The notes below the pieces were generated by a model. That model was not told the DNA's origin. It saw only the letters and a list, made by a program, of their open reading frames with translations, and did no database searches. Source: a virus. Taken from it: a DNA stretch of 64,000 bases. This document shows positions 1-64,000 of this stretch, piece by piece (the first letter of the stretch is position 1; the number at the start of each line of letters is the position of its first letter). Position numbers and translations under genes: made by a program. The stretch spans positions 1 through 64,000 of the IMG/VR virus record IMGVR_UViG_3300015371_000002; one strand, given 5' to 3'.

Positions 1-11
1 AGGATAGAGAC

Positions 12-113
12 ATGGATTGCGAGATAGTGAGCATAGCCAATATGTTTATTGGCCTAGCAATAGGCGTCGCAGCCTGTCTTGTCTTCGAATTTGTGCTCAG
101 AATATTCGAATAA
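12..113 (+). CDS. tiny single-span membrane protein (33 aa)
   Basis: This short frame starts at ATG 12 with an AGGA box 7 bases upstream and ends at TAA 111-113. After a short acidic N-terminus the peptide is almost entirely hydrophobic (FIGLAIGVAACLVF), which fits one transmembrane helix, and it ends in a charged tail. The next gene begins 24 bases downstream behind its own ribosome-binding site, so the two look like an operon. I do not recognise a family. Small one-helix proteins recur in this arm (4928-5077, 5101-5238), which supports it being real, but the length alone cannot prove coding. Confidence 0.45.
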   Translation: MDCEIVSIANMFIGLAIGVAACLVFEFVLRIFE

Positions 114-136
114 ACTCCACCGGAGTGAGGATATCC

Positions 137-481
137 ATGGGCGATGAAGCAACGACATTAAAGGCGTGGATAGAGATTATGGCAGATGGGGAGCCGGTTG
201 AGGCCGTTGTGATCGGCGAAATGGGTGGGGGAGGCTCTGGCTCTGAGAATGTGTCAGGATACGCTGAACAACCGCGAGGGCAGGTGCTATCCTGGGAACA
301 GGCGATACCTTGGATTAGCTATGAGTTTGATGATGGATACGGCGCACCAGGATGCAATGCGATTTGGGCTTGGACACCATCGTGGACGATAGGCATCAGC
401 AACTACGATGGCTCTACATCACCATTCCGTATACCTCGCAATCCAACGCCGGGTATGCCGGAAATGCCAGGCGGCGACTGA
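137..481 (+). CDS. hypothetical protein, 114 aa
   Basis: The frame is open further upstream, but ATG 137 is preferred because GGAGTGAGG lies 9-15 bases before it in a leader that resembles those of other small genes in this arm. The product is acidic, with a Gly/Ser run near residues 30-40 and a Pro/Gly-rich C-terminus. It is rich in Trp, which suggests a small beta-structured protein. No signal peptide or membrane segment is visible. I do not recognise a family. It follows the 33-aa membrane peptide and precedes another small gene on the same strand. Confidence 0.55.
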   Translation: MGDEATTLKAWIEIMADGEPVEAVVIGEMGGGGSGSENVSGYAEQPRGQVLSWEQAIPWISYEFDDGYGAPGCNAIWAWTPSWTIGISNYDGSTSPFRIPRNPTPGMPEMPGGD

Positions 482-483
482 AT

Positions 484-495
484 AAACTTCACCCC
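484..495 (+). repeat. leader repeat AAACTTCACCCC, copy 1
   Basis: This 12-mer recurs exactly at 4900-4911. In both places it lies between a TAA-type stop and a ribosome-binding site, about 16-20 bases upstream of an ATG (515 and 4928). It belongs to a wider leader family in this arm. Confidence 0.6.
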
Positions 496-514
496 AGTTT
501 GAGGGGACGCACAG

Positions 515-820
515 ATGATGCGGGATTGCAGGATTGAGATTGGCGGCCTCAATGAGGCCGAGGCAAAATGCCTTAGCGAACTGCTTGGCGCTATCCTCCG
601 TGCCAACGGATATACCGGCAAGAAGATTGAGGTTTGGCAATTCTCTACTGAGCCATCTGAACGCGGCGTTAGCCGGCAAATTTTCCCCAGTATCCCAAAT
701 CCCCGGATGAGGACAGAGCCTATGCAGAAAATAGCGGTATTATGTAGCAACGGCCACCAAGCCGTCCGTTGCTACGGCTCCGCAAGTCCCGACCTCAGGA
801 GATGGTCGTATAGACGGTAG
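515..820 (+). CDS. hypothetical protein, 101 aa, possibly two fused cistrons
   Basis: ATG 515 (or 518) follows GAGGGG at 501-506. The N-terminal 50 residues look like a compact alpha/beta protein (RIEIGGLNEAEAKCL and similar). From about residue 60 the frame runs through a leader-like sequence (CCCCGGATGAGG at 701-712) and then through an in-frame ATG at 722. That internal ATG would give a 32-residue peptide with its own ribosome-binding site. The gene may therefore be two cistrons joined by loss of a stop codon, or may carry an internal start. I recognise no family. Confidence 0.5.
   Translation: MMRDCRIEIGGLNEAEAKCLSELLGAILRANGYTGKKIEVWQFSTEPSERGVSRQIFPSIPNPRMRTEPMQKIAVLCSNGHQAVRCYGSASPDLRRWSYRR
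701..712 (+). repeat. leader repeat CCCCGGATGAGG, copy 1
   Basis: This 12-mer is identical to 4630-4641. The second copy is the leader of the gene at 4651; this one lies inside the frame of 515-820, 10 bases before an in-frame ATG at 722. It holds a Shine-Dalgarno-like GGATGAGG core. Confidence 0.6.
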
Positions 821-868
821 GTGCGTGCGATGAGCGCGCGGTTCTCAGATAGGCTCCGCCTCCCTCTC

Positions 869-1717
869 TTATCGAAGAAGAGCGTCATCGTTCTCTGGGC
901 GGTCCTCGGTTTTTGTCACAATACGCCTGTTGTAGGCAGTGTAAGTCACGCGCTTCCCCCGAGAGGAGGAGTCTGGCAGATCAAAGCCAAACCTGCTTTC
1001 AATCCGGTTCCCAAATACATCAAGGTAGACCAATCCTCCGTAAGCGATCAGCCGAATCTTCAAAAGAGCATCTATGCTACGACCCGCGTGGGGTATACCC
1101 GTGATTGTGAATGTGATCCGTTTTGTTTCGTCGGCGGGGACAATGCCCTGATGAAAGTCCCAATTAGTCATCCTCATGTCGGGTCTTTCTGGCGTGAGCC
1201 TTTCGTTAGAATGAATGGTTCCCCGTATATGAGAGAGCGTGGCGGGGGTGCGCCCATAGTTAGCGATCTGGATTTCAGCGGACGGAACGAATTGCTCTTC
1301 GTGCATCCATCCATCGCGTGGAGACCAGGATACGGTTCCGATGTCCACCACAAAGAGATAGGGCTGTTCAAGAGCGAGAAGACTCTCGGTCAGCTTAGTC
1401 TGGTTAGCCATAAGACTGACCAGTCCGCTGGTAGCCCACCAAAGTGTGCAGGTGAATCCGGCCACGAGGACCGTCGCGAGAGCAGTAATAGCACCGTCAT
1501 TCTCGCTAGCCGTGAGGCGAGCGCAAGCGACAGTAAGTTTCACTCTAGTAAAAGATTTGACGAGCAAGCCGACTTCTTCGTGAAGGGCGTGATAGGCCTC
1601 ATTGTTCTTGCTGTGGTGAATGCACTCCTTAAAAGATTCTGATGACCCGACTAACCAGAGAACCAGCACAGCAAACAGGACGCTGACTATTGATAGCCTC
1701 AATACGCCAGAGAACAT
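869..1717 (-). CDS. membrane-anchored hypothetical protein, 282 aa
   Basis: The N-terminus carries one hydrophobic segment (residues 4-26, rich in Val/Leu). A second lies near residues 75-100 (AITALATVLVAGFTCTLWW). A large polar domain follows. The pattern SLLALEQPYLFV...EIQIANYGRTPATL is typical of a widespread alphaproteobacterial family of membrane proteins of unknown function, in which the NYG(K/R)TPA motif sits in a beta-sandwich-like C-terminal domain. The plus-strand frame over the same bases has no such features. It lies just upstream of the DUF6471 gene's stop, in the same orientation. The role is unknown. Confidence 0.7.
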   Translation of the reverse strand: MFSGVLRLSIVSVLFAVLVLWLVGSSESFKECIHHSKNNEAYHALHEEVGLLVKSFTRVKLTVACARLTASENDGAITALATVLVAGFTCTLWWATSGLVSLMANQTKLTESLLALEQPYLFVVDIGTVSWSPRDGWMHEEQFVPSAEIQIANYGRTPATLSHIRGTIHSNERLTPERPDMRMTNWDFHQGIVPADETKRITFTITGIPHAGRSIDALLKIRLIAYGGLVYLDVFGNRIESRFGFDLPDSSSRGKRVTYTAYNRRIVTKTEDRPENDDALLR

Positions 1718-1721
1718 ACGC

Positions 1722-1964
1722 CTATATATCTCCTAGTTGAATGCCCTCCATTTCCAACGCTGCTAACGTTGCCAGCAAAAACGTGGCTGCGAAGGTTCCA
1801 CGCCGAAGCTTCGCCTTGATCGACGCTTCAGTCTCCCCGGAAAGACCATGCTCCTTCAGTCGTTCAGCAAGGTTGGCATACGTCAGCCCGGCACGTTTCA
1901 ACTCCGCTTTGACGAAGCGCGAGGCTCGCAATGCCAGTTCTTCCTCAGTCGCAGCCAATCCCAT
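1722..1964 (-). CDS. DUF6471 domain protein, 80 aa
   Basis: The protein is nearly all DUF6471 domain: RFVKAELKRAGLTY, LAERLKEHG, then EASIKAKLRRGTF and FLLATLAALEMEGI. The helical pattern resembles a small helix-turn-helix fold, so a DNA-binding role is plausible, although the family has no established function that I know of. ATG 1964 is chosen over the longer frame reaching 2081 because it gives the usual family length and has GGGGCGGA upstream. The gene is divergent from the IS1595-family transposase, and the intergenic region has an inverted repeat that could be a shared control region. Confidence 0.8.
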   Translation of the reverse strand: MGLAATEEELALRASRFVKAELKRAGLTYANLAERLKEHGLSGETEASIKAKLRRGTFAATFLLATLAALEMEGIQLGDI

Positions 1965-1992
1965 GAGTTCCGCCCCAGGACGGAAGGTATCA

Positions 1993-2061
1993 TATGCGCG
2001 TCTTTTGTGATTTGACAAGATCCCTGACGGCAGCTCATATACGCGCCATAGGACGCGCATA
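1993..2061. promoter_or_regulatory. divergent intergenic region with 10-bp inverted repeat and candidate promoter
   Basis: TATGCGCGTC at 1993-2002 is the exact reverse complement of GACGCGCATA at 2052-2061. Between them a perfect TTGACA at 2012-2017 lies 17-20 bases before AT-rich candidates for a -10 box (TCATAT, TATACG). This would fire toward the transposase at 2070. The palindrome may be an operator for the DUF6471 protein or another regulator, which is inference. Confidence 0.35.
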
Positions 2062-2069
2062 CGGACCCA

Positions 2070-3056
2070 ATGCCTCAACACTTCCTCTTGTCAGCAAAGG
2101 CCCGGTCGCTCTCTTTGAGCGCCGCCCTGCGCATGACGGATGAGGAAGCTGAAGCCGGGTTTATCAGCATTCGGTGGCACAAGACCGGCGGCAAACCTAT
2201 CTGCCCCCGCTGCGAATGCCCGACCGTCTACAACTGCCGCAAATCGCACGGCGCCTCACGCTGGCGGTGCAAGGCTTGCCGCAAGGATTTCAGCATCACC
2301 AGCGGCACCCTGTTTGCCTTCCATAAAATGCCATTGCGGAACTACCTCGCGGCCATCGCTATCTTCTGCAACGAGGTTAAGGGGAAGTCCGCTCTCGCTC
2401 TCTCCCGCGACCTGAACGTCCAATACAAGACGGCTTATGTCGTAGCGCACAAAATCCGTGAGGCAATGGCTTCTGAACTGAAGGGCATGCAACTCGGCGG
2501 GGAAGGCGAGACCGTAGAGATCGATGGCGGCTACTTCGGCGGATATGTGAAGCCGGCTAATTTCAAGGACAATCGCCGCGATCGGCGACTGGCCAAGAAC
2601 CAGTCGGGGAAGCGTCAGGTCGTCGTGGTGATGCGCGAGCGAGGTGGATATACCCTCCCCGCCGTATTCAAGTCGGAGTCAGCGGCCCTTGGATGGATCG
2701 CATCGCGGCTTGCCAAGGAAACACGTCTGATCGCCGATGAGGCGCCATCCTGGAATGACCTGCATGGGCGTTTCCGCGTGGACAGGATCGACCATGGACA
2801 AGCCTACAGTCTGCCTGGGGGTGTCTCCAGCAACGGAGCTGAGGAGTTTTTCAGCCGGATGCGCCGCGCCGAGATCGGCCATCATCACCATATCGCCGGT
2901 CCCTATCTGGTCCGCTACGCGCAGGAAGCGGCGTGGCGTGAGGACAGGCGGCGGGTGGACAACGGGCGGCAGGTCCAGGCTGTAATGGGATTGGCAATGC
3001 GCTGCGCTCCCAGCGTAGACTGGTGCGGCTACTGGCAGCGTGCTGCGCGGCACTAA
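2070..3056 (+). CDS. IS1595-family transposase, 328 aa
   Basis: This is a DDE transposase of the IS1595 type (ISXO2-like). An N-terminal zinc ribbon shows CPRCECP near residue 45 and RWRCKACRKDF near 65, followed by the family-typical TSGTLFAFHKMP. The catalytic core starts at VEIDGGYFGG, has a second acidic site in IADEAPSW, and ends in NGAEEFFSRMRRAE-GHHHHIAGPYL and a WREDRR tail. The length fits the family. I found no clear terminal inverted repeats on either side, so it may be a domesticated or end-degraded copy, or a passenger gene of this arm rather than an active insertion sequence. Confidence 0.9.
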   Translation: MPQHFLLSAKARSLSLSAALRMTDEEAEAGFISIRWHKTGGKPICPRCECPTVYNCRKSHGASRWRCKACRKDFSITSGTLFAFHKMPLRNYLAAIAIFCNEVKGKSALALSRDLNVQYKTAYVVAHKIREAMASELKGMQLGGEGETVEIDGGYFGGYVKPANFKDNRRDRRLAKNQSGKRQVVVVMRERGGYTLPAVFKSESAALGWIASRLAKETRLIADEAPSWNDLHGRFRVDRIDHGQAYSLPGGVSSNGAEEFFSRMRRAEIGHHHHIAGPYLVRYAQEAAWREDRRRVDNGRQVQAVMGLAMRCAPSVDWCGYWQRAARH

Positions 3057-3110
3057 TGGCGACGGGAAGCTGACTCCCGATGCTGCCGCTGGCGAATCGT
3101 TCTGACCTAG

Positions 3111-3131
3111 CCGTGTAGACCTTCTACACGG
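3111..3131. repeat. perfect 9-bp palindrome downstream of the transposase
   Basis: CCGTGTAGA, a CCT loop and TCTACACGG form a perfect stem. It lies 55 bases after the transposase stop and just before the ribosome-binding site of the gene at 3145. No T-run follows, so it is a poor intrinsic terminator. It could be an operator or a recombination site. Confidence 0.6.
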
Positions 3132-3144
3132 AAAGGGAAGACAC

Positions 3145-3924
3145 GTGAAGTTGCCTGGCGCTGCACAAAGCAGAGTTCTTAGGACTACGCTTGCTCTGGC
3201 GGGGGGTGCTTATGGGGGTTGGCTGATGGTTGAGGGACCATGGACCATAGCCGGAACGGTCATTGGGGCCTGCATTTTAGTCGCCACGCTTTTCCTGATA
3301 GTAACAACACTCATAGAGTGGGTCCGGCCGGGAAGGCGATTGAAAGCCCTTATAGCCGATCCGGCTGACGTTCAATTTCTAATTCCTTCTCGCGCACGAG
3401 GCTGTGACCACGCAATCCAGGACGAAAGGAATCATCTAGTCACCCAACTTATCCTACCTCCCAATTCAGATACTCTGGTCGAGATACGTATTGCTCCTCG
3501 ACATACGTTCGAGACCCATACGTTGCAATTTGGCACTCCTTATACCGAGGGCGATGAAGAAGGCTATGAGAGAAAGCCTAGAGCGCTAAGCTATCTTAAC
3601 CCATTCATTGCTGTAGGTGTGGACAGAGCCGGTGTTCCGGGAGAGACGCCGGGCCACAAGATCAATACGCACGGCTACTACCAATTAGAAATGCCGTGGT
3701 ATTGGAACCCGCAGACTATCCGAGTCATTGGTCTAAAAGTCAGGACTCGATCAAAGGGAACATACGAATGGCAAACTGTCTTAGCTGGGGCTGACTTTGT
3801 TGCTTTTAAGAAGCTGTCTATCGTCGTCACTAATCTACCACTCAGAATGAACTGTATAAACCCGGCCCATGAGGCTCACGATATACTACCGATTCTTAAC
3901 CGCCGGCCTTTACTCTCATGTTGA
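3145..3924 (+). CDS. membrane-anchored hypothetical protein, 259 aa
   Basis: The gene starts at GTG 3145 with AAAGGGAAG just upstream. Two hydrophobic segments lie near residues 14-28 and 34-58 (TIAGTVIGACILVATLFLIVTTLI), followed by a soluble domain of about 200 residues that is rich in beta-strand pattern (LVEIRIAPRHTFETHTLQFG). This architecture parallels the protein at 869-1717, although they are not obviously homologous. No catalytic motif is visible. Function unknown. Confidence 0.7.
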   Translation: MKLPGAAQSRVLRTTLALAGGAYGGWLMVEGPWTIAGTVIGACILVATLFLIVTTLIEWVRPGRRLKALIADPADVQFLIPSRARGCDHAIQDERNHLVTQLILPPNSDTLVEIRIAPRHTFETHTLQFGTPYTEGDEEGYERKPRALSYLNPFIAVGVDRAGVPGETPGHKINTHGYYQLEMPWYWNPQTIRVIGLKVRTRSKGTYEWQTVLAGADFVAFKKLSIVVTNLPLRMNCINPAHEAHDILPILNRRPLLSC

Positions 3925-3952
3925 AAGACCCGCCTTCGCCCCAACCCTCGGT

Positions 3953-4375
3953 TCATTGCCCCCCTAATTCTTTCTTTCTCTCATCCCCCACGCCGACGGT
4001 CCGCACCACTCCTCGCTTGCTGAGCGCCAGCAGCGCCGCCCGGAGCCGGCTCTTGGCCATCTTCCGAATTGCAGGGCTAGGTAGCTCGATCCCCTTGCTG
4101 GCTAGCACGCGGACAGCCAGCGCGGAGATTGCCAGCGGCTCGCCAGCCTCGCGCATGACCTCCAATGCCAGCCGCCTAATCTCTCCGCGCTTGAATACCG
4201 GGTTCGGACGCCGCGTCGGAGGTGGTATCCACAGCTCAGGCTCCAGGTCGTGGATCGCTGCTTCTATCGCCTCGCGTCGGCTCCGCTGAAAATCCAGCAT
4301 AGACTCAAGACGGGCGATGTTCTCATTACAGCGGACGCGTGACAGCCGAAGTCGCGCAAGGTATCGATTGCTCAT
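3953..4375 (-). CDS. small winged-helix-like protein, 140 aa
   Basis: An N-terminal coiled-coil-like helix (residues 10-45) leads into a Pro-rich linker and a C-terminal domain. The C-terminal pattern IRRLALEVMREAGEPL, then VRVLASKGI and ALLALSKRGVVRTVG is that of a small winged helix common in rhizobial hypothetical proteins. A DNA-binding or regulatory role is likely but unproven. It converges with the membrane gene at 3145-3924. Confidence 0.7.
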   Translation of the reverse strand: MSNRYLARLRLSRVRCNENIARLESMLDFQRSRREAIEAAIHDLEPELWIPPPTRRPNPVFKRGEIRRLALEVMREAGEPLAISALAVRVLASKGIELPSPAIRKMAKSRLRAALLALSKRGVVRTVGVGDERKKELGGQ

Positions 4376-4463
4376 GCCGCATATGGTATTAAATCAGAGG
4401 CACGACGCCTCGTATCTTGTGGTGCTCGTTGCTACATAATACCGGAAAATAGCCGACCTATCC

Positions 4464-4628
4464 ATGATGCCAAAGCCGAGCGTCTATAGGCGCGATGATG
4501 GAATGACATACGTCAAGCTCAATGAGGCGTTCCACGTTCGTGCTGACCTTAAGACGGACGGGAGTATTGTCGGCGCCGGATCTGCCGAAACGCTCGACCC
4601 GGAAGAGCTTGTGGAAGTGATTAACTAG
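4464..4628 (+). CDS. small acidic protein, 54 aa
   Basis: ATG 4464 (or 4467) opens a 54-codon frame ending at TAG 4626-4628. The product is soluble and acidic at its C-terminus (LDPEELVEVIN). The upstream ribosome-binding site is weak. The stop lies inside the leader of the next gene (4651), which suggests an operon. No family recognised. Confidence 0.45.
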   Translation: MMPKPSVYRRDDGMTYVKLNEAFHVRADLKTDGSIVGAGSAETLDPEELVEVIN

Positions 4629-4629
4629 A

Positions 4630-4641
4630 CCCCGGATGAGG
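4630..4641 (+). promoter_or_regulatory. leader/ribosome-binding motif CCCCGGATGAGG, copy 2
   Basis: It is an exact copy of 701-712. It supplies the GATGAGG ribosome-binding site for the ATG at 4651. Confidence 0.6.
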
Positions 4642-4650
4642 TAGCGTGCC

Positions 4651-4845
4651 ATGCATAAGACTAAGCTGTTTCGAGACCTCAAGCCAGGGGATCGTATGGT
4701 CATAGAGGATAGTGGTGATATGGCTGTGGTCCTAGACCGCCCCCGTAAGGGGATGACATGGAGAATGTTGCACGTATCAATCCAGCTTCCGTCAGGACGA
4801 GGCTGGTGCGAGATGGCTCCGGACGCGGTCATATCCCTGGCATAA
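4651..4845 (+). CDS. small hypothetical protein, 64 aa
   Basis: The product looks like a small beta-barrel-type protein: LKPGDRMVIEDSGDMAVVLD, then a WRMLHVSI strand and a C-terminal DAVISLA. It is preceded by the CCCCGGATGAGG leader and sits between other small plus-strand genes. No family is recognised, but the composition and leader make it a convincing gene. Confidence 0.65.
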   Translation: MHKTKLFRDLKPGDRMVIEDSGDMAVVLDRPRKGMTWRMLHVSIQLPSGRGWCEMAPDAVISLA

Positions 4846-4899
4846 CCCAAATGATTACGCGCTTCATCGCCGCCGACAGTGAGTGTCATTGCAGGCCGT

Positions 4900-4911
4900 A
4901 AACTTCACCCC
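4900..4911 (+). repeat. leader repeat AAACTTCACCCC, copy 2
   Basis: It is identical to 484-495 and lies 17 bases upstream of the ATG at 4928, with TAGGGAAG as the probable ribosome-binding site. Confidence 0.6.
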
Positions 4912-4927
4912 GATCTAGGGAAGCGTC

Positions 4928-5077
4928 ATGCAGCAGGTAGATGTAATCTGGGTGTTCGTGGCATTCGTGGCCGGGGTGCTCGCGACCGGAGGTATTATAT
5001 GGTGGCGCGCAGTGCCGCTGGTTGATCGCTTCATCATGCGCCGACAGATGGCGTGGAGCCAAAAGCCGAGATTGTGA
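4928..5077 (+). CDS. small single-span membrane protein, 49 aa
   Basis: The peptide has one hydrophobic helix near residues 5-25 (VIWVFVAFVAGVLATGGII), then WWR and a basic tail, which predicts N-out/C-in topology by the positive-inside rule. It carries the repeated AAACTTCACCCC leader. The TGA stop overlaps the leader of the next gene. Function unknown. Confidence 0.55.
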   Translation: MQQVDVIWVFVAFVAGVLATGGIIWWRAVPLVDRFIMRRQMAWSQKPRL

Positions 5078-5100
5078 CGAAACCCCGGAGGAATACGGGC

Positions 5101-5238
5101 ATGCTTCTAACCATCGCCGGCTATGTATTGGATGCTGTAATGCTTGTCGCGGCAATAGCTCTGGCTGCCTCAGTCTTCGTTGTTAGGCCAAGCCACTTTC
5201 GCGCCAAACCCCCCCCCAAAGACGACAAGTGCCACTAA
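5101..5238 (+). CDS. small single-span membrane protein, 45 aa
   Basis: ATG 5101 is preferred over an earlier in-frame ATG at 5053 because CCCCGGAGGAA stands just before it. The first 30 residues form one hydrophobic helix (AVMLVAAIALAASVFVV), and the C-terminus is polar with a Pro run. It is one of three similar small membrane genes in this arm. Function unknown. Confidence 0.6.
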   Translation: MLLTIAGYVLDAVMLVAAIALAASVFVVRPSHFRAKPPPKDDKCH

Positions 5239-5253
5239 GCCCCGGAGACGGAC

Positions 5254-5601
5254 ATGCATAAGTGCCAAATGGCTCTGCTGACCGCCGTGATAGCCGTTGC
5301 CAGCCTCTCAGGCACCGCAGAGGCCCGCAACGGTTATGGACCAGGATACTATGGCCCAGTGTATCGCGGCGCCCCGTATCGTGGCTGGGGCTACGGTTAC
5401 CGTGGGGGCTGGCATAACCACGGCCACTACAACTACTGGGCGGCACCGCTTGCCTTGGGGCTGGGCTCGCTCGCCCTGGGAGCGGCCCTGGCCGCGCCAT
5501 ATTACTATGCACCTCCGGCATACTACGCCCCTCCGCCCGCGTATTACCCCCCGCCGTATGGAGCTTTCTATGCCCCCTCTCCCTACTACTGGCGTTACTG
5601 A
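5254..5601 (+). CDS. secreted Gly/Tyr/Pro-rich protein, 115 aa
   Basis: A typical signal peptide occupies residues 1-24 (LLTAVIAVASLSGTAEA, likely cut after AEA). The mature part is low-complexity: a Gly/Tyr/Trp/His-rich stretch, a small hydrophobic Leu/Ala/Gly segment near residues 64-80, then PPAYYAPPPAYYPPP-type repeats. Such proteins are common in rhizobial genomes and their role in the envelope is not established. The leader CCCCGGAGACGGAC matches the local leader family. In a phage context it could act as a moron, which is inference. Confidence 0.75.
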   Translation: MHKCQMALLTAVIAVASLSGTAEARNGYGPGYYGPVYRGAPYRGWGYGYRGGWHNHGHYNYWAAPLALGLGSLALGAALAAPYYYAPPAYYAPPPAYYPPPYGAFYAPSPYYWRY

Positions 5602-5793
5602 AATGAAGGACGATACGATCGTTGACCTGCCAACGTTGTGGCTTGGCTCCACATAAGCGATCAGCCAAAAAGTCCGGGCATCCAGCTAGAACGGCCACCA
5701 CGCCTTGGGGTAGTGTCTCAGTTTCCTAATTATCCCTTTGACAAACAGGGAGGGAATGTTTCCATGACCGAGCGTGACAGGCCGACTGAGGGG
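5602..5793. other. short non-coding gap
   Basis: No convincing gene is seen here. A 17-codon frame (5603-5656) is too short to support. GGGAGGG near 5749 followed by ATG 5764 looks like a start site, but the frame it opens is antisense to the broken gene at 5794-6525. Confidence 0.4.
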
Positions 5794-6525
5794 TCAGAAG
5801 AAATAGCGCTCAAAGATCTGGACGATGCGTTGCGTGAGATCGACCATCTCACGCAGGCGTGCAACAATGTCTTCTCCCTTCAGAACCTCAATGTCGCCGA
5901 ACGCTACGCTAATCACGGGCTTCGCGTCATACTCAATCTCCGTTCCAGGCGAACATCGCGCCAATACAATCTCATCTTCAAAAGCCTTGGGATAGATAAT
6001 CTCGATAATGGCATTAGGGGTGGAGGGGATGTTGGTGCTAACGGTGCGGCTGCCCCAGTGCGGTCCATTAAGGACGAACGGCACCAAGCGTGTGTGGGAG
6101 TCATCATTTCGAAGTCTATTGATAGCCCAGAGCAAGTTATTCCCTCCCTTGTATGGCTTGAGCCTGCGAATCAGCTTCTGAGCCGAGCCAGGGAGGTCCT
6201 TTACTTTTCGTTGTGTCGCGGGAAGTTCGAACTCCTTCAGGTCTCGGGCGAAGGGGAAATAGACCTAGCTTGCATTCTTGCCATTTGCAATTGCAAGGGA
6301 ACACGCGATATTGTCGAGAACGGAACGCAGATGGAACGCGACTTCACCGACCATGACTGGAAGCATCTCTGGGATAGGCGGGACCAAGAGTTTAACCGCC
6401 TCGTGAACGCCATCGGGCTCCGCCTCACGAACGATTATGTCAGAAGCGTGAAAAGCATCAACGGCGCGTTTGATATTCTCGACGTGCTCATTGGCCCGTG
6501 CGATCTTGATCTTGATCCCATGTAA
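5794..6525 (-). pseudogene. broken gene: hypothetical protein with internal amber stop and no clear start
   Basis: One reading frame runs from about 6525 down to 5794 and is cut by a single in-frame TAG at 6265-6267. Both halves look conserved. The first has RANEHVENIKRAVDAF and FHLRSVLDNIACSLAIANG. The second has YFPFARD, then LIRRLKPYKGGNNLLWAINRLRND, typical of bacterial hypothetical proteins with a LDHLA...YFPF...LN.L.N.DKH pattern. No ATG, GTG or TTG is placed to start the frame; upstream lie CAGAAG and ATCAAG hexamer repeats that suggest slippage. I call it a decayed gene. Amber readthrough is possible but less likely, since other genes here use TAG as a normal stop. Confidence 0.6.
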
Positions 6526-6641
6526 CGGATGCTTCTGCTTCTGCTTCTGTTCGGCACTCCATCGCGCTATGGGATAGCGAGTAACTCCGGACAGCAGGAA
6601 TATTATTCGAACAATAAAGCGTAGCGCTTGAGCCCAGAAAC

Positions 6642-6673
6642 AAAAAGCGGCCCCATGGACATGCCACGGGGCC
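6642..6673 (-). terminator. intrinsic terminator ending the late operon
   Basis: Read on the minus strand, GGCCCCGTGG, a 5-base loop and CCATGGGGCC form a 10-bp stem with one mismatch. It is followed by GC and TTTTTGTTT. It lies 23 bases after the last gene of the minus-strand operon (stop at 6696-6698), so it is the probable end of late transcription. Confidence 0.85.
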
Positions 6674-6695
6674 GGTATCGGATGGGTCTGGAGCT

Positions 6696-6890
6696 TTACC
6701 GAGACGCGAAGACAATCGCCCGTTGCTGCCAATAGGCATAGCGGATGCCGCATTCGAGAGCTAACGCCGGATGTGGCTTTTGGTTGGCCTGCGCGAGCAC
6801 GACCAGGCAGGCTTTCATGCCCCAGTAGGCGGCTTCGAGGTATTCCTCGTCGGAACAGTGCCTATCCACATCGGTCGACAGCACCATCAA
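6696..6890 (-). CDS. small hypothetical protein, 64 aa, last gene of the late operon
   Basis: Tandem ATGs at 6890/6887 follow GGAGGTTG. The product is soluble and mostly helical (DEEYLEAAYWGMKACLVVLAQ), with a short amphipathic C-terminus. It lies 9 bases after the lysozyme-like gene and just before the terminator, a position where phages often place lysis accessory proteins. It has no transmembrane segment, so a holin role is not supported. No family recognised. Confidence 0.65.
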   Translation of the reverse strand: MMVLSTDVDRHCSDEEYLEAAYWGMKACLVVLAQANQKPHPALALECGIRYAYWQQRAIVFASR

Positions 6891-6899
6891 CCTCCGCGA

Positions 6900-7931
6900 T
6901 TACGGCATAAACACCGGCTGCCCCGGCAGGTCTCCGGTGCGGTTGGTGTCGTAGAGACTAATCGCGGTGATATAGTCTCGCATGCAACGATACAGCCGTT
7001 GAAGCTCGTCCGTGGTCATCTCCCGCATCACACTGTTGCGGTCGGGATAGGCGAAGGTGGACAGACCCAGCGGCAGGCCTTGTCCGGCGCCGATGCCAAG
7101 CGCCAGATTGGTAATCTGCTCGATGGTCACGTCGTCTAACGACCAGATCGTCGATAGGCTTGGATTGCTCTCGCACAGTATCATCATCCCCGCGTTGATT
7201 GCCGCTTGTGATTCTGGCTTGAGATACCGCGTGCCCTGGCTTGTGGGAGTGGTGATGAGTTGAGGGTTAGGCGGCCCAATGGTGGACAGCACTGCCATAA
7301 AACTCGGCGCCGCACCTGCCAATGTGGGATTGAGTTGCAACGCGTGCACGGCGGTATTGAACCAGCCGATAAAGCTGGTGATCTGCGCGCCTTGTGTCAT
7401 GCGCCAGGGCGACATGGCATCATAGCGTGGCCCGACAGCGTTATACGCCGAAGCCATCATCGGCGGCTGAAATCGTGTCTCGGTGATCGCCGCAAGCATA
7501 TGCTGAGCAGCGGCGGTGATTGCGGTGGCCGGGGTGGCAAGATAGCTCTCGAGCGTGGTCGCTCCGACAATCTGGGTGATGCGGTCCCAGCGCAAGCCAG
7601 TGCAGCCCGCATAGCAAAGCTCTGGTGTAGTCTCGAAGCTGTCGAAGCCATTGACATATTGCACATGGGTTGCGGCGGCAGCTGTGCCGTGCGTCTCCGA
7701 GATCAGGCAGATGGCGGCCACCAGTAGCTCGATCGGCACGGTTTCGGCAATCGCTACAGCGCGCAGGTCATCACCGAATGCGACAAATGCCTCATCGATC
7801 AACGTCTGCGTATTGAGGCGCGGGCCACTGCCGTCTTCGGTGATGCCGGAAGCGATATACGCCCAGGCAATTCCGTCGGCATAGCGATGGCCAGACGTCA
7901 GAGTGCCTTGGGCATCGGTCCAGGCGCTCAT
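6900..7931 (-). CDS. putative lysozyme/transglycosylase-like tail or lysis protein, 343 aa
   Basis: ATG 7931 overlaps the stop of the collar fibre gene as ATGA and is preferred to the longer frame. The central region resembles lysozyme-like folds of alphaproteobacterial phages: IELLVAAICLISETHG, where the Glu would be the catalytic residue, then a TPELCYAGCTGL segment where GLMQ is usual, and a later FQPPMMASAYNAVG matching the AAYNAG motif. It would cut peptidoglycan either as part of the tail tip or as the endolysin. No signal peptide is seen. The family call is by motif only. Confidence 0.5.
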   Translation of the reverse strand: MSAWTDAQGTLTSGHRYADGIAWAYIASGITEDGSGPRLNTQTLIDEAFVAFGDDLRAVAIAETVPIELLVAAICLISETHGTAAAATHVQYVNGFDSFETTPELCYAGCTGLRWDRITQIVGATTLESYLATPATAITAAAQHMLAAITETRFQPPMMASAYNAVGPRYDAMSPWRMTQGAQITSFIGWFNTAVHALQLNPTLAGAAPSFMAVLSTIGPPNPQLITTPTSQGTRYLKPESQAAINAGMMILCESNPSLSTIWSLDDVTIEQITNLALGIGAGQGLPLGLSTFAYPDRNSVMREMTTDELQRLYRCMRDYITAISLYDTNRTGDLPGQPVFMP

Positions 7932-8917
7932 CTGCCTTGGAACCCGGTATACATAATCTTGTCGCACACCAATGCTGGAGGGATATTCTCTTGACTTCCG
8001 GCGCCGGTGGAATTGATGGTCGGAGGAATCCCTGATCCTGGGGATGATTCTATGCCTGATAGGCTTGCGCTGACTGTAATGTTTGAGAACTCAGAGGTGG
8101 TTGCATTAAGCGCTGCGGGGATAAAATCCAAGGTCAAGGCAAGGCCTCCACCCACCGGCCCCACTCCTGGAGCTTGGAACATGCCATAGGCGGGAGTTCC
8201 GTGAAAGTGTTTCGGGTCAAGCACGGGATGTCCATGGCCCGGATCTGACCAATTAAGGGTATGGGTATGTATTGGCAGGCGATAATCGCCAATAGCCGCT
8301 CCGAGCACGTTTATGTTGACAATCGGCATCCTGCCCACGCCTGGGGCGCCGCCCATAAAAGCCCGCCCGACGGTGAACGATTCGCACACATTCGGCACCT
8401 TGAATGTTGCCGCATCGTTGGCGCCGTAGGTCACGCCTATCAAGGAAAACAGCGTGGGATATACCGTGCGAGATAGTGACGTGCCGTTCATATAGACCCA
8501 TCCCGCTGGCACAAAGTTTGGCACCCACCATTCGCAACTGGCGCCGATAGGCACACCAGCGCATTGCGGGTCTAACCACCCGGCCGCGTGCAGGATGCCA
8601 TCCCTGACATAGGTCATCGCCTCGCCGGGAATCTCGTTGTAGCAATCAACTGGGCCCTGAAAATTAAGCCGGGTGGCGGCGACAGGGTCCACAGTGCTAC
8701 CAATCACCCTATCGCGGCTAATCGACGGGGGCGGTCCGAGATGGAAAGTGCCAATCCCCCACTCAGCCTTTGTCCCGTCATCAAGGAAGTAAAATACCGG
8801 CGAACCGTCGCCATACACTTGCGCCCAGGTCAGTCGATCTGCCTGCCCCGAACCCAATAACACATTGGCGTTCGTTCCAGGCGCATTGCAGCGTTGGAGG
8901 ATATAGTTACGGATCAC
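7928..8917 (-). CDS. tail-collar-domain fibre protein, 329 aa
   Basis: The start is GTG 8917 with GGGAG upstream. Around residues 135-185 the sequence PAGWVYMNGTSLSR, YPTLFSLIG, YGANDAATFKVPNV is a classic phage tail collar domain (PF07484 type), followed by a His-rich loop (HTHTLNW, GHGHPVLDPKHFHG) as in collar fibres that bind metal. The C-terminus ends in PPALVCDKIMYTG, usual for such fibres. It probably forms a trimeric fibre near the tail tip. It is flanked by the lysozyme-like gene and a tail-tip structural gene. Confidence 0.85.
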   Translation of the reverse strand: MIRNYILQRCNAPGTNANVLLGSGQADRLTWAQVYGDGSPVFYFLDDGTKAEWGIGTFHLGPPPSISRDRVIGSTVDPVAATRLNFQGPVDCYNEIPGEAMTYVRDGILHAAGWLDPQCAGVPIGASCEWWVPNFVPAGWVYMNGTSLSRTVYPTLFSLIGVTYGANDAATFKVPNVCESFTVGRAFMGGAPGVGRMPIVNINVLGAAIGDYRLPIHTHTLNWSDPGHGHPVLDPKHFHGTPAYGMFQAPGVGPVGGGLALTLDFIPAALNATTSEFSNITVSASLSGIESSPGSGIPPTINSTGAGSQENIPPALVCDKIMYTGFQGR

Positions 8918-8962
8918 GTGCGCTGGTGCTCCCGAATGGACTCAAGGGGGAATGCCGCGGTG

Positions 8963-9763
8963 CTACACCCGCTCAGTTATCCGCGCGCGCCACGACCGGC
9001 GATCCGCGGCAGCATGAGGGAACCCGACATCAGAGGTGGCGAAGACGCGGCCATAGATCGCTTCCTGCGTCATCGTCTCAGATGTGACATCGGGCACGCA
9101 GAGAATATTGTTGCCGCGTCGGGCGGTGGATTGCAGCTCGGCAAGCTGGCCCATGACCTCACTTTGGCGAATGCCCATGAAGGCCAACTCGCCACGTCGT
9201 CGATCATAGCGAAACTTGGGATATTCCTGTCCGCCGCGCGATATGGTCTCGTCTATCCCCGCGTCGCCACCGAAGGTGGTCTCGTAAGCCAGGCCGGTGA
9301 GCGGCAGCCACGCTGGCCCAGCATAGACCAGCGGTATGTTAAGAAACCCATCCGTGTTGCCTGGATCATTGATGTCTATGCTGCACCAATCGGCTTTACG
9401 GTCGGTGTCTCCGATGAAGACCGCCTGGCCGAACCCCGGCTCTATTCCGTCGAACGACGCGTTCCATACGAACAGGCTAGGGTTGTTGTATAGCGTTACG
9501 GTGACGGTGGCGGATGAAGTTAGGTTGGTGCGACATAATGCCCACGCCCGCCAGAGCGACTGGGTGGTTGGGGGCACGATGTATAATGTGGCATGGGTCT
9601 GACCAGCGTCGGTCTGCCATGCGGTTGATGGGTCGCCGACTTCAATCTGAAGATTGGTGACAGGCAGCGCCTGGCCGCCCGCCTGCGCGACCAGCACCGA
9701 GGTCAAAACGTAGTTGTTCCAGGCGAGCGCTGTGTTGCCGCCGATGCCCGCGGTCGCTGGCAT
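8963..9763 (-). CDS. tail-tip/baseplate structural protein, 266 aa
   Basis: The start ATG shares one base with the stop of the hub gene (TGATG). The N-terminal half has a beta-sandwich pattern typical of viral structural proteins (LPVTNLQIEVGDPSTAW, ATVTVTLYNNPSLFVW). The C-terminal half has a conserved-looking stretch with YETTFGGD, KFRYDRRRGELAF and DRRSWRARI, as in distal tail proteins of siphoviruses. Position after the hub gene supports a tail-tip role. Exact homology cannot be assigned by eye. Confidence 0.6.
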   Translation of the reverse strand: MPATAGIGGNTALAWNNYVLTSVLVAQAGGQALPVTNLQIEVGDPSTAWQTDAGQTHATLYIVPPTTQSLWRAWALCRTNLTSSATVTVTLYNNPSLFVWNASFDGIEPGFGQAVFIGDTDRKADWCSIDINDPGNTDGFLNIPLVYAGPAWLPLTGLAYETTFGGDAGIDETISRGGQEYPKFRYDRRRGELAFMGIRQSEVMGQLAELQSTARRGNNILCVPDVTSETMTQEAIYGRVFATSDVGFPHAAADRRSWRARITERV

Positions 9764-12700
9764 CAGACCAGCACCGTATACGTCACGGTCGCGTCCGTTG
9801 CGCGCAGCGAGTAGCCGACGACCTGAGTATTCTGCCCATTGGTCAGGTCCTCAACCGGGTATTTAATATGCAGCACATCACCGAACTCCCAGCCGAACTC
9901 CCGCCGTGGCAGAGTGATATTGTAGGTTCGCCGCTTCTGCCCCCACAGGGCTCCGTGCTCGAACGCGACCTCTGTCGCACCCACCTCGGTCAGCAATGGA
10001 CCATTCATTGGCTGAAAGTCGTTGGGGCGACGATAGGCGTTTAGGATAGTCGGGTCATACCATGTGGCGTAGCGGTCGGCAGATTGCACGTATTGCACGC
10101 GCGCGTCCGAGCCTGCCAACAAGGTGTTAATTGCGGTCATCACCGTATAATTGTGCAGATAGGAAACGCGAAACCGATAAGACGGCGGATCGAGCGTTGC
10201 CGGTAATGGGCGGCGCGTCAGACTGATGATATCAGTTTCATCATAGCTTGCGACGGGCGTCTCATCGCCGTTTAAGGCACGCAGCAAAGTCAATCTTAGG
10301 CGGCCGTCACGCGTCGGCACAAGATTGGCGCCCAATGAACTTAGGATGGCATCGATAGCCTGGATGCAGCTCCACGACTCATCGGTCCCGAAATACATTC
10401 CAGCGACATAGTTTGGGTGGGCTGTGACAGCTGTCGTGAAGCTATCGCCGTCGATCATCGATTCAGACAGTGTCATTTCCTCGAGGAGGAGATAGCGGCA
10501 GATGTCGAGTGCATTGGATACTTGGCCCGCAGTATGGAAATAGCCGATTGCATCAACGGTGATTTGCCCAACGGGAAGACTACCAAGTTGGAACAGGCCG
10601 CGTGAATTGTCGGTTCGATATTGTCCGATCGGCGCTGCGCCCCCCCATAAGTTCGTGGTATCCCCTGCATAGGAGATCCCGCCCGGACCGGAGCCGGCGG
10701 CTTCATACAAGGTGGTAATTACACCTGGTTCATCGGAATATTGGTAGATATACCCATTAGGATTCGGATCGATCAATGTTGGTGTTATGTTCTGCACCGG
10801 CGCGCTTTGCGTGCCCCCGCGCAACATAGGCTTCGGCTTGCCCTTAAGATCCGGCGTTCCGTCGGCCTGCCCCGTGCCACCGTATAGGTTGGTTGTCAGG
10901 GGTTTTTCCAACCAATATGAGGCATCGCGTAACGGCACTGATAGACCTTGATCTGTCAGCGCCCATGGCGTGGCAAGTCCGGAAAACAGCACTGCGAGCG
11001 AGGCATATGTTGGGTCGGTGAAATACTGCCGAGTGGCGTCCCAGCGCTTGCTTCCGCTCAGCAGCCTAACCGACCGCCCGTCGGAATTCTGCAAGCCGTT
11101 AAGATGGTCAAACCGCTGGTTGGGATTAGCAAGCACGACATTACCCCAAGCGGCGGATGCTGACGTGCGCGACGGCTCGAGCGTGAGCGCGGCATCGATC
11201 TGGTAGGCGTCAGATAACAACGGCGGATAAGCCACCACACCTCCCTGATCGCTCGGCGATGAGCGATAACCTAGATCAGAGGCGACGATGAACTCGGTAT
11301 TTTCTAACAAGGTCGGCGGCAAGCGAGACAACGTGCCGTGCGCGCGTGTGCCGTGGGCGTAGGTTGCCACGACCGGCACGGATCCTGGCGTGAATGTCTC
11401 CAGCTCGAAGGCGACGAAGTCAGGCTCCATACCAGCGGCGATACCCGGACGTAGTCTTACCTTCCTACGAACGTGCGGTTTGGCAATAAGCGTCCCATTG
11501 CCGATGATCTTGCAGCGGGAGCTGCCTTTGAAGGTCAGGTTGCTGACGCGCAGCGTCCCAGAACCAGCAAGGATCGCCATCTTCGGCGGAGCGGCAGTGC
11601 GTATCGGCGTCGCGATAATGGTGCCGACGCCCCTTCCAGCATAGCGGCCGTGATTAAACGGCTCCAGCACGAAAGGATCAGTAAGCAGCGCGCCACTGCC
11701 TTGTGCCGCGCCACGCACGGAATAGCGGACGCCGGGTCTGGCAATGATGTTGGCGTCGCCATCGATCTTGAGTGACGACCGCCGTAGCACGCGCGAGGGG
11801 ACGGCGGCCAATGCGCCAACCCCGCCGAAGTCGACGTGGGGTGCTGTGGTGAGTGCATTAGCGGTCAACCCGCCGCTCCCACGGATGATCGCCGTGGCTG
11901 GTTTCACCGCCCTTGCCGAGGCGTGGAAAAAACTGTCGCCTCTGATGACGGTGTTGGCGTCGACCGGTGTCGAGGCCTGGAAAACCACCGCGGTAGCCCG
12001 TAGCCTGCCAGCGCCAGGGATTTGCACCAGCACGCCTATAGCTACTCCGCTACCGAAGCTATCGTCGAACACCGGATCCCACGCATCGCCGCTCTCTGGC
12101 GGGGCGGGGATCACCGACGGGGTGAGCCAACGCTCTGATAAGCGGGTTTTCAGCACCGCATAGGGACGCCGCGCGTGGGCCGCGACCTCGTTGGCTGCCA
12201 GCGCCCGCGTCCAATAGAACACGTCCGCGGCGGGCCACGGCCACTCAATGCCAGACGTCACATCCGAGCCGAACACCGAGCGCAAGGTGAAACCGGCAAA
12301 CGCCTGGGTTGTCGTGCCGATCCAAGTCGTGCCGCCATCGATGTAGAGCGTAGCGGTGGAACCGGTGACGGTGACCGTAACGCGATGCCAGCCGGTCAGC
12401 GACGAGGCGACCAGCGGTTGGCCGGCTGAGAGAAACGCATTCTCGGCTGGCACGCGGGTGCGAAAGGTGCCCGCGGCAACCGACACGTATAGCGGCATGC
12501 GCCCGGTGTCGTCGCCTGCCAACCCGGCACCGATTGAGTTGAAGCTACCTGCCTGTGGCCCTATGCCGGAAAACCGCACCATGGCCGACAGGGTGAACGC
12601 GCTTGTGACGGTATCCTTGGGGGCCAGCGTAAGACACGGTGTGTTCGCCGGCCCTGTGGTGCCGCTGAGCGAACTGCGGGCCTGCGCGCCATTCGGACCA

Positions 12701-12891
12701 CGGGAGATGGTAATGGTGCCGCGGCGGGCGTTCCTACGGGCCGGAAGCGCGGTGTCCGTCAGTCGGCTGTCTTCGAACAGCAGCACTGTGCGCAGGAAGT
12801 TGCCGAGCGGGTGGCTGAGGTCAACGGAAATCGGACCGTGCGGTTTGCCGGGGCTCTGCCTTGCGGCCCGTTCAAACGGCGGCTGCGCCAT
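9763..12891 (-). CDS. large tail hub/tip protein with LamG-like domain and Gly repeats, 1042 aa
   Basis: Three parts are visible. Residues about 90-250 look like a concanavalin/LamG lectin domain (TSAFTLSAMVRFSGIG, GWHRVTVTVTGSTATLYIDGG). Residues about 285-480 contain degenerate copies of the 20-residue repeat found in the adhesins (VLVQIPGAGRLRATAVV, AILAGSGTLRVSNL). From about 490 to the end lies a tail hub-like region (SYLHNYTVM, EFGWEFGDVLHIKYPVEDL) resembling the central tail-tip proteins of siphoviruses. It would form the tail tip and bind glycans. It overlaps the next gene by one base. Confidence 0.7.
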   Translation of the reverse strand: MAQPPFERAARQSPGKPHGPISVDLSHPLGNFLRTVLLFEDSRLTDTALPARRNARRGTITISRGPNGAQARSSLSGTTGPANTPCLTLAPKDTVTSAFTLSAMVRFSGIGPQAGSFNSIGAGLAGDDTGRMPLYVSVAAGTFRTRVPAENAFLSAGQPLVASSLTGWHRVTVTVTGSTATLYIDGGTTWIGTTTQAFAGFTLRSVFGSDVTSGIEWPWPAADVFYWTRALAANEVAAHARRPYAVLKTRLSERWLTPSVIPAPPESGDAWDPVFDDSFGSGVAIGVLVQIPGAGRLRATAVVFQASTPVDANTVIRGDSFFHASARAVKPATAIIRGSGGLTANALTTAPHVDFGGVGALAAVPSRVLRRSSLKIDGDANIIARPGVRYSVRGAAQGSGALLTDPFVLEPFNHGRYAGRGVGTIIATPIRTAAPPKMAILAGSGTLRVSNLTFKGSSRCKIIGNGTLIAKPHVRRKVRLRPGIAAGMEPDFVAFELETFTPGSVPVVATYAHGTRAHGTLSRLPPTLLENTEFIVASDLGYRSSPSDQGGVVAYPPLLSDAYQIDAALTLEPSRTSASAAWGNVVLANPNQRFDHLNGLQNSDGRSVRLLSGSKRWDATRQYFTDPTYASLAVLFSGLATPWALTDQGLSVPLRDASYWLEKPLTTNLYGGTGQADGTPDLKGKPKPMLRGGTQSAPVQNITPTLIDPNPNGYIYQYSDEPGVITTLYEAAGSGPGGISYAGDTTNLWGGAAPIGQYRTDNSRGLFQLGSLPVGQITVDAIGYFHTAGQVSNALDICRYLLLEEMTLSESMIDGDSFTTAVTAHPNYVAGMYFGTDESWSCIQAIDAILSSLGANLVPTRDGRLRLTLLRALNGDETPVASYDETDIISLTRRPLPATLDPPSYRFRVSYLHNYTVMTAINTLLAGSDARVQYVQSADRYATWYDPTILNAYRRPNDFQPMNGPLLTEVGATEVAFEHGALWGQKRRTYNITLPRREFGWEFGDVLHIKYPVEDLTNGQNTQVVGYSLRATDATVTYTVLV

Positions 12892-12893
12892 GG

Positions 12894-13334
12894 CTACACA
12901 GCGGTTTCGGTGTAGGAGGCGATACGCACGAGGCTAGCGGCTGGGATCGACACGCCGAGGCGATTGCGGGCCAACGCCTTGAAGTGGCCTGGCGGTAGAA
13001 CTAGCTGGGCGCCACCGGCGCGCGGAATGATCGATGTTCCGGTGCGCACCGCGATCGTCAGATCAGCGTCACGCGATGGAATGAACCCCGCAGCACCATC
13101 CTCGAACGACACCCCGCCATCGATCGAGCGCAACACCCAGATATCCAGCATAGCGTTGGCGCCAGGGGAGAACGCCGCCCCGGCAACAAACTCGACATCG
13201 CAGTAGAGCGATCCACCGGTATTAATGATGTCGTCGCCTGGCGCGCTGATCCCGGTGTTGGCTAAGCCTGCCAACACGCTGGCATTGAGCAGCACAACCG
13301 GCAGTTCATAGGCGCCCCAGCGAACGATCGTCAT
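12894..13334 (-). CDS. tail-tip beta-sandwich protein, 146 aa
   Basis: The whole protein is homologous to the first 150 residues of the gene immediately upstream (13331-18973). Shared features include DVEFVAGAAFSPGA versus DLEFIAGGTCSPGV, then WVLRSIDGGVSFEDG versus WILRSLDGGLTFEDG, and LPPGHFK versus LPPGTFK. The strand pattern suggests an all-beta structural or carbohydrate-binding domain. ATGA overlap with the upstream gene implies translational coupling. It may be the stand-alone form of the domain that anchors the giant protein to the tail. Confidence 0.7.
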   Translation of the reverse strand: MTIVRWGAYELPVVLLNASVLAGLANTGISAPGDDIINTGGSLYCDVEFVAGAAFSPGANAMLDIWVLRSIDGGVSFEDGAAGFIPSRDADLTIAVRTGTSIIPRAGGAQLVLPPGHFKALARNRLGVSIPAASLVRIASYTETAV

Positions 13335-16300
13335 GCCAGTGTTCCCGTCAGGATAACCACGGTCTCCGAAGCGACGGAGATCGAGGCGAGGCTGGCCTGG
13401 GTGCCAGTCACTGGGGTCGGCGAGACCGGCCCACCGGGTGATGACTTGCCGATTTCCCAGCGTGATATGGTGCCTGTCGGCACACCGCCCGCGCTCACCG
13501 AGAGGTTGACGGTGCGTGACGCCGACAGATCGTAGTTAAGCAGCATGATGGCGAACGTCGTCGCGGTCGGCTTTACCGCCAGGATCACCAAGTTGGCGAT
13601 AGAACTCGAGACAGTGTATTCCGCGCCAAACAGCGACTGGCCGGCCTTGCCTAGGAAATACCCAGCAGCCGTTACCGCTGTAAGGCTACTGCCCTGCTGA
13701 ACACTGCCAATACAGCCCTCGTCCACATATCTGACGATGTTTTGCCAGTTGCAGAACTCCATGCCGGTGCCGTTCTTGAACACGCCATATGTGTAGGCTG
13801 CGGCGTAGATCGCTCCGTGGTATTGCCCGGTCTCGGCGAGTGTATTGCTATGGTTATCGTTCTCTCCAAGATTATATTCGATGACGCCGAACGGCTTGTT
13901 GGCCAATGGTGTGCCAGATAGTGCTGAGCGCTGGACGCTGTTGTCCGTGGTGTTAACGCCGAATTGCCCGTAAAGCGTGTTCAACGGTGTGGTTAGATTA
14001 TTGTTTGGGCCGCCGCCGTGATAGGCCATCCAGATCACGCCATTGCACCGATTGGCCATATTGGACACGTTGGCGAACGTCGAATTGGCATAAACCGCCG
14101 GATCCCACTGCGGTGGTCCCCAGACACGATAGGCTGAATTGACGTTGTGCAGCGCGTCAGCAATAGCGGTAAAGTATGGCGTCATCGTCGCCTGTGACAC
14201 GCCATCGATATTCCACATATTTCCGGCGCTGAAGTCCATAATGTCGGAGTAGCCGTTGTTCGCCAGATAGCTGGCAAAATTCGCCGCCCGCGACGCCACA
14301 ACAGAAGGTGAGTCCGTCGGTGTCAGAGAGCCGGCGACGCCCATGATGACGCGCACGCCGGTCTGACAGAACGAGCGGTAGTTACCCAACAGCGCATTGA
14401 TGGTTCCCATATTGCCGTTGGCGTAGTCGGTGTCGAGGTTCCAGTCCGTGTTGAACCATAGGCACGCGGGTTTCAGCCACGTGTTGGCGGTGTTGCGGAA
14501 TGTTGCGTTGCTGAAGAACTGGCCGCCATAGATGCTGCAAGAAAAGCCCCACATCGTCTTGAGCAGGGTTTTCCCAGTAGGCGCCGAGAAGTTCACAGTG
14601 GTGTTGCTTGAGGTCGTCGCCTGAATGGTGAACGCTCTGACCATCGGTGACGCGGACGCGCCTGACTGGGTCGCGGTGATGTTGATCGGGTAATTGCCGG
14701 CGGCCAGCGTGGTGGCCAATTGCAGTGAAGAACCGACAAAGCGGAAGTGCGTCGTATCGTTGACCGAGAGCGTGCCTGAGAAGGTGCCGCCGGTTGCTTG
14801 GACAGCGACATTGCCAATCGGTGTGCCAGCACCGGATCCCGCCACCACGGTGGTGCCAGAGAGCGTAATGCCGGTCAGCGTCATCGCTCCGGCGGGGACA
14901 ATGTTGAACGTGTTTGACGTCGCTTGGATGGCAGTATTTGCTGCAAGCCGAACGCTGACCGATGACGTTCCACCACTGCCGCCGCCACCTTGGCTCGGTA
15001 GAGCGACGCCGACGCGAAGGTTCTGGCTATCGTCCCTTTGCCAGACGGACACTGTGTAAATCGTGCACGGATTTTCGTCGTTCGTGCCAATCATCAACTT
15101 GAAGCGAAGAGCGTCCATCGGGGACCATGGATCGACATCTCGCGTTTCGGCCCATCCGCGGCTAACGTCGTATAGGTTCCAGGTGTAGGTATTCCCGAGC
15201 TGCACACCATCGATGTAATTCTTGATGTAGCCTTGCGTGCTTCCTGTTGCAGGCACCCAGAGCCACGAATATTTATGCCGCTGCCTCAGGTCGGAGGGCG
15301 GGGTCATGCCGCCGGGCTGGCCATTATCCAGCGATGTCCACATATGGCCGGGTTGGTCCCACAGGATGATGCCGGCGTTGATCGTGCCGCCTTGGCTGGG
15401 AATTTGGTCCAAGAATTCCGCCGCATCATATTCGATGCCGATTCCCTCCGGCAGAAAACCGGGGGTGTCGTTAAACGCGTCTTCGATATTATTGGCCCAC
15501 CATGCGGGCCAGCCGCTCCCCGTCTGCGACGAGGAGTTGTTCTGGAACGCCATATCGATTTCAAAATAGCCGCCGCCGCCGAATGCGCTGCCATGGAAAT
15601 TCGTTCCATTCGGGCTGCAAGTGCGCACATGGTCGTTCGCGCCATAGCCAGCCCCCTGGGGACCAGGGTCAGTCATGGATCCGTTGGCGTTTTGAAATAC
15701 GCTGTAGCCGGGCTGCACGAACCAATTGCTGTTCAGCGTTGGCAGCGGCCCGAGGGTGCGCATGTTGTAGCCTTGCGCAGCCGCGAGTGGAGGCGCTCCT
15801 GCGGAAGTTGTCGTCATCGCCGGATGGGTAAAACTGAACGCCGTCGTCGAGACCGACGCCCCGGCCGGCAGCGCTACCCATGCACCAGCGCCATCGCGGT
15901 ATTGCAGTGCTGGAGGTGTGGCCTGTCCCTGCAGCGTGCCACTCACGCCAAATGTTTGGCCCTCGATGACCTGCGGGATGTTGGCGATCGTAATGGCGGG
16001 ATTGACTGGGCGCGGGTCGTGCACGTCGATCCAGCCGGAGCCGTTCCATTGCCACCAACCAGGATTATCGCCGAGCGTGTTAGGGGTGGATTCCTGGCGA
16101 TACAGGAAGTGTGAGGCGTAGTAGATAGCGACGACGTTACTGGACGAACCGTCTGGCGAGCCGTTGCGGTTCAATGTGCGGCTCGAAGTTATAGCCCATT
16201 GGTCAAGAACGATGCCGCCTACCTGGCCTGGCGTCAGTGATGCATAGATGATCGTTCCTGCGGTGGTGACATAGGTGCCGCTGGTCGTCTCGGTCGGTGC

Positions 16301-18973
16301 CGCTGGGATCGGATTAGATGTATCGGTCCAGTCGAACATTCCAGGCCCTGTCCAGACATACCACGCCGGACTGCCGAGCGAATTGGAACCGATCGTGCGC
16401 TCGTAGATCTGATGATTGTGGTAGTAGAGCAGATCGACGCCCCAGCTTTCGGTATCCAGGGTGCCATCGAAGGTCATCTGGAAAACTGGATTGTCAGGTT
16501 GCGTGCCCTGGACGAGCGCAAAGACATGCACCGTGCTCGATGCCGTGCCTGGGGTTACCGAGGCATTGATCGTCGGCCCGATGCTTGAGACTTGTGTGCC
16601 TTCGGGTGATTCCACGGTGCCGAACGGATTTGCCACTGCGACCCACGTCGCGCCGTTCCAAGTCGACCAACCAGGCGTGCCAAAGGCGTTTCCCGCGGTC
16701 TGCTGGATATATACCGTATGATTATGATAGTAGGCCTGCATGACGTTTGCCGTGCCGGCATCGGCGACGCCATTTCGCACCATCTGCGCGCTGGAGTTGA
16801 TGGTGAACTGGTCAAGCGAGGCGCCTGCAGGAGAGCCAGGGGTCTGCGATGCAAATATCGTCGTTCCAGGCCCAGTAATCGTCAGGCCCTCTGGGCTTTC
16901 ACTCAAGACGATGCGCGGGTCGCCTGGAACTGTTACCCAAGTGCTGCCTGACCAAACCGCCCAGGAGTTGGTCGATGTCTGCCAATAAACGGCATGATCG
17001 TGATAGAGAAGCAGGACGATATTGGATCCGTCGGTCTGCCCCGCGTGATTGACCTGGAAGCCGTTGGGCGGATTGTTGATCAGCGTATAGGCAACGCCAG
17101 CCGCGTCATAAATCGCCCCAGTTGCCGTGGTCAGGGTGGTGTCCTGCGCACTTTCGGTGGGAATAATCGATCCCTGTGGGGATATGACAAACAGATGCAC
17201 CGACGCGGTCAGCGAGAAGTTCAGCGTGGCGATGTTGGTCAACGTCGCAACCGGAGTCTCCGCGGTCGTCGCATCGGTGGTCAGATCATAATGCACGACC
17301 CGCGCCATAGATCGGATGAAACTGACCGTAATGGTGGCGCCGCTGCCGAGTATCGGCCGCTGCTCGTTCCAGATGAACAGGAAAAATGTGCCGCCTGAAT
17401 TCTGATACAGACGATGGTGACCGCCGGTCCATGGCGTCGCATTGGACCCTGGCGCCTGCAGGCCCGTGATCGTGTAGTCTAACTTCGATGGCCGGAAGGT
17501 GCGTTTCTTGGATCCGCTATCTCCGGTCAGCGCATACATCGCACGGATGGTGCGCGCAGGCAGCCGCGGTGTGTCGCTGCCGCTATTGGGAAACAGGCCG
17601 ACGCGCACAAACGGACTGTCACCACTCTGGCCGATATCGAACAGAGATTTGTAGAACCACGCCTCGTAGCCGAGCCGATGAAAGTTCAATATGCCGAGCG
17701 CGGCATAGAGCGCGCCAAAGCTATCGTCGGTGGCATGGCTTGGGCTGTCAGTATTCCCCGAGGTCGGATGCCACTCACCAAGGATTAGTGGCTTGCCGAA
17801 GTAGACACCGTGGCCCAGCGCTACGTCATCAGCATTGCCACCGCGGCTGGAACTGTCGTCCGCCTCTGGATCAAGCGTTGGGAAGAACCGCACCGAGGCG
17901 AGCGAGGATGATGCCAGCAGATCAGACTTTTGCTGCGTGGTGAGATAGCTGGCGATTGCCGTCGAGGTCTCAGGAGGCAGCGTATTGTATGTATACGACG
18001 GACTGGCGACGGTGACAGGGTTCGTCCTATCTCGGGTCGCTGCAACGCCGTTATACAGCGTTTGCTGCACCGTGACGCAGTTCGCCGCGGAGACGCTGCC
18101 GTCGTTTGGCGTGTTCAAACCTTCGGCCCAGGCCATCCAGCCCGTGCCGTCGGCCGATGAAACTGCCATTGCTGCGAGCGATGTCGCATCGGCGGCGACT
18201 GCACCGCGCAGTAAAGAAACGGAAAACTTACTGCCGGTGGAGGCAGCGACGGTCGGGCACCAGGACAGCTGATTTGAGCCGCCGCCGGTGTCGCGGCCAG
18301 CAACGTGGTATTCTCGAATGTTGCAGCGCATGCCGCTATTGGCGGTCAGGTAGGTAAGCGCCTGGATCACCGAGTCTGTGGTGTAGTTGCTGACCCCGGC
18401 TCCCCACGGATTGGTCCCGGCAACTGACTGCGAATAGGTGACGACGCCGAAGCGCTCCATCATGTCGGCAATGCGCAGCGCGGTGGTGCCTGTGGCATCA
18501 CCGGCCAAAACCGCGCTATCGGCCCCAGAGCCCTCGGAATAGACGGCAAAGCGCACCGAGGAACCGGACGGAATGGCGACGCCCATTTGATTGCGTAGGG
18601 CAACCTTGAATGTCCCCGGCGGCAGCATGACGCCTGGATATCCCGCGTGCGGGGTTATGCTCGTGCCGGTATTGATTTCGATGGTCGCATCCGGACCGCG
18701 CGCGGGAGCGACCGTGGAGGAACCGTCTTCGAACGTCAGGCCGCCGTCGAGTGAACGGAGGATCCATACCTCAAGGAACGCATCAACGCCGGGGGAACAT
18801 GTCCCACCGGCGATAAACTCCAAGTCGGCCCAGACCGCGCCTTGCGAGTTGGCGAACGGCGCCGAGACCGCCAACACATCGCCAGATGACGATGCGAGGC
18901 CGGTTAATTCAGTCGATAGTGCGGTAACTGGTGCGGTTAAATAGCTGCCGCTGCCGGCCCAACCATATTCCAA
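13331..18973 (-). CDS. giant tail protein with two GH-A-like barrels and a GH16-like domain, 1880 aa
   Basis: Domain order: beta-sandwich 1-150, shared with the next gene; a TIM-barrel-like region 165-600 with AWAEGLNTPND at 281-291 and PLILGEWH at 395-402; four Trp-rich repeats 610-990 (YYHNHTVY...PGWSTWNGATW); a GH16-like domain 1060-1325 with IEYDAAEF (Glu1181, Asp1183, Glu1186); a cadherin/Ig-like domain 1340-1455; and a second barrel 1460-1810 with FSAGNMWN and FGVIEYN (Glu1699). In clan GH-A the acid/base Glu follows Asn (NE); here Thr288 and Met1586 stand there, while the nucleophile-like Glu400 and Glu1699 remain. GH16 catalytic residues look intact. Start TTG 18973 has GAAAGGG upstream. 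It is probably a receptor-binding or depolymerising tail-tip protein. Confidence 0.75.
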   Translation of the reverse strand: MEYGWAGSGSYLTAPVTALSTELTGLASSSGDVLAVSAPFANSQGAVWADLEFIAGGTCSPGVDAFLEVWILRSLDGGLTFEDGSSTVAPARGPDATIEINTGTSITPHAGYPGVMLPPGTFKVALRNQMGVAIPSGSSVRFAVYSEGSGADSAVLAGDATGTTALRIADMMERFGVVTYSQSVAGTNPWGAGVSNYTTDSVIQALTYLTANSGMRCNIREYHVAGRDTGGGSNQLSWCPTVAASTGSKFSVSLLRGAVAADATSLAAMAVSSADGTGWMAWAEGLNTPNDGSVSAANCVTVQQTLYNGVAATRDRTNPVTVASPSYTYNTLPPETSTAIASYLTTQQKSDLLASSSLASVRFFPTLDPEADDSSSRGGNADDVALGHGVYFGKPLILGEWHPTSGNTDSPSHATDDSFGALYAALGILNFHRLGYEAWFYKSLFDIGQSGDSPFVRVGLFPNSGSDTPRLPARTIRAMYALTGDSGSKKRTFRPSKLDYTITGLQAPGSNATPWTGGHHRLYQNSGGTFFLFIWNEQRPILGSGATITVSFIRSMARVVHYDLTTDATTAETPVATLTNIATLNFSLTASVHLFVISPQGSIIPTESAQDTTLTTATGAIYDAAGVAYTLINNPPNGFQVNHAGQTDGSNIVLLLYHDHAVYWQTSTNSWAVWSGSTWVTVPGDPRIVLSESPEGLTITGPGTTIFASQTPGSPAGASLDQFTINSSAQMVRNGVADAGTANVMQAYYHNHTVYIQQTAGNAFGTPGWSTWNGATWVAVANPFGTVESPEGTQVSSIGPTINASVTPGTASSTVHVFALVQGTQPDNPVFQMTFDGTLDTESWGVDLLYYHNHQIYERTIGSNSLGSPAWYVWTGPGMFDWTDTSNPIPAAPTETTSGTYVTTAGTIIYASLTPGQVGGIVLDQWAITSSRTLNRNGSPDGSSSNVVAIYYASHFLYRQESTPNTLGDNPGWWQWNGSGWIDVHDPRPVNPAITIANIPQVIEGQTFGVSGTLQGQATPPALQYRDGAGAWVALPAGASVSTTAFSFTHPAMTTTSAGAPPLAAAQGYNMRTLGPLPTLNSNWFVQPGYSVFQNANGSMTDPGPQGAGYGANDHVRTCSPNGTNFHGSAFGGGGYFEIDMAFQNNSSSQTGSGWPAWWANNIEDAFNDTPGFLPEGIGIEYDAAEFLDQIPSQGGTINAGIILWDQPGHMWTSLDNGQPGGMTPPSDLRQRHKYSWLWVPATGSTQGYIKNYIDGVQLGNTYTWNLYDVSRGWAETRDVDPWSPMDALRFKLMIGTNDENPCTIYTVSVWQRDDSQNLRVGVALPSQGGGGSGGTSSVSVRLAANTAIQATSNTFNIVPAGAMTLTGITLSGTTVVAGSGAGTPIGNVAVQATGGTFSGTLSVNDTTHFRFVGSSLQLATTLAAGNYPINITATQSGASASPMVRAFTIQATTSSNTTVNFSAPTGKTLLKTMWGFSCSIYGGQFFSNATFRNTANTWLKPACLWFNTDWNLDTDYANGNMGTINALLGNYRSFCQTGVRVIMGVAGSLTPTDSPSVVASRAANFASYLANNGYSDIMDFSAGNMWNIDGVSQATMTPYFTAIADALHNVNSAYRVWGPPQWDPAVYANSTFANVSNMANRCNGVIWMAYHGGGPNNNLTTPLNTLYGQFGVNTTDNSVQRSALSGTPLANKPFGVIEYNLGENDNHSNTLAETGQYHGAIYAAAYTYGVFKNGTGMEFCNWQNIVRYVDEGCIGSVQQGSSLTAVTAAGYFLGKAGQSLFGAEYTVSSSIANLVILAVKPTATTFAIMLLNYDLSASRTVNLSVSAGGVPTGTISRWEIGKSSPGGPVSPTPVTGTQASLASISVASETVVILTGTLA

Positions 18974-19111
18974 TGGTGTGCCCTTTCATTATTGATCTCA
19001 ATCGATTGGTCGGGGAGGCCGCTATGCTTCGCTACGGAAGCAGCCGCACGTCACTGAATTGTTGTGCAACGCATAACAATTATGCTAGAGATCCTCCAAC
19101 AGGAGGGAACA
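18974..19111. other. intergenic region between divergent genes
   Basis: This region separates the giant tail gene (minus) from the lipoprotein gene (plus). It holds the ribosome-binding sites of both and a candidate plus-strand promoter. No minus-strand promoter is obvious. Confidence 0.5.
19059..19086 (+). promoter_or_regulatory. candidate promoter for the lipoprotein gene
   Basis: TTGTTG at 19059-19064, a 16-base spacer and TATGCT at 19081-19086 resemble a sigma70-type promoter, 25 bases upstream of the ATG. A partial dyad (TTGTT...AACAA) overlaps it. The match is modest. Confidence 0.35.
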
Positions 19112-19756
19112 ATGCGTAAGTTCATCATTCTAGCTACAACGGCGCTAACATTGGGCGCGCTAGCTGGGTGCGTCTCAGCGCCACCACCCGTGCCAGAGGT
19201 TTACGTGCCACATGCGGACGCCAATATGCGACCCATCGCTGTCCAGAAACTGGTGCTCCAGCTTCCGCTCGGCCACCAGAATGGGGTGATTGCCCTCGGT
19301 CTGTTGTGTATCCCACACGCGACGCTGAACGCACATGCGTTTAACTCGACGAGTGAGGTGGCGCTCGAAATCATCCGCGAGGAATTCGCTATGAACGGCT
19401 ACCCGCTGATCAATCCGCCGGGCGATCTGTTCGCCACGGCTGACGATAACCCGACCGCCATCCGTATCGCAGGCCGCGTCATTGATGTGCATGACAACGC
19501 GTGCTTCCCGATGGGTGGGTTCGGAGATCTGACCAACGGATCAGCCGACTCCGCTGTCGCGATTGAGTGGCAGGTGTTCGACCCTGCCAGCAGGACCGTC
19601 GTCCTAAGGACGACAACTACGGGTGTATCAAGGATTAGTGGTGCATCGCAGCCGTTGAACGTCGCTGATACTGCGGCCGTGCGCCATGCGATCCGATTGT
19701 TTATCGCGAGCCACGAATTCCAAGCGCTCGTGCATTCGGCGGGGCCGGTTGGCTGA
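19112..19756 (+). CDS. lipoprotein, 214 aa, plus-strand insertion in the late operon
   Basis: ATG 19112 follows AGGAGGG. Residues 1-20 are a lipoprotein signal peptide (MRKFIILATTALTLGALAGC) with lipobox LAGC, so Cys20 would be lipidated and the protein held in a membrane. The mature domain (about 190 residues) has an alternating alpha/beta pattern with IRIAGRVIDVHDNACF and VAIEWQVFDPASRTVVLRT, resembling rhizobial lipoproteins of unknown function. It is transcribed against the surrounding late genes and lies beside a nuclease gene. This is typical of a moron or lysogenic-conversion gene, which is inference. Confidence 0.8.
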   Translation: MRKFIILATTALTLGALAGCVSAPPPVPEVYVPHADANMRPIAVQKLVLQLPLGHQNGVIALGLLCIPHATLNAHAFNSTSEVALEIIREEFAMNGYPLINPPGDLFATADDNPTAIRIAGRVIDVHDNACFPMGGFGDLTNGSADSAVAIEWQVFDPASRTVVLRTTTTGVSRISGASQPLNVADTAAVRHAIRLFIASHEFQALVHSAGPVG

Positions 19757-19794
19757 AAGCTTGCTAGCCGCCAGATGTCAGCCTAGAACGAAAC

Positions 19795-19829
19795 GGGGAC
19801 GGGCAGCGCTCTAACGCCGATCCGTCCCC
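19795..19829 (+). terminator. possible hairpin after the lipoprotein gene
   Basis: GGGGACGG at 19795-19802 pairs perfectly with CCGTCCCC at 19822-19829 around a 19-base loop that can form an inner GGC/GCC stem. No T-run follows, so it may be a weak or factor-assisted terminator, or a structured leader for the nuclease gene. Confidence 0.35.
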
Positions 19830-19840
19830 TGACCACGAGG

Positions 19841-19854
19841 GATGAGGAGACATC
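19841..19854 (+). promoter_or_regulatory. leader GATGAGGAGACATC of the nuclease gene
   Basis: This 14-mer contains the ribosome-binding site GAGGAG and stands 5 bases before ATG 19860. The same 14-mer occurs on the minus strand at 49443-49456 before the HNH-like gene, and both genes begin ATGGCTGA. Confidence 0.7.
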
Positions 19855-19859
19855 GCCAC

Positions 19860-21575
19860 ATGGCTGACGACAGCCTTATGGCTAGCAGCATACTTCCGCA
19901 ACTCATCACCGATGCGGAGCCAACGCAGCCTTCGCTGTTCTGCGATGATTCAGTTCGGCCAGTGCGAACCTGTTCGGTCGGGGACTGCAACAGGAAGCAC
20001 GCTGCTCGCGGCTACTGCCTAAAACACTATATCCGAAATCAGCGCGGTCAGCCGCTAGATGTGTCAACCGGAGAGTTGCGGCGGCGCCCTCCGAAGACCT
20101 GCCAGTTCCCAAACTGTGGCCGCAAATCGAAAACCAGGAACCTTTGCGTAAAACACTACCAGAGATTCTGGAAGGGCGCAGATATGATTGCGCCGGACCG
20201 TAAGGTATGGACGATTGAAGACCTAAAAGCTCATGCGGCAGGATTGGGCGGAGAGTGTCTCTCGGATAGCTACATCTCCAGAAATCACCAATATTTATGG
20301 CGCTGCTCATACGGGCATAACTGGACTGCTGCATGGGGCAACGTCAAAGGCACCAGTAATAGAGCAGGGACATGGTGCCTCGAGTGCAGGGGCCCCTTGA
20401 GAGGCGAGGTTATATGTAGAGCAACCATGGAAGCGCTGTTCAGAGCTCCCTTCCCAAAGTCCAGGCCTGACTTCTTGCGGCGCAGTAAGCGCAGCATTCT
20501 AGAGTTGGATGGATACAACCAGAGCCTAGGCATCGCCTTTGAATACCAAGGCATTCAACATTTCGAACCACAGAGACATCTAGGAGAAAGGGTTACTGTC
20601 TCTACGCAGGAAAAGGATGACGAAAAGCGCAGGCGCTGTTGGGAGAATGGCGTGTCGCTGGTTATCGTTGTGGCGCCTATCGGCTTCCCAGATAAGATGA
20701 AAATCATAAAGCAGGTCGAGTTTGCAGTTTCGTGCGCTGGGTTGAAGCCTATTCGCGGGTGGAAGAGCCGATTGGCACAGGTGCCTAGTATTGACTTGCT
20801 TGGGCAAGAGAAGCCTGTCACGGCTGAGATGTTAGCGCTAGCGCACAAGAATGGCGGAGAACTGGTTTCTACTACCTATCGGAGGGCACGCGATAACTTG
20901 ACATGGAGATGTGCTAGCGGGCACGTCTTTTCACTGCCGGTTGGCATCATCAAGTATGGTGAATGGTGCGGTAAATGCGCAAAATTAAGAAAGCGCGTTG
21001 GGTCCCTTGAAGAAGCACAAGCCTTCGCGGCCTCTAGGGGTGGGAGGCTTGTATCGACGGAATATCTCGGCAACAAGAAGCCGATGAATTGGGAATGCCT
21101 AGAAGGGCATCCGATTCGTGCAACTTTTTGGAGCGTTAAGACACGCGGTAGCTGGTGCGGTCAATGTTTTATCCTGTCCCAACGAGACGCTAGGTTTATG
21201 AGGGCTAAGGAGTTCGCAGAGAGCCAAGGCGGCGTATGTCTATCTTTAACCTTTTTCGACAAAAAGCAGACTGTTCTAAGGTTTCAGTGCGCCAATGGCC
21301 ATCAGTGGGAGCGAGGATATAACAGCTTTTTTTCTTCATCTTTTGCTCGGCGATCCACGGCATGGTGTCCGGACTGCCGCAAGCGGCGCATATTCTCTAG
21401 CGAAACGCGCGCAAGGATGTCCGACTCTGCGAAAAGGCGCATCTCGCGAGGAGACAATCCACTGATCTCTCAACTCAAGCAGCAAGGCGGTCTGGCATTG
21501 CCGAGCCAGCCGCTAACTGGCCGCGCAGGCCGGCTACCTCATTCTGGAGATTCTGGATGGCCGCCTCCAAAGTAG
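19860..21575 (+). CDS. zinc-finger homing-nuclease-like protein, 571 aa
   Basis: Two short C-C-C-H fingers lie near residues 37-57 and 82-102 (CNRKHAARGYCLKHY, CGRKSKTRNLCVKHY). Four zinc-ribbon repeats follow the pattern GG..L...Y...L.W.C..GH.W...WC..C, one before and three after a nuclease-like core near residues 205-260 (LELDGY, IAFEYQGIQHF, DDEKRRRCWENG). The core resembles VSR/PD-(D/E)XK-type homing endonucleases. A NUMOD3-like motif (FSSETRARMSDSAKRR) lies near the end. The last 34 codons run antisense into the 3-prime end of the tape-measure gene (21475-21575), so the original stop may have been lost on insertion. It is probably a mobile gene in the late operon. Confidence 0.75.
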   Translation: MADDSLMASSILPQLITDAEPTQPSLFCDDSVRPVRTCSVGDCNRKHAARGYCLKHYIRNQRGQPLDVSTGELRRRPPKTCQFPNCGRKSKTRNLCVKHYQRFWKGADMIAPDRKVWTIEDLKAHAAGLGGECLSDSYISRNHQYLWRCSYGHNWTAAWGNVKGTSNRAGTWCLECRGPLRGEVICRATMEALFRAPFPKSRPDFLRRSKRSILELDGYNQSLGIAFEYQGIQHFEPQRHLGERVTVSTQEKDDEKRRRCWENGVSLVIVVAPIGFPDKMKIIKQVEFAVSCAGLKPIRGWKSRLAQVPSIDLLGQEKPVTAEMLALAHKNGGELVSTTYRRARDNLTWRCASGHVFSLPVGIIKYGEWCGKCAKLRKRVGSLEEAQAFAASRGGRLVSTEYLGNKKPMNWECLEGHPIRATFWSVKTRGSWCGQCFILSQRDARFMRAKEFAESQGGVCLSLTFFDKKQTVLRFQCANGHQWERGYNSFFSSSFARRSTAWCPDCRKRRIFSSETRARMSDSAKRRISRGDNPLISQLKQQGGLALPSQPLTGRAGRLPHSGDSGWPPPK

Positions 21576-24500
21576 CGGTTTGTGTTCTAGTTTCGACTAC
21601 GTAAATACTGGCTGTTAACATATCTACAGGAACCTCGGCAACTGAGGCCAATATATCCGTAATTTGCTGAAAAAGTGTAGCATACCCTAGGCCGCTACCG
21701 TAGGTTGTGCGCGCCGCAGACAAGTAGGCATCCGTGTATGACGGCAGCTTCGCAAAAGAGTTACTGTCGCCCGCCATTGCCGCACCAGCGACGGCCCCGA
21801 ATTGCCGCGATGCTTCGAGAAGTTGCTGGTTAGGAGCGAGCGGGGATTGTCCGCCGAACTTTAACCCGCGCACGTAATCCGCCAGCGATGTCACTAACCC
21901 CGTCGCGGTCTGCTTCGCTTGCTCCATCGCTTGCTGTTGCTGCTGGATGATTTGGTCATTCGCGGCCGTCTGTATTTTGAGACGCTCTGCCCCGAGCGTG
22001 GTCTCCAACCGCGCCGACAGGTCGGCATAGTAAGCTTGGGTTTGATATTGGTCCGCCAGCTGCTTTCTCTGGGCGTTGGCCTGCTGATCGAAGGCAGCGA
22101 GATTGGCTGCCGTTATCTCTGCTGGCGTTGTTGCCTGAGCGGCCGCGAGGCGCGCGTTTAGATCACCCCGCAATACATCGGCCTGCGCTGCGGCCTCTGC
22201 CAATAGCCGTTGCTGTTCGGCAGCTTGCTGTTGCTGCTGGAGTATCGCGGCGTCCGCATCTTTGATTATCACCAACCTCTCTGCGGCCAACGCGCGGTCG
22301 AGGCCGACGATCTGATCGGCATAGAACTGCGATGTCTTGATCGCGTCGCCATACGTTTGGGTAAGGTTATCTGTGAGTTGTTTACGCTCAGCATTCGACT
22401 GAAGATCGAAGGCTTGCAGATTAGCTGCCGCAACCTGCGCGGAGTTACCGGATAGCGCAGCGGCTGCGGTGGCAAAACGCGATGCATAGCCCTGCTGGGT
22501 CACAGCGAATGCGGCGTTGGCCTGCTCGGTAACCTTGGCGATCTGCGCGTCGCGCTTGTCGGTCAGTTCCTGCTCGGCGAAGCCTAAATCGTGGGCCGTC
22601 GCAATCGCGGGATTGAACGCCGCTGAGATCTGATTGATGGCCTGTTGCAGAGAGCCGATGTTCTCGCCGTATTGCCGCATGCTCGGCAGCGTGCGCTCCA
22701 TGAACGTGCGCACCTTTTCCACAACCGGCGCAAGCTCGGCGAATGACGAGAAGGTGCGATCGAGCGCACGGTTCAGCACGTCCGTCTCTTCGGCGCCATA
22801 ACCTGTGGTCTGTGCGCCAAAGCGCAATCTCGAGAATGCGTCGGTGACTGAGGCGCCCGCTAGACCCTGGGGATTCTTGGCCTGGCCGAAGAAACCGAGG
22901 CCACCGGCAGCGCCGGCGGGTGGTGGTGATGATATGCCGCTAACCCGCACGCCAAGATTGCCGAGGTTCTGGTTGAAGGTTGAAACCTCGTTGGCGACCA
23001 TCTGGTAGTTTGACGGCGTGATCTGATTGCCGGAGAGACCGGGATACGCCTCCAGAAAGCCGTTGTTACCGAGACCCACGAAGGTCGCAGAATATGGGCT
23101 GGGTGGCTTAGGCCCGAGTGCGCCGCCTAGCAGCCCGCCTGCAATGGCACCGATAATTGTGCCGATGACCGGAACCACCGATCCGGCCGCCGCACCGGCG
23201 AGCGCGCCGCCAGCCAGGCCACCGGCCGCGCCAAGTCCAGCGCCGATCATCGGGCCGGGGCCTGTCTTACCGAGCGAGCTTTGCAGCAGGCCGCCAGCAA
23301 GACTGCCGAGGCCGAAGCCGAGACCGAGGCCCGTAGCCGCTCCGCCTATGGTCAGCGGAATGGAGCCACCCGCCGCGGTATAGGCTCCAGCCGTCGCTAC
23401 GCCCGGCGCACCACCTATGCCGAAACCAGAAGCCGCAAGCGCCGAATTGGTGGCAGCGCCGGACACCGAGCCAAACAACGGCGTGGCGAGAAAATTGGCT
23501 GCGGCGCCGCCTGATCCAAGAAAGCCGGTGCCGGAGAATATGTTGCCGAGGCCGCCGCCACCGCCGAACAGACTGTAACCCTGCGAGGCCAAACCGCCGA
23601 TCTGCAATAAGCCGCCGAAGCCACTGCTACCTGTGCCGCCTTCCGCTATCCCGGTGCCGCCACCGAACACTGAGCCGAGCACTCCGCCAAGCACGGGTAG
23701 TGATTGGCCACCAATGCCTCCGAACAGCGAATTGATGATCGGGTTGATGACCGCAAGCCGGAGGAACTGCTGGATAATCGCCGACACAACGCTTTTCATC
23801 ACGTTGCCGAAGTTGACGGCACTCGCGCTGCCTTGGACAAAGGCCTCGGTGATGGCATTGCCGATTGTATCGAAGGCGGAGAGGAACGAATTGGCGACGG
23901 TATCTACGTCTCGCGTCTGGTTCCGCAGGGCCTGAGTTGATTGTGCCAGCGCGTCGCGATTAGCCACTATTGCCGCGCGCTCTTCCTCGGATCTGTGGGC
24001 GTATTGGTTCATCACATCGATTTCGTCTTTACGATGCTGAATGGCCAATGCGCGTTGGTCGTTGTTTTCCCCAAGCGTCTGTGATTCGAGTTGGATGAGG
24101 CCGATCTGATCGCGGATTTGCGACGCTTCCTTCGTCGCATTAAGCTTTTCCTGGCCCGACGCAGCCTCAAGGATTTTCTTCGTGCGTTCATCCTCGGCTG
24201 CAGCGACATCATGCGTTGATGTGGCCAGAGTATCCATCACCTGCTTGTGCGCTTCGGCCTTTGCGGTGGCCTTAGCAGCTTCGACAGCACCATTCTCCCA
24301 CGATGCAGCAACTGCATTATTTGCGGCAATCGTCTGATCTAGAATTGCATTCTGATCTTTAAACGCCGAGTTCTGCTTCTCGGTAAGGGCGGCGACTTGC
24401 TCCTGCACTTGCGCATCGGTGGCGCCACGACCGGCTTCGCGTGCCCGCGCTGCCGCTATATAGATCTGCGCCAGTTCCTTGTTGGCCTGGCCGACGATGC

Positions 24501-27024
24501 CAGCAACCTTGGCTTGATCCTGGAGGGCCTGCGTCTCCTTCCGTAGGACATTCTCGGCGTTGGCGACCGCGTCCTTCTGGACCGTGATCGCATCGGTCAG
24601 GCGCTTTTCTTCTGTTACGTTTTTATCGTCACGCGCCTTCTGACGTGCCGCAGTCAGGTCATCCAGAATAAGCGTGAGCCGCTTAACTTCGTCGGCTTGC
24701 AGCTTTATATCTTTAGCGGCCTCGATGCCCCGCATGGCAGCGGCTTCATCCTGCCCGCCGCCATAGATGCTCGCTGCAGCGCTGCGACGATCGGCCGGGG
24801 CAGTCGCGCCCAACCCGCCACCCGTCTCCCCGCCAGAAAACTGTTGTCCATGGCTTTCGACGTAGGCCGTCTGCTTGGCGAGCTTAATCAACCAATCGGG
24901 CCAGCCGAATATCTGGCCGATGAATTCGATCCCGCCCACCACATCGGATGGCAGCTTGCTGATATCGGCGGAGCCGATGGCGGACGCTCGGGCGGCTTGC
25001 GCGCTTGGGCTGGTAGCACCGCCATAGATGTTGGAAATCTCCGACGCGCCGCGCTGTCCGCCGCCATAGAGTTGGTTGATGTAGTTCAGGCCAGCGGCGA
25101 GATTGCCGCCCGCCGTTGAGGTCACGGCGTCCCTGGAGTAGCCCAATCCGCCATAGGTCCCCGGCATCAACTGCATGAGGCCGACGGCCTGTCCCTGCCC
25201 CGGGACGTTTGGACCGAGCAGTGGGCTTCCGCCCTGCGTGAACAGCGACGGAAATTGCGCCTGTAGCCGATATTGCAGCGCCGTGGGGTTGATGTTGCTG
25301 ACGCTGATCCCACCCCCCGGCGTCATTTGTAGCGTCGGATTAACCTGCCCGAACTCACCGACTTCGCCGATGCCGAGGGATTGCTTAACATTTGGCGACG
25401 GCTTGGCGAGATAATCGCGGAAATCGCGCAGGGCGTTGATCGCCTTGGCGGCAAAGCCAATCACCGCCGCCGCCGCGTCGGTGAAGGCTTCTCCCATCAC
25501 CTTCGAGAACGACCTGCCGTCCTCGCCCACCGTGCTGAGCGCTTCGGATAACTGATGCAGGGCGTTCTGCAGCGGCGTCATTTGCTTGGGGGCTTCGCTG
25601 CTGGATGCCTTCAGTGCATCGACTGCCAGCTTGGCCGCCTCGGCGAACTTGCCGACCCTGACCAGTTCATCGACCTGCAGCCGCAGCGCGACCGTTACCG
25701 TCTGTAGCGGCTTTTCCCCCTCAGACAGCGTCTTTAGTGCCGCCGCCGGGTTGGTCATGGCCTGTGCCAACAGCTTGCTCGCGGCTGGAATGTCGGTGCC
25801 CATGACCTTGGCCAGATCGACCGCCGTCTTTGTCAGATCAGCGAGGTCCTGCTGCGTGCCGGTGAACGCCCGGGTGCTGCCGATCGTCTGCGCCGCCTCA
25901 CTGGCCTCTTTGAACGACGCCGTGGTTGCCCGCGCTACCTGGCGGGCAGACTTTTCGACGTCCTTCGCCATGGTCTCGAAGTCAGCGCGCGACGCCGATA
26001 GCTCGGCGCGCAATTCCCCCAGCCTGCGGTTGGTCGACTCTGCATAGATAGCCATCGCGCCCAGTGCAGCGCCGACCGCGACGATACTGGTGACCGCAAG
26101 CTTCCCAGGAGAGACTAGGTTGGCAAGATAGGTCCCCACGTCACGAAATCCGACGTTCATCAATTGCGCTACCTGGTAGACTTGGCCGCCTTGCTGAACC
26201 AGGGTTTGCCAAATTGGCATGCCGCTGCCGATGCCTTGGACAAGATCAATCCACTGCAGCGACATAATTCGCAGGCCTTGTGAGACCTGGCGGTTCCTAC
26301 TGTCGAGAACGGTCATTACCCGATCATGGACCTCGGCCGCCTGGGTAGCGGCAACGAAATTTAGTCTTGCCTTCTCCTGGGCGGCCGTGACTTCATTCGT
26401 GCTGAGGGCGCCGACCTTCTGTGCTTTGGCTATCTCGTTTAGCGTATTCTCATATTGTTTCGATAGCGCGAATACTGGATTGAATTTTGCCCGTAACGCA
26501 TCGAGCGAGTTGCCATATGCCTGGATATCAGCCGCGCGAGCCTTGTAATCCTCGTCCGATCCTGGGAGTTTTATGCCCAAGGTCTGATTCAGCGCTGCTT
26601 GAGCGGAACTCTTGAGAGACTGCGCAAGTTCGTCGTGGCGCTTTCTTAATTCATCAACTCGCGATATGGCGAGAGGCAGCAGTGATGCATACTTGTTTAG
26701 GTCCGCGCCTCCCTCTGCTATCCTCGTATTCAGCCGTGAGAGATTGTTTTCCGCGACACGTAACTGTGCACCGAGTGGATCGATGGCCCGCTGCAGGACA
26801 TTAAAGCCCCTGGCCGACGCAGTAGCAGAAGCGCCCACCTTTTGGAAGCCTGCGTCAACCGCATCGGTTGCGGCCTTAACCTGCGCTCCCATATCGGTTG
26901 CCGCCGTGCCGACGTTATCCAGCGATACACTGGCCTGATCAGCGGGCGCAGTTACCCGATCGACGAACTCGCCGACGAATTGATACGTTTCGGTGTATGT
27001 GCCACTTTGGAATGTGCCGGACAT
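21475..27024 (-). CDS. tape measure protein, 1849 aa
   Basis: Length, position and composition identify the tape measure: long Ala/Gln/Lys-rich helical stretches at 40-260 and 770-1060, a TMP-type segment near residues 245-440 (QWIDLVQGIGSGMPIWQTLVQQGG), and Gly/Ala-rich hydrophobic stretches at about 1230-1460. Residues near 615-670 carry a lytic-transglycosylase-like GLMQLMPGT. The usual ESG is replaced upstream by TQGGS, and an AYVESHGQQF motif comes about 100 residues later. ATG 27024 is preferred; TTG 27045 is the alternative. A 9-codon frame (27026-27055) bridges the previous stop and this ATG. The 3-prime end overlaps the opposing nuclease gene by 101 bases. Confidence 0.92.
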   Translation of the reverse strand: MSGTFQSGTYTETYQFVGEFVDRVTAPADQASVSLDNVGTAATDMGAQVKAATDAVDAGFQKVGASATASARGFNVLQRAIDPLGAQLRVAENNLSRLNTRIAEGGADLNKYASLLPLAISRVDELRKRHDELAQSLKSSAQAALNQTLGIKLPGSDEDYKARAADIQAYGNSLDALRAKFNPVFALSKQYENTLNEIAKAQKVGALSTNEVTAAQEKARLNFVAATQAAEVHDRVMTVLDSRNRQVSQGLRIMSLQWIDLVQGIGSGMPIWQTLVQQGGQVYQVAQLMNVGFRDVGTYLANLVSPGKLAVTSIVAVGAALGAMAIYAESTNRRLGELRAELSASRADFETMAKDVEKSARQVARATTASFKEASEAAQTIGSTRAFTGTQQDLADLTKTAVDLAKVMGTDIPAASKLLAQAMTNPAAALKTLSEGEKPLQTVTVALRLQVDELVRVGKFAEAAKLAVDALKASSSEAPKQMTPLQNALHQLSEALSTVGEDGRSFSKVMGEAFTDAAAAVIGFAAKAINALRDFRDYLAKPSPNVKQSLGIGEVGEFGQVNPTLQMTPGGGISVSNINPTALQYRLQAQFPSLFTQGGSPLLGPNVPGQGQAVGLMQLMPGTYGGLGYSRDAVTSTAGGNLAAGLNYINQLYGGGQRGASEISNIYGGATSPSAQAARASAIGSADISKLPSDVVGGIEFIGQIFGWPDWLIKLAKQTAYVESHGQQFSGGETGGGLGATAPADRRSAAASIYGGGQDEAAAMRGIEAAKDIKLQADEVKRLTLILDDLTAARQKARDDKNVTEEKRLTDAITVQKDAVANAENVLRKETQALQDQAKVAGIVGQANKELAQIYIAAARAREAGRGATDAQVQEQVAALTEKQNSAFKDQNAILDQTIAANNAVAASWENGAVEAAKATAKAEAHKQVMDTLATSTHDVAAAEDERTKKILEAASGQEKLNATKEASQIRDQIGLIQLESQTLGENNDQRALAIQHRKDEIDVMNQYAHRSEEERAAIVANRDALAQSTQALRNQTRDVDTVANSFLSAFDTIGNAITEAFVQGSASAVNFGNVMKSVVSAIIQQFLRLAVINPIINSLFGGIGGQSLPVLGGVLGSVFGGGTGIAEGGTGSSGFGGLLQIGGLASQGYSLFGGGGGLGNIFSGTGFLGSGGAAANFLATPLFGSVSGAATNSALAASGFGIGGAPGVATAGAYTAAGGSIPLTIGGAATGLGLGFGLGSLAGGLLQSSLGKTGPGPMIGAGLGAAGGLAGGALAGAAAGSVVPVIGTIIGAIAGGLLGGALGPKPPSPYSATFVGLGNNGFLEAYPGLSGNQITPSNYQMVANEVSTFNQNLGNLGVRVSGISSPPPAGAAGGLGFFGQAKNPQGLAGASVTDAFSRLRFGAQTTGYGAEETDVLNRALDRTFSSFAELAPVVEKVRTFMERTLPSMRQYGENIGSLQQAINQISAAFNPAIATAHDLGFAEQELTDKRDAQIAKVTEQANAAFAVTQQGYASRFATAAAALSGNSAQVAAANLQAFDLQSNAERKQLTDNLTQTYGDAIKTSQFYADQIVGLDRALAAERLVIIKDADAAILQQQQQAAEQQRLLAEAAAQADVLRGDLNARLAAAQATTPAEITAANLAAFDQQANAQRKQLADQYQTQAYYADLSARLETTLGAERLKIQTAANDQIIQQQQQAMEQAKQTATGLVTSLADYVRGLKFGGQSPLAPNQQLLEASRQFGAVAGAAMAGDSNSFAKLPSYTDAYLSAARTTYGSGLGYATLFQQITDILASVAEVPVDMLTASIYVVETRTQTATLEAAIQNLQNEVAGLRGQLAAGSAMPDRLAA

Positions 27025-27025
27025 C

Positions 27026-27055
27026 TTAGGTCGCCAGGGGATCAATGTTCTGCAT
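27026..27055 (-). CDS. possible 9-codon leader peptide before the tape measure
   Basis: ATG 27055 shares a base with the upstream TGA stop and has AAGGGGG before it. The frame MQNIDPLAT ends at TAA 27026-27028, one base before ATG 27024. Its role could be translational coupling. It is far too short to be sure. Confidence 0.25.
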   Translation of the reverse strand: MQNIDPLAT

Positions 27056-27711
27056 CAGACCCCCTTCATTGATAGAACAACGGCTGGATAAAGCATTTCG
27101 GCGCCGCCGAGGCGCTCGACATGATACGGCACTGGGAACCGGTTGCTGGACGCGCCGGACAACGACACGAACCTACGGCTGACCATGAGACCGGAGAACT
27201 GTGACTTGGTGGCCCGCGTCACGATCTCGGTGATCAGGTAAGGGGCGCGTTTCATGCCTCGCCCGATGGCCTGTTCGAGGAATCGCGAATACGGCGTTAT
27301 GTTCACCACGATGGCTTCTTGCGCATTAGGAGGAATGCGCGCTTCATCGATGACCTCCTGGCCATTGACGAAGATGCGCCAAGACGCCGCATAGGTTCCG
27401 GATCGGCTGATGCGCTGCGACGCCTCGCGCGCGGCCTTCAGGGCGTAGGCTACAGCCTGGGATAGCGACGATCCTTCGTATCGGATGATCCCTGGTTTTC
27501 CCACGGAAATCTTGACGGAGGTTTCCGGCGCACCCTGAACCCCATCGACGAAGCGAATGTTCGCCTCAGGAAGTTTGCCATCAGCGACCAGCGCCGCATG
27601 CCGTGTCTTGGCGATGGTTCCCGCCAGTCTACCAAGTTGCCTGGGTGAGATCGGACCATTGAGTTTGACTCTCACGATCTGCTTACGCAGCGCATCACCC
27701 AGCTGGGCCAC
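27055..27711 (-). CDS. minor tail/neck protein, 218 aa
   Basis: GTG 27711 directly abuts the TAA of the chaperone T frame. The middle part (YAASWRIFVNGQEV, then VVNITPYSRFLEQAIG) resembles phage virion-associated proteins found between the tail chaperones and the tape measure in some alphaproteobacterial phages. No membrane segments or enzymatic motifs are visible. A structural role is inferred mainly from position. Confidence 0.6.
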   Translation of the reverse strand: MAQLGDALRKQIVRVKLNGPISPRQLGRLAGTIAKTRHAALVADGKLPEANIRFVDGVQGAPETSVKISVGKPGIIRYEGSSLSQAVAYALKAAREASQRISRSGTYAASWRIFVNGQEVIDEARIPPNAQEAIVVNITPYSRFLEQAIGRGMKRAPYLITEIVTRATKSQFSGLMVSRRFVSLSGASSNRFPVPYHVERLGGAEMLYPAVVLSMKGV

Positions 27712-28143
27712 TTAGCGAGCCTTGCGCTGCTGTTCTTTGGTGATCTCTTGCTCGCGCTCCTGACGCGTTCGCACCCAGTCTCGATATGCTTCATCCATTT
27801 TGCGGACACAGACATCCAGCATCATGAACTGCCCCCGCGTCAGGTCGTGCGTATCAGCCCACAATCGAAGATCACGCCACGGTATATTGCCCGGAACCGG
27901 AGGTCCCATGCCGCCGCCATGATACGGTCGGTCAGGCGACAGCCGGTGCCACACCCGCCATATCCACGCCCAGCGCGGATGCACATCTGGCTTCTGCGGC
28001 AGGTCTACCTCGGGAATTATGCCTTGGTATTTGCGCCTAAAGGGGCCCCATTCGAGTTCTTGATTGAGGGCTTCAGTGAGTTTCCCAGGGCGGATTCCAT
28101 CTGCTTGGCGGTGGTGGTCGAAATGCGCCGCGCTGCCTGCCAC
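27712..28143 (-). CDS. tail assembly chaperone, T extension frame
   Basis: This frame overlaps the G frame by 127 bases in the -1 frame. Its distinctive part lies after the slippery site and gives PRWAWIWRVWHRLSPDRPY, then TRGQFMMLDVCVRKMDEAYRDW and a charged helical tail. This is what is expected of the GT extension that binds the tape measure. It is probably not translated alone but as a fusion of about 259 residues (151 from G, 108 from T). No independent ribosome-binding site is evident at 28143. Confidence 0.7.
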   Translation of the reverse strand: MAGSAAHFDHHRQADGIRPGKLTEALNQELEWGPFRRKYQGIIPEVDLPQKPDVHPRWAWIWRVWHRLSPDRPYHGGGMGPPVPGNIPWRDLRLWADTHDLTRGQFMMLDVCVRKMDEAYRDWVRTRQEREQEITKEQQRKAR

Positions 28144-28490
28144 GCAGCGTTAGACAGGTTCTCATAACCCGGCTGATGCATGAAGCGATGGAACTGCTCG
28201 ACGCTGATCGGCTTGCCGTCATCATCCTCAAGGCCACGAATGTCCTTGATCAGATAGCGCTCCAGCAGGATGGCGTTGACCTGTCGCTGTTCGGCGTTAG
28301 GCAACCGATTGCGATCAACCCCGAGCCTATCGGCCGCCGCCCATTCCAGTTCAGCGCGGGCGTCCAGCATCTCGTCGGTAAAGCCGCAGGATAGGATTTC
28401 CAACTCGCCGTATTTCGCTGGGTCTACCCTGACCCACATGCCATCGAGCATTGCTCGAGGATCCGTAACGAAGTCTGATAGCTTAACCAA
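28017..28490 (-). CDS. tail assembly chaperone G, 157 aa
   Basis: TTG 28490 is chosen because AGGAG stands 7 bases upstream; an in-frame ATG at 28511 has no ribosome-binding site. The product is a small helical protein (LVKLSDFVTDPRAMLDGMWVRVD, then ADRLGVDRNRLP) following the tail tube gene, the standard place of a G chaperone. A slippery CCCTTTA lies seven codons before its stop, in the right frame for a -1 shift into the T frame. Confidence 0.75.
   Translation of the reverse strand: MVKLSDFVTDPRAMLDGMWVRVDPAKYGELEILSCGFTDEMLDARAELEWAAADRLGVDRNRLPNAEQRQVNAILLERYLIKDIRGLEDDDGKPISVEQFHRFMHQPGYENLSNAAWQAARRISTTTAKQMESALGNSLKPSIKNSNGAPLGANTKA
28038..28044 (-). promoter_or_regulatory. -1 frameshift slippery heptamer CCCTTTA
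   Basis: On the minus strand the zero-frame codons are GCC CCT TTA, so the heptamer C CCT TTA fits X XXY YYZ exactly. A -1 slip passes ribosomes from the G frame (stop 28017) to the T frame (stop 27712), giving one G-T fusion, as is known for many long-tailed phages. Confidence 0.75.
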
Positions 28491-28511
28491 GCATATTCTC
28501 CTGTTGAACAT

Positions 28512-28554
28512 AAGAAAGGCGCGGTGGCGAGGCCCCCCGGCTTACCACCGCGCC
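28512..28554 (-). terminator. intrinsic terminator after the tail tube gene
   Basis: On the minus strand GGCGCGGTGG, a 17-base loop and CCACCGCGCC form a perfect 10-bp stem followed by TTTCTT. It lies between the tail tube and the chaperone genes, where partial termination would lower expression of tail genes relative to the abundant tube protein. Confidence 0.75.
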
Positions 28555-28629
28555 CAGGCGGGTCCGTCTTCCGATGGGGAGGAAACCTTCACCGCCCTTG
28601 ATCGCCCCCAGCCGAGGGCAACCATTCGA

Positions 28630-29859
28630 TTACGAAGCGGCCATCCTATCGATGACGAACGTGCCAGCAGTGGTCGGGCCGCCCGAGATGGTGTATTCGG
28701 CCGAGACCGGTTGCCCGGGTCCGCCGATTACAATCCGGCCGTTCAACCGCGCATCGAGGAAGGTGAAGGCATAGGAATAGCCGGTGGAGTCCTTAAGCAG
28801 GAAAGACAATTCACCGGTAGTTTCAGTTAGAACGTTATCGAACAGCGTAAAGTCGTTGAAGTAGCATCTCATCGTTCCGCTTGCGGTAAAAGTCCCCGTC
28901 AGGATGCCGTGCGCTGCGGTATCACCCATGCAGAATTCCGATGCCGCGCCAGTGTTCTCCATCGTGATGGCGAAGTTCTCGACGCAGGTGCCCAAGACGG
29001 CGCCGTTCCAAAATGCGCCAATGAAGCCGCCGACCGGATCAATCACCCTTCCGGTTGGTGCTGCGAGCACCGCGCCGGTCGATGATGACGATGTGGCTTT
29101 CTGTTCGGTCTTGGCTACCAAGTCGACGGTTCCGGTGGTGAACGCTCCAAGCCCTCCGGTCAGTGTCGCGCGTGCCGCATACGATCCCGGATATTGTAAA
29201 AACAACGCGGTATCCAGCTTCTGCTCCAAGAAGAAGGTCCGACATACCGATGCGTTCTTAATTGTGCAGCCACGCACTTTCGCCGCCGATCCCGTAGGCG
29301 TTTCGGTTACCGCCGATGCCAGATTAGGACCGATCAAGCTTAGGACATTATCCGGGCTGGATCCGCGATTGTCGATAAACCACCAACCATTGTTGGCGAC
29401 AGTTCCATCGGTCAGCGTCGCGCCAAGCGAGAAGCCAAGCAGACGGATCCACTGCTTATTGATCAGCCCGACGAACTTACCCGGCGTGGAGGACGATAGC
29501 GTCGCCATGCCAGAGGATATGGTCAGTGTGATGTCACCGCTCGAGCCATTGATGGAGATCGTTGAACCCCACTCATTCTGCAGCACGTTGGCAAACACGA
29601 TATCGTCGAACGTTGTTGAACTGAACGCGTAGTTTATGGTCCCACCCGCAGTGATCTGCGTGGTTACCTCTTGTGCCGCCTCGCGCGTGCTGGTGATTTC
29701 CGACGGTCGTTGCGTGGTGCGGGCACCTGCGAGGGTGCTCGATACAGTGCGTATCGCTTGGAATTGCCCCGCCGCTGTTCCCCATGCGGCTTCAATGCCA
29801 TAAGAGATTTGCGTGCCATTAGTCTCTAAAGCAGCTTTGTAGCCGGTTGTCGCAACCAC
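28630..29859 (-). CDS. major tail (tube) protein, 409 aa
   Basis: GTG 29859 follows GGAGGG. The N-terminus (KAALETNGTQISYGIEAAWGT, then FQAIRTVSSTLAG, RPSEI) matches the tail tube proteins of siphoviruses, and the rest is rich in short beta-strands with Ser/Thr/Gly. The internal part near residues 90-200 and the C-terminus (IVIGGPGQPVSAEYTISGG) fit duplicated tube-type beta-barrels. It is set apart by a 182-base leader upstream and a terminator downstream, as expected for the most abundant tail protein. Confidence 0.85.
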   Translation of the reverse strand: MVATTGYKAALETNGTQISYGIEAAWGTAAGQFQAIRTVSSTLAGARTTQRPSEITSTREAAQEVTTQITAGGTINYAFSSTTFDDIVFANVLQNEWGSTISINGSSGDITLTISSGMATLSSSTPGKFVGLINKQWIRLLGFSLGATLTDGTVANNGWWFIDNRGSSPDNVLSLIGPNLASAVTETPTGSAAKVRGCTIKNASVCRTFFLEQKLDTALFLQYPGSYAARATLTGGLGAFTTGTVDLVAKTEQKATSSSSTGAVLAAPTGRVIDPVGGFIGAFWNGAVLGTCVENFAITMENTGAASEFCMGDTAAHGILTGTFTASGTMRCYFNDFTLFDNVLTETTGELSFLLKDSTGYSYAFTFLDARLNGRIVIGGPGQPVSAEYTISGGPTTAGTFVIDRMAAS

Positions 29860-30041
29860 GGCATTGCCCTCCGTCTGTGTGGAAGAAATGCCGGGACTTG
29901 ACGCAGCCGGCGGGCGCTACAGCGGCGTATCGACCAAGCGCGGGGGGCGCCGCTTGATCAGATAGACCGTCGATCTTTCAGATTTCGCCGATGAATAAGC
30001 TGTCGGCGAAGCAGCTATGAGCGGGGGGCTTTAGGCCGGCG
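29860..30041 (-). promoter_or_regulatory. structured leader of the tail tube gene
   Basis: This is one of the longest gaps in the operon. It holds a perfect 8-bp stem (TTCGCCGA at 29984-29991 with TCGGCGAA at 30003-30010) and a second CAAGCG/CGCTTG stem near 29934-29956. No clear promoter is seen. It may stabilise the tail tube message or contain a late promoter of a type I cannot recognise. Confidence 0.4.
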
Positions 30042-31319
30042 TTATCCGGGTATCGATACACCGCGCCGGATGTTGTGGCTGTCGTCTTTCTGCCAGACGG
30101 ACACACTATAAACCGTCAGCGGGTTTTCGACGCAGGTGCCGATCATCAACCGGCAGTGCTGGCGGTCCATGATGCTCCACGGTGGATCGCCGGGAGTGTT
30201 TGGCGCGTCGCCACTGACGTAGGGCGTCCACGTGTAGGTGGCGCCGACCTGTTGGTCATCAAAGTAGTTCTTGATATAACCTTTGGTCGTGCTGGTCGCT
30301 GGCACCCACAGCCAAGCATATTTATGACGCGCGGCGAAGTTGTTGTTGGACGGAAGCTTTACGTTGCTGTCCTGTCCGATGGCGTTGTTGTTGAATTGGT
30401 CAGGTGGCGAAAGCGCATCGGTCCAGTGGATGATGCCGGCGCTGTAGTCGCGGTTTGATTTGGGCAGAAACTCAGCGGCATCATACTCGATATGTTGCAT
30501 CTTTGGCCCAGGTGGATTGGGGAAATCGTCGTAGGCGCCCTCGACGGCATCGGTCCACCATGCAGGCCACCCGGTGCCGTTGCCGGGCCAGCCACCGATG
30601 TTACCTTCGATCGACATGATGATCTCGAAGTAGCCGCCACCACCGAAGCCAACGCCGCCAAATTTGCCGTTGTCATTGCGTTCGGTGCCGAAGTGGTAGT
30701 TGTAGTGCCAATTGCCGCCGTTGATCGGGCCGTTATCCCTGACCACTCCTGGGGAGACTTGGACGACGCCGTTCGATGCACCGGGGACCGCAAACCAGTT
30801 CTTTCCCAGCGTGACATCCGGACCATGCGTCAGCTTGGTAAAGCCGACATCAGCGGCGGGTTTGGGAACACCAGCGACTGGCCCAGGAGGCGTTGGTGGG
30901 GGCGGTGGCGGAGGAGCGACGCCGGTGGGATTAGGACATCCAACCCAGTCGTCGTCTCCGTAGGTTGTCGCAGCAAGCGGCATCACCCACCAGTCGTGGT
31001 TGACATTCTCCTGGTAGCAGAGCCCGCCTTTGGCATAGAGCCGCACGACCATCCCGCCAGAGACCGCGCCGTCGGTGCTGATTTGGTAGTTGCTTGCCGG
31101 GCCGGTGAGCTTGAACGTCCGCCCTTTGCCGTCGACAATTTCGCCGGTCGTGTTGGTGACCGTGGTGCCATCAGCCGATGGCTTCTTATCCGGCGGCGGT
31201 GGTGGTGGGGGCGGAGGATTGCCATGCTCGAGCACGGTGACGCGGTTGTTCAGCGCATCCACCTTGGATACGACCGCATTGAATGCGTCCATCGTCGGCA
31301 CGGTGGTGCTACCACTCAT
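30042..31319 (-). CDS. GH16-like adhesin or depolymerase, 425 aa
   Basis: ATG 31319 follows GGAGTC. An N-terminal helix (AFNAVVSKVDALNNRVTVLE) suggests a trimeric coiled coil. A run of nine prolines follows, then a small beta domain (residues 50-130), a second Pro run and a GH16-like domain from about 150 to the end. That domain has GGGGYFEIIMSIE, GWPAWWTDAVEG and IEYDAAEF, keeping the ExDxxE catalytic spacing of GH16 enzymes. It is one of three paralogous modules in the window. Its place between the tail terminator and tail tube genes is unusual. Confidence 0.75.
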   Translation of the reverse strand: MSGSTTVPTMDAFNAVVSKVDALNNRVTVLEHGNPPPPPPPPPDKKPSADGTTVTNTTGEIVDGKGRTFKLTGPASNYQISTDGAVSGGMVVRLYAKGGLCYQENVNHDWWVMPLAATTYGDDDWVGCPNPTGVAPPPPPPPTPPGPVAGVPKPAADVGFTKLTHGPDVTLGKNWFAVPGASNGVVQVSPGVVRDNGPINGGNWHYNYHFGTERNDNGKFGGVGFGGGGYFEIIMSIEGNIGGWPGNGTGWPAWWTDAVEGAYDDFPNPPGPKMQHIEYDAAEFLPKSNRDYSAGIIHWTDALSPPDQFNNNAIGQDSNVKLPSNNNFAARHKYAWLWVPATSTTKGYIKNYFDDQQVGATYTWTPYVSGDAPNTPGDPPWSIMDRQHCRLMIGTCVENPLTVYSVSVWQKDDSHNIRRGVSIPG

Positions 31320-31364
31320 GTGGGTGACTCCAATCAAAGATAAGATTAGTGCGTAGAAAACGCG

Positions 31365-31832
31365 CTACGCTGCGGTGGCATCCATATCGGCGACGCCCGG
31401 AAATGCTGCGGCAGCTTCAACGCCCAGGGCGGGGATGTCGGTGAAGCGATAGGATATCGCCACCGATAGACGCCGCCATACGCCATCGTCGGGCGACAGC
31501 GGATCGAACGTGTGCCGGTCCCAGTAGAGTCCGACGTTGGTGGGAGGCGTTACGCGGAATGCGGTGGCCAGTGACTTGCGATAGACAAGCGCGGTATCGA
31601 TCCCGCTATTCAGCGGCACCATGAGGTGCAGCCAGACGCTGCCAGTTTCCATCCACGTGTGAATGCCGAGTTCGATGGCTTCGGCCGACTCGGCCGCGAG
31701 ATCGATCGCTAGCCAGAGCGATGGCGGCGGTGGGGTGACGAAGTCGGCGTTTGGCCACTGCACCGGCAGGTTCAGCGCGATGGCGCGTTCTTCGATGAGT
31801 GCACGAGCCGCTTGCCAAACATCGGGCGACAC
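31365..31832 (-). CDS. tail terminator/completion protein, 155 aa
   Basis: The pattern VWQAARALIEERAIALNLPVQWPNADF, then WMETGSVWLHLMVP and a C-terminal RRLSVAISYRF resembles the DUF4128/U-type tail terminator family that caps the tail tube. Length and order (after a head-closure-like gene, before the tail tube) support the call. It ends one base before the next upstream gene's stop region, indicating tight packing. Confidence 0.65.
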   Translation of the reverse strand: MSPDVWQAARALIEERAIALNLPVQWPNADFVTPPPPSLWLAIDLAAESAEAIELGIHTWMETGSVWLHLMVPLNSGIDTALVYRKSLATAFRVTPPTNVGLYWDRHTFDPLSPDDGVWRRLSVAISYRFTDIPALGVEAAAAFPGVADMDATAA

Positions 31833-31833
31833 G

Positions 31834-32163
31834 TTAGCCGCCTAAGCAACGGAGGATGAATACGCGATCACCACCCATTTTGAAAATCTCGGAGCGACCT
31901 TGGACCACTGTCACGCGACCATTCTGGTAGATGACCTGATCCCCGTGATGCGGCTCCTCAGTCCATCCCGCCGCGTTGAGTTGGCGGTCAGACAGCATGA
32001 CTCTGTCCTGCGTCTGCTGCGCATCACCAACTACGTCGAAAGCACGACCGATAAGCACCGCTGCAGCGCAAGGAACATCGGGGAAGCCAGCGCGACGCAT
32101 CGTAATCGCCTGCACCGGACCTTGCTGGCCGGCGATGATGCGCATAAACCCGTCGGCGTTCAT
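31834..32163 (-). CDS. head-tail joining (closure-type) protein, 109 aa
   Basis: A small beta-rich protein with a C-terminal half reading DRQLNAAGWTEEPHHGDQVIY, then RVTVVQGRSEIF and VFILRCLG. The AGW...GDQV pattern is common in small neck proteins of siphoviruses. It follows the adaptor gene in the expected order. No catalytic motif is present. Confidence 0.55.
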   Translation of the reverse strand: MNADGFMRIIAGQQGPVQAITMRRAGFPDVPCAAAVLIGRAFDVVGDAQQTQDRVMLSDRQLNAAGWTEEPHHGDQVIYQNGRVTVVQGRSEIFKMGGDRVFILRCLGG

Positions 32164-32345
32164 GGCTCAATGACCTGAGGAGGTAATTCGCGGACATTCA
32201 GTCCGCGGCATTCACTCAGTTCGGGTCGCAGGGTGGCGCGGCGAGCAAGCAAAAGCAGCAGCGACGGTAAGCTGTAACCGAGGAACTTATCGTCCTGAAC
32301 CATTACCTTGCCATCTGCATCCAGGAGTTCGACCAGAAAGTCCAT
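32160..32345 (-). CDS. small hypothetical protein, 61 aa
   Basis: ATG 32345 has a strong AGGAGG 9 bases upstream. The product is a short acidic protein with a Leu run (LPSLLLLLARRATLRPEL). It overlaps the next gene by four bases, so it is translationally coupled in the neck gene group. No family recognised. Confidence 0.6.
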   Translation of the reverse strand: MDFLVELLDADGKVMVQDDKFLGYSLPSLLLLLARRATLRPELSECRGLNVRELPPQVIEP

Positions 32346-32393
32346 TCGACCATTCCTCCTGTGATTAGTAATTACAGTGGCAGCCCGCAGGTT

Positions 32394-33011
32394 TCAGATA
32401 GGAAGGTCGCGATACGGCGCTAGCATGCTGGTGACATCGGCGGGCATTGCCGCATCGGATCCGGGCACGGTGCCCACCCAATACGACACATTGTAAACCC
32501 CCGGCACCTCTTCACTGCGGATCGATGGATCACGCAGCGCCGATGTTTGGCGGTAACGCATCAGTTGCAGACAGGCACGTTCCAAATCGTAGGGCAGTTC
32601 GCCGAGCAATTGATAACCAGCCTGATAGTTAACGACAATCTCGCCGGTCCATCGACCGAAGTTACGATAGAGCAGACCCTTGTTTGCATCCAAGCGATAG
32701 TCGGTGGTTGCGAGCGATTGGGTAGAACATGAAACGCTATCGATGATAGCGACTGGATAGCGTGACAATGATAACCCACCGATATGGCCGCTGTATCCGC
32801 ATTCGAATGTCTCGCTGACCTTTTCGCGGCCGAGCACGCGATTGACCTGCGAATTGATCAGTGAGGATGCTTCGTGAATCCAGACCGTTAGCTGATCGTC
32901 CTGCGATGTGTCGCCAACCGCAATCCCTAGTTCCATCTTGGCTCTGGCCAAAACGGTAAGATCTTGCGTATCGGCGACCTCGGTGATTTCCAGGCTTTGG
33001 CTGTATGTCAT
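32394..33011 (-). CDS. head-tail adaptor (gp6-like), 205 aa
   Basis: The N-terminus (ARAKMELGIAVGDTSQDDQLTVWIHEASSLINSQ, given here only as a pattern of D.LT..I..AS..I) fits the HK97 gp6-type connector, in which early helices mediate ring assembly. The middle region (LSLSRYPVAIIDSVSC, then YRLDANKGLLYR) and VNYQAGYQLLGELPYDLERACLQL are also typical. It is the first gene of the classical tail-assembly block. Confidence 0.75.
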   Translation of the reverse strand: MTYSQSLEITEVADTQDLTVLARAKMELGIAVGDTSQDDQLTVWIHEASSLINSQVNRVLGREKVSETFECGYSGHIGGLSLSRYPVAIIDSVSCSTQSLATTDYRLDANKGLLYRNFGRWTGEIVVNYQAGYQLLGELPYDLERACLQLMRYRQTSALRDPSIRSEEVPGVYNVSYWVGTVPGSDAAMPADVTSMLAPYRDLPI

Positions 33012-35833
33012 GCCAATTCTCGCTCCCCCGCCTGCCCTGAATACCTGCGATTGGTTGGCGAGGCCACGTCACCTCCTGTCCGTGCTAGGGCGCCGCCACG
33101 GCCAGCTCTGGCCCAAGGTAGGCTGGGCGGGATGATGTGCGGATTACCCAGCAGCGCGCCGCCGCCATCGAACGTGGTCCGCGTCGCTGACGGATGCCAG
33201 GAGCCAGCGCCGACAGCCTCGCTCTCGCCAACCAGTTCGGCGGCAGTTGCCAACCGCTGCACCGGTGCGGGGACAACCATCGCGTCAGCGACCAGCGTGC
33301 CTGCGCCACTCATGCGCTGAACCGGAGTGCCGGTTGCTTCGCCAGCACCGTCTAGCTCAACGGCGGCTGCTCGACGGACAACGTTATTCGCGGTCAACGA
33401 ACTATTGGCAGCGACTGTCGCGGATCCTGCCGCGATTAGCTTGGCGCTAGCCGTGACCGTCCCGGTTCCCGCCTCTACGCCGTCGGCGAATTGTGCCGGC
33501 ATACCGGTGCCGACGACCGCACCGCTACCGGCGAGTATGGCGGTTGCGGCGTCGATCGTATTGAGCTGATCGGCCGACAGTGTGCCAAGCCCCAAGAGCG
33601 TCGCGGCGCCTGCCGGGGCATTCGAAGCTGCGTCAGCAACGAAGCTGGCCGCACCGGAAAACAAAGCCGCGCCGGATGGCGCGTGAGTAGGTCCAGCCGT
33701 GATTATGCCGACGCCGTCCAAAGTTACTGTCGCCGAGACCGAATGGTCAGCGGCTGCGGTTAGCTGTCCGACGCCATCGATGGTCCCTGTGGCGGCAGCG
33801 CACATGACTGGCGTAGGCGTTATGCTTCCCGTGCCATTCAGGGCCGCGGTCACCGCTTCGGCTTGAACCGGGGTGACGTTGACTGACCCATGGCCGTGGA
33901 ACGTTGATGCCCCGCTGGCTATGCCCGCCGTCGCGGCTTCGGCATCGAATGTGCCCTGGCCGTCGAGCGTGGCAGAGGCAGTCGGGATATGCATGCCGGC
34001 GGCCGACAGAGCTCCAGCACCAGCCAAAGTCGCAGCGCCGAGCTCCCGCTGGACAAGCGCAGCAGTCAGTATGCCGACACCAGGTAAAGTGGCCGTTGCC
34101 GCTGGGGTGTGCGTCCCGGCCGGTATCAATGCACCAACGCCCGGCAACGTCGCGGCGCCAAGCTCAACCTGTGTGGCGGAGACCCCGAAGTTGCCGCTAC
34201 CCGCGATGGTCGCTGCACCGGATGGGGCGTGCTGGCTATCCGCGGTTACGGCGCCTGCACCAGCGAGCGTCCTGGTGGCAAGCTGCCGCTGAATGGGCGA
34301 CGCCGTTACCGACCCTGCGCCGGGAAGCGTCGAAGTCGCGATCTGCCGCTGAACCGCCGATGCTGTCAGTCCGCCTGCGCCATTCAGCTGCGCCGTGGCG
34401 CAGACAGCCGGGGCCGAAATCAATGAACCCAGACCGGGGAAGGTTGCGGTGGCGATGTCTGCTTGGACCGGCGCCGCCGTCAGGCCACCAGAACCAGCAA
34501 ATGTCGCGGTGGCGAGTAGTCTGGCAACCGGGCTTGCCAAAGGTGTGGCGATGCCCGGCAGTGCGGCACTGGCGAGGAGAACTTGTTTGGCGCTGACCGT
34601 GAGCTGGCCGACGCCCGGCTCGGTCGCGGTTCCGACCTCCCGCATGATGGTTGTCGCGACAACGGTGCCTGCCCCAGCTTCGGTTGCGGAACCAGTTTGT
34701 GTGCCGCCGCCCGCCGTATAGGTGGTGACGATGATGCCCTGAGCTCCAGAGGCGCCGCCACTGCTGTGACCGCCGCCGCCGCCGCCATACAATCCGCCGA
34801 CGTTTGCTGTGCCTGAACCGCCTAAAATCCCATCGCCGCCGCCGCCGCCGCCAGCCCCAGCGGTTGCCCCGCCAGCGGTCTGGGTCCAGGACGCGATGCC
34901 GGTGCCGCCCTTGCCGGCCGCATTTCCGAAATTGCCGCCGCCGCCACCACCACCGGTCCCATCCGTCGCGTCGGCGCTGGCGGTCCCATGACCGGTGCCG
35001 TTAAACCCGTCGCCGCCGTTCCCCCCAGTGAACCCGGCGCCATCCGAGCCAGCAGTCGACGATCCGCCGCCTGCACCGCCGCCGCCGCCGCCGTTGTTGG
35101 ACACATTGGCGCCGCCAGTCTTGCCTGTGCCATCCGGCCCAGCGGCACCGCCACCGCCACTGCAACCGCCGTTATCGGTGTTGCAGGTCTTGCCGTCGCC
35201 GCCGGAATACGCCCCCAACGTCGGCACGCAGGACGCCGCCTGACCGCCTTGGCCGCCGATGCCGGAAGGACCGGTGGCACCCGCCTTGGCGAGCAACACG
35301 CTGGTCGAGACGAACATCGTATCGACCGCAGTCGTGCCGATCGTGTAGGTGGCACTGCCGCTTGGGGTCAGCGAGACGTTCAGCGCCTTGGCGTAAGCGC
35401 CGCCACCGCCACCGCCACCGCCGCCGTTGCTGCCGATATCATGGCCGCCGGTGCCGCCAGCGCCGATCGCCTCGACCGTGTTGTTGCCGCTGTTCCAGTC
35501 GCTCGGCACCGACCATGTCGCATTGGTGCCGGGCGTGGTGACGAACGTCGTGGTTGCGGCAACCCAAGGGACGATACCGTCCCACCACCAAGTGCTCGGA
35601 CAATCCTTGAGTTGGCCAGGCCAGCCGCAAATTCCCTGGCCCCACTCGTCGGCTTCGGTGACAGTGGCGATAACCGTATAGCTGCTGATCTGTCCCGGGA
35701 TCGGCTGCGGACAGCCGCCCTCGGTCCGGATCCGCCGCATCGTCTGCCAGTCCGCGATGGCGATCTCGCGGTAGGTCGGGAGACGCAGAAAGAGGAGTGG
35801 TGCGTGGCGGAGAAACCCCGCTAGACGGGCCAC
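33008..35833 (-). CDS. Gly-rich adhesin with about 26 copies of the 20-residue repeat, 941 aa
   Basis: The N-terminus (1-110) is a unique domain with WWWDGIVPWV. Residues about 110-375 form a Gly-rich domain with alternating beta pattern (GGGGGGGGAYAKALNVSLTP, YTIGTTAVDTMFVS), as in phage adhesins with polyglycine-rich tips. Residues about 378-900 hold about 26 repeats of 20 residues (ATATFAGSGGLTAAPVQADI and similar). The C-terminus (GSWHPSATRTTF) is shared with the paralogue at 36306-40097. It probably forms an extended beta fibre for host binding. GTG start with ATGA-type packing. Confidence 0.75.
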   Translation of the reverse strand: MARLAGFLRHAPLLFLRLPTYREIAIADWQTMRRIRTEGGCPQPIPGQISSYTVIATVTEADEWGQGICGWPGQLKDCPSTWWWDGIVPWVAATTTFVTTPGTNATWSVPSDWNSGNNTVEAIGAGGTGGHDIGSNGGGGGGGGGAYAKALNVSLTPSGSATYTIGTTAVDTMFVSTSVLLAKAGATGPSGIGGQGGQAASCVPTLGAYSGGDGKTCNTDNGGCSGGGGAAGPDGTGKTGGANVSNNGGGGGGAGGGSSTAGSDGAGFTGGNGGDGFNGTGHGTASADATDGTGGGGGGGNFGNAAGKGGTGIASWTQTAGGATAGAGGGGGGDGILGGSGTANVGGLYGGGGGGHSSGGASGAQGIIVTTYTAGGGTQTGSATEAGAGTVVATTIMREVGTATEPGVGQLTVSAKQVLLASAALPGIATPLASPVARLLATATFAGSGGLTAAPVQADIATATFPGLGSLISAPAVCATAQLNGAGGLTASAVQRQIATSTLPGAGSVTASPIQRQLATRTLAGAGAVTADSQHAPSGAATIAGSGNFGVSATQVELGAATLPGVGALIPAGTHTPAATATLPGVGILTAALVQRELGAATLAGAGALSAAGMHIPTASATLDGQGTFDAEAATAGIASGASTFHGHGSVNVTPVQAEAVTAALNGTGSITPTPVMCAAATGTIDGVGQLTAAADHSVSATVTLDGVGIITAGPTHAPSGAALFSGAASFVADAASNAPAGAATLLGLGTLSADQLNTIDAATAILAGSGAVVGTGMPAQFADGVEAGTGTVTASAKLIAAGSATVAANSSLTANNVVRRAAAVELDGAGEATGTPVQRMSGAGTLVADAMVVPAPVQRLATAAELVGESEAVGAGSWHPSATRTTFDGGGALLGNPHIIPPSLPWARAGRGGALARTGGDVASPTNRRYSGQAGERELA
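33150..34700 (-). repeat. array of about 26 20-residue (60-base) repeats
   Basis: These are degenerate tandem coding repeats with core A(T)LxGxGxLTA. Some linkers are hydrophobic (PVQRQL) and some are HTP-type (GTHTPA). DNA identity between neighbours is low, so the array is old, but short stretches match the second array closely. Confidence 0.85.
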
Positions 35834-35834
35834 A

Positions 35835-36299
35835 TCAGGACAACGTCGCCAGGAACGCGTCGATCGCGGCTAGCACCGTCGGCACCTGCGCCGCGGTGAC
35901 CGTCGTCCACACGAGGCCTTCCGCCGGATCCCAGTGTCGATCGGCGAGAAAGCCTCCTGAGCCCGTGGGATACTGCGCGGCGATCGTCGACAACATGGTT
36001 TGCACCGCAGCATTCGTATTGGTGAAATCCGTGCCGCTGAACGTCACTCCCGGGGTTTGCTGTTGTGCCCAAGTAATAATCGCGTTCGACAAGGTCGGGG
36101 TGGCAGTGCAGATAGCATAGATGGCGTTGTATTGCCGACAGTCCTGCGCGAGTTGCAGAAACCATTGCAGACTGCACGATCCGGCGGTGGTCAATTGTTT
36201 AATGTTCAGACAGTCGGACCGCAGCGTGACGATCGCGTTCCACAGCCTGTCGTAATCGTTGATGACGGGTGAACCGCTTACCGGCAGCGTCATAGCCAA
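35835..36299 (-). CDS. structural protein, 154 aa, paralogue of 42300-42761
   Basis: The C-terminal 50 residues match the protein at 42300-42761: YPTGSGGFLADRHWDPAEGLVW versus YPRDGSGRLLDRTFSGTQGIVW, then TAAQVPTVLAAIDAFLATLS versus TAQLPNVLPAISAFLAAMN. The N-terminal half is helical. Each copy lies next to repeat-bearing fibre genes, which suggests an accessory or assembly role for the adhesins. No known family. Confidence 0.6.
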   Translation of the reverse strand: MAMTLPVSGSPVINDYDRLWNAIVTLRSDCLNIKQLTTAGSCSLQWFLQLAQDCRQYNAIYAICTATPTLSNAIITWAQQQTPGVTFSGTDFTNTNAAVQTMLSTIAAQYPTGSGGFLADRHWDPAEGLVWTTVTAAQVPTVLAAIDAFLATLS

Positions 36300-36305
36300 C
36301 CCCCT

Positions 36306-39300
36306 TTACGTAACGCCGACGGCGAGACCGCTATAGCGACGTGGCGCTGCGAGTGCTGTTCCACCGGGACCGCGGGCGTGGGCGGCTCCAGGGGGTGGTC
36401 GTTCCAGAGCGGGTGGAATGACGTGTGGCGTCGCGTTGATCGTCGCCGCACCGCCGAATGTCGTGCGCGTGGCGGATGGATGCCAAGAGCCAGCGCCTTC
36501 CGCGGTGCCGACCGCGTCGATCTGCGCCGACGATGCCCAATTCTGATCCGGCGTTCCATCGGCGAGGCCATCACCCGGAAGCAATGCCCCAGCGACCTGG
36601 CGCTGCACCGGTGTTATCGTCTCGGTGCCAACACCGTCTATTTGTGCGGTCGCTGCCCGGCGGATGACGCCGGCGCTAACCGTAAGTGAGCCTGAGCCCC
36701 CAAGTGTCGCCGATACTGCGGCGGTGAGCTTGCCGGTAGCGGTAACAGATCCGATGCCCGCTATCGTCCCATCGCCGAATTGGCAGGGAATACCGTCGCC
36801 AGTGACGGTGCCGACGCCCGCAACAGTAGCGCTACTCGCGGCAATAATATTGAGACTGGTTGCTGTGAGTGAGCCAGCGCCGGAAATACTAGCGGTGCAT
36901 GTGCTAGCTCTTGCCGGAACTGCGGTGAGGCTGCCAACGCCGTCGATTGTCGTGGCGCTATAGGTAATGCGCAGACCGTCAGTCGCGAGCGTGCCCAAAG
37001 CTGAGACGGTTACCGCACCGAGCAGACGCGCCAGCTCGGTTGCGGTCAGTGTGCTGTCGCCGGCGAGGCTGACATTCCCTGCCAAACGCTGGATTGGATT
37101 GGCGATGGTCAGCGAGCCAAGTCCAGTGAGTGTGGCGGCGCCGTTCTGCACACCGGCCTGGGTGGCATCGGCGATGATGGTGCCAACGGCGGTCAGCGCG
37201 GTCGAGGCGACGAGCCGACCGACGATATTTGCGGTCAGGCTACCGATGCCCGGTTCTGTCGCCGAGGTAACCAACTGGCCGACTTCGGCTGAAGTTGGCT
37301 GGCCAACGCCGGAAAGTGCGGCACTTCCAGCCGCTATTAGCACCGCTGTGGCACTAAGTGAGCCGGACCCACCGAAGGTTGCGGCGCCGCTCTGCACCCC
37401 AGCGGTTGCGGCATCGGCTGTAAAGCTGCCGACACCGGCAATTGTGGCGCTGGCTGACGGTGTATGCGTGGCGTTGCCGACCAGATTGCCCACGCCCGGA
37501 AGGACTGCGCTGGCGAGGACAGCCTGAGTTGTAGCGGCCGTCAGCGTTCCGACGCCGTCAATCTGCGCGGTGCCTGCGGGCGTGTGTGATGCGTTTGCGG
37601 TGAGCGAGCCTGCGCCACCGATCAGCGCGCTGGCGAGATCCGCCTGGACCGGCGTGGCGATAATGCTACCAACGCCCGGCAATATGCCTGACGCAAGCTC
37701 CCGCTGAACTTCGGCGGTGACGATGGTGCCGCTGCCAGGGAGCGTTGCGGTGGCGAGTTCAATCTGAATGGGGCTGGCGGATAGTGTGCCAACACCAGTG
37801 AGGGTGGCGCTGCCGTCCTGCTTGCCTGCGACGAATGGGTTGGCGACCAGGGCACCAACGCCTGGTAGCGTCGCGCTGTTGGTCCGCCAGATCTGTGCCG
37901 CGGTAGCGTTTAGGCTGCCGATGCCAGCTTCGCTGGCTTGTCCGCTCGGAGAATGCTGCCCATCCGCCTGCAGCGCGCCGACACCGGCAAGCGCCGCGGT
38001 ATCCAGCAGACCGGCGACGGGCTGCGATGTGAGTTGTCCGACACCAGGAAGCGTGGCGGTTGCCAATTCGACCTGGGTCGCGCTGGCCGTTAGGTTTCCG
38101 CTACCCGCGATGGTCGCCGCACCCGATGGGGTGTGCGTGGCATCGGCAATGAATGCGCCGATCCCACCGAGGGTGGCTGAGGCTGCCTGATATTCGATCG
38201 TTGTTGCGGTAAGGCTACCGACGCCGCTCAGCGTATCGGAAGCAGATGGGTTGTGAGTGCCGGCGGCGCTCAGGAAGCCAGTGCCAGAGAGCGTCGCGGT
38301 ATCGAGTTGCAGCTGAACGGCAGTGGCGGATAGTCCGCCGGCACCCGTCATGGTCGCGGCGGCAAGCGGCGTATGCGCGCCGTCGGCAATTACCCCACCG
38401 ACGCCAGGAAGCAGCGCCTCGCCGAACTGCTTGCCCGCGACACTAGGCGTTGCGTTTATCTGGCCATCGCCAGACAACGTGGCAGAGCCGGATGGCGTAT
38501 GCGTCGCGTCCACGGTCAGTGAGCCGACGCCCGCTTCGGTCGCCGTGGCGATCTGCGCCTGGACAGCGGTTGAGGTTAGATTGCCGACGCCGGGGAATAG
38601 TGCTGCCGCCGACGGCGTATGTAGGCCGTCAGCCGAGAGGCCTCCTGCGCCTCCTAGAGTTGCGGTCGCGACCTCCCGCTGCACTTCCGTCGTAGTGAGC
38701 GAGCCCACGCCCGCGAATGCCGCGGTGGCCGCTGGCGTGTGACTGGCGTTGCCTGCAACCGACCCAATGCCGGGCAGAGTGGCGGAGGCCAGCTCATACT
38801 GGATTGCCGTGCTGGTAAGGGAGCCGACCCCGGTCAGCGTATCGCTGGCCAGCTGGTATTGGATTGCGTTGGCGGTAAGCGACCCTGATCCCGCAATGGT
38901 GGCGGCACCAGAAGGCGTATGCAGCCCGGATCCAGTAAGGCCACCAACGCCATCCAACTGAACCGAGACGACATCCCGCAGCACGGGCGATGCGGTAAGC
39001 GATCCAGAACCGGCGAACGTCGCCGCTCCGACCGGTGTGTGTGCGCCGTTGCCAGATAGGGCGCCGACACCAGGAAGTGTGGCGGTGGCAATGTGGAGAT
39101 CGACGCCCGTCGCGGTCAGACTGCCGACGCCGGCCTCGGTTGCGACAGCAAGCTGAAGCTCGACGGCCGCTGCGGTTATTCCACCGGCACCTGCGAGTGT
39201 TGCCGACCCTGTCCAGGTGGTCGGGCCAGTGGCGGGGACTTGGCCATCGGCGACTAGCCCGCCTTGCCCAGCGAAAGTCCACGAGCCCGGGTTAGGATAT

Positions 39301-40097
39301 GCATCGAAGTCCCCGGCGCCTGCTAGCGTGGCAGACGCTGCGAGGACTTGCGTGTTGGTTGCCGTCAGAGAGCCAGCGCCAGGAAGGGTGCTGGATGCCG
39401 ACCATAGCGGCACCCAAGTCAGAACAATTAGGCCATCAGATCCCAAGCCGCCCGCAATGGTTGTCCCAGCATGCGAACCGCCGCCACCGCCGCCGTAGGC
39501 ACCGCCCGTTCCCCGGGCACCGCCTGACGCCGTGGCGCCGCCGCCACCCGAACCGACGCCGTGGGTGCCGTCCCATTGGGTGCCAGCTCGACCGTTAACC
39601 CCGCCAGCGACAGATGCGGTGGTGCCCGCGCCAGAGCCGTTGCCTGCCGCACCACCTCCAGCTGTCGCTGTGCCGCCAGCGGCCGTCGGGCCACCCGCAC
39701 CCCCGCCGCCGCCACCTGGGCTGCTGGAGGTGCCTGGTGCGAAACCACCACCGCCAGCAAACCGGGTGGCGCCGGTCGAATTGGCCGTCGCCCCGCCCGT
39801 TCCAGCGAGCGCGGTGGTTGCATTGACGCCTTCATCGGCGATGACAAAGGTGCCGAACGCCGTTGCCACAGCACCTGCCGCCGCGCCAACCGTAACGGCG
39901 ACCGGGAACGAAGCAATGGTGACGCCGGTCGATCCAGCATATGAGCCAGCGCCACCGCCCGGTCCGCCGCGTGTGGTTGAGCGACGCGACGCGCCAGCGC
40001 CACCCGAACCCACCGCCTCGACCGTATTGGCAGTATTGTTCCAGTTGCCAGGATCAACGAACGATGTTGCGCCGGTTAGGATAAACTGCTGGGCCAA
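36306..40097 (-). CDS. giant Gly-rich adhesin with about 49 copies of the 20-residue repeat, 1263 aa
   Basis: TTG 40097 follows AAAAGGA. Residues 1-230 are a Gly-rich domain (NTVEAVGSGGAGA, PGGGAGSYAGSTGVTIASFP, GGAYGGGGGGSHAG). From about 232 to 1200 there are about 49 consecutive 20-residue repeats such as SATLPGVGSLTATAVQYELA-type units, alternating loosely with units ending in HTPSG. The tail (GSWHPSATRTTF, RRYSGLAVGV) matches the paralogue at 33008-35833. The regular Val/Leu spacing and Gly pairs suggest a beta-solenoid or beta-hairpin fibre. Ser/Thr density is high. No catalytic domain is visible. Confidence 0.75.
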   Translation of the reverse strand: MAQQFILTGATSFVDPGNWNNTANTVEAVGSGGAGASRRSTTRGGPGGGAGSYAGSTGVTIASFPVAVTVGAAAGAVATAFGTFVIADEGVNATTALAGTGGATANSTGATRFAGGGGFAPGTSSSPGGGGGGAGGPTAAGGTATAGGGAAGNGSGAGTTASVAGGVNGRAGTQWDGTHGVGSGGGGATASGGARGTGGAYGGGGGGSHAGTTIAGGLGSDGLIVLTWVPLWSASSTLPGAGSLTATNTQVLAASATLAGAGDFDAYPNPGSWTFAGQGGLVADGQVPATGPTTWTGSATLAGAGGITAAAVELQLAVATEAGVGSLTATGVDLHIATATLPGVGALSGNGAHTPVGAATFAGSGSLTASPVLRDVVSVQLDGVGGLTGSGLHTPSGAATIAGSGSLTANAIQYQLASDTLTGVGSLTSTAIQYELASATLPGIGSVAGNASHTPAATAAFAGVGSLTTTEVQREVATATLGGAGGLSADGLHTPSAAALFPGVGNLTSTAVQAQIATATEAGVGSLTVDATHTPSGSATLSGDGQINATPSVAGKQFGEALLPGVGGVIADGAHTPLAAATMTGAGGLSATAVQLQLDTATLSGTGFLSAAGTHNPSASDTLSGVGSLTATTIEYQAASATLGGIGAFIADATHTPSGAATIAGSGNLTASATQVELATATLPGVGQLTSQPVAGLLDTAALAGVGALQADGQHSPSGQASEAGIGSLNATAAQIWRTNSATLPGVGALVANPFVAGKQDGSATLTGVGTLSASPIQIELATATLPGSGTIVTAEVQRELASGILPGVGSIIATPVQADLASALIGGAGSLTANASHTPAGTAQIDGVGTLTAATTQAVLASAVLPGVGNLVGNATHTPSASATIAGVGSFTADAATAGVQSGAATFGGSGSLSATAVLIAAGSAALSGVGQPTSAEVGQLVTSATEPGIGSLTANIVGRLVASTALTAVGTIIADATQAGVQNGAATLTGLGSLTIANPIQRLAGNVSLAGDSTLTATELARLLGAVTVSALGTLATDGLRITYSATTIDGVGSLTAVPARASTCTASISGAGSLTATSLNIIAASSATVAGVGTVTGDGIPCQFGDGTIAGIGSVTATGKLTAAVSATLGGSGSLTVSAGVIRRAATAQIDGVGTETITPVQRQVAGALLPGDGLADGTPDQNWASSAQIDAVGTAEGAGSWHPSATRTTFGGAATINATPHVIPPALERPPPGAAHARGPGGTALAAPRRYSGLAVGVT
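36500..39404 (-). repeat. array of about 49 20-residue (60-base) repeats
   Basis: The core is (S/T)ATLxGxGSLTAxxxxxxLA. I counted about 49 units by reading the translation; a few are 19-23 residues. Two linker classes occur, AVQxxLA and xHTPSG. Confidence 0.85.
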
Positions 40098-41326
40098 TGC
40101 GATTCCTTTTCGTGCACCAGAGTTTTCCCGGTCAGTATCTCCATCTCATCCGGCATTTGGCCGCGATGGGCCACGAGATCGTCTTTATCTGCGTGCCAAG
40201 CCCCAACCGTATTCCCGGCGTGCGTCTCGTGCTCTATCCGAAGACGCGGCCGGCCGAGGATAATGTGCATGCGGCAGCACGCGACTTAGACGCCGCCATG
40301 CGCCGTGCTGCCGCGGTCGCCAACACCGCCGCACTGGTAAAGCAAGGCGGCTTTACTCCCGATATCATCATCGGCCACCATGGCTGGGGCGAGATGCTCA
40401 ATCTTCCGGACGTCTGGCCGGATACGCCGATGCTCGGCTACTTCGAATTCTACTATCGCACCCGCGGTGCCGATGTCGGCTTCGATCCGGAATTCCCGAC
40501 GCTGATCAGTGACTATCCGATCGTGCGCTCTAAAAACGCGCTCAACCTGTTGGCCTTCGACATGGGTCAGCATGGGCAGACCCCAACCAACTGGCAGCAT
40601 TCGACTTATCCGGCATGGGCGAAGCCATCTATTTCGTTGGTGCCGGAGGGCGTGAACATTGGTGCGCGCCGCCCTGTCGCCGCTCGGAAGACGCTCCAGG
40701 TCGGCGGCATGACGATAAAGCCGCGCGACAAACTGGTGACCTACGTTGCCCGCGACCTGGAGCCTTATCGCGGATTTCACATCATGATGCGCGCCATCCC
40801 GCGCCTATTGCGCGCCCGCCTCGACATCCGCGTCCTATTGGTTGGTGGCGACGGTGTTTCTTACGGACAGCGACATCCAGATGGACCGTGGCGCCAGATT
40901 ATGTTGGAACATCTTGGCGGAGCCATCGACCCGGCTCGCGTGGCGTTTCCCGGTCGCGTTGAACGTTCGCTCTATCTCGATATCATGCAGCGCTCGGACG
41001 CGCATGTGTATTTGACCTATCCATTCGTCGCGTCATGGTCACTGCGCGAGGCGCTGGCGATGGGCTGCGCCATCGTTGCAAGCGACACAGCACCGGTCAC
41101 CGAATTTGTTCGCCATAGCGATACCGGATTGCTAGTGCCGTGTCTGAATCCAGAGGCGGTGGCCGAAGCGGTGCTGCGGTTGTTGGAAGATAAGGCCCTG
41201 GCGCACCGCCTACGAGCTAGCGCGGCGCGCTATGCCGCGAGTGCTCTATCGATTACCGCGCACCTCGAAAGCTACCAGCGTCTGATCTCTCAGGTCACTG
41301 CCCAATCGAGCTTTTCGCTACCCTGA
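40097..41326 (+). CDS. GT4-type glycosyltransferase on the opposite strand, 409 aa
   Basis: A GT-B fold glycosyltransferase: N-terminal MRFLFVHQSFPGQYLHL, IIIGHHGWGE near residue 90, then in the C-terminal half VTYVARDLEPYRGFHIMM, VRVLLVGGDG-like (IRVLLVGGDGVSYG), and the nucleotide-sugar site WSLREALAMGCAIVASDTAPVTEF. It would transfer a sugar from a nucleotide donor to a glycan or protein. Its ATG shares a base with the TTG of the opposing adhesin gene, and its 3-prime end overlaps the opposing gene at 41290 by 37 bases. No promoter was seen; it would have to lie within the antisense fibre gene. Confidence 0.85.
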   Translation: MRFLFVHQSFPGQYLHLIRHLAAMGHEIVFICVPSPNRIPGVRLVLYPKTRPAEDNVHAAARDLDAAMRRAAAVANTAALVKQGGFTPDIIIGHHGWGEMLNLPDVWPDTPMLGYFEFYYRTRGADVGFDPEFPTLISDYPIVRSKNALNLLAFDMGQHGQTPTNWQHSTYPAWAKPSISLVPEGVNIGARRPVAARKTLQVGGMTIKPRDKLVTYVARDLEPYRGFHIMMRAIPRLLRARLDIRVLLVGGDGVSYGQRHPDGPWRQIMLEHLGGAIDPARVAFPGRVERSLYLDIMQRSDAHVYLTYPFVASWSLREALAMGCAIVASDTAPVTEFVRHSDTGLLVPCLNPEAVAEAVLRLLEDKALAHRLRASAARYAASALSITAHLESYQRLISQVTAQSSFSLP

Positions 41327-41568
41327 TAGATGTCGCTGACATCGACATACCACTGGGTAATCAGATTGTAGACATCGTCTGCCGACATCTCACCCATGTA
41401 GCCGTATCGCTCGCGTGGCACCTTGACCATGCGCACCGGTTCGTTGCGCACATTGCCTAGCTCAAGATGCGAGGAGTGATCCAGATGTTCGTCATCGTCG
41501 GGATTGACCACTGAATAGATCGCGTTGCTCTCGGTGCCAACGATCAGTCCGATGAACTTCGTCGCCAT
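41290..41568 (-). CDS. small acidic protein, 92 aa
   Basis: A soluble acidic protein beginning KFIGLIVGTESNAIYSVVNPDDDEHLD, shortened here as FIGLIVGTE then NPDDDEHL, with a helical C-terminus (SADDVYNLITQWYVDVSD). It follows the fibre gene at 41570 by one base. It converges with and overlaps the GT4 gene. No family recognised; an accessory structural role is possible. Confidence 0.6.
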   Translation of the reverse strand: MATKFIGLIVGTESNAIYSVVNPDDDEHLDHSSHLELGNVRNEPVRMVKVPRERYGYMGEMSADDVYNLITQWYVDVSDIYQGSEKLDWAVT

Positions 41569-41569
41569 G

Positions 41570-42298
41570 TTACCACCGCAAAGTAGAACCGAGCATCAAT
41601 TGCTTCGGCGGAACTACGATCCCGCCCGCACCACCGATCGTTCCTGAGCCTAGCTGCGTAGGAACGGCAGCAACGTCAATGCCAACGGCGCACCATTCAG
41701 TAGAGGTTGCGCCAGCGGTCCATGCGAGGGTCGAGGCCCCTGGCGCGTAGGCGCCCCGGAAATTCTCAGAGCTCGCGTCTGTGAAGGTAAAAAGCTCCGC
41801 CGAGCCCGTGGCCGTCCACGAGGTCATTGCGGCGGTCGAGGCGCCCAGCGTGCCGATATAGTTTCCCGTCGCGCTGGTAACCGAAAGGCTCGGGGTCCCG
41901 CTTGTTCCGGAGTTAGTGGCCAAGTGGAGAAACGTCGCCGCGATCGTCGCGTTAAGCGAGCCGTTGAACGATACCGCAGAGAGCGCGGCGGGGACAGAAC
42001 TCGTCCACGTCGCGGTTAGGTTCTTGTTGCCTGCCGTCGGGTTCAGCAGGCCGAATAGATATACGTTAACGTTGGTGTTTCCGCTTGAGGTTTCCCCTAC
42101 CTGCGTCATGGTCTGCGGCGTTCCAGCGTTGTCCCACTTGACCGTAACGCCGGTCGGAAAGAAGTTTATTGCATCGAAAGCGAGCCACGCGAGGAGCGCG
42201 GTCGCACCAGCGCCGACCGTCAGGTTGCTGTTGGTCAGCGTCACGGCACCCGCGGTCGTCGCGGCAGCAGAGGCCGCGGCGTCTATCGAGACGGTCAA
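41570..42298 (-). CDS. tail structural protein with repeat-like C-terminus, 242 aa
   Basis: The body is a Ser/Thr/Ala-rich beta-sandwich (VTLTNSNLTVGAGATALLAW, LTATWTSSVPAALSAVSFNG) of the kind seen in phage structural proteins with Ig or jelly-roll folds. The last 30 residues (QLGSGTIGGAGGIVVPPKQL) match the Gly core of the 20-residue repeat, linking this gene to the adhesin family. Start TTG 42298 lies immediately after the upstream stop. Confidence 0.6.
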   Translation of the reverse strand: MTVSIDAAASAAATTAGAVTLTNSNLTVGAGATALLAWLAFDAINFFPTGVTVKWDNAGTPQTMTQVGETSSGNTNVNVYLFGLLNPTAGNKNLTATWTSSVPAALSAVSFNGSLNATIAATFLHLATNSGTSGTPSLSVTSATGNYIGTLGASTAAMTSWTATGSAELFTFTDASSENFRGAYAPGASTLAWTAGATSTEWCAVGIDVAAVPTQLGSGTIGGAGGIVVPPKQLMLGSTLRW

Positions 42299-42299
42299 T

Positions 42300-42761
42300 T
42301 CAATTCATCGCCGCGAGGAACGCGCTAATCGCGGGCAGCACGTTCGGCAGCTGCGCGGTGGTTAAGTTGACCCAGACAATCCCCTGGGTGCCGGAGAACG
42401 TCCGGTCGAGCAGCCGACCCGATCCATCACGCGGGTAGTCTGTCCCGATCGCGGTCAGGATGTTGCCGCAGAGCGTGTTTAGATTCGTATACTCTGCCGT
42501 GACGCTCAGAGCCGATGCTCCAGCGAGCTGGGCCTGAACGTAAGGGATGAGCTGAGCCAATAGCGCGGAATTCCCGGAGATCACTGAGAAGTCCGCACGA
42601 TAGCTTATGCACGCCTGCCCCAGGTTTATCACGTTGTATGCTGGCGTGCCGACAGCGGCGCCGGCCTGGATCTCCAGTGCGGGCGTCTTGACGTTCGCCA
42701 GCTCGGCTTGAACCCGATCGAACGTCGCTTCAACGAGTGGCGCGGTCAGCGGATATGCCAC
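42300..42761 (-). CDS. structural protein, 153 aa, paralogue of 35835-36299
   Basis: GTG 42761 follows AGGAG. The C-terminal third is clearly related to the protein at 35835-36299 (see that entry). The N-terminal half is helical (FDRVQAELANVKTPALEIQ). Both copies sit just before or after genes with the 20-residue repeat. Function unknown. Confidence 0.65.
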   Translation of the reverse strand: MAYPLTAPLVEATFDRVQAELANVKTPALEIQAGAAVGTPAYNVINLGQACISYRADFSVISGNSALLAQLIPYVQAQLAGASALSVTAEYTNLNTLCGNILTAIGTDYPRDGSGRLLDRTFSGTQGIVWVNLTTAQLPNVLPAISAFLAAMN

Positions 42762-42770
42762 TTGGGTCTC

Positions 42771-43916
42771 CTACATTGCGCTGAAGCCGGACGGCGGCGA
42801 ATAAACCCACGTGGCGGATGACGGATACATGTCGACTGAATTCTGGCCGCCTTGAATCGACGCGGCGACCGATACCCCACCGCTTCGTAGGTTCGGCGGA
42901 ATATCCAATCCTCCTTGGGCACTGGATGGGTCTTGCGTATTGCCGTCGTGCGGTGCCCAATCTCCGCCGTCGAGGCGGCACCACCACTTCCAGTTATTAC
43001 AATCGATGGCAATGCTGACGACGCTGTTCTCGGCGGGCGGCGCCACTTCGGTGAAGTATGTCGTTAGGCCGTTGTAGAAGTCGTAACCAGTGCCGTCCCA
43101 ATTGTCTTTCAGCGCCCATGAATTCTCATCGACACCAAGGTCGTCAGCTTTATTGATCGATGGGTTGGCGATCCCGTAGGCCTGGTCGGCAGCACGTTCA
43201 ATGGAAAACAACTCGACATACCAACGGCCAGACGATTTGAACTTATTGCCGGTGGTCGCTACCCAGGCTACGTCAAATTCAGCGAAGCCGTTGGCGAACG
43301 TGAGATTGCCGTTGGATCGGACAACATTGGGGCCACTTGCCCAGGTCATGATAGTGCCGCCGCCAATGCTGACATTGCCGTTGGCCGTCAGGGCCCCCGC
43401 ACCACCGATAGTGCGCGTTGCCCGCATCCGCTGGCGAGCCGTGGGAACCAGTAATCCAGATCCAGCCAGTTGCTGCGAACTAACCAGCCGTCGCACTGGC
43501 GTTGGCACCACCAGACCGCTGCCTGCCGGGAAGGCAAAGACAGAAGTGCCTTGCCTAAACGTGCCGCTGAACGATCCGCCACCCGCTCCGGCTAGGGTGG
43601 CGACCGCGCCGATCAGCTGCGGCCCCGGCAAGTGCGCCTCTGCGACGAAGCGTCCTGCCCCACGCATGAAGATATTGCCAACCACGTTGGCCGGCTGAAA
43701 TACCGTGACCACCCGAAGCGCCAGGTTCTGGTCGATCCACAATCTCCCAACCGGCAGGCCAGCAGGTGAGCGAGGCAGTAAAGATAAATCGGTGGTCTCC
43801 AACGAAATCGACACCAGCGCGTCGCGCACGTCTTGCTCGTTGATCGAATGCGGCAGCTGGCCGCTGGCGAACAGGCTGTTAATCAGTTCATCGACGGTGC
43901 GGACGGTGTCGACCAT
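42771..43916 (-). CDS. tail fibre protein with SPRY-like domain, 381 aa
   Basis: ATG 43916 forms TAATG with the previous stop. Residues 1-65 are a module shared with the two upstream genes (RTVDELINSLFASGQ, then RDALVSISLETTDLS and LPVGRLWID). Residues about 90-185 hold degenerate copies of the 20-residue repeat (AVATLAGAGGGS, TRTIGGAGALTANG). Residues about 190-375 look like a SPRY/concanavalin domain (GRWYVELFSIERAADQAYGI, VVSIAIDCNNWKWWCRLDGG). A receptor-binding role is likely. Confidence 0.65.
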   Translation of the reverse strand: MVDTVRTVDELINSLFASGQLPHSINEQDVRDALVSISLETTDLSLLPRSPAGLPVGRLWIDQNLALRVVTVFQPANVVGNIFMRGAGRFVAEAHLPGPQLIGAVATLAGAGGGSFSGTFRQGTSVFAFPAGSGLVVPTPVRRLVSSQQLAGSGLLVPTARQRMRATRTIGGAGALTANGNVSIGGGTIMTWASGPNVVRSNGNLTFANGFAEFDVAWVATTGNKFKSSGRWYVELFSIERAADQAYGIANPSINKADDLGVDENSWALKDNWDGTGYDFYNGLTTYFTEVAPPAENSVVSIAIDCNNWKWWCRLDGGDWAPHDGNTQDPSSAQGGLDIPPNLRSGGVSVAASIQGGQNSVDMYPSSATWVYSPPSGFSAM

Positions 43917-44962
43917 TAGAACGGTCTTGTCGACCACATGTTAATTGAGTCGATGTGCGCGCCTTTTGGCAGACCTGCCGGATTGACTGTCGTGGTGCTG
44001 GGACCAAAGTTGGTCTGGCAATACATTTTCAGATAGCGCGATACCCCATCGGAGTATGGGCCACCGGGATTGCCAAAATTGCCCACCTGTTGTCGGTCCC
44101 TATAGATGCGAACAGCCGACGGCGTCCATTCTAACCCGTAGGAATGCTGCACGCTGGCATCCCATCCGCCATTGCTGTCGTAACTCACGTCTATCGAGGC
44201 GTCATAGGCGAACTGCTGGACCATCTGCACGTTTGCATCGTCGGTCCAGATACGCACGGGGCAAATAGCGGACCAGGCGAATGGCGGCGGCGTTATCCAA
44301 GCGATCTCATAGAACAGCCCAGGGTATCGGTCGACGGCAATGGCTATTTCCACGTAGCCTTGGTATTGCGAGAAGTTGTTGGGCGCATTGAATGTATCTG
44401 TCATCCCACTAGTGAGTGACTTGCCACCAGATGGCGCGTCGATGATATTGAGGTTTAGCCGTCCGCCAGTGAACGTGAAGATCTGCGGTGTAAGGGACGG
44501 ATCATCCGACCAGAATGCGTCGCCGCCCTCGTCAAAGCTATCGTATGCCCACTTGTTCGCATCATGTGAGTTGAAGTTATCCGAAAAGGTCGTTCCCTGG
44601 CTCGGCGGGCTGGGCGTGAATACCGTTGCATTGGCACCGAATGTGCCGCGACCGAGGTATTGCGTCCTGGCGAGCATGCGTTGGCGTGGTGTTGTGACCG
44701 CAAGTGCGGCGTTGCCAGCGCCACGATAATTACCTAGCCGTGTTCCCGGGCCGCCACCCAGCGACATTTGCAGCACATCGCCGTTCAGCCACAGGAAGCC
44801 CGGCTGCACATTGGCAGGCGTCGCTGGCAGTCCAGTGAATAATCCAGTTGAGGGATGAAGCGACTGGATCATGTCTTGAAAGTAGACTGGGGTTATGGCC
44901 TTCGGTGGCAGCCCCTCGCGGAACATCTGCAGCAGTTCATCAACCGTGCGGTTCGTTGCCAT
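43916..44962 (-). CDS. tail fibre protein with degenerate GH16-type lectin domain, 348 aa
   Basis: It begins with the shared module (RTVDELLQMFREGLPP, then GFLWLNGD), followed by one or two repeat-like units (QYLGRGTFGANATV). Residues about 120-345 read as a beta-glucanase-type concanavalin domain: TFSDNFNSHDANKWAYDSFD, GGRLNLNII, GYVEIAIAV, HSYGLEWTPSAVRIYRD. The ExDxxE catalytic motif seen in the three other GH16-like modules is not present at the expected place (WSAICPVRIWTDD), so this copy is probably binding-only. Confidence 0.65.
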   Translation of the reverse strand: MATNRTVDELLQMFREGLPPKAITPVYFQDMIQSLHPSTGLFTGLPATPANVQPGFLWLNGDVLQMSLGGGPGTRLGNYRGAGNAALAVTTPRQRMLARTQYLGRGTFGANATVFTPSPPSQGTTFSDNFNSHDANKWAYDSFDEGGDAFWSDDPSLTPQIFTFTGGRLNLNIIDAPSGGKSLTSGMTDTFNAPNNFSQYQGYVEIAIAVDRYPGLFYEIAWITPPPFAWSAICPVRIWTDDANVQMVQQFAYDASIDVSYDSNGGWDASVQHSYGLEWTPSAVRIYRDRQQVGNFGNPGGPYSDGVSRYLKMYCQTNFGPSTTTVNPAGLPKGAHIDSINMWSTRPF

Positions 44963-45324
44963 CAGATGTTCACCTTCACCACACCAGCGCTATCCACCCA
45001 TACTCGGCCAGTAGGCAATCCGCTGGTGGAGCGCGGCAGACGGGAGAAGTCGGCGGTTTGCAACGCCAATGAGATGACGGTATCTCGACAGTCTTTGGCA
45101 TTGAGTTGGTTCAATCCCTGACCATCCGCCCAAATCACCGTCAGCAACTCCGTCAAGCTGCGCAGCGTAGTGCCGGTATCCGGCGCTGGCGGTGCGCCCG
45201 GCTCGGTAATGACAAATGAGCGGAGCAGCGAGCCATAGGCATTGTTCGACGTCGCGGTGATGTCGAGCCCATAGCTTCCAGGAAGCAGCGGCTGTGTGGT
45301 GAACAGGCGATAGGTAAAGCTCAC
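44962..45324 (-). CDS. small tail fibre-associated protein, 120 aa
   Basis: GTG 45324 overlaps the previous stop. The first 45 residues continue the cadherin-like type of fold (LLPGSYGLDITATSNNAYGS). From about residue 52 it carries the same module as its two downstream neighbours (RSLTELLTVIWADGQ, RDTVISLALQTADFSRLP, LPTGRVWVD). It may be a stand-alone adaptor that joins fibres, or a split-off N-terminus of a fibre. Confidence 0.6.
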   Translation of the reverse strand: MSFTYRLFTTQPLLPGSYGLDITATSNNAYGSLLRSFVITEPGAPPAPDTGTTLRSLTELLTVIWADGQGLNQLNAKDCRDTVISLALQTADFSRLPRSTSGLPTGRVWVDSAGVVKVNI

Positions 45325-47687
45325 GGCGGCAGCGGAACGCCGACGCGGACGTTGTTTGCGTCAGTCCTCTGCCACACCGTCATGGAATAGACGACCATAG
45401 GATTCTCAAGGTTGGTGCCGACCAGCAATCGACGATGGTGCTGGTCTATGGGGCTCCACGGCGGATCGCCAGGGTCCTGCGCCTTGTTGCCGCCAGTGTA
45501 GGGCGTCCATGTGTATGTCAGGCCGACCTGGACGTTGTCGAAGTAGTTTTTGATGTAACCTTGCGTGCTATTGGTGGCTGGAACCCATAGCCAGCCGTAT
45601 TTATGCCGCCCAGAGAAGTCGGCCTGATTGGCAATATGCACGTTACTGTCTAGGCCAAGCGCGGTGTTATTGAAACGATCCGCTGGGCTCTCAGCATTTG
45701 ACCAGTGGATGATGCCTGCGGAATAGTCGTTGTTAGACGCAGGCAGGAACTCAGCGGCATCGAATTCAACGTGCTGATCTTGCGGCAAGTTGTTGCTGAA
45801 GCCGTTAGCAGCTCCTTCCAGCGCTTCCGACCACCATGCTGGCCAACCCGATTCAGCCGGCTGACGCCAACCAATGATGTCGTTGAAGATCGACATCTCA
45901 ATCTCGAAATAGCCGCCACCACCGAACGCCGTTCCGAACCAATTGCCGTTGCCTTGTGTCCACCCAGGCCCAAAGTGGTAGTTGAAACGATAATTCCCGT
46001 CGGTCGGCCCATTGTCGCGGATGGAGCCATCGCCCTGCTGCACGACGCCGGGGCTGATCACGAATTGATTCTGCCCGATCGTCACGTTCGGCCCCTGTGT
46101 TCGCAGAGTGTAGCCAACAGCCGCGGCCTGCGGCGGCGCGCTGCCAGGCTGCGAAGTGACTGGCCTGACTTGTATTGCAGCGGTCGCCGGCCCGGATCCT
46201 GCGCTATTGGTTGCATATACCCGAGTCGAGTATGTCGTGTTGGTGGTCAGGTTCGGGATATTTACCGAGGCGAGCGGAGTAGATGTCGGACCGGCCCAAG
46301 CGACGCTGCCGCCATTTGACCCGAGATTCCCCGTCGGGGTGTAGCTATACCATTGACCGCCGACGTTGACGTGCCAAATCACGCCATTGACCATTATGAC
46401 GGTTGGCGAATTCCAGCCGCCTGTCCAGATGCCATTGACCATGACCGCATTCGGCTGGCCACCAGAGGTTGGCACAATCGTCCAGGTATTGCCGAATGCG
46501 TCGACCACGCTGCCAGTGCTGGGCGTGCAATAAGGCGTCGTTGGCCCATTGTCAGTAAAGGTTCCGGACGTGGTATATTGCAGCTGGTATCTGCCTTGAT
46601 CGAGCGCCCCGCCAGAAGTCGGCGGATCCCAGCCAACAATTGCCGAATTTGTCGCGACGCTGATCGCCCGAAAATTCGTTGGAACCCCGGGCAATGGGGC
46701 GGCGGCCTGCAGCGTCGCAACGTTTACCGGAGCGCTGGTTGTTCCCGTTCCCACACTATTGGTGGCAAAGCCGCGGAGATTGTAGGTCGTCGCGGCGACC
46801 AGTCCAGCAATCGTCTGCCTGTATGGTGTTCCAGTAGTATCACGCGTCCAGGTTGGCGGAAGGCCGCCCGGCGAACGAAACCAGACATTGAACGTGTCCA
46901 AGGTCCATATCAGGGCCCCGCTGCGAACAATGTTCTGCACCGTCGATGATGTATCGACGAAGGTCCCGTTACCCACCGGATGGTTTTGCGCATCCAGCGT
47001 CCAGGTAACGCCGCTCGCATCGACGACTGAGCCGTGCCCGGACGTGCAGTATGTGACCGCTTGGGCATTCTGATACGTCGTAGCGGCGTTTGTCTTGTAT
47101 TGGATTTGGTGCAGACCGTTGTCCAAAGCGCCACCAGCAGTCGGCGGCGCCCACAAGACGTCGATCGTGGTGCTGGTCTGCAGCGGCGAGGAAATGGCGG
47201 TCAGCGGGCCTGGCACCACCGCCGCAGCCTGAACCGTTATCTGGAATGGCGCCGACAACGTCTGATTCTGGCTGGCGAGGTCCGTAGCTGTGATGGTTAT
47301 AGGATACGTCGTGCCATTGGTTAGGCTCGCGGCGACGAATAGATTGGAACCAGAAATCGAAAACCGACTATCGTTGACCGCTACCCCGCCACCAAATGCG
47401 GTTTGGTCCGACAAGACGACGGATATTGTGCCGATCAGCGTGCCGACCGTCGGATTGGGAGCCAAGGATTGATTGCTCAGCGAGATAGAGCTGATCGAAT
47501 ACGGGTCCCGCGTGGCGGTGACCGTGAAGGATCCAGCGAATGGCCCGCCCAAGGTAACCGTCCCAGAGAACGGCGTGCCATCACTGGTAGATATGGTGAT
47601 CTGACCCACCAATGTTCCGGGCGGCGCGCTCTGCGGCAGCTGCAGGTTAGACAGCGCGATGTTGGTGATCGTCTTGCTGCCCGACAT
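45321..47687 (-). CDS. adhesin with cadherin-like, FN3-like and GH16-like domains, 788 aa
   Basis: Residues 1-155 contain cadherin or Ig-like repeats (ISSISLSNQSLAPNPTVGTLIG, shown here as ISLSNQSLAP; TYPITITATD). Residues about 160-510 hold two fibronectin-III-like units (TSTTIDVLWAPPTAGGALDN and NSAIVGWDPPTSGGALDQ). Residues about 530-788 are the GH16-like module with GGGGYFEIEMSIF, GWPAWWSEALEG and VEFDAAEF, so the ExDxxE motif is kept. It ends VWQRTDANNVRVGVPLP like its paralogues. A cell-surface glycan depolymerase or receptor-binding role is likely. Confidence 0.75.
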   Translation of the reverse strand: MSGSKTITNIALSNLQLPQSAPPGTLVGQITISTSDGTPFSGTVTLGGPFAGSFTVTATRDPYSISSISLSNQSLAPNPTVGTLIGTISVVLSDQTAFGGGVAVNDSRFSISGSNLFVAASLTNGTTYPITITATDLASQNQTLSAPFQITVQAAAVVPGPLTAISSPLQTSTTIDVLWAPPTAGGALDNGLHQIQYKTNAATTYQNAQAVTYCTSGHGSVVDASGVTWTLDAQNHPVGNGTFVDTSSTVQNIVRSGALIWTLDTFNVWFRSPGGLPPTWTRDTTGTPYRQTIAGLVAATTYNLRGFATNSVGTGTTSAPVNVATLQAAAPLPGVPTNFRAISVATNSAIVGWDPPTSGGALDQGRYQLQYTTSGTFTDNGPTTPYCTPSTGSVVDAFGNTWTIVPTSGGQPNAVMVNGIWTGGWNSPTVIMVNGVIWHVNVGGQWYSYTPTGNLGSNGGSVAWAGPTSTPLASVNIPNLTTNTTYSTRVYATNSAGSGPATAAIQVRPVTSQPGSAPPQAAAVGYTLRTQGPNVTIGQNQFVISPGVVQQGDGSIRDNGPTDGNYRFNYHFGPGWTQGNGNWFGTAFGGGGYFEIEMSIFNDIIGWRQPAESGWPAWWSEALEGAANGFSNNLPQDQHVEFDAAEFLPASNNDYSAGIIHWSNAESPADRFNNTALGLDSNVHIANQADFSGRHKYGWLWVPATNSTQGYIKNYFDNVQVGLTYTWTPYTGGNKAQDPGDPPWSPIDQHHRRLLVGTNLENPMVVYSMTVWQRTDANNVRVGVPLPP

Positions 47688-48217
47688 CAGTGCGCCTTCA
47701 GTTTGGACGTCCGTGGATCAGGCGGCATCGGCCGCGGCGGACCTTCATCGCCGGGATTGTGACTAATGTCCCGACCAATCCGGATCGGCAGGTTGAGCGA
47801 CAGGAAGTAGGTATCGCCCGTCATGAGTTTGACGGGAGAGACATTCGCTTCCACAAAGTTGGAGCCGAACCACACACGATATCCGGCTACCGATAGAAGA
47901 TGCGGTGCGGTAAACCCGCACTGCGTCTCAGAGATGATTAAAATGCCACGATCATTGATGCGCACTTCTAGACCGACCGTCGTCGAGCCGCAGACATCAC
48001 CACGGGTGTCAAAGAACTCAACGTCTACCTCCGGCTTGCCGAGGAACGGACCGCTGCGATCCGACTCGGTCATCGGCACCGGAGCTATACGTTCGCCTAC
48101 GGTCCATTCCTGCAACTCGGCCCACAGCTGCTCAATCAGTTCCGCAGCATGCGGATATGGCACACGTATTTCTTCGACCGTATCGGCGATCACCGACGCG
48201 TCGAAGGATTGGGACAT
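47687..48217 (-). CDS. hypothetical structural protein, 176 aa
   Basis: ATG 48217 follows GGAG. The N-terminus is helical (YPHAAELIEQLWAELQEW) and the middle is beta-rich (EVDVEFFDTRGDVCGSTTVGL), with a Pro-rich C-terminus. It is coupled to the adhesin at 45321-47687 by a TGATG junction, suggesting a chaperone or structural partner of that fibre. Family unknown. Confidence 0.55.
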   Translation of the reverse strand: MSQSFDASVIADTVEEIRVPYPHAAELIEQLWAELQEWTVGERIAPVPMTESDRSGPFLGKPEVDVEFFDTRGDVCGSTTVGLEVRINDRGILIISETQCGFTAPHLLSVAGYRVWFGSNFVEANVSPVKLMTGDTYFLSLNLPIRIGRDISHNPGDEGPPRPMPPDPRTSKLKAH

Positions 48218-48252
48218 TCGGTCGCTCCAATCAGCGACCGGAGCCGCTAAGA

Positions 48253-48912
48253 CTAACGCTTCAGTTTATCGCGATAGGCAAGGACGGCGCGGCAGAAGGC
48301 GAGCAGATCGGCATCGGTGCCGTTCATTCGCGCTGAGTTGGCTTGGAACGTAACGATGCGCACGTTGTTTGCGACATACCCGCCGATTGGATCAATCCGA
48401 TCCAGTGACGGAGCATCAAGAACATAGCCTGTGCCGGCTATCTTCATCGTGCGATGCGTTAACGGGCAGATACCGCCCTGCTTATTCCACAATTCTCGCA
48501 GAAAGGCAGCTGGCAAATCGGTAGCCGCGCGCTTACGCGTATGAGCCGCTGTAATATTTGACCACTTGTAGATCATGCCCTTTTCGGATGCATAGAACTT
48601 GGCCAGAGACTCCGATAACCTGTCCGGATGGTCGGCTTTATACTTTGCTGCCTTGAGTGCCGCTTCAGTTGGAAGGCCGGCTTCTCGATCTGCATCCGCC
48701 TTCGCTTGAACGGTTGGCTTAGTTATCTGCCAATAGGTCTTATTATAGACCGTTCTCTTCGGCTTTTCTCGCTCCTTGAATGCCTGACCGAGAGGGGAGA
48801 GAAGGTAGGCTTTGTTGCGAGCTCTGTGGCACGATCTGCAATAGTTACTATCCGAGAAGTCCGTTCCACCACACTTTGGACAAAACGGCGGCCGTGTCTT
48901 GGGATTACTCAT
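48253..48912 (-). CDS. HNH-like endonuclease, second tandem copy, 219 aa
   Basis: ATG 48912 overlaps the stop of the upstream copy (ATGAGTAA). An N-terminal zinc ribbon (FCPKCGGTDF, YCRSCHRARN) is followed by a basic helical linker and a C-terminal HNH-like domain: LRELWNKQGGICPLTHRTMK, SLDRIDPIGGYVANNVRIVT, FQANSARMNGTD. The pattern S.DRID...GY...N.R.V..Q.N is that of phage HNH nucleases. It is clearly paralogous to the next gene upstream. It could act as a homing or nicking nuclease. Confidence 0.75.
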   Translation of the reverse strand: MSNPKTRPPFCPKCGGTDFSDSNYCRSCHRARNKAYLLSPLGQAFKEREKPKRTVYNKTYWQITKPTVQAKADADREAGLPTEAALKAAKYKADHPDRLSESLAKFYASEKGMIYKWSNITAAHTRKRAATDLPAAFLRELWNKQGGICPLTHRTMKIAGTGYVLDAPSLDRIDPIGGYVANNVRIVTFQANSARMNGTDADLLAFCRAVLAYRDKLKR

Positions 48913-49438
48913 GGCCTTCACTCGCGGCCACTACATCCTCACAGAACCGATACAGGTCATCGTCCGTTCCGAACAGACGCGCAGCGTTCGCTTGTAGGGT
49001 AACTAGTCGAAGGTTGTCGATATCATAACGCTTCGTTTTATCGATGCGATCCACTGAGGCCGATTGTAGCGATGGCTCCCCTTTCCGTATTACCATTGGC
49101 CACCCAGTGAGGGCGCACATCCCGTCTTGTTGGAGCCACAACTCGCGAAGCTGAGCGGCAGTTATGGAACCTCCAGGACCGGGCTTGGTCCTTGGTTTGC
49201 CGTCATTGAAAGCTACGATTCTGCGAGTGGTCTTGCGCAGTCTCTGGGCTGTGCTGTGAGACCACACATAGAGCGCTCCGTCTATAGTGGTCGCCTGACG
49301 CTCTTTGCGTTGTCGCTTGACCTTTTCCTTATGGCGCTCGTGGTATCGCGCGACACGAACTCTAAGACACGGGACGCAATCGCCCCACGCATTGATGTTG
49401 TCGCTTCCGCACTTCGTGCATACCCTGATCTCAGCCAT
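48905..49438 (-). CDS. HNH-like endonuclease, first tandem copy, 177 aa
   Basis: ATG 49438 is chosen because GATGAGGAGACATC with GAGGAG stands 4 bases before it. A zinc ribbon (VCTKCGSDNINAWGDCVPC) leads to a basic helix and an HNH-like domain: LRELWLQQDGMCALTGWPMV, SVDRIDKTKRYDIDNLRLVT, LQANAARLFGTDDDL. It aligns with the downstream copy over about 90 residues. The pair has its own promoter and a leader shared with the plus-strand nuclease at 19860, as expected of a mobile nuclease cassette. Confidence 0.75.
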   Translation of the reverse strand: MAEIRVCTKCGSDNINAWGDCVPCLRVRVARYHERHKEKVKRQRKERQATTIDGALYVWSHSTAQRLRKTTRRIVAFNDGKPRTKPGPGGSITAAQLRELWLQQDGMCALTGWPMVIRKGEPSLQSASVDRIDKTKRYDIDNLRLVTLQANAARLFGTDDDLYRFCEDVVAASEGHE

Positions 49439-49442
49439 TTCA

Positions 49443-49456
49443 GATGTCTCCTCATC
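49443..49456 (-). promoter_or_regulatory. leader GATGAGGAGACATC of the HNH genes
   Basis: It is identical to 19841-19854 on the plus strand and contains the ribosome-binding site for ATG 49438. Confidence 0.7.
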
Positions 49457-49518
49457 TGGTTGGTCAGAGAGGTCGGCGGCGGTTGCACGCCCCGGCCTCT
49501 CGCTCACATCAGTGTCAT

Positions 49519-49527
49519 ACTATACCA
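49519..49527 (-). promoter_or_regulatory. extended -10 promoter for the HNH gene pair
   Basis: TGGTATAGT on the minus strand fits an extended -10 element (TGn plus 5 of 6 matches to TATAAT). An AT-rich stretch (TATATAAGG) lies upstream and no good -35 is seen. It stands in a 131-base gap about 75-80 bases before ATG 49438. Confidence 0.5.
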
Positions 49528-49569
49528 CACTACATTGCACAAGCCCTTATATATCTGGCAGAATATTCG

Positions 49570-49965
49570 TTACGTAAGCGTGTGGACCAATGAACCCGCG
49601 TTAAAGACCAAGCTGTCCCCGACACCGAGCGTCCGGGCTGTTGCAAGCGTGCCGAACCACCACATGGTTCCATTCCCGGTTGTGCCGTGGTCCCAGACTT
49701 GCAACCCAGCGACGGTGCGAGCGCTGGAGAACGGCCCAAAAGTAAATGCTCCAGAGTTTGCAGCTGACATGCCAGCAGCAATGGCGGAGTTATAGACGAC
49801 GACCTGCCGGGTGACGCCTTCACCCGTCGCCATCTCACTGGCGGAAATGCTTGATGGTGTGCCAATCGACAGACCGACCGCTCGAGTAGATGGACGCGTT
49901 GGCGTGGCTCCGCCAAGATTCCAGTCGAGCAACGCCACAGCTGCCCCGGTGCTGATACCAGTCAT
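49570..49965 (-). CDS. phage structural protein, 131 aa
   Basis: ATG 49965 follows GGGAG. The sequence (VALLDWNLGGATPTRPSTRAVGL, abbreviated LLDWNLGG then RAVGLSIGTPSS; RQVVVYNSAI; FTFGPFSSARTVAGLQVWD; MWWFGTLATARTLGVGDSLVF) is a well-known type of small phage virion protein made mainly of beta-strands, often encoded near tail fibres. Function in the virion is not established. Confidence 0.65.
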   Translation of the reverse strand: MTGISTGAAVALLDWNLGGATPTRPSTRAVGLSIGTPSSISASEMATGEGVTRQVVVYNSAIAAGMSAANSGAFTFGPFSSARTVAGLQVWDHGTTGNGTMWWFGTLATARTLGVGDSLVFNAGSLVHTLT

Positions 49966-49988
49966 TTAGTCGTCTCCCACGCGCTAAC

Positions 49989-50009
49989 GCGGGGAAACCA
50001 TTCCCCCGC
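49989..50009 (-). repeat. strong hairpin between GT9 gene and structural gene
   Basis: On the minus strand GCGGGGGAA, a TGG loop and TTTCCCCGC form a 9-bp stem with one G-U pair. No T-run follows. It may protect the 3-prime end of the glycosyltransferase message or structure the leader of the gene at 49965. Confidence 0.5.
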
Positions 50010-50057
50010 TCAAAAGACTCGGATTGTTCGAAGAAGGGGGGCTGCTTGGGGGGCTGG

Positions 50058-51179
50058 TTAGTCGGCCGCTTCGGCGCGCCGCAGGCCGACATAGCCTTCG
50101 GTGATCGGCGCGACGTTCGCTACGTTAAGGTCCACACATCGTCCGCTGACCTTCCGGTCGGCCCATTGCTTGATGTGGTCCAGCACGACGGTATCGTGGA
50201 TATCGGTGATGCAGGCGGCAGCATCGGCCTTCTCCGCCTTCACGCAGGTCTCTGGCGTTTCGTGCAACTGGTGACATGGCCAGCACGGGACACGCGCCTG
50301 GTCAGCGTGCAGCGTAATGGTATTCACCCAGTGCTTGGTAATGTTGGTGGGCGACGCGTGACTGAGCAGCACTATCTTCGGCATCGGCAACATCGCCACG
50401 CCCCACGCGAGGCCGGTATCAGGAGTGATTATCAGGTCACACTGGGCGATCTGCGCCAGATTGCGCCGCATCGACCACTCGACGGTGGCCTCACGAGTGT
50501 CTTTACTGATGCAGCAGTGCAGGCCTTCGATGTCGTTGTTCTGGTATTTTACCTGCTCGAGAATGCGGTCGGCGATTTCCACATCCTTGCCCGGTCCGCC
50601 GAACAGAACGATCGGCAACTTGATATCCCGCAGCACCTTGGCAACCATGTTCGCCATCCACGGCCAGATCTTGTCCTGCCGTGATCCTGACAGCACCAGT
50701 CCGATGACCCGCTCACCAACCGTGCCCTTAACCCGGATGGCATCGGCAACTTCCTCATCGCTCGGATAGAACCGCGGGCCGATGGTGAAATCGTGCGGCA
50801 CCTCGCAAACGTCGTGCGCCACCTCAAGGTAATTATGGTCGCATATCTTGCGGCGCATCGAGGCCGACCAATAGAACCACGACATGCTCGGCGGCAACGC
50901 GATCAGCGCCTCGCAACTATGCGACAGATTGTAGAATGCGCCGAATTCCTTAGCCTTCTGCCGCATCCACCGCTGCCAATCGCCATCTAGTGGGACATGG
51001 CCCTTTGGTAGTTCCGTCAGCTTGGCGACGTGCGGATTGTGCGTCCAGATACTGCCATATGGGTGGTCGACGATGACCTCAACGTTGTATTTCTGCGCCA
51101 GCAACGCGACGGGAGAAGAGGCAATAATCGAATCTCCGATCGAGCCACTCCTAAACAATCCGCACCAAGGCCTCGGCAT
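50058..51179 (-). CDS. GT9-like (heptosyltransferase-type) glycosyltransferase, 373 aa
   Basis: An N-terminal GSIGDSIIASSPVALLAQKY is the Rossmann start seen in GT9 enzymes. The middle has VGERVIGLVLSGSRQDKIWP, then PIVLFGGPGKDVEIAD. The donor-binding region reads CDLIITPDTGLAWGVAMLPMPKIVLLSHASP, shortened here to TPDTGLAWGVAM, matching the D-(S/T)-G motif of the family. It would add a heptose-like or other sugar to a glycan acceptor. It lies in the operon with methyltransferases. Confidence 0.8.
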   Translation of the reverse strand: MPRPWCGLFRSGSIGDSIIASSPVALLAQKYNVEVIVDHPYGSIWTHNPHVAKLTELPKGHVPLDGDWQRWMRQKAKEFGAFYNLSHSCEALIALPPSMSWFYWSASMRRKICDHNYLEVAHDVCEVPHDFTIGPRFYPSDEEVADAIRVKGTVGERVIGLVLSGSRQDKIWPWMANMVAKVLRDIKLPIVLFGGPGKDVEIADRILEQVKYQNNDIEGLHCCISKDTREATVEWSMRRNLAQIAQCDLIITPDTGLAWGVAMLPMPKIVLLSHASPTNITKHWVNTITLHADQARVPCWPCHQLHETPETCVKAEKADAAACITDIHDTVVLDHIKQWADRKVSGRCVDLNVANVAPITEGYVGLRRAEAAD

Positions 51180-51182
51180 CGC

Positions 51183-51413
51183 TCACCCATCTAATTCCGC
51201 AAGGATTGGCCAGATCGACGCCTCGGAAAAATAGCCGGTGCGCCGAATGAACGTGCGCCCCTGATAGCTAATCAGATCGGTGTTAATACCGGTTGGTATC
51301 TGCACCGTAACTCTGGTGCCGCGTCCCGCATAACGCAACACGACGTCCTGCGTTCGGCGAACTGGTTCGGCCGGCCGCGGCGCTTCATACGCCGCCATTC
51401 TATCTGGTTTCAT
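51183..51413 (-). CDS. small hypothetical protein, 76 aa
   Basis: The N-terminus is Pro/Arg-rich, followed by a small beta domain (VVLRYAGRGTRVTVQIPTG, YQGRTFIRRTGYFSEASIW). The ribosome-binding site GGGAGG lies inside a perfect hairpin (51421-51435), directly after the stop of the upstream gene. It is set between a double methyltransferase and a glycosyltransferase. No family recognised. Confidence 0.6.
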   Translation of the reverse strand: MKPDRMAAYEAPRPAEPVRRTQDVVLRYAGRGTRVTVQIPTGINTDLISYQGRTFIRRTGYFSEASIWPILAELDG

Positions 51414-51420
51414 GTGATAC

Positions 51421-51435
51421 CTCCCAGCGGGAGGG
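51421..51435 (-). promoter_or_regulatory. hairpin sequestering a ribosome-binding site
   Basis: CCTCCC, GCT and GGGAGG form a perfect 6-bp stem on the minus strand, and the right arm is the ribosome-binding site of ATG 51413. A comparable arrangement occurs at 60564-60581. Confidence 0.55.
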
Positions 51436-51440
51436 GCGGA

Positions 51441-52937
51441 CTATCTCCGCCGTATCCACCGCCGCAGCGTGGCTTGGCCAGTCGGGAACATCTCGACCGG
51501 CATCTCTTCTTCCTCGTGCAGTAGGAAGCCGGCCTTCCGCAGATAGTCGGGCACGCTGAACTGGTCGTCGAGCCAGCCAAACTTGCCCCTGAACTCGACC
51601 GGAACGAAACGCGTGTTGCCGTCCATCGTATAGAACGGCGCCCCAGGTTCCAGCGCCTCCCACACCGCGCGGATTAGATTCCTCAGATCGTCCGGCATCA
51701 TGTGCTGTAATGCCCAGACGGCGAACGCGCCCTGGGCGGCCAGCTCACGATGGAACACCATCTTCTGGAAAATGTCCGGCGAGATGGCCGCGAACCGCTT
51801 TTGATCGCCGACGTATTCTTCGGCGCTAGCCCGCATAGACGCTGAGCCGTCAATGCCAATGATCCGATGGCGATGCAGCAGTGGCTTGGACAACCGTCCA
51901 ATGCCACAGCCTATGTCGAGGATGGTGCCTCTCGGGAACATCATTTTCCCCAGCAACCATTCCGTCTCTTTAACCCAGCGGTGAGCGGTGGTCAGGCCCT
52001 GGTTGGGCTCTTCCGTGAGGATGATGGCCTTCGCCTGCTCGATAGATGCCTGCTCGAACACCTCTGGACAATAATGCGCGGCGTATTTGCCAGCGGCTGG
52101 TCGGGTATCGATCAGCACGATCCCGTGCCATGTCTCATAACGCCACGCCGAGAAACCATGCGCCTCCAGGAACTCGTTCAGCGCAGACCGCACCGTGGTA
52201 ATCGACGACGTATCGTCGACCAGAAGATAGTCGGCGAACGGCGCGCACAGTTCCATGTCGCGGAGCGCTTCGTCGTGGTTATGGGCGCCGTCGATATGGA
52301 TCAGGTCATAGCGCCGATCGAGCGAGATCAGCCGTTGGGAGTTGGCACGAAACACATTGACCGACGCAGCCGGATACTCGCGCCGCAGCATCGCCTCCGC
52401 ATGTTCGACATAGCCGGTGACGCCACCGTTGGTGCCGTTGTCAGCATCCAGGCCGACATAGGTCGCGTCTGGCACGACAGACAGCATGGTCCAAGCGGAA
52501 TAGCCCGCACGCACGCCGATCTCGAGGATCTTCTTCGGCTTCAGCTCGCGACATACCTCGGCGTATACGGCGTAGTGCTGGTCTGAGTATGGACGATTGG
52601 TCCGATAGATATCGAGGAATTCGTCATCGGCGATGAAAATCCGCTCGGGCAGCACGTCAGCCATGTCGGGAACCTGGCGTTCCTCTAGTCCGTCATAGAA
52701 CGGCGTGCGGCCGATGCGCGTAACGTGGATGTCGAATAGCCGCTTTTCGGGATGGTGAACGACGACCAGGTCGAGCTCAGGCGTGCCCTCAGTGACAAAC
52801 TTTACACCGCCGTCAAGCTCGTGTTCGCCGGGACCAAACTGCGCTACGACGCTGCCCTGTTCGATCAGCGGCAGACCGCGATAGCGAATTTCCCCGACGT
52901 TACGCCAGACCTCGGCCTCTAGCTCTGCCTGCATCAT
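51441..52937 (-). CDS. two-domain methyltransferase, 498 aa
   Basis: Two SAM-dependent methyltransferase domains are fused. The first (about residues 115-285) has KKILEIGVRAGYSAWTML, YVGLDADNG and YDLIHIDGAHNHDEALRDME, a Methyltransf_24 pattern. The second (about 335-495) has GTILDIGCGIGRLSKPLL, IIGIDGSASMRA and FAVWALQHMM, a Methyltransf_11 pattern. Residues 1-110 are a separate N-terminal domain. Substrates are unknown, but the position in a glycosyltransferase cluster points to sugar O-methylation. ATGA overlap with the upstream gene. Confidence 0.85.
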   Translation of the reverse strand: MMQAELEAEVWRNVGEIRYRGLPLIEQGSVVAQFGPGEHELDGGVKFVTEGTPELDLVVVHHPEKRLFDIHVTRIGRTPFYDGLEERQVPDMADVLPERIFIADDEFLDIYRTNRPYSDQHYAVYAEVCRELKPKKILEIGVRAGYSAWTMLSVVPDATYVGLDADNGTNGGVTGYVEHAEAMLRREYPAASVNVFRANSQRLISLDRRYDLIHIDGAHNHDEALRDMELCAPFADYLLVDDTSSITTVRSALNEFLEAHGFSAWRYETWHGIVLIDTRPAAGKYAAHYCPEVFEQASIEQAKAIILTEEPNQGLTTAHRWVKETEWLLGKMMFPRGTILDIGCGIGRLSKPLLHRHRIIGIDGSASMRASAEEYVGDQKRFAAISPDIFQKMVFHRELAAQGAFAVWALQHMMPDDLRNLIRAVWEALEPGAPFYTMDGNTRFVPVEFRGKFGWLDDQFSVPDYLRKAGFLLHEEEEMPVEMFPTGQATLRRWIRRR

Positions 52938-53086
52938 GCGGGCGGCTGCTCCGGCTCACTCGGTTGGTCGAGATGGGCATTATCTGGATGGCGGATAACA
53001 TCGATCTTGCTGTCATCAATGTTCAGCTCGCCGAAGCCGACGCCGGACGGCGTTTCCTGCGGTGGCTGTTGGGGGGCGTCACTCAT
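52934..53086 (-). CDS. small acidic Pro-rich protein, 50 aa
   Basis: ATG 53086 overlaps the upstream stop as ATGA and its own stop overlaps the next ATG in the same way, so it is perfectly embedded in the operon. The product is disordered-looking (QQPPQETPSG, EPEQPPA) with a short central segment FGELNIDDSKIDVIRHP. No family recognised. The double coupling is the main reason to believe it. Confidence 0.6.
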   Translation of the reverse strand: MSDAPQQPPQETPSGVGFGELNIDDSKIDVIRHPDNAHLDQPSEPEQPPA

Positions 53087-53694
53087 GGGTATTCCTTCTG
53101 TATTATGAAAGCATGGAGCAAATCCGCCGCTTCACGCGGCACCAACGCGAGCATGTTGCGACTGACCCCGCCGGTTTGGCCGTGCCGTGCCACCAGGGTT
53201 GCGATCTGCAACACCGATGGCCACGCGCCGTTCTTACCGGTGAAGGTGTCAGCGTCATCGATCAGCACCGCGCATGACGGCAGCGGCAGGACCGCCTCGA
53301 GCTCGTCCAGGGTGGGGCAGTCATCGGGGCGGCTGCCGAACAGGCCGTTGACGTTATGCGCGTCGAGATAGAACAGCGCTGGGGTCGTGAGGCCTGCGGC
53401 GATCTGCGGCAGCAGAATGCGGCTGTCACCCAGCAGGCAATGCACATTGGCGGGCATCTTGCTCGACGCCATGCCGTGGAATGTCGGGTTGATCTCGATC
53501 GTGGTGACGACTTCGAAATGCTGCGATGCCCAACGCGCGGTAGCACCGAGAAACGCCCCGGTTTCGACGAAGTGCTGCAGGCCAAGACGATCACGGAGGG
53601 CCAGGACGAAGAGGGCCACATCGGGGTAGTTGAATTTCGACGATATGGTAAGCGAGAAGGTGTCGGCAATTTCCGTTACTGGAGCATCTTCCAT
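53083..53694 (-). CDS. methyltransferase-like protein, 203 aa
   Basis: The Rossmann-type motif I reads HFVETGAFLGATARWASQHF, followed by VTTIEINPTFH (acidic end of strand 2) and HCLLGDSRILLP. FYLDAHNVNGLFG and CAVLIDDADTF follow. This is a SAM-methyltransferase-like fold seen in proteins associated with surface polysaccharide genes. Whether it is active and what it acts on cannot be told from the sequence. It overlaps both neighbours slightly. Confidence 0.7.
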   Translation of the reverse strand: MEDAPVTEIADTFSLTISSKFNYPDVALFVLALRDRLGLQHFVETGAFLGATARWASQHFEVVTTIEINPTFHGMASSKMPANVHCLLGDSRILLPQIAAGLTTPALFYLDAHNVNGLFGSRPDDCPTLDELEAVLPLPSCAVLIDDADTFTGKNGAWPSVLQIATLVARHGQTGGVSRNMLALVPREAADLLHAFIIQKEYP

Positions 53695-54488
53695 AAAGCA
53701 CCGTTTATCAGTTCATTTTCATCCCACTGACTGTAGGCCAGCGAGTTGAGCCATGGTTGGCGGTCGGCATAGCGCGGCTTCTCGATCTGCTTGAGATCAG
53801 TGCGCCCGACGAGGGCAGCAGCGGATGATGGATCGACGAACACCGGGTAGCCGAGGACGACCGCCTCAACCGCAGCGATGGAGCCGTGAGTGACAACGCA
53901 ATGGGCGCCCTTCAGGTCCAACTGCAGAGGACGATTGCGGACGTGTTCCTTGTCGCGGATCACCAGCTGTCGGTCGGTGACGCGGGCCAATGCATCTATA
54001 GTGTCAGCGATCCAACTCTCTATGCGATGAAACCGCGCGTAGGTGCGCGATGGTGCGGCGATGACGATATGCCGACCGCCCTTTTGCCACTCAGCAACGG
54101 GAAGCCGCAGAGCCTTCCATCGGTCATCGGGAACATCAAGGAGACGCTGGCATTGATATGAGCCGATGTGCCAGCGGTAAAATCCCGAGCCACTTCGGGC
54201 ACGGTTGAAATCGGCGCAGGCGTATATGCGAAGGAAGTAACCTCTATCCCAGTATCCCCATACCACATTGCGTGCGCGCCAATCGGCAATCAGTTGCGTC
54301 AGCTTCGGTTCACATCCGGCAATGGGGAGCAGTCCCTGGTCGGCATATTCGGCGAGTTGCGCCACATCGCCGCGCACCATCTTGCCGCCCGCCGCCGTTA
54401 CGCGGGCGCCTATGCGCTCGAACAGATCGGACTTCGGCTTCGATAAATTATCGCTCTTCCAGAACGCAACCCGCGCCGGATCAATCAC
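53676..54488 (-). CDS. capsular-polysaccharide-type glycosyltransferase-like protein, 270 aa
   Basis: The C-terminal half has HCVVTHGSIAAVEAVVLGYP, VFVDPSSAAALVGRTDLKQI and LNSLAYSQWDENELINGALW, resembling the donor-binding half of Kps/Lip-type transferases acting on capsule or lipid glycans. The middle segment GGRHIVIAAPSRTYARFH fits the strand leading into that half. No DxD is present, as expected for a GT-B protein. Family assignment is by motif only. Confidence 0.6.
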   Translation of the reverse strand: MIDPARVAFWKSDNLSKPKSDLFERIGARVTAAGGKMVRGDVAQLAEYADQGLLPIAGCEPKLTQLIADWRARNVVWGYWDRGYFLRIYACADFNRARSGSGFYRWHIGSYQCQRLLDVPDDRWKALRLPVAEWQKGGRHIVIAAPSRTYARFHRIESWIADTIDALARVTDRQLVIRDKEHVRNRPLQLDLKGAHCVVTHGSIAAVEAVVLGYPVFVDPSSAAALVGRTDLKQIEKPRYADRQPWLNSLAYSQWDENELINGALWKMLQ

Positions 54489-54666
54489 CGACCGCCAACC
54501 TGTGCAGTTCGGCGAGGCTGGAATACCCCAGCTTGCGTGCCAGCTTCAGTTGATACTTCCGTAGGCGTTCGCAAATCCGACACGTCACGCGCCGGCTGCC
54601 GTTCGAGTTGATGTCAAAGCGTGTGGTGGTTACGTCCAGCACGTGGCCTGCCTTGCAGAACTTCAT
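54481..54666 (-). CDS. small zinc-finger-like protein, 61 aa
   Basis: ATG 54666 is preferred to a TTG at 54684; GAGGG lies about 12 bases upstream. Cys and His residues occur as FCKAGHVLDV near the start and TCRICERLRKYQLKLARKLG in the middle, forming a C-H-C-C set that could bind one zinc ion. The basic helix after it resembles small DNA-binding phage proteins. It is wedged between the epimerase gene and a glycosyltransferase gene. Confidence 0.55.
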   Translation of the reverse strand: MKFCKAGHVLDVTTTRFDINSNGSRRVTCRICERLRKYQLKLARKLGYSSLAELHRLAVGD

Positions 54667-54680
54667 GGTGCCGGATGCCC

Positions 54681-55559
54681 TCAAATGCCATCGCTCAGAT
54701 ACGCCGTTAGACCATCACTCAATGCCCTTGGCTCACCCAGCCCAAGGACGCGCCTGGACAGCTCGGGCGAGCCGGTGGAATGGCGGATGTCTCCCGCCCG
54801 CTCAGGGACGTGCCGCACCTCGAGCGGCTTTCCCGCAAGCGCCGCCATCATCGCCGCCAGGGCGAGAACGGTGGTCGGTAGGCCGGTGCACACATTCAGC
54901 GCCCCGGGCCATTCGACGCCCATCGCCGCCATCAACGCGGCGACCGCATCGGATACATGGATGAAATCGCGCGTCTGCCGCCCGTCGCCACAGACCTCGA
55001 CAGGCACGCCGCGTGTGATGCTGTTGCGGAACTTCGCCACCACGCCGTGGCAGCCTAAGCCGTAAACGTTAAACAGCCGCAGACCTGTGGCTTGGACGTG
55101 GTTACCGACGCTCGCCATCACCTCGGCGGAGAGCTTTTCCGCGCCATAGGGTGAAATCGGCTTGGGATACGCGGCTTCTCTCACCCGGCATTCAGCGTTG
55201 CCGTAGATCGCTGCGGACGACGCATAGACGATGGGAAGGATGGCTGACTGAGACGCGGCATTGAGCAGCGCCACCAGCCCGCCAACATTGGTTCGGAACG
55301 CGCGACAGCGGTCGTCTCCACGAGCGTCTGGCTGCACCGCTGCCAGATGAAAGCAGCCGTCCACGCCCTCCAGTGCCTCACGCAAATCCAGAGCGTCCGT
55401 GACATCGCCCTGGATTGCCTCGACGTCGGGCGGGAACCGGTTGCTGTTGGACAGGTCGTCCAGCACTCGGACATCATCGCCCCTGGCGTTGAGCGCACGG
55501 CACAGATGCGTGCCGATGAAGCCCGCACCGCCAGTGACCAACCAGAGGCTCAATACCAA
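54681..55559 (-). CDS. NAD-dependent nucleotide-sugar epimerase/dehydratase, 292 aa
   Basis: An extended short-chain dehydrogenase: the NAD-binding motif VTGGAGFIGTHLCRAL lies near residue 8, then VRVLDDLSN, the strand CFHLAAVQP, and the active-site region VYASSAAIYGNAE and SPYGAEKL, holding the YxxxK pair and an upstream Ser. It resembles UDP-glucose 4-epimerase-type enzymes and would make or convert a nucleotide-sugar for the neighbouring transferases. Start TTG 55559 (or 55553) overlaps the previous gene. Confidence 0.85.
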   Translation of the reverse strand: MVLSLWLVTGGAGFIGTHLCRALNARGDDVRVLDDLSNSNRFPPDVEAIQGDVTDALDLREALEGVDGCFHLAAVQPDARGDDRCRAFRTNVGGLVALLNAASQSAILPIVYASSAAIYGNAECRVREAAYPKPISPYGAEKLSAEVMASVGNHVQATGLRLFNVYGLGCHGVVAKFRNSITRGVPVEVCGDGRQTRDFIHVSDAVAALMAAMGVEWPGALNVCTGLPTTVLALAAMMAALAGKPLEVRHVPERAGDIRHSTGSPELSRRVLGLGEPRALSDGLTAYLSDGI

Positions 55560-56182
55560 TTCTTTCGGGCCCAGGGGAAATGCAGAAGATCAGGGCATTT
55601 CGGCCTGCCATGTAGATAAATTATTCTGGCATCAGGAGGAGGGTTTCCGTCGCCGACTTTCTGCACCTGAGCCTTATAGCTCAGGATATATTTTTTGTTC
55701 GGCCAGATATCCTCGATGCATCGCGTCTGCTGCCGTCGCATCCACGTCAGATCGGTTTCGCCCTTCCATTCGTCCCACACACGGCGATGCCCGGCAGGGA
55801 TTAGTGCCACGCCGTTGACGGTGCGGGTCGGAACATAGGGATCGCGGGATAGCGCGATGTCTTGCTGTGTCAGGCAATACTCGACAAATAGATCGCAATT
55901 GCCGACGACGATCGTATCAAGCTGTAGAAACAGGGTCGGTTCATCCAGCCGGTAGACCTCGGCCTGCGCGCCGTAATCCGGATCCGGCGTGACCATCAGC
56001 TCCTGGTGGATTTCTGTCTCTGCGAAATCGCGTAGCTCGTCCACGAAACACACGAAACGGAACGGCACGGTCAAATTGCGCTTGACCCCGCGATACAGCT
56101 TCTCAACCCAAGCTTCGTCATAGACCGAGAACGGATGGCTATGCTGATTTGGTTTCCACAACATGGTGGCTACGTGAAGCAT
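55550..56182 (-). CDS. GT-A-type glycosyltransferase, 210 aa
   Basis: The N-terminus (ATMLWKPNQHSHPFSVYDEAWVEKLYRGV, shortened as MLWKP then YDEAWVEKLYRG) and VPFRFVCFVDE are typical of short phage-type GT-A proteins. The metal-binding region is FLQLDTIVVGNCD, which places D-T where other members have DxD. VALIPAGHRRVWDEW and the final IIYLHGRPKCPDL...WARKNW complete the family pattern, shared with the neighbour at 56876-57583 (WLGIG end, RRNW). It overlaps the methyltransferase upstream. Confidence 0.75.
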   Translation of the reverse strand: MLHVATMLWKPNQHSHPFSVYDEAWVEKLYRGVKRNLTVPFRFVCFVDELRDFAETEIHQELMVTPDPDYGAQAEVYRLDEPTLFLQLDTIVVGNCDLFVEYCLTQQDIALSRDPYVPTRTVNGVALIPAGHRRVWDEWKGETDLTWMRRQQTRCIEDIWPNKKYILSYKAQVQKVGDGNPPPDARIIYLHGRPKCPDLLHFPWARKNWY

Positions 56183-56889
56183 TCAGCCGTCTCCTTGGTG
56201 TAGGAGAATACGATATCCCCCGAAACTTCCGTGAGCCTGCTGCCAGGGAACATCTCGGACAGGTTCCGTAGCGCGCCCGGCCGCCACAGGAACAACGAAC
56301 CGTCACGCACCTGAAAATTCCAGCCATGGAAGCCCGCGTAGCCGCGCCGCTCGCCTTCGTCGTCATGCGTGCGGATGTAGAGCAGCCCGCCAGGCACCAG
56401 CGCCTTGACCATCTCGCAGATCGCCAACAGCGGGTCTGCGCAGTGATCTAGGGCATTGCTCGCGTGCGCCACCTCGAAGCTGTCTGGACCAAAGCGTTGG
56501 CCGATTTCCTCCGCCTTGCATTGGACGGTGGGAACAGGCGGCACTGGCAGCCGCAGTTCCTTCAGCAATTCTCGGTAATCGTCCGCCAAGGCATCGATCG
56601 GCGTCAGTTGAATGGCGTATTTGTCGCTGTGACAGCCGAGCATCGAGGCTGGGCCGGCGCCGACGTCCAGCACGCGCACCAGCGAGCCGGGAGGCCGGGT
56701 TATCGCCGCCTCGACATCGGCGTGAAACGGATGACGCCACACGCGATCGAACAACGATTGCATGAGCGCCGCTTCCTCGGGACCCTTCTTGCCCGACAGC
56801 CACTTTCGCCAATAGGCCAACTCGTGCGGAATACCCGACGCCCAGGCCCATCGTCGAGCGGCGTCGTCCTCCGCGTTATCCGATGCCAA
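56170..56889 (-). CDS. class I methyltransferase, 239 aa
   Basis: Motif I reads VRVLDVGAGPASMLG and the second strand gives IQLTPIDALADDY. The stretch EVAHASNALDHCADPLLAI and LVPGGLLYIRTH fit Methyltransf_11 enzymes. The N-terminal 60 residues form a helical cap (WRKWLSGKKGPEEAAL). Probably methylates a sugar or other small acceptor, given the neighbours. It overlaps genes on both sides by 13-14 bases. Confidence 0.8.
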   Translation of the reverse strand: MASDNAEDDAARRWAWASGIPHELAYWRKWLSGKKGPEEAALMQSLFDRVWRHPFHADVEAAITRPPGSLVRVLDVGAGPASMLGCHSDKYAIQLTPIDALADDYRELLKELRLPVPPVPTVQCKAEEIGQRFGPDSFEVAHASNALDHCADPLLAICEMVKALVPGGLLYIRTHDDEGERRGYAGFHGWNFQVRDGSLFLWRPGALRNLSEMFPGSRLTEVSGDIVFSYTKETAECFT

Positions 56890-57583
56890 GCCAGTTCCGC
56901 CTTACAAACGGCAGGTTGACGAACTGCGCCGGGTCACGCGAGCCGGGGAACGCGACGATCCTGGCGTTGAGCGGCAGGTCAATGCCGTTCGGCCACGACT
57001 TCTTGCGAAACGCCCAGACCCCGTCGCGCTCGGGCAGATAGGCGCCTGCGTCCGCACCCAGCTTGTGCTCCATCCATGATTGATCGTCCGGGAAAATCGC
57101 GTAGGGCACCTCGGACGCCGCCTCGACGCTGAAATCGTCCCACACGTCTGGGCGGTAGCCTGCCGTGGTCAGCCACACGCTGCCGTTGAATAGCAGGCGA
57201 TGGTTGTTGACGCCCTGCAAGATGATGAACGCTTCGTCGCGCGCCAACAGCGGCGCCAGCTTGCCGACGATAACGATATCCAGGTCCAACACCAGGATGC
57301 GGTCGCCGATCGCCAGCCCAAGGTCGTTGCGCTGCCATTCTGGGTCGAACACGCGCAGCCGACAGAAGCAGCCCTGCAGCTTGGTCAGTAATGGGTCGCG
57401 GATAGGGATCTGATGCGATACGGAGCGGCCCAGGATGCGCGGGCGGTCGGTCACACAGACAAAGCGATAGGGGACGTCCATGTGGCGTTGCAGCGCATTG
57501 CCAAGGCGATCGACGTATTCAACGCCGTAGCGGTCACCCCAGAGAAACGTCAGGACCGTTAGTCTCGGCTCACCAGTGCCCAT
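56876..57583 (-). CDS. GT-A-type glycosyltransferase, 235 aa
   Basis: ATG 57583 is chosen over 57604; it lies inside the tiny membrane ORF upstream. LTVLTFLWGDRYGVEYVDRL is a common start of phage GT-A proteins. VPYRFVCVTDR and the metal-site strand ILVLDLDIVIVGKLAPLL (DLD) follow, then FNGSVWLTTAGYRPDVWDDF and VAFPGSRDPAQF. It is paralogous in pattern to the gene at 55550-56182. It would transfer a hexose-type sugar; acceptor unknown. Confidence 0.8.
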   Translation of the reverse strand: MGTGEPRLTVLTFLWGDRYGVEYVDRLGNALQRHMDVPYRFVCVTDRPRILGRSVSHQIPIRDPLLTKLQGCFCRLRVFDPEWQRNDLGLAIGDRILVLDLDIVIVGKLAPLLARDEAFIILQGVNNHRLLFNGSVWLTTAGYRPDVWDDFSVEAASEVPYAIFPDDQSWMEHKLGADAGAYLPERDGVWAFRKKSWPNGIDLPLNARIVAFPGSRDPAQFVNLPFVRRNWLGIG

Positions 57584-57641
57584 AGTAGAAGCTACCGCTG
57601 CCAAAGAGGAGTATCAGCAGAACGCCAATCAGCAAAATCAC
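57570..57641 (-). CDS. tiny membrane peptide, 23 aa
   Basis: GTG 57641 (or TTG 57644) follows ATAGGGG. The peptide is one hydrophobic run (VILLIGVLLILLFGSG) ending SFYYGHW, and its stop overlaps the ATG of the next gene by 14 bases. It resembles other minute membrane ORFs in this cluster. Coding status is uncertain. Confidence 0.4.
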   Translation of the reverse strand: MILLIGVLLILLFGSGSFYYGHW

Positions 57642-57647
57642 CAACCC

Positions 57648-58184
57648 CTATTTGTAGATCACGCCGATGCCGTTGTTCACCCCGCCCGGATCATAACGCA
57701 GTTCCGAGTAGTGATGCCCAGCCTTGGTCTCGTTCCAGAACGCCGGAACGCCGGATCTCTGCCAGCAGATATCGTGGAAGGCGACGACTTTGGTCGCCAT
57801 CTGGCCGTAGTTCTGCCAGTCCTTCTCTACATACGGCCGCGAGTGATTGGCATCGATAAAACAGGCATCGAACGGGCCAAGGGAACGCACCTTGTCGATC
57901 ACCGGGCGAGACGTGCTGTCGCCCCAAACCACGGTGCATTCGCGGCCTTCATCCTGCAGCCTGCGGATCACGCTTCGCATCGAATGATACGACGACGCTT
58001 CAGGCGCACGCGGAAAATCCACGCCGACGCACATTGAGCCGTTTGGTAAGGCCATGCCGACGCGCCAAAGCGTCCCGCCGAATTTACAACCAATCTCCAG
58101 ATAGGAGCGCGCGCCGACATCCAGCAAGAGGTCCACGAACGCGTCGAACTCCGGCTCGTATTGCAGCATCTGGGGCGGCCACAT
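57648..58184 (-). CDS. methyltransferase (Methyltransf_24-like), 178 aa
   Basis: ATG 58184 follows the previous TGA by one base. SYLEIGCKFGGTLWRVGM is motif I, CVGVDFPRAPEA the second strand, and GPFDACFIDANHSRPYVEKDW the IDG/IDA motif seen in Methyltransf_24 proteins, followed by KVVAFHDICW. The set matches enzymes often found in polysaccharide gene clusters. Substrate unknown. Confidence 0.8.
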   Translation of the reverse strand: MWPPQMLQYEPEFDAFVDLLLDVGARSYLEIGCKFGGTLWRVGMALPNGSMCVGVDFPRAPEASSYHSMRSVIRRLQDEGRECTVVWGDSTSRPVIDKVRSLGPFDACFIDANHSRPYVEKDWQNYGQMATKVVAFHDICWQRSGVPAFWNETKAGHHYSELRYDPGGVNNGIGVIYK

Positions 58185-58185
58185 C

Positions 58186-58758
58186 TCAGTAACCCCGCGC
58201 CCAGATGGCACTTACTCCAAGACTGCGGCTCAGATAGCTGGTGTGAACGCGGCGCATCTCGACGGCACCGAGTTCGCGGTCAAGCAGCGCCATTTCTGCC
58301 TCATTCTCGTCGAACTTTTCCGAAGTCGCGCGCCAGCCAAAGAAGTTACCTGTGCGTTTGCCCAAATGACGGACCAGTTCACAGAGGTCCGCATCTCTCA
58401 TAACGCGTCGCAGTTTGTGCAACGTCGCCAGGCAAAGCGTTATGTCGTAGCGATGTCCATGAAATGGCGCGAGCGAGGTATATCCCTTCGACAGATCAAC
58501 CACCTCAAACTGCGACTCAACCTGGCGCAAATCCATGAACAGGTGGCGCGCGAAATCAATACCATCAGCGTAGTTGTCACAGCCATGCACCAGACGAGCA
58601 CCGTTGTTCGCCATCTCAAACCCGACGAGACTGCGATTACAGCCGATGTCCATCACCGACGCGCCGCGTGCTCGCAGCACGAGATCGAGGATACCGTCCA
58701 GACGGATATCGTGCGGTCCAGCCACACGGCGCTGCATGTTGCGTTCGTCAAATGCCAT
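58186..58758 (-). CDS. class I methyltransferase, 190 aa
   Basis: ATG 58758 forms TAATG with the stop of the FkbM-type gene. Motif I is SVMDIGCNRSLVGFEMAN, the second strand gives LVHGCDNYAD, and YDITLCLATLHKLRR follows where motif IV is expected. The protein is shorter than usual class I enzymes, but the core is complete. Substrate unknown; context suggests a sugar. Confidence 0.7.
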   Translation of the reverse strand: MAFDERNMQRRVAGPHDIRLDGILDLVLRARGASVMDIGCNRSLVGFEMANNGARLVHGCDNYADGIDFARHLFMDLRQVESQFEVVDLSKGYTSLAPFHGHRYDITLCLATLHKLRRVMRDADLCELVRHLGKRTGNFFGWRATSEKFDENEAEMALLDRELGAVEMRRVHTSYLSRSLGVSAIWARGY

Positions 58759-59414
58759 TAAACCCAACCCATGCAAAAATCCCCGCCTGCATCCCAATGC
58801 ACCGTGGCGCCCCAATCCTGCAGCAATTCGATCGCCTGCTGGCCAAAGCCATAGCGCACGACGTTCAGCGGCTTTTGCTCAATGAGAATGAGCGGCTTGG
58901 CATTCCGAATAACCTGCTCGCCGCCTTCGATAACGCGCAGCTCATATCCCTCGCAATCGATCTTGAGAAAGTCGAGCCCGTCTGGATCAATCGCATCGTC
59001 TAGCGTCGTCATGGGGCAAATACTCGGAGCGCCGACTTCCTTGGTTCGCACCCGCGCCTTGACCGACCAAGGGGGCTTGATCGCCATGTCGACCTCGCCC
59101 TCCGTCGCACCAAGAGCCAATTGGCGTAGCGTGACATTCGCGAAGCCGTTCAGATTGCGCACAAAGCATTCAGCGTGCGTGCTCACCGGCTCGAACGCCG
59201 TGACCCTGACAAAGCAGCGCGACATTGGCCATGACCACAGGCCGATATGCGCTCCGACATCGACGGCATGGCGGAAATCGCGAATATACGGCGTGCAGCG
59301 CAAAAACCACTTCAGCATATAGGTCGGGCGGCCAGCAAAGGTCGGGACGGTTTTGATGGCGACGTTTAGGTTGTCGTCGTAGTCCGGACACCACCAGCCA
59401 TTGACCAGTTTCAT
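58758..59414 (-). CDS. FkbM-family methyltransferase, 218 aa
   Basis: ATG 59414 is preferred because AGGACGG lies just upstream. HAVDVGAHIGLWSWPMSR is motif I and FVRVTAFEPVSTHAECF the second strand. MTTLDDAIDPDGLDFLKIDCEGYELRVIEGG, shortened as LDFLKIDCEGYE, is the hallmark of FkbM enzymes, which O-methylate sugars or related hydroxyls. KPLILIEQKP closes the core. It sits between two other methyltransferase genes. Confidence 0.9.
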   Translation of the reverse strand: MKLVNGWWCPDYDDNLNVAIKTVPTFAGRPTYMLKWFLRCTPYIRDFRHAVDVGAHIGLWSWPMSRCFVRVTAFEPVSTHAECFVRNLNGFANVTLRQLALGATEGEVDMAIKPPWSVKARVRTKEVGAPSICPMTTLDDAIDPDGLDFLKIDCEGYELRVIEGGEQVIRNAKPLILIEQKPLNVVRYGFGQQAIELLQDWGATVHWDAGGDFCMGWV

Positions 59415-59427
59415 GCCACCGTCCTGG

Positions 59428-59502
59428 TCAAAATAGGAAATACCTAAGCGCCACAACAGCGAATGCCGCGACGCACAAGCCGGCAAAGATCCAGTAGTCC
59501 AG
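59428..59502 (-). CDS. possible tiny membrane peptide, 24 aa
   Basis: A CTG at 59502, immediately after a TAG stop, opens a frame of one hydrophobic segment (WIFAGLCVAAFAVVALRYFLF) ending at TGA 59428-59430. The start codon is unusual, and there is no independent ribosome-binding site, so reinitiation would be needed. The pattern repeats that of 57570-57641 and 60135-60242. Confidence 0.25.
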   Translation of the reverse strand: MDYWIFAGLCVAAFAVVALRYFLF

Positions 59503-60147
59503 CTACGACTTCCAGATCAGCCGGGCGCCGCGATCAATCTCGGTCATCGCGAGCCCCTTGCCGAAGTATTCGTCGGCCGCCTTCTGGCTGCCCAACCACC
59601 ATCCGTAATCGTCCAGCACCAGCGCCCCGCCGGAAACCAGCAGCGGATACAGCACCTGCAGTTCGATCAGGGTAGAGGCGTAGAAGTCAGTATCCAATCG
59701 CAGATAACTGATCCTTTGCGGCAGCCGCGTTCCCCGTAGCGTGTCCTCGACCATGCCGACGATGAACTCGACCGACTTATCAAGCAGCTTGCGCGCGGCG
59801 AAGTTGTCTTTGACCTCCGCTAGTGGCGCCAGCAGCCAGTCCTTCGGCTTGTCGTGCGGGCGGCCGCCCCGATAGTTCTGATCCTCTGGACCGCAGGGCG
59901 GCATGCCCGCGAAGGTGTCGTAGCACCAGTATTTTCGCGGGCGATAACCGCGCCCTTCAACGTAGGCCTTAGCCAGGATCGGATGCACGCCGTGCCAAAC
60001 GCCGCACTCGACGAAATCGCCTTCGACGTTGCGCTCCTCGAGGCGGTCAAGAATGTCCATTGTCGCGATCACGCAGGGCTGGCGGGAGCCGAGCCGCTGC
60101 ACGTCGGTGATCAGCCGTTCCCGTAGCACCCGGCTTACAGAATCCAC
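59503..60147 (-). CDS. TylF/MycF-type O-methyltransferase, 214 aa
   Basis: GDFVECGVWHGVHPILAK is motif I of macrocin-type O-methyltransferases. WCYDTFAGMPPCGPED follows, then VEFIVGMVEDTL, ISYLRLDTDFYASTLIELQV and GGALVLDDYGWWLGSQKAADEY, all characteristic of the family, with acidic metal-binding residues in LRLDTD and LDDYG. Members methylate sugar hydroxyls. GTG 60147 overlaps the small membrane gene upstream. Confidence 0.9.
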   Translation of the reverse strand: MDSVSRVLRERLITDVQRLGSRQPCVIATMDILDRLEERNVEGDFVECGVWHGVHPILAKAYVEGRGYRPRKYWCYDTFAGMPPCGPEDQNYRGGRPHDKPKDWLLAPLAEVKDNFAARKLLDKSVEFIVGMVEDTLRGTRLPQRISYLRLDTDFYASTLIELQVLYPLLVSGGALVLDDYGWWLGSQKAADEYFGKGLAMTEIDRGARLIWKS

Positions 60148-60242
60148 AGGATAAGTGCCGTGGCCAGCCCTATGCCGAGAATGACGAGGTATGGATCCGT
60201 CCGGTGGACCCGCCAGAAACGCCCCACCTGCCGCTGCTCCAT
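60135..60242 (-). CDS. small single-span membrane protein, 35 aa
   Basis: ATG 60242 lies one base after the TGA of the upstream gene. A basic N-terminus (EQRQVGRFWRVHRTDP) is followed by one hydrophobic helix to the C-terminus (LVILGIGLATALILWIL), so it would be a tail-anchored-type peptide. It overlaps the O-methyltransferase gene by 13 bases. No family recognised. Confidence 0.5.
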   Translation of the reverse strand: MEQRQVGRFWRVHRTDPYLVILGIGLATALILWIL

Positions 60243-60243
60243 C

Positions 60244-60558
60244 TCAGTCGGAGAACGTCGGGTTGGCGTCCGGGTTGGCAGGCCAGCGCTTGTGCGCCAG
60301 ATGCTGCCAGTAGCAGAACGCCCGGCCGTCGTTATCAATGCCGAACAGCAGGGTCACCTCCGGGGCGTAGTTGCCCGTCTCGACCACCGGCATATCCGGC
60401 CCCTCGACGAGGTATCCGCGATAGAGCGCGTCGCCCTCGATATCGCGGCTGGCAATGATTTTATGCTCGGGCGGCAGATACTGCTCGATCATGCCCTGGA
60501 CGAACCCGGCGTGACCGGCGACCCGGAGAATTCCCCTACGGTATTCTGTGCTGTCCAT
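60244..60558 (-). CDS. hypothetical protein, 104 aa
   Basis: A soluble protein with an N-terminal helix (YRRGILRVAGHAGFVQGMIEQYL, abbreviated GHAGFVQGMIEQYL) and a beta-rich remainder (YRGYLVEGPDMPVVETG, VTLLFGIDNDGRAFCYWQHL). Its ribosome-binding site GGGAGG can pair with CCTCCC in the end of the upstream gene. It resembles conserved hypothetical phage proteins; no function is known. Confidence 0.65.
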   Translation of the reverse strand: MDSTEYRRGILRVAGHAGFVQGMIEQYLPPEHKIIASRDIEGDALYRGYLVEGPDMPVVETGNYAPEVTLLFGIDNDGRAFCYWQHLAHKRWPANPDANPTFSD

Positions 60559-60563
60559 CGTGA

Positions 60564-60581
60564 CCTCCCTATCACGGGAGG
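60564..60581 (-). promoter_or_regulatory. hairpin over the ribosome-binding site of 60558
   Basis: CCTCCC, a 6-base loop and GGGAGG form a perfect stem on the minus strand. The left arm lies in the last codons of 60572-60817, so ribosomes finishing that gene would open the site. Confidence 0.5.
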
Positions 60582-60817
60582 CGACGGTAAGGGGTCATCC
60601 CGAGTCCCGCGCAAGTGACCAGATCATAGAGCAGCCAGAGGATGAAAATGACGACGACGGCGGCTACGATGATCTTGATGACCTGCATCACTAGATCGCT
60701 GGCCATGCCAAGCATGTTCAGGAAATACGGCACCAACTTATATAGGACTGCAATGACCGTGACGACGATGACGATGCGTATCAGCAGGTCGATCAACCAT
60801 GGCAATGACAGGCACAT
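60572..60817 (-). CDS. integral membrane protein, 81 aa
   Basis: Two or three hydrophobic segments are visible: LIDLLIRIVIVVTVIAVLY, a middle amphipathic part (FLNMLGMASDLVMQVI), and IIVAAVVVIFILWLLYDLV. ATG 60817 follows AGGAGG, which overlaps the end of the upstream GT9-like gene. Such proteins recur in alphaproteobacterial phages. A holin-like role cannot be excluded, but the operon context points to the sugar cassette. Confidence 0.7.
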   Translation of the reverse strand: MCLSLPWLIDLLIRIVIVVTVIAVLYKLVPYFLNMLGMASDLVMQVIKIIVAAVVVIFILWLLYDLVTCAGLGMTPYRRLP

Positions 60818-60820
60818 CGT

Positions 60821-61621
60821 CTACCTCCTAAGTTTCGTCTCGGCCGCCGCTAAGACTTCATCGACGGTGATGCGATCCATCGCTGCGGCGCAATGTTCAC
60901 ATGGCCGCAGCCGGCCACAGGCTTCCGTGGCACCGCCGGTAAGATTTGCATGCGCGTCGTAACCGAGAACCGATGGCGGCAACCAGCCGCCAAACAACAC
61001 AACGGCTGGCGTCCCAACCGCTGCCGCCGCATGGTGCATGCCGCCTTCGGCTCCAACATACAATGCGGCCTTACCGAGGATTACCGCAGCAGAGCGGAAT
61101 GATGGTGTTTGGATAAGCCAGACATTGTGCAGGCGTGGGACGTCGCCATAAACGAATTGCAACACGCGAATGCCACGTGCGGATAGCTCATTGACGACTT
61201 GCTGATAGCGGTCAACGGACCATTGCTTGTTAACCAGATATGGGGCGCGGATCGTAACATGACGTTTGACGTGTGGCTCGATGACCACGAACTTCTTTGG
61301 AAGCGATAGCCGCTCGGCGGCTGCTTCATCCCCAGCCGTAAAGAAGAACTCGCCGGGTTGCACGTGGAAATCGTAGTTGAAACGCCAACGGTCGCCTTCT
61401 TGCGTGCTATATTGACGACAGCCTTTGTAGAACCGCACCCATTCGACGTCCGAGCCGTTAAGCGGCGATCCTGGAAATACGACGTTGGGATTGTTGCGGA
61501 ACACCGGCTCGGAATTCTGGTCCCAGATGAGTCTTAATCCATCACCGAATGCGATGCGCTTGCCTCGCATACGCGCGCCCTTAGCGAAGGAACTCGCTAT
61601 AAGATTGTCCCCGACACCCAA
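60821..61621 (-). CDS. GT9-like glycosyltransferase, 266 aa
   Basis: It starts (TTG 61621) with GVGDNLIASSFAKGARMRGK, the Rossmann start of GT9-type proteins. KKFVVIEPHVKR opens the C-terminal half. ALYVGAEGGMHHAAAAVGTPAVVLFGGW is the donor site of heptosyltransferase-like enzymes, with AEGG in place of D-(S/T)-G. A Cys-rich C-terminus (ACGRLRPCEHC) may bind metal. It is shorter than full-length heptosyltransferases and shares the fold with the gene at 50058-51179. Confidence 0.75.
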   Translation of the reverse strand: MGVGDNLIASSFAKGARMRGKRIAFGDGLRLIWDQNSEPVFRNNPNVVFPGSPLNGSDVEWVRFYKGCRQYSTQEGDRWRFNYDFHVQPGEFFFTAGDEAAAERLSLPKKFVVIEPHVKRHVTIRAPYLVNKQWSVDRYQQVVNELSARGIRVLQFVYGDVPRLHNVWLIQTPSFRSAAVILGKAALYVGAEGGMHHAAAAVGTPAVVLFGGWLPPSVLGYDAHANLTGGATEACGRLRPCEHCAAAMDRITVDEVLAAAETKLRR

Positions 61622-61624
61622 AAG

Positions 61625-62350
61625 TCAGTGGCCCGCCGCCCAGGACGTTAGCTCAGCCCGCCATTCCTCGGCGAATTCGCAGTCGCGATACCCGTCCATA
61701 TCCGGGCAGCCCAAGGTGAAATGCGCAATCTTTGGCGACACAAGCGGTTGCGGAGAGACACCCACAAGATAGTTGTATTCCAACCCCAGCTCGCCGATTT
61801 GGTTATCGGCCAGCCAGCAGAAGCGATGCAGGTTTCGTCCTGGCAGTTCGTTGATCATATCCACCGTGAGCGCTCTATTCGCCGGATGGTCGACGTTCAG
61901 GATGAAGCAGGAACTCCACCATTTGCGCTCGTAGGTCCACTGCAGTTGATTATCCATCTTGGTCCCCTCGTCCATGGAGGGGGCGTGCTTGACGCAATAC
62001 AGCGCATACCGCGGGTCAAGCTCATCGAAGATGCGCGTCAGGTTCCCACGCACCAAAATGTCTCCATCAACGAACATCGCCCAACCTTCTTGGGCGAGCT
62101 CCTTGATGAGGAACCGTGCGATGGCGTGCTCAGTGCTGCACGGCGCATTAGAGATAACATCCCAGAGCCGACCATCCCGCATCTGCATTTCGCGGCGATA
62201 GAGGCCTCTGCCACGCAAATCATCCAATACCACGCCGTAGATCGGCAGCTTCGTCGACATGCGACGCTGTGCCGAGTATCGCGCGACAGCGTAAGCCGCC
62301 GCCTCCCTCGGGTCGAAGCCGAGAAAAACCGTGCACCGCCGGTCGAGCAC
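61625..62350 (-). CDS. GT8-like glycosyltransferase, 241 aa
   Basis: CTVFLGFDPREAAAYAVARY is a common start of phage and rhizobial GT-A enzymes. WAMFVDGDILVRGN holds the DGD metal-binding motif. WWSSCFILNVDHPANR, then LPGRNLHRFCWLADNQIG and KIAHFTLGCPDM complete the family pattern. It would use a nucleotide sugar to glycosylate an unknown acceptor. GTG 62350 follows GGAGGCC. Confidence 0.85.
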   Translation of the reverse strand: MLDRRCTVFLGFDPREAAAYAVARYSAQRRMSTKLPIYGVVLDDLRGRGLYRREMQMRDGRLWDVISNAPCSTEHAIARFLIKELAQEGWAMFVDGDILVRGNLTRIFDELDPRYALYCVKHAPSMDEGTKMDNQLQWTYERKWWSSCFILNVDHPANRALTVDMINELPGRNLHRFCWLADNQIGELGLEYNYLVGVSPQPLVSPKIAHFTLGCPDMDGYRDCEFAEEWRAELTSWAAGH

Positions 62351-62352
62351 GA

Positions 62353-62520
62353 CTATTCGGCCTCCAGCCGATCAGCGGTGCGCTCCATTCCGCAGGCGCC
62401 TTCGAACAACCGCAGCATGTTGGCCGCCGCGGTGATCGCTTCCCCACGGCCAAGCCCCTTCTCGATCTTGACGTAGGCCTGCAATTGCTTGTGCAGATGC
62501 TCGAGGCTCTTATCGGTCAT
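62353..62520 (-). CDS. small helical protein, 55 aa
   Basis: ATG 62520 directly follows the TGA of the upstream gene. The peptide is helical and charged (LEHLHKQLQAYVKIEKGLGR, AANMLRLFEGACGMERTADR). It lies between two sugar-related genes with no gaps. No family recognised; the tight packing and coding-like composition support it. Confidence 0.55.
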   Translation of the reverse strand: MTDKSLEHLHKQLQAYVKIEKGLGRGEAITAAANMLRLFEGACGMERTADRLEAE

Positions 62521-63171
62521 TCACATCTTCCATTCTTGTAGCGCAACCTCCACCGAGGGCACGAACCGAAACTCTTTCACGTCGGAAAACCGCGTAGCGT
62601 TGGCGACATCGATGCCCATGTTGGACAGCGTCCGGGCGGCGATGGCGAACGAGCGGCGCCAACGGCGAAAGTTGGCTTCTCCGGGATTGTTCGCCCCAGA
62701 CCATTCGTTGCGGCCATACCAGTGCGGGCCTGAGCGGGTATGCACGTCGAGACCGACGAACGCGATCTGTCGCGCACCGAACTGCACCGCCAAATTTAAT
62801 GCCTGGAACCCGCTATTACCGCCTGATCCGACAAACCCCGGACGCTCCAACAGGATGTCGTCCTTGTGCATGTCGATCTTGATCAGATGAATGTCGGGAT
62901 ACTGCTCGTGCAGCAGTGGGTCATACGCGACCTTGAGGCCAGAGAACTTCGGCATGCCAATATTGGCGTGCCACCATGGTCGATCGCAGCCATAAATTAC
63001 GTCCGGCTTGCAGAGCCGCCACGACTCCTTGATCGCTATAACCCTTACGCGCTGTTTCTGTGCCAGGATGCTGAGATCAACATTCTTGGCGGACGGGCCT
63101 GACGCTACGATGACAGCGACGCAGCCGCGCCAATCGGGAAACCACGCAGGCTTATCGATGCCGTCGAACAT
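62521..63171 (-). CDS. Rossmann-like protein of the MptE/DUF115 or sialyltransferase type, 216 aa
   Basis: CVAVIVASGPSAKNVDLSIL is the conserved start of this group, followed by VIAIKESWRLCKPDVIYGCDRPW and GSGGNSGFQALNLAVQFGARQIAFVGLDVH, shortened as GGNSGFQALNLA then IAFVGLDVH. The same layout is shared by 6-hydroxymethylpterin-kinase-like DUF115 proteins and some glycosyltransferases in glycan clusters. Its place at the head of a transferase cluster suggests a sugar-related role. It shares one base with the upstream stop. Confidence 0.65.
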   Translation of the reverse strand: MFDGIDKPAWFPDWRGCVAVIVASGPSAKNVDLSILAQKQRVRVIAIKESWRLCKPDVIYGCDRPWWHANIGMPKFSGLKVAYDPLLHEQYPDIHLIKIDMHKDDILLERPGFVGSGGNSGFQALNLAVQFGARQIAFVGLDVHTRSGPHWYGRNEWSGANNPGEANFRRWRRSFAIAARTLSNMGIDVANATRFSDVKEFRFVPSVEVALQEWKM

Positions 63172-64000
63172 TAGGTCCGATCGCGACCTGGCACACCTGG
63201 CGGCCCTTGTTTACCCTCTGGACCCTTGAGCGATGCCAGCCACTCTTTCTCGGTGCCACTAAACCCCGCGGCACGCGCAATCTCGTAGGCCGACCGTCCA
63301 TTCCTCGCGGACTTCACCGCCAAGCGCCATCCGCTGTCAGGACCTACGCCGGGCGTTGCCGTTGTGGTTTTCTGGGCCAACCAGACAGCGCCATCGCGTG
63401 TCACCGCATCCCCGAGAACGTATTCCCCATCGCGCCAAATGCCACGATCGAGCGGCAACGGGAAATAGAACGACTGCGTGTGCTTCTGGCCGTCGCGCTC
63501 CATGATCAGCGTCATCGTGCGCTCGCCGTCATATTCCCAGCGCATATCGTCGAACCCGAGGCCCGGTGCCCCGTCTTTACCGTCCTTACCGTCCCTGCCG
63601 TCGGCGGCGCGCACCAGCCCGATGGACAGCGAGCGATTATCCGTCATGTGTGCGATAAGATTGCCCTCGGCATCTAGCGAGAATGAATCAACACCGGGCG
63701 GCGTTGTTCCGTCATCTCCGCGGACGCGTCCGGCGGTTTCAGTGGTGCCGTCTCGGCGCACGAATACCAGATCGCCATCGGCATTAACCAGGAAGCCGCG
63801 AGGGACAGTTGCCAAAGCTGCATCGACTGAACGCTTAATCTCATCAGCAGTCGCCATTGCTCGTCCGATGGCATCGCCGATCTCTCCCTTCATTTGTTCG
63901 CGGAGCGCGTTGATGCGATCGTCGATTTCTGCGGCAATCTTAGTTACATCTGCATCGGAACCGTCACGGCCAGCAGGGCCCGGCTCGCCCTTCTCGCCAG
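63171..64000 (-). CDS. collagen-like fibre protein (5-prime end beyond window)
   Basis: The frame is open to the right edge. At the edge it reads GEKGEPGPAGRDGSDA, a collagen-type Gly-X-Y stretch. A helical part follows (TKIAAEIDDRINALREQM), then a beta region (PRGFLVNADGDLVFVRRDG), another Gly-X-Y run (GRDGKDGKDGAPG), a CBM5/12-like segment (GIWRDGEYVLGDAVTRDGAVWLAQ, shortened as GEYVLGDAVTRDGAVWLA), and a final GPEGKQGPPGVPG. Such proteins are trimeric phage fibres. At least 276 codons are inside the window. Confidence 0.75.
   Translation of the reverse strand, partial: GEKGEPGPAGRDGSDADVTKIAAEIDDRINALREQMKGEIGDAIGRAMATADEIKRSVDAALATVPRGFLVNADGDLVFVRRDGTTETAGRVRGDDGTTPPGVDSFSLDAEGNLIAHMTDNRSLSIGLVRAADGRDGKDGKDGAPGLGFDDMRWEYDGERTMTLIMERDGQKHTQSFYFPLPLDRGIWRDGEYVLGDAVTRDGAVWLAQKTTTATPGVGPDSGWRLAVKSARNGRSAYEIARAAGFSGTEKEWLASLKGPEGKQGPPGVPGRDRT

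Follow-up and report, generated by a model that had tools for sequence, protein, structure and literature searches.

The late region of an uncultured soil phage probably acquired a free-standing homing-type endonuclease gene at the 3′ end of its tape-measure gene through a single exchange resembling gene conversion, which also brought in a new lipoprotein body; we put the probability of this reading at roughly 0.7. The locus is real and well delimited, and it is ordinary in kind, being a broadly expected nuclease-associated replacement of an allele. It nevertheless provides a clean before-and-after view of such a replacement for a group of uncultured phages, in which the two breakpoints can be placed and the flanking genes are intact, and it shows a small lipoprotein slot between tail genes that takes unrelated lipoproteins. 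The least expected part of the locus is the incoming lipoprotein, which resembles part of a host protease.

The stretch of DNA that was analysed (64,000 nucleotides, hereafter the window) comes from a virus contig of 124,250 bases. Its minus-strand late region runs from the tape-measure gene (TMP; 21475-27045; PF06791, E 3.5e-22), whose C-terminus is intact and conserved, to a giant tail gene encoding 1880 amino acids (13331-18973), and two plus-strand genes lie between them, as a sequence-only reading of this DNA had recognized. The first, P0002, encodes a lipoprotein of 214 residues (19112-19756), is divergent from the giant tail gene and contains an LAGC lipobox with its Cys codon at 19169-19171. 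The second, P0003, is a nuclease frame of 577 codons (19842-21575). Both open reading frames are real, and the arrangement is not a product of chance, because the nuclease has matches among PHROG nuclease families (E 1e-30), the lipoprotein aligns with bacterial lipoproteins over its whole length (E 4e-29) and the nuclease is missing from three syntenic relatives. The G+C content is 59.4% for the lipoprotein gene, 53.0% for the nuclease gene and 59.6% for the genome. A strong G+C-rich RNA hairpin without a T-run occupies the gap between the two genes (19795-19829, plus strand; z -2.65 for a 131-nt stretch) and could dampen expression of the nuclease.

Scans of viral contigs, using the TMP, the nuclease, the tail gene and two lipoproteins as queries, identified four distinct phages. 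One of these is the phage of the window itself, also represented by contig 3300015372_000014, which is 99.9% identical to the window and carries both the lipoprotein and the nuclease; the 577-codon nuclease frame is intact and identical in the two contigs. The other three are diverged relatives (L003/L017, L018 and L019) with the same gene order as the window, in which the neighbouring genes are 63-98% identical to those of the window, the TMP 42-87% (best-matching stretch) and the tail gene 62-76%, the N-terminal part of the latter reaching about 90% in the comparison of loci. None of these three relatives, all of which have an intact TMP, carries the nuclease. The outcome that would have pointed to an ancient fixed arrangement, with both genes in every relative, is thus not what is seen, and the nuclease-free alleles in all three relatives support an insertion between the TMP and the giant tail gene. 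The expected empty site was not borne out: the slot without the nuclease is not vacant in any relative. In all three it contains a different lipoprotein of 122 residues, in the same position and orientation as in the window and at least 63% identical among the relatives. The stop codon of this gene overlaps that of the TMP by 4 nt, as determined base by base in L003 and in agreement with the coordinates of L018 and L019. Gene content among the four syntenic phages therefore changes at the lipoprotein slot, its neighbours keeping their order. In L003 the giant tail gene (10768-16407 of that locus) is split into frames of 1317 and 555 residues with similarity over the full length, reflecting either a frameshift or an assembly error.

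Comparison with the nuclease-free relatives delimits the exchanged segment. On the left, the window and L003 align through the lipoprotein leader, its dyad, the ribosome-binding site and about 12 codons of the signal peptide, after which identity falls from 7-11 to 2-4 matches per 12 bases; homology to this relative fades within the signal peptide, which places the left breakpoint approximately at 19148-19159. On the right, homology with the relatives spans the TMP coding sequence and ends at the TMP stop codon (21474-21475). Beyond the signal peptide, the mature P0002 and the mature 122-residue protein are unrelated and show no similarity, ruling out that one is a diverged copy of the other. 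Because the relatives have this unrelated lipoprotein in the same slot and orientation, behind the same leader and with a stop codon overlapping that of the TMP, one segment of about 2.3 kb (about 19150-21474) stands where the relatives have about 350 bp and appears to have replaced the body of the old lipoprotein. The site that received the nuclease was thus already occupied by a lipoprotein gene, because all three nuclease-free relatives possess the slot, with the same promoter leader. On this comparison the lipoprotein slot predates the nuclease, and it is the P0002 body that came in with or near it.

The annotation of P0002 also needs revision. The lipoprotein gene previously reported is present, but its start moves from the GTG at 19064, where the frame opens, to the likely start codon ATG 19112, located downstream of AGGAGGG (19101-19107), a sequence conserved in the relatives bar one or two bases in L018 and L019. 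Further upstream lies a dyad with 11-bp arms (AATTGTTGTGC-AAC-GCATAACAATT; 19057-19081), which is intact in L017/L003 and partly kept in L018 and L019, and is possibly an operator or promoter element. It occurs as a single copy across the 124-kb contig, which rules out a repeated operator, and a scan for sigma-70 promoters gave no match.

The nuclease probably starts at ATG 19860, which follows GAGGAGA and is a better start than the opening of the frame. It begins with two zinc-finger-like units of the form C-x4-5-C...C-x2-H (19968-20165; residues 43-108; phrog_5351), followed by a first zinc ribbon (20208-20390; residues 123-183), a catalytic core with the pattern E...ELDGY-x8-AFEYQGIQH...D..K and a predicted restriction/VSR-type fold (20406-20741; residues 189-300) and three further zinc ribbons (20823-21377; about residues 328-512). 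Homing and HNH endonuclease families are among its PHROG matches, which comprise 559 (E 9.8e-31), 5351, 681 and 9084 ('homing endonuclease'), and no Pfam family scored above the cut-off. Relatives of the protein were found on plasmids, on viral contigs and in genomes of bacteria and archaea; the family core has invariant E, E, D-G, F-E, G-x-Q-H and K positions, accompanied on one or both sides by a variable number of zinc ribbons. Two viral contigs (L036 and L037) each encode a pair of related ribbon nucleases whose modules have been shuffled between the two copies; within the 124-kb contig only one relative of this nuclease was found. A structural model of the core built from 28 sequences (pLDDT 87) matches, by Foldseek, phage homing endonucleases and giant-virus nucleases with the restriction fold. 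The zinc ribbons of the earlier description are upheld by these comparisons, and its label 'VSR-like' is reasonable though not proven, because the VSR endonuclease 1vsr is among the best PDB matches of the core model but at a non-significant level (rank 4, E 0.53, probability 0.51). Considered together, the sequence matches and the predicted fold assign the nuclease to a widespread tandem-zinc-ribbon family of restriction/VSR fold that includes phage homing endonucleases. Databases name this family only loosely, and its members occur in phages, plasmids, bacteria, archaea and giant viruses.

Its members in giant viruses, plasmids and bacteria share the core and have ribbon modules that vary in number and order, but the window protein differs from the zinc-ribbon homologues examined in possessing two N-terminal zinc fingers and a C-terminal tail. 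It also resembles, and may belong to, the EDxHD/VSR-like homing endonucleases such as I-Bth0305I (PMC3943268), in view of its conserved E...D...QH...D pattern and predicted restriction-like core. It showed, however, no true match in a sequence-profile search of PDB chains, including no similarity to a solved EDxHD/VSR-like member.

The C-terminus of the nuclease bears the imprint of the right breakpoint. As originally described, the frame runs 101 bases antisense into the 3′ end of the TMP (21475-21575, plus strand), a figure that is exact and corresponds to the last 33 residues and the stop codon. The window protein extends 65 residues beyond the last ribbon Cys, 32 of them unique (21378-21473, plus strand) and 33 antisense to the TMP. 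Among 17 homologues with a closed frame and a terminal ribbon, by comparison, the last Cys is followed by 2-12 residues in 16 and by 49 in one. The suspicion that the final residues are unique is thus supported, and they are read-through sequence, because the homologues end earlier and the corresponding frame in a nuclease-free relative contains stops. Lacking a stop codon of its own ahead of the junction, the frame continues for 33 codons into the TMP, which is itself undamaged. Loss of an original nuclease stop is a plausible further step on this evidence, but only plausible, because the 32 residues between the last ribbon and the TMP could be a genuine C-terminal module; they resemble a NUMOD3 helix by eye and are absent from the homologues.

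These observations allow a mechanism to be proposed. Two stretches conserved in all relatives, one comprising the lipoprotein leader and the beginning of the signal peptide and the other the 3′ end of the TMP, could have served as the recombination arms that anchored the exchange. During a mixed infection, the nuclease would cut a nuclease-free allele near the junction of the TMP and lipoprotein stop codons; resection and repair from the nuclease-bearing genome would then copy the nuclease along with the lipoprotein allele linked to it. By removing the conserved stop junction, the insertion would protect the new allele from its own nuclease, and the incoming lipoprotein would be expressed from the old leader. 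As with free-standing homing endonucleases in general, a nuclease domain from a family with homing members is present in one lineage and absent at the same site in close relatives, with intact flanks. Free-standing homing endonucleases of phage T4 convert flanking markers (PMC2988022), and the present locus recalls the Seg and Mob systems of that phage, with their co-conversion and marker exclusion, in that a stand-alone nuclease sits beside an essential phage gene, is absent from relatives and is accompanied by replacement of the flanking allele. It differs from them in having a restriction/VSR-type catalytic core and tandem zinc ribbons, rather than a GIY-YIG or HNH nuclease, and its activity and homing are here putative. 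Nuclease genes at the boundaries of exchange have been proposed more widely, and the HEG boundaries and islands described by Barth et al. (2023; PMC10448857) likewise feature a nuclease gene that borders an exchanged segment in the vicinity of a tape-measure gene. In HEG islands, however, an essential module of more than 10 kb lies between two nucleases, whereas one nuclease and one accessory gene of about 0.6 kb are present here; the 124-kb contig showed no essential gene flanked on both sides by homing endonuclease genes.

An alternative scenario is that two independent events produced the segment, homologous recombination having swapped the lipoprotein body and the nuclease having been inserted later, or earlier, between it and the TMP without moving the lipoprotein. 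Phage accessory lipoproteins are generally exchanged without nucleases, and the difference in G+C content between the two genes, together with the lack of linkage of nuclease relatives elsewhere to lipoproteins of either kind, would fit separate origins. Nevertheless, no phage with just one of the two changes was found in the viral-contig scans, and a single event is the simpler account of the segment; two events are accordingly considered unlikely. In a single lineage, two events would leave the same picture as one, and repeated homing is not seen because only one independent nuclease-bearing lineage is known (the window and the 99.9% identical contig). The nuclease may have mobilized the lipoprotein as cargo, as first proposed, but the genes differ in base composition, P0002 was seen nowhere else in the phage and viral sets and the loci of nuclease relatives lack it. 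It has also to be considered whether the nuclease has been domesticated by the phage, for instance to degrade host DNA or exclude rivals, and is not a selfish homing gene. The intact 577-codon frame shared by the two contigs, and the occurrence of family members in bacterial and archaeal genomes, would be compatible with such a role, but its absence from all three close relatives, its atypical G+C content and a multi-ribbon DNA-binding architecture typical of long-site nucleases make domestication very improbable. We favour the single exchange outlined above, in which the lipoprotein would be cargo co-converted with a free-standing homing nuclease.

The origin of P0002 probably lies outside the known phage repertoire. 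Searches of Pfam, PHROGs, NCBIfam, phages and plasmids yielded nothing convincing, no phage protein being similar at E 0.1, and a genome scan with exact peptide patterns gave no match. By contrast with these sets, a six-frame search of alphaproteobacterial genomes (the class of a Rhodospirillales genome) matched P0002 in 21 of 385, the best match covering residues 1-212 at E 3.9e-29. Within one order, 16 matches reached E 1e-6 or better in 82 genomes, whereas 274 genomes of the class of Janthinobacterium gave none. The matching frames mostly encode lipoproteins of 430-590 residues with trypsin motifs in their C-terminal part; the closest homologue is 32% identical and contains a Trypsin_2 domain (E 9.9e-28). 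All of P0002, from the lipobox to the last helix, aligns with the N-terminal domain of these alphaproteobacterial trypsin-like lipoproteins, including two further conserved Cys residues, but the phage protein ends after that domain and lacks the Trypsin_2 domain with its catalytic motifs. It thus corresponds to the lipid-anchored N-terminal domain with the protease missing. Among the bacterial homologues, L075 likewise stands alone. This distribution suggests a bacterial, probably alphaproteobacterial, source of the gene, which is not an assignment of the host: the 122-residue lipoprotein and the giant tail protein found no match in Alphaproteobacteria. The link between a phage lipoprotein and an unnamed domain of alphaproteobacterial envelope proteases speaks for a bacterial origin and opens its function to experiment. 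A fold model of P0002 predicted from one sequence had a pLDDT of 40 and was set aside.

Most likely, P0002 acts in the host envelope, and a function there such as superinfection exclusion is favoured, with decoy of a host protease as the main alternative. According to the former, tentatively held reading, the lipid-anchored protein would block a phage receptor, its alleles being rapidly exchanged, in a role like that of T5 Llp or T1 Cor. Llp, a lipoprotein whose gene adjoins the receptor-binding gene, blocks FhuA (PMC9586334), and P0002 is likewise a small lipoprotein beside a tail gene, with its own conserved leader and an orientation opposite to the late operon, in a slot that relatives fill with an unrelated lipoprotein. 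It differs from Llp and Cor in that it shares no sequence similarity with any phage protein and in that its gene lies within the tail operon, on the opposite strand. Moreover, L018 and L019 have the tail-gene type of the window (75-76% identity) yet carry the 122-residue lipoprotein; since the lipoprotein type does not go with the tail-gene type, a direct pairing with the receptor is weakened. Alternatively, P0002 could act as a decoy or dominant-negative partner of a trypsin-like envelope lipoprotein protease of the host, of which it copies only the N-terminal domain. The end-to-end similarity, with lipobox and additional Cys residues retained, and the protease motifs found in most homologous frames and missing from the phage protein are what such a decoy would be expected to show. 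Set against this are the modest identity of the closest homologue and the existence of at least one stand-alone bacterial version, such that a free-standing domain is not phage-specific, and we consider a decoy unlikely. The fuller proposal that P0002 is a protease-less decoy or dominant-negative regulator of a host protease, or of its partner, whose allele was spread by the homing nuclease at the expense of an older lipoprotein, is quite improbable.

Further features of the window deserve mention. The ends of the TMP are conserved between relatives, but in L003 the middle part, with the SLT-like stretch at residues 612-663, has diverged or is absent. Another plus-strand gene within a minus-strand region of the window (40097-41326) encodes 409 residues with a weak match to a phage glycosyltransferase family (phrog_2170, E 4e-6). 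Finally, a minus-strand gene of 431 codons (30042-31337) is similar to a portion of the giant tail gene region in loci that hold it (42-46% identity over 270-310 residues), which suggests a domain common to the 431-residue protein and the giant tail protein.
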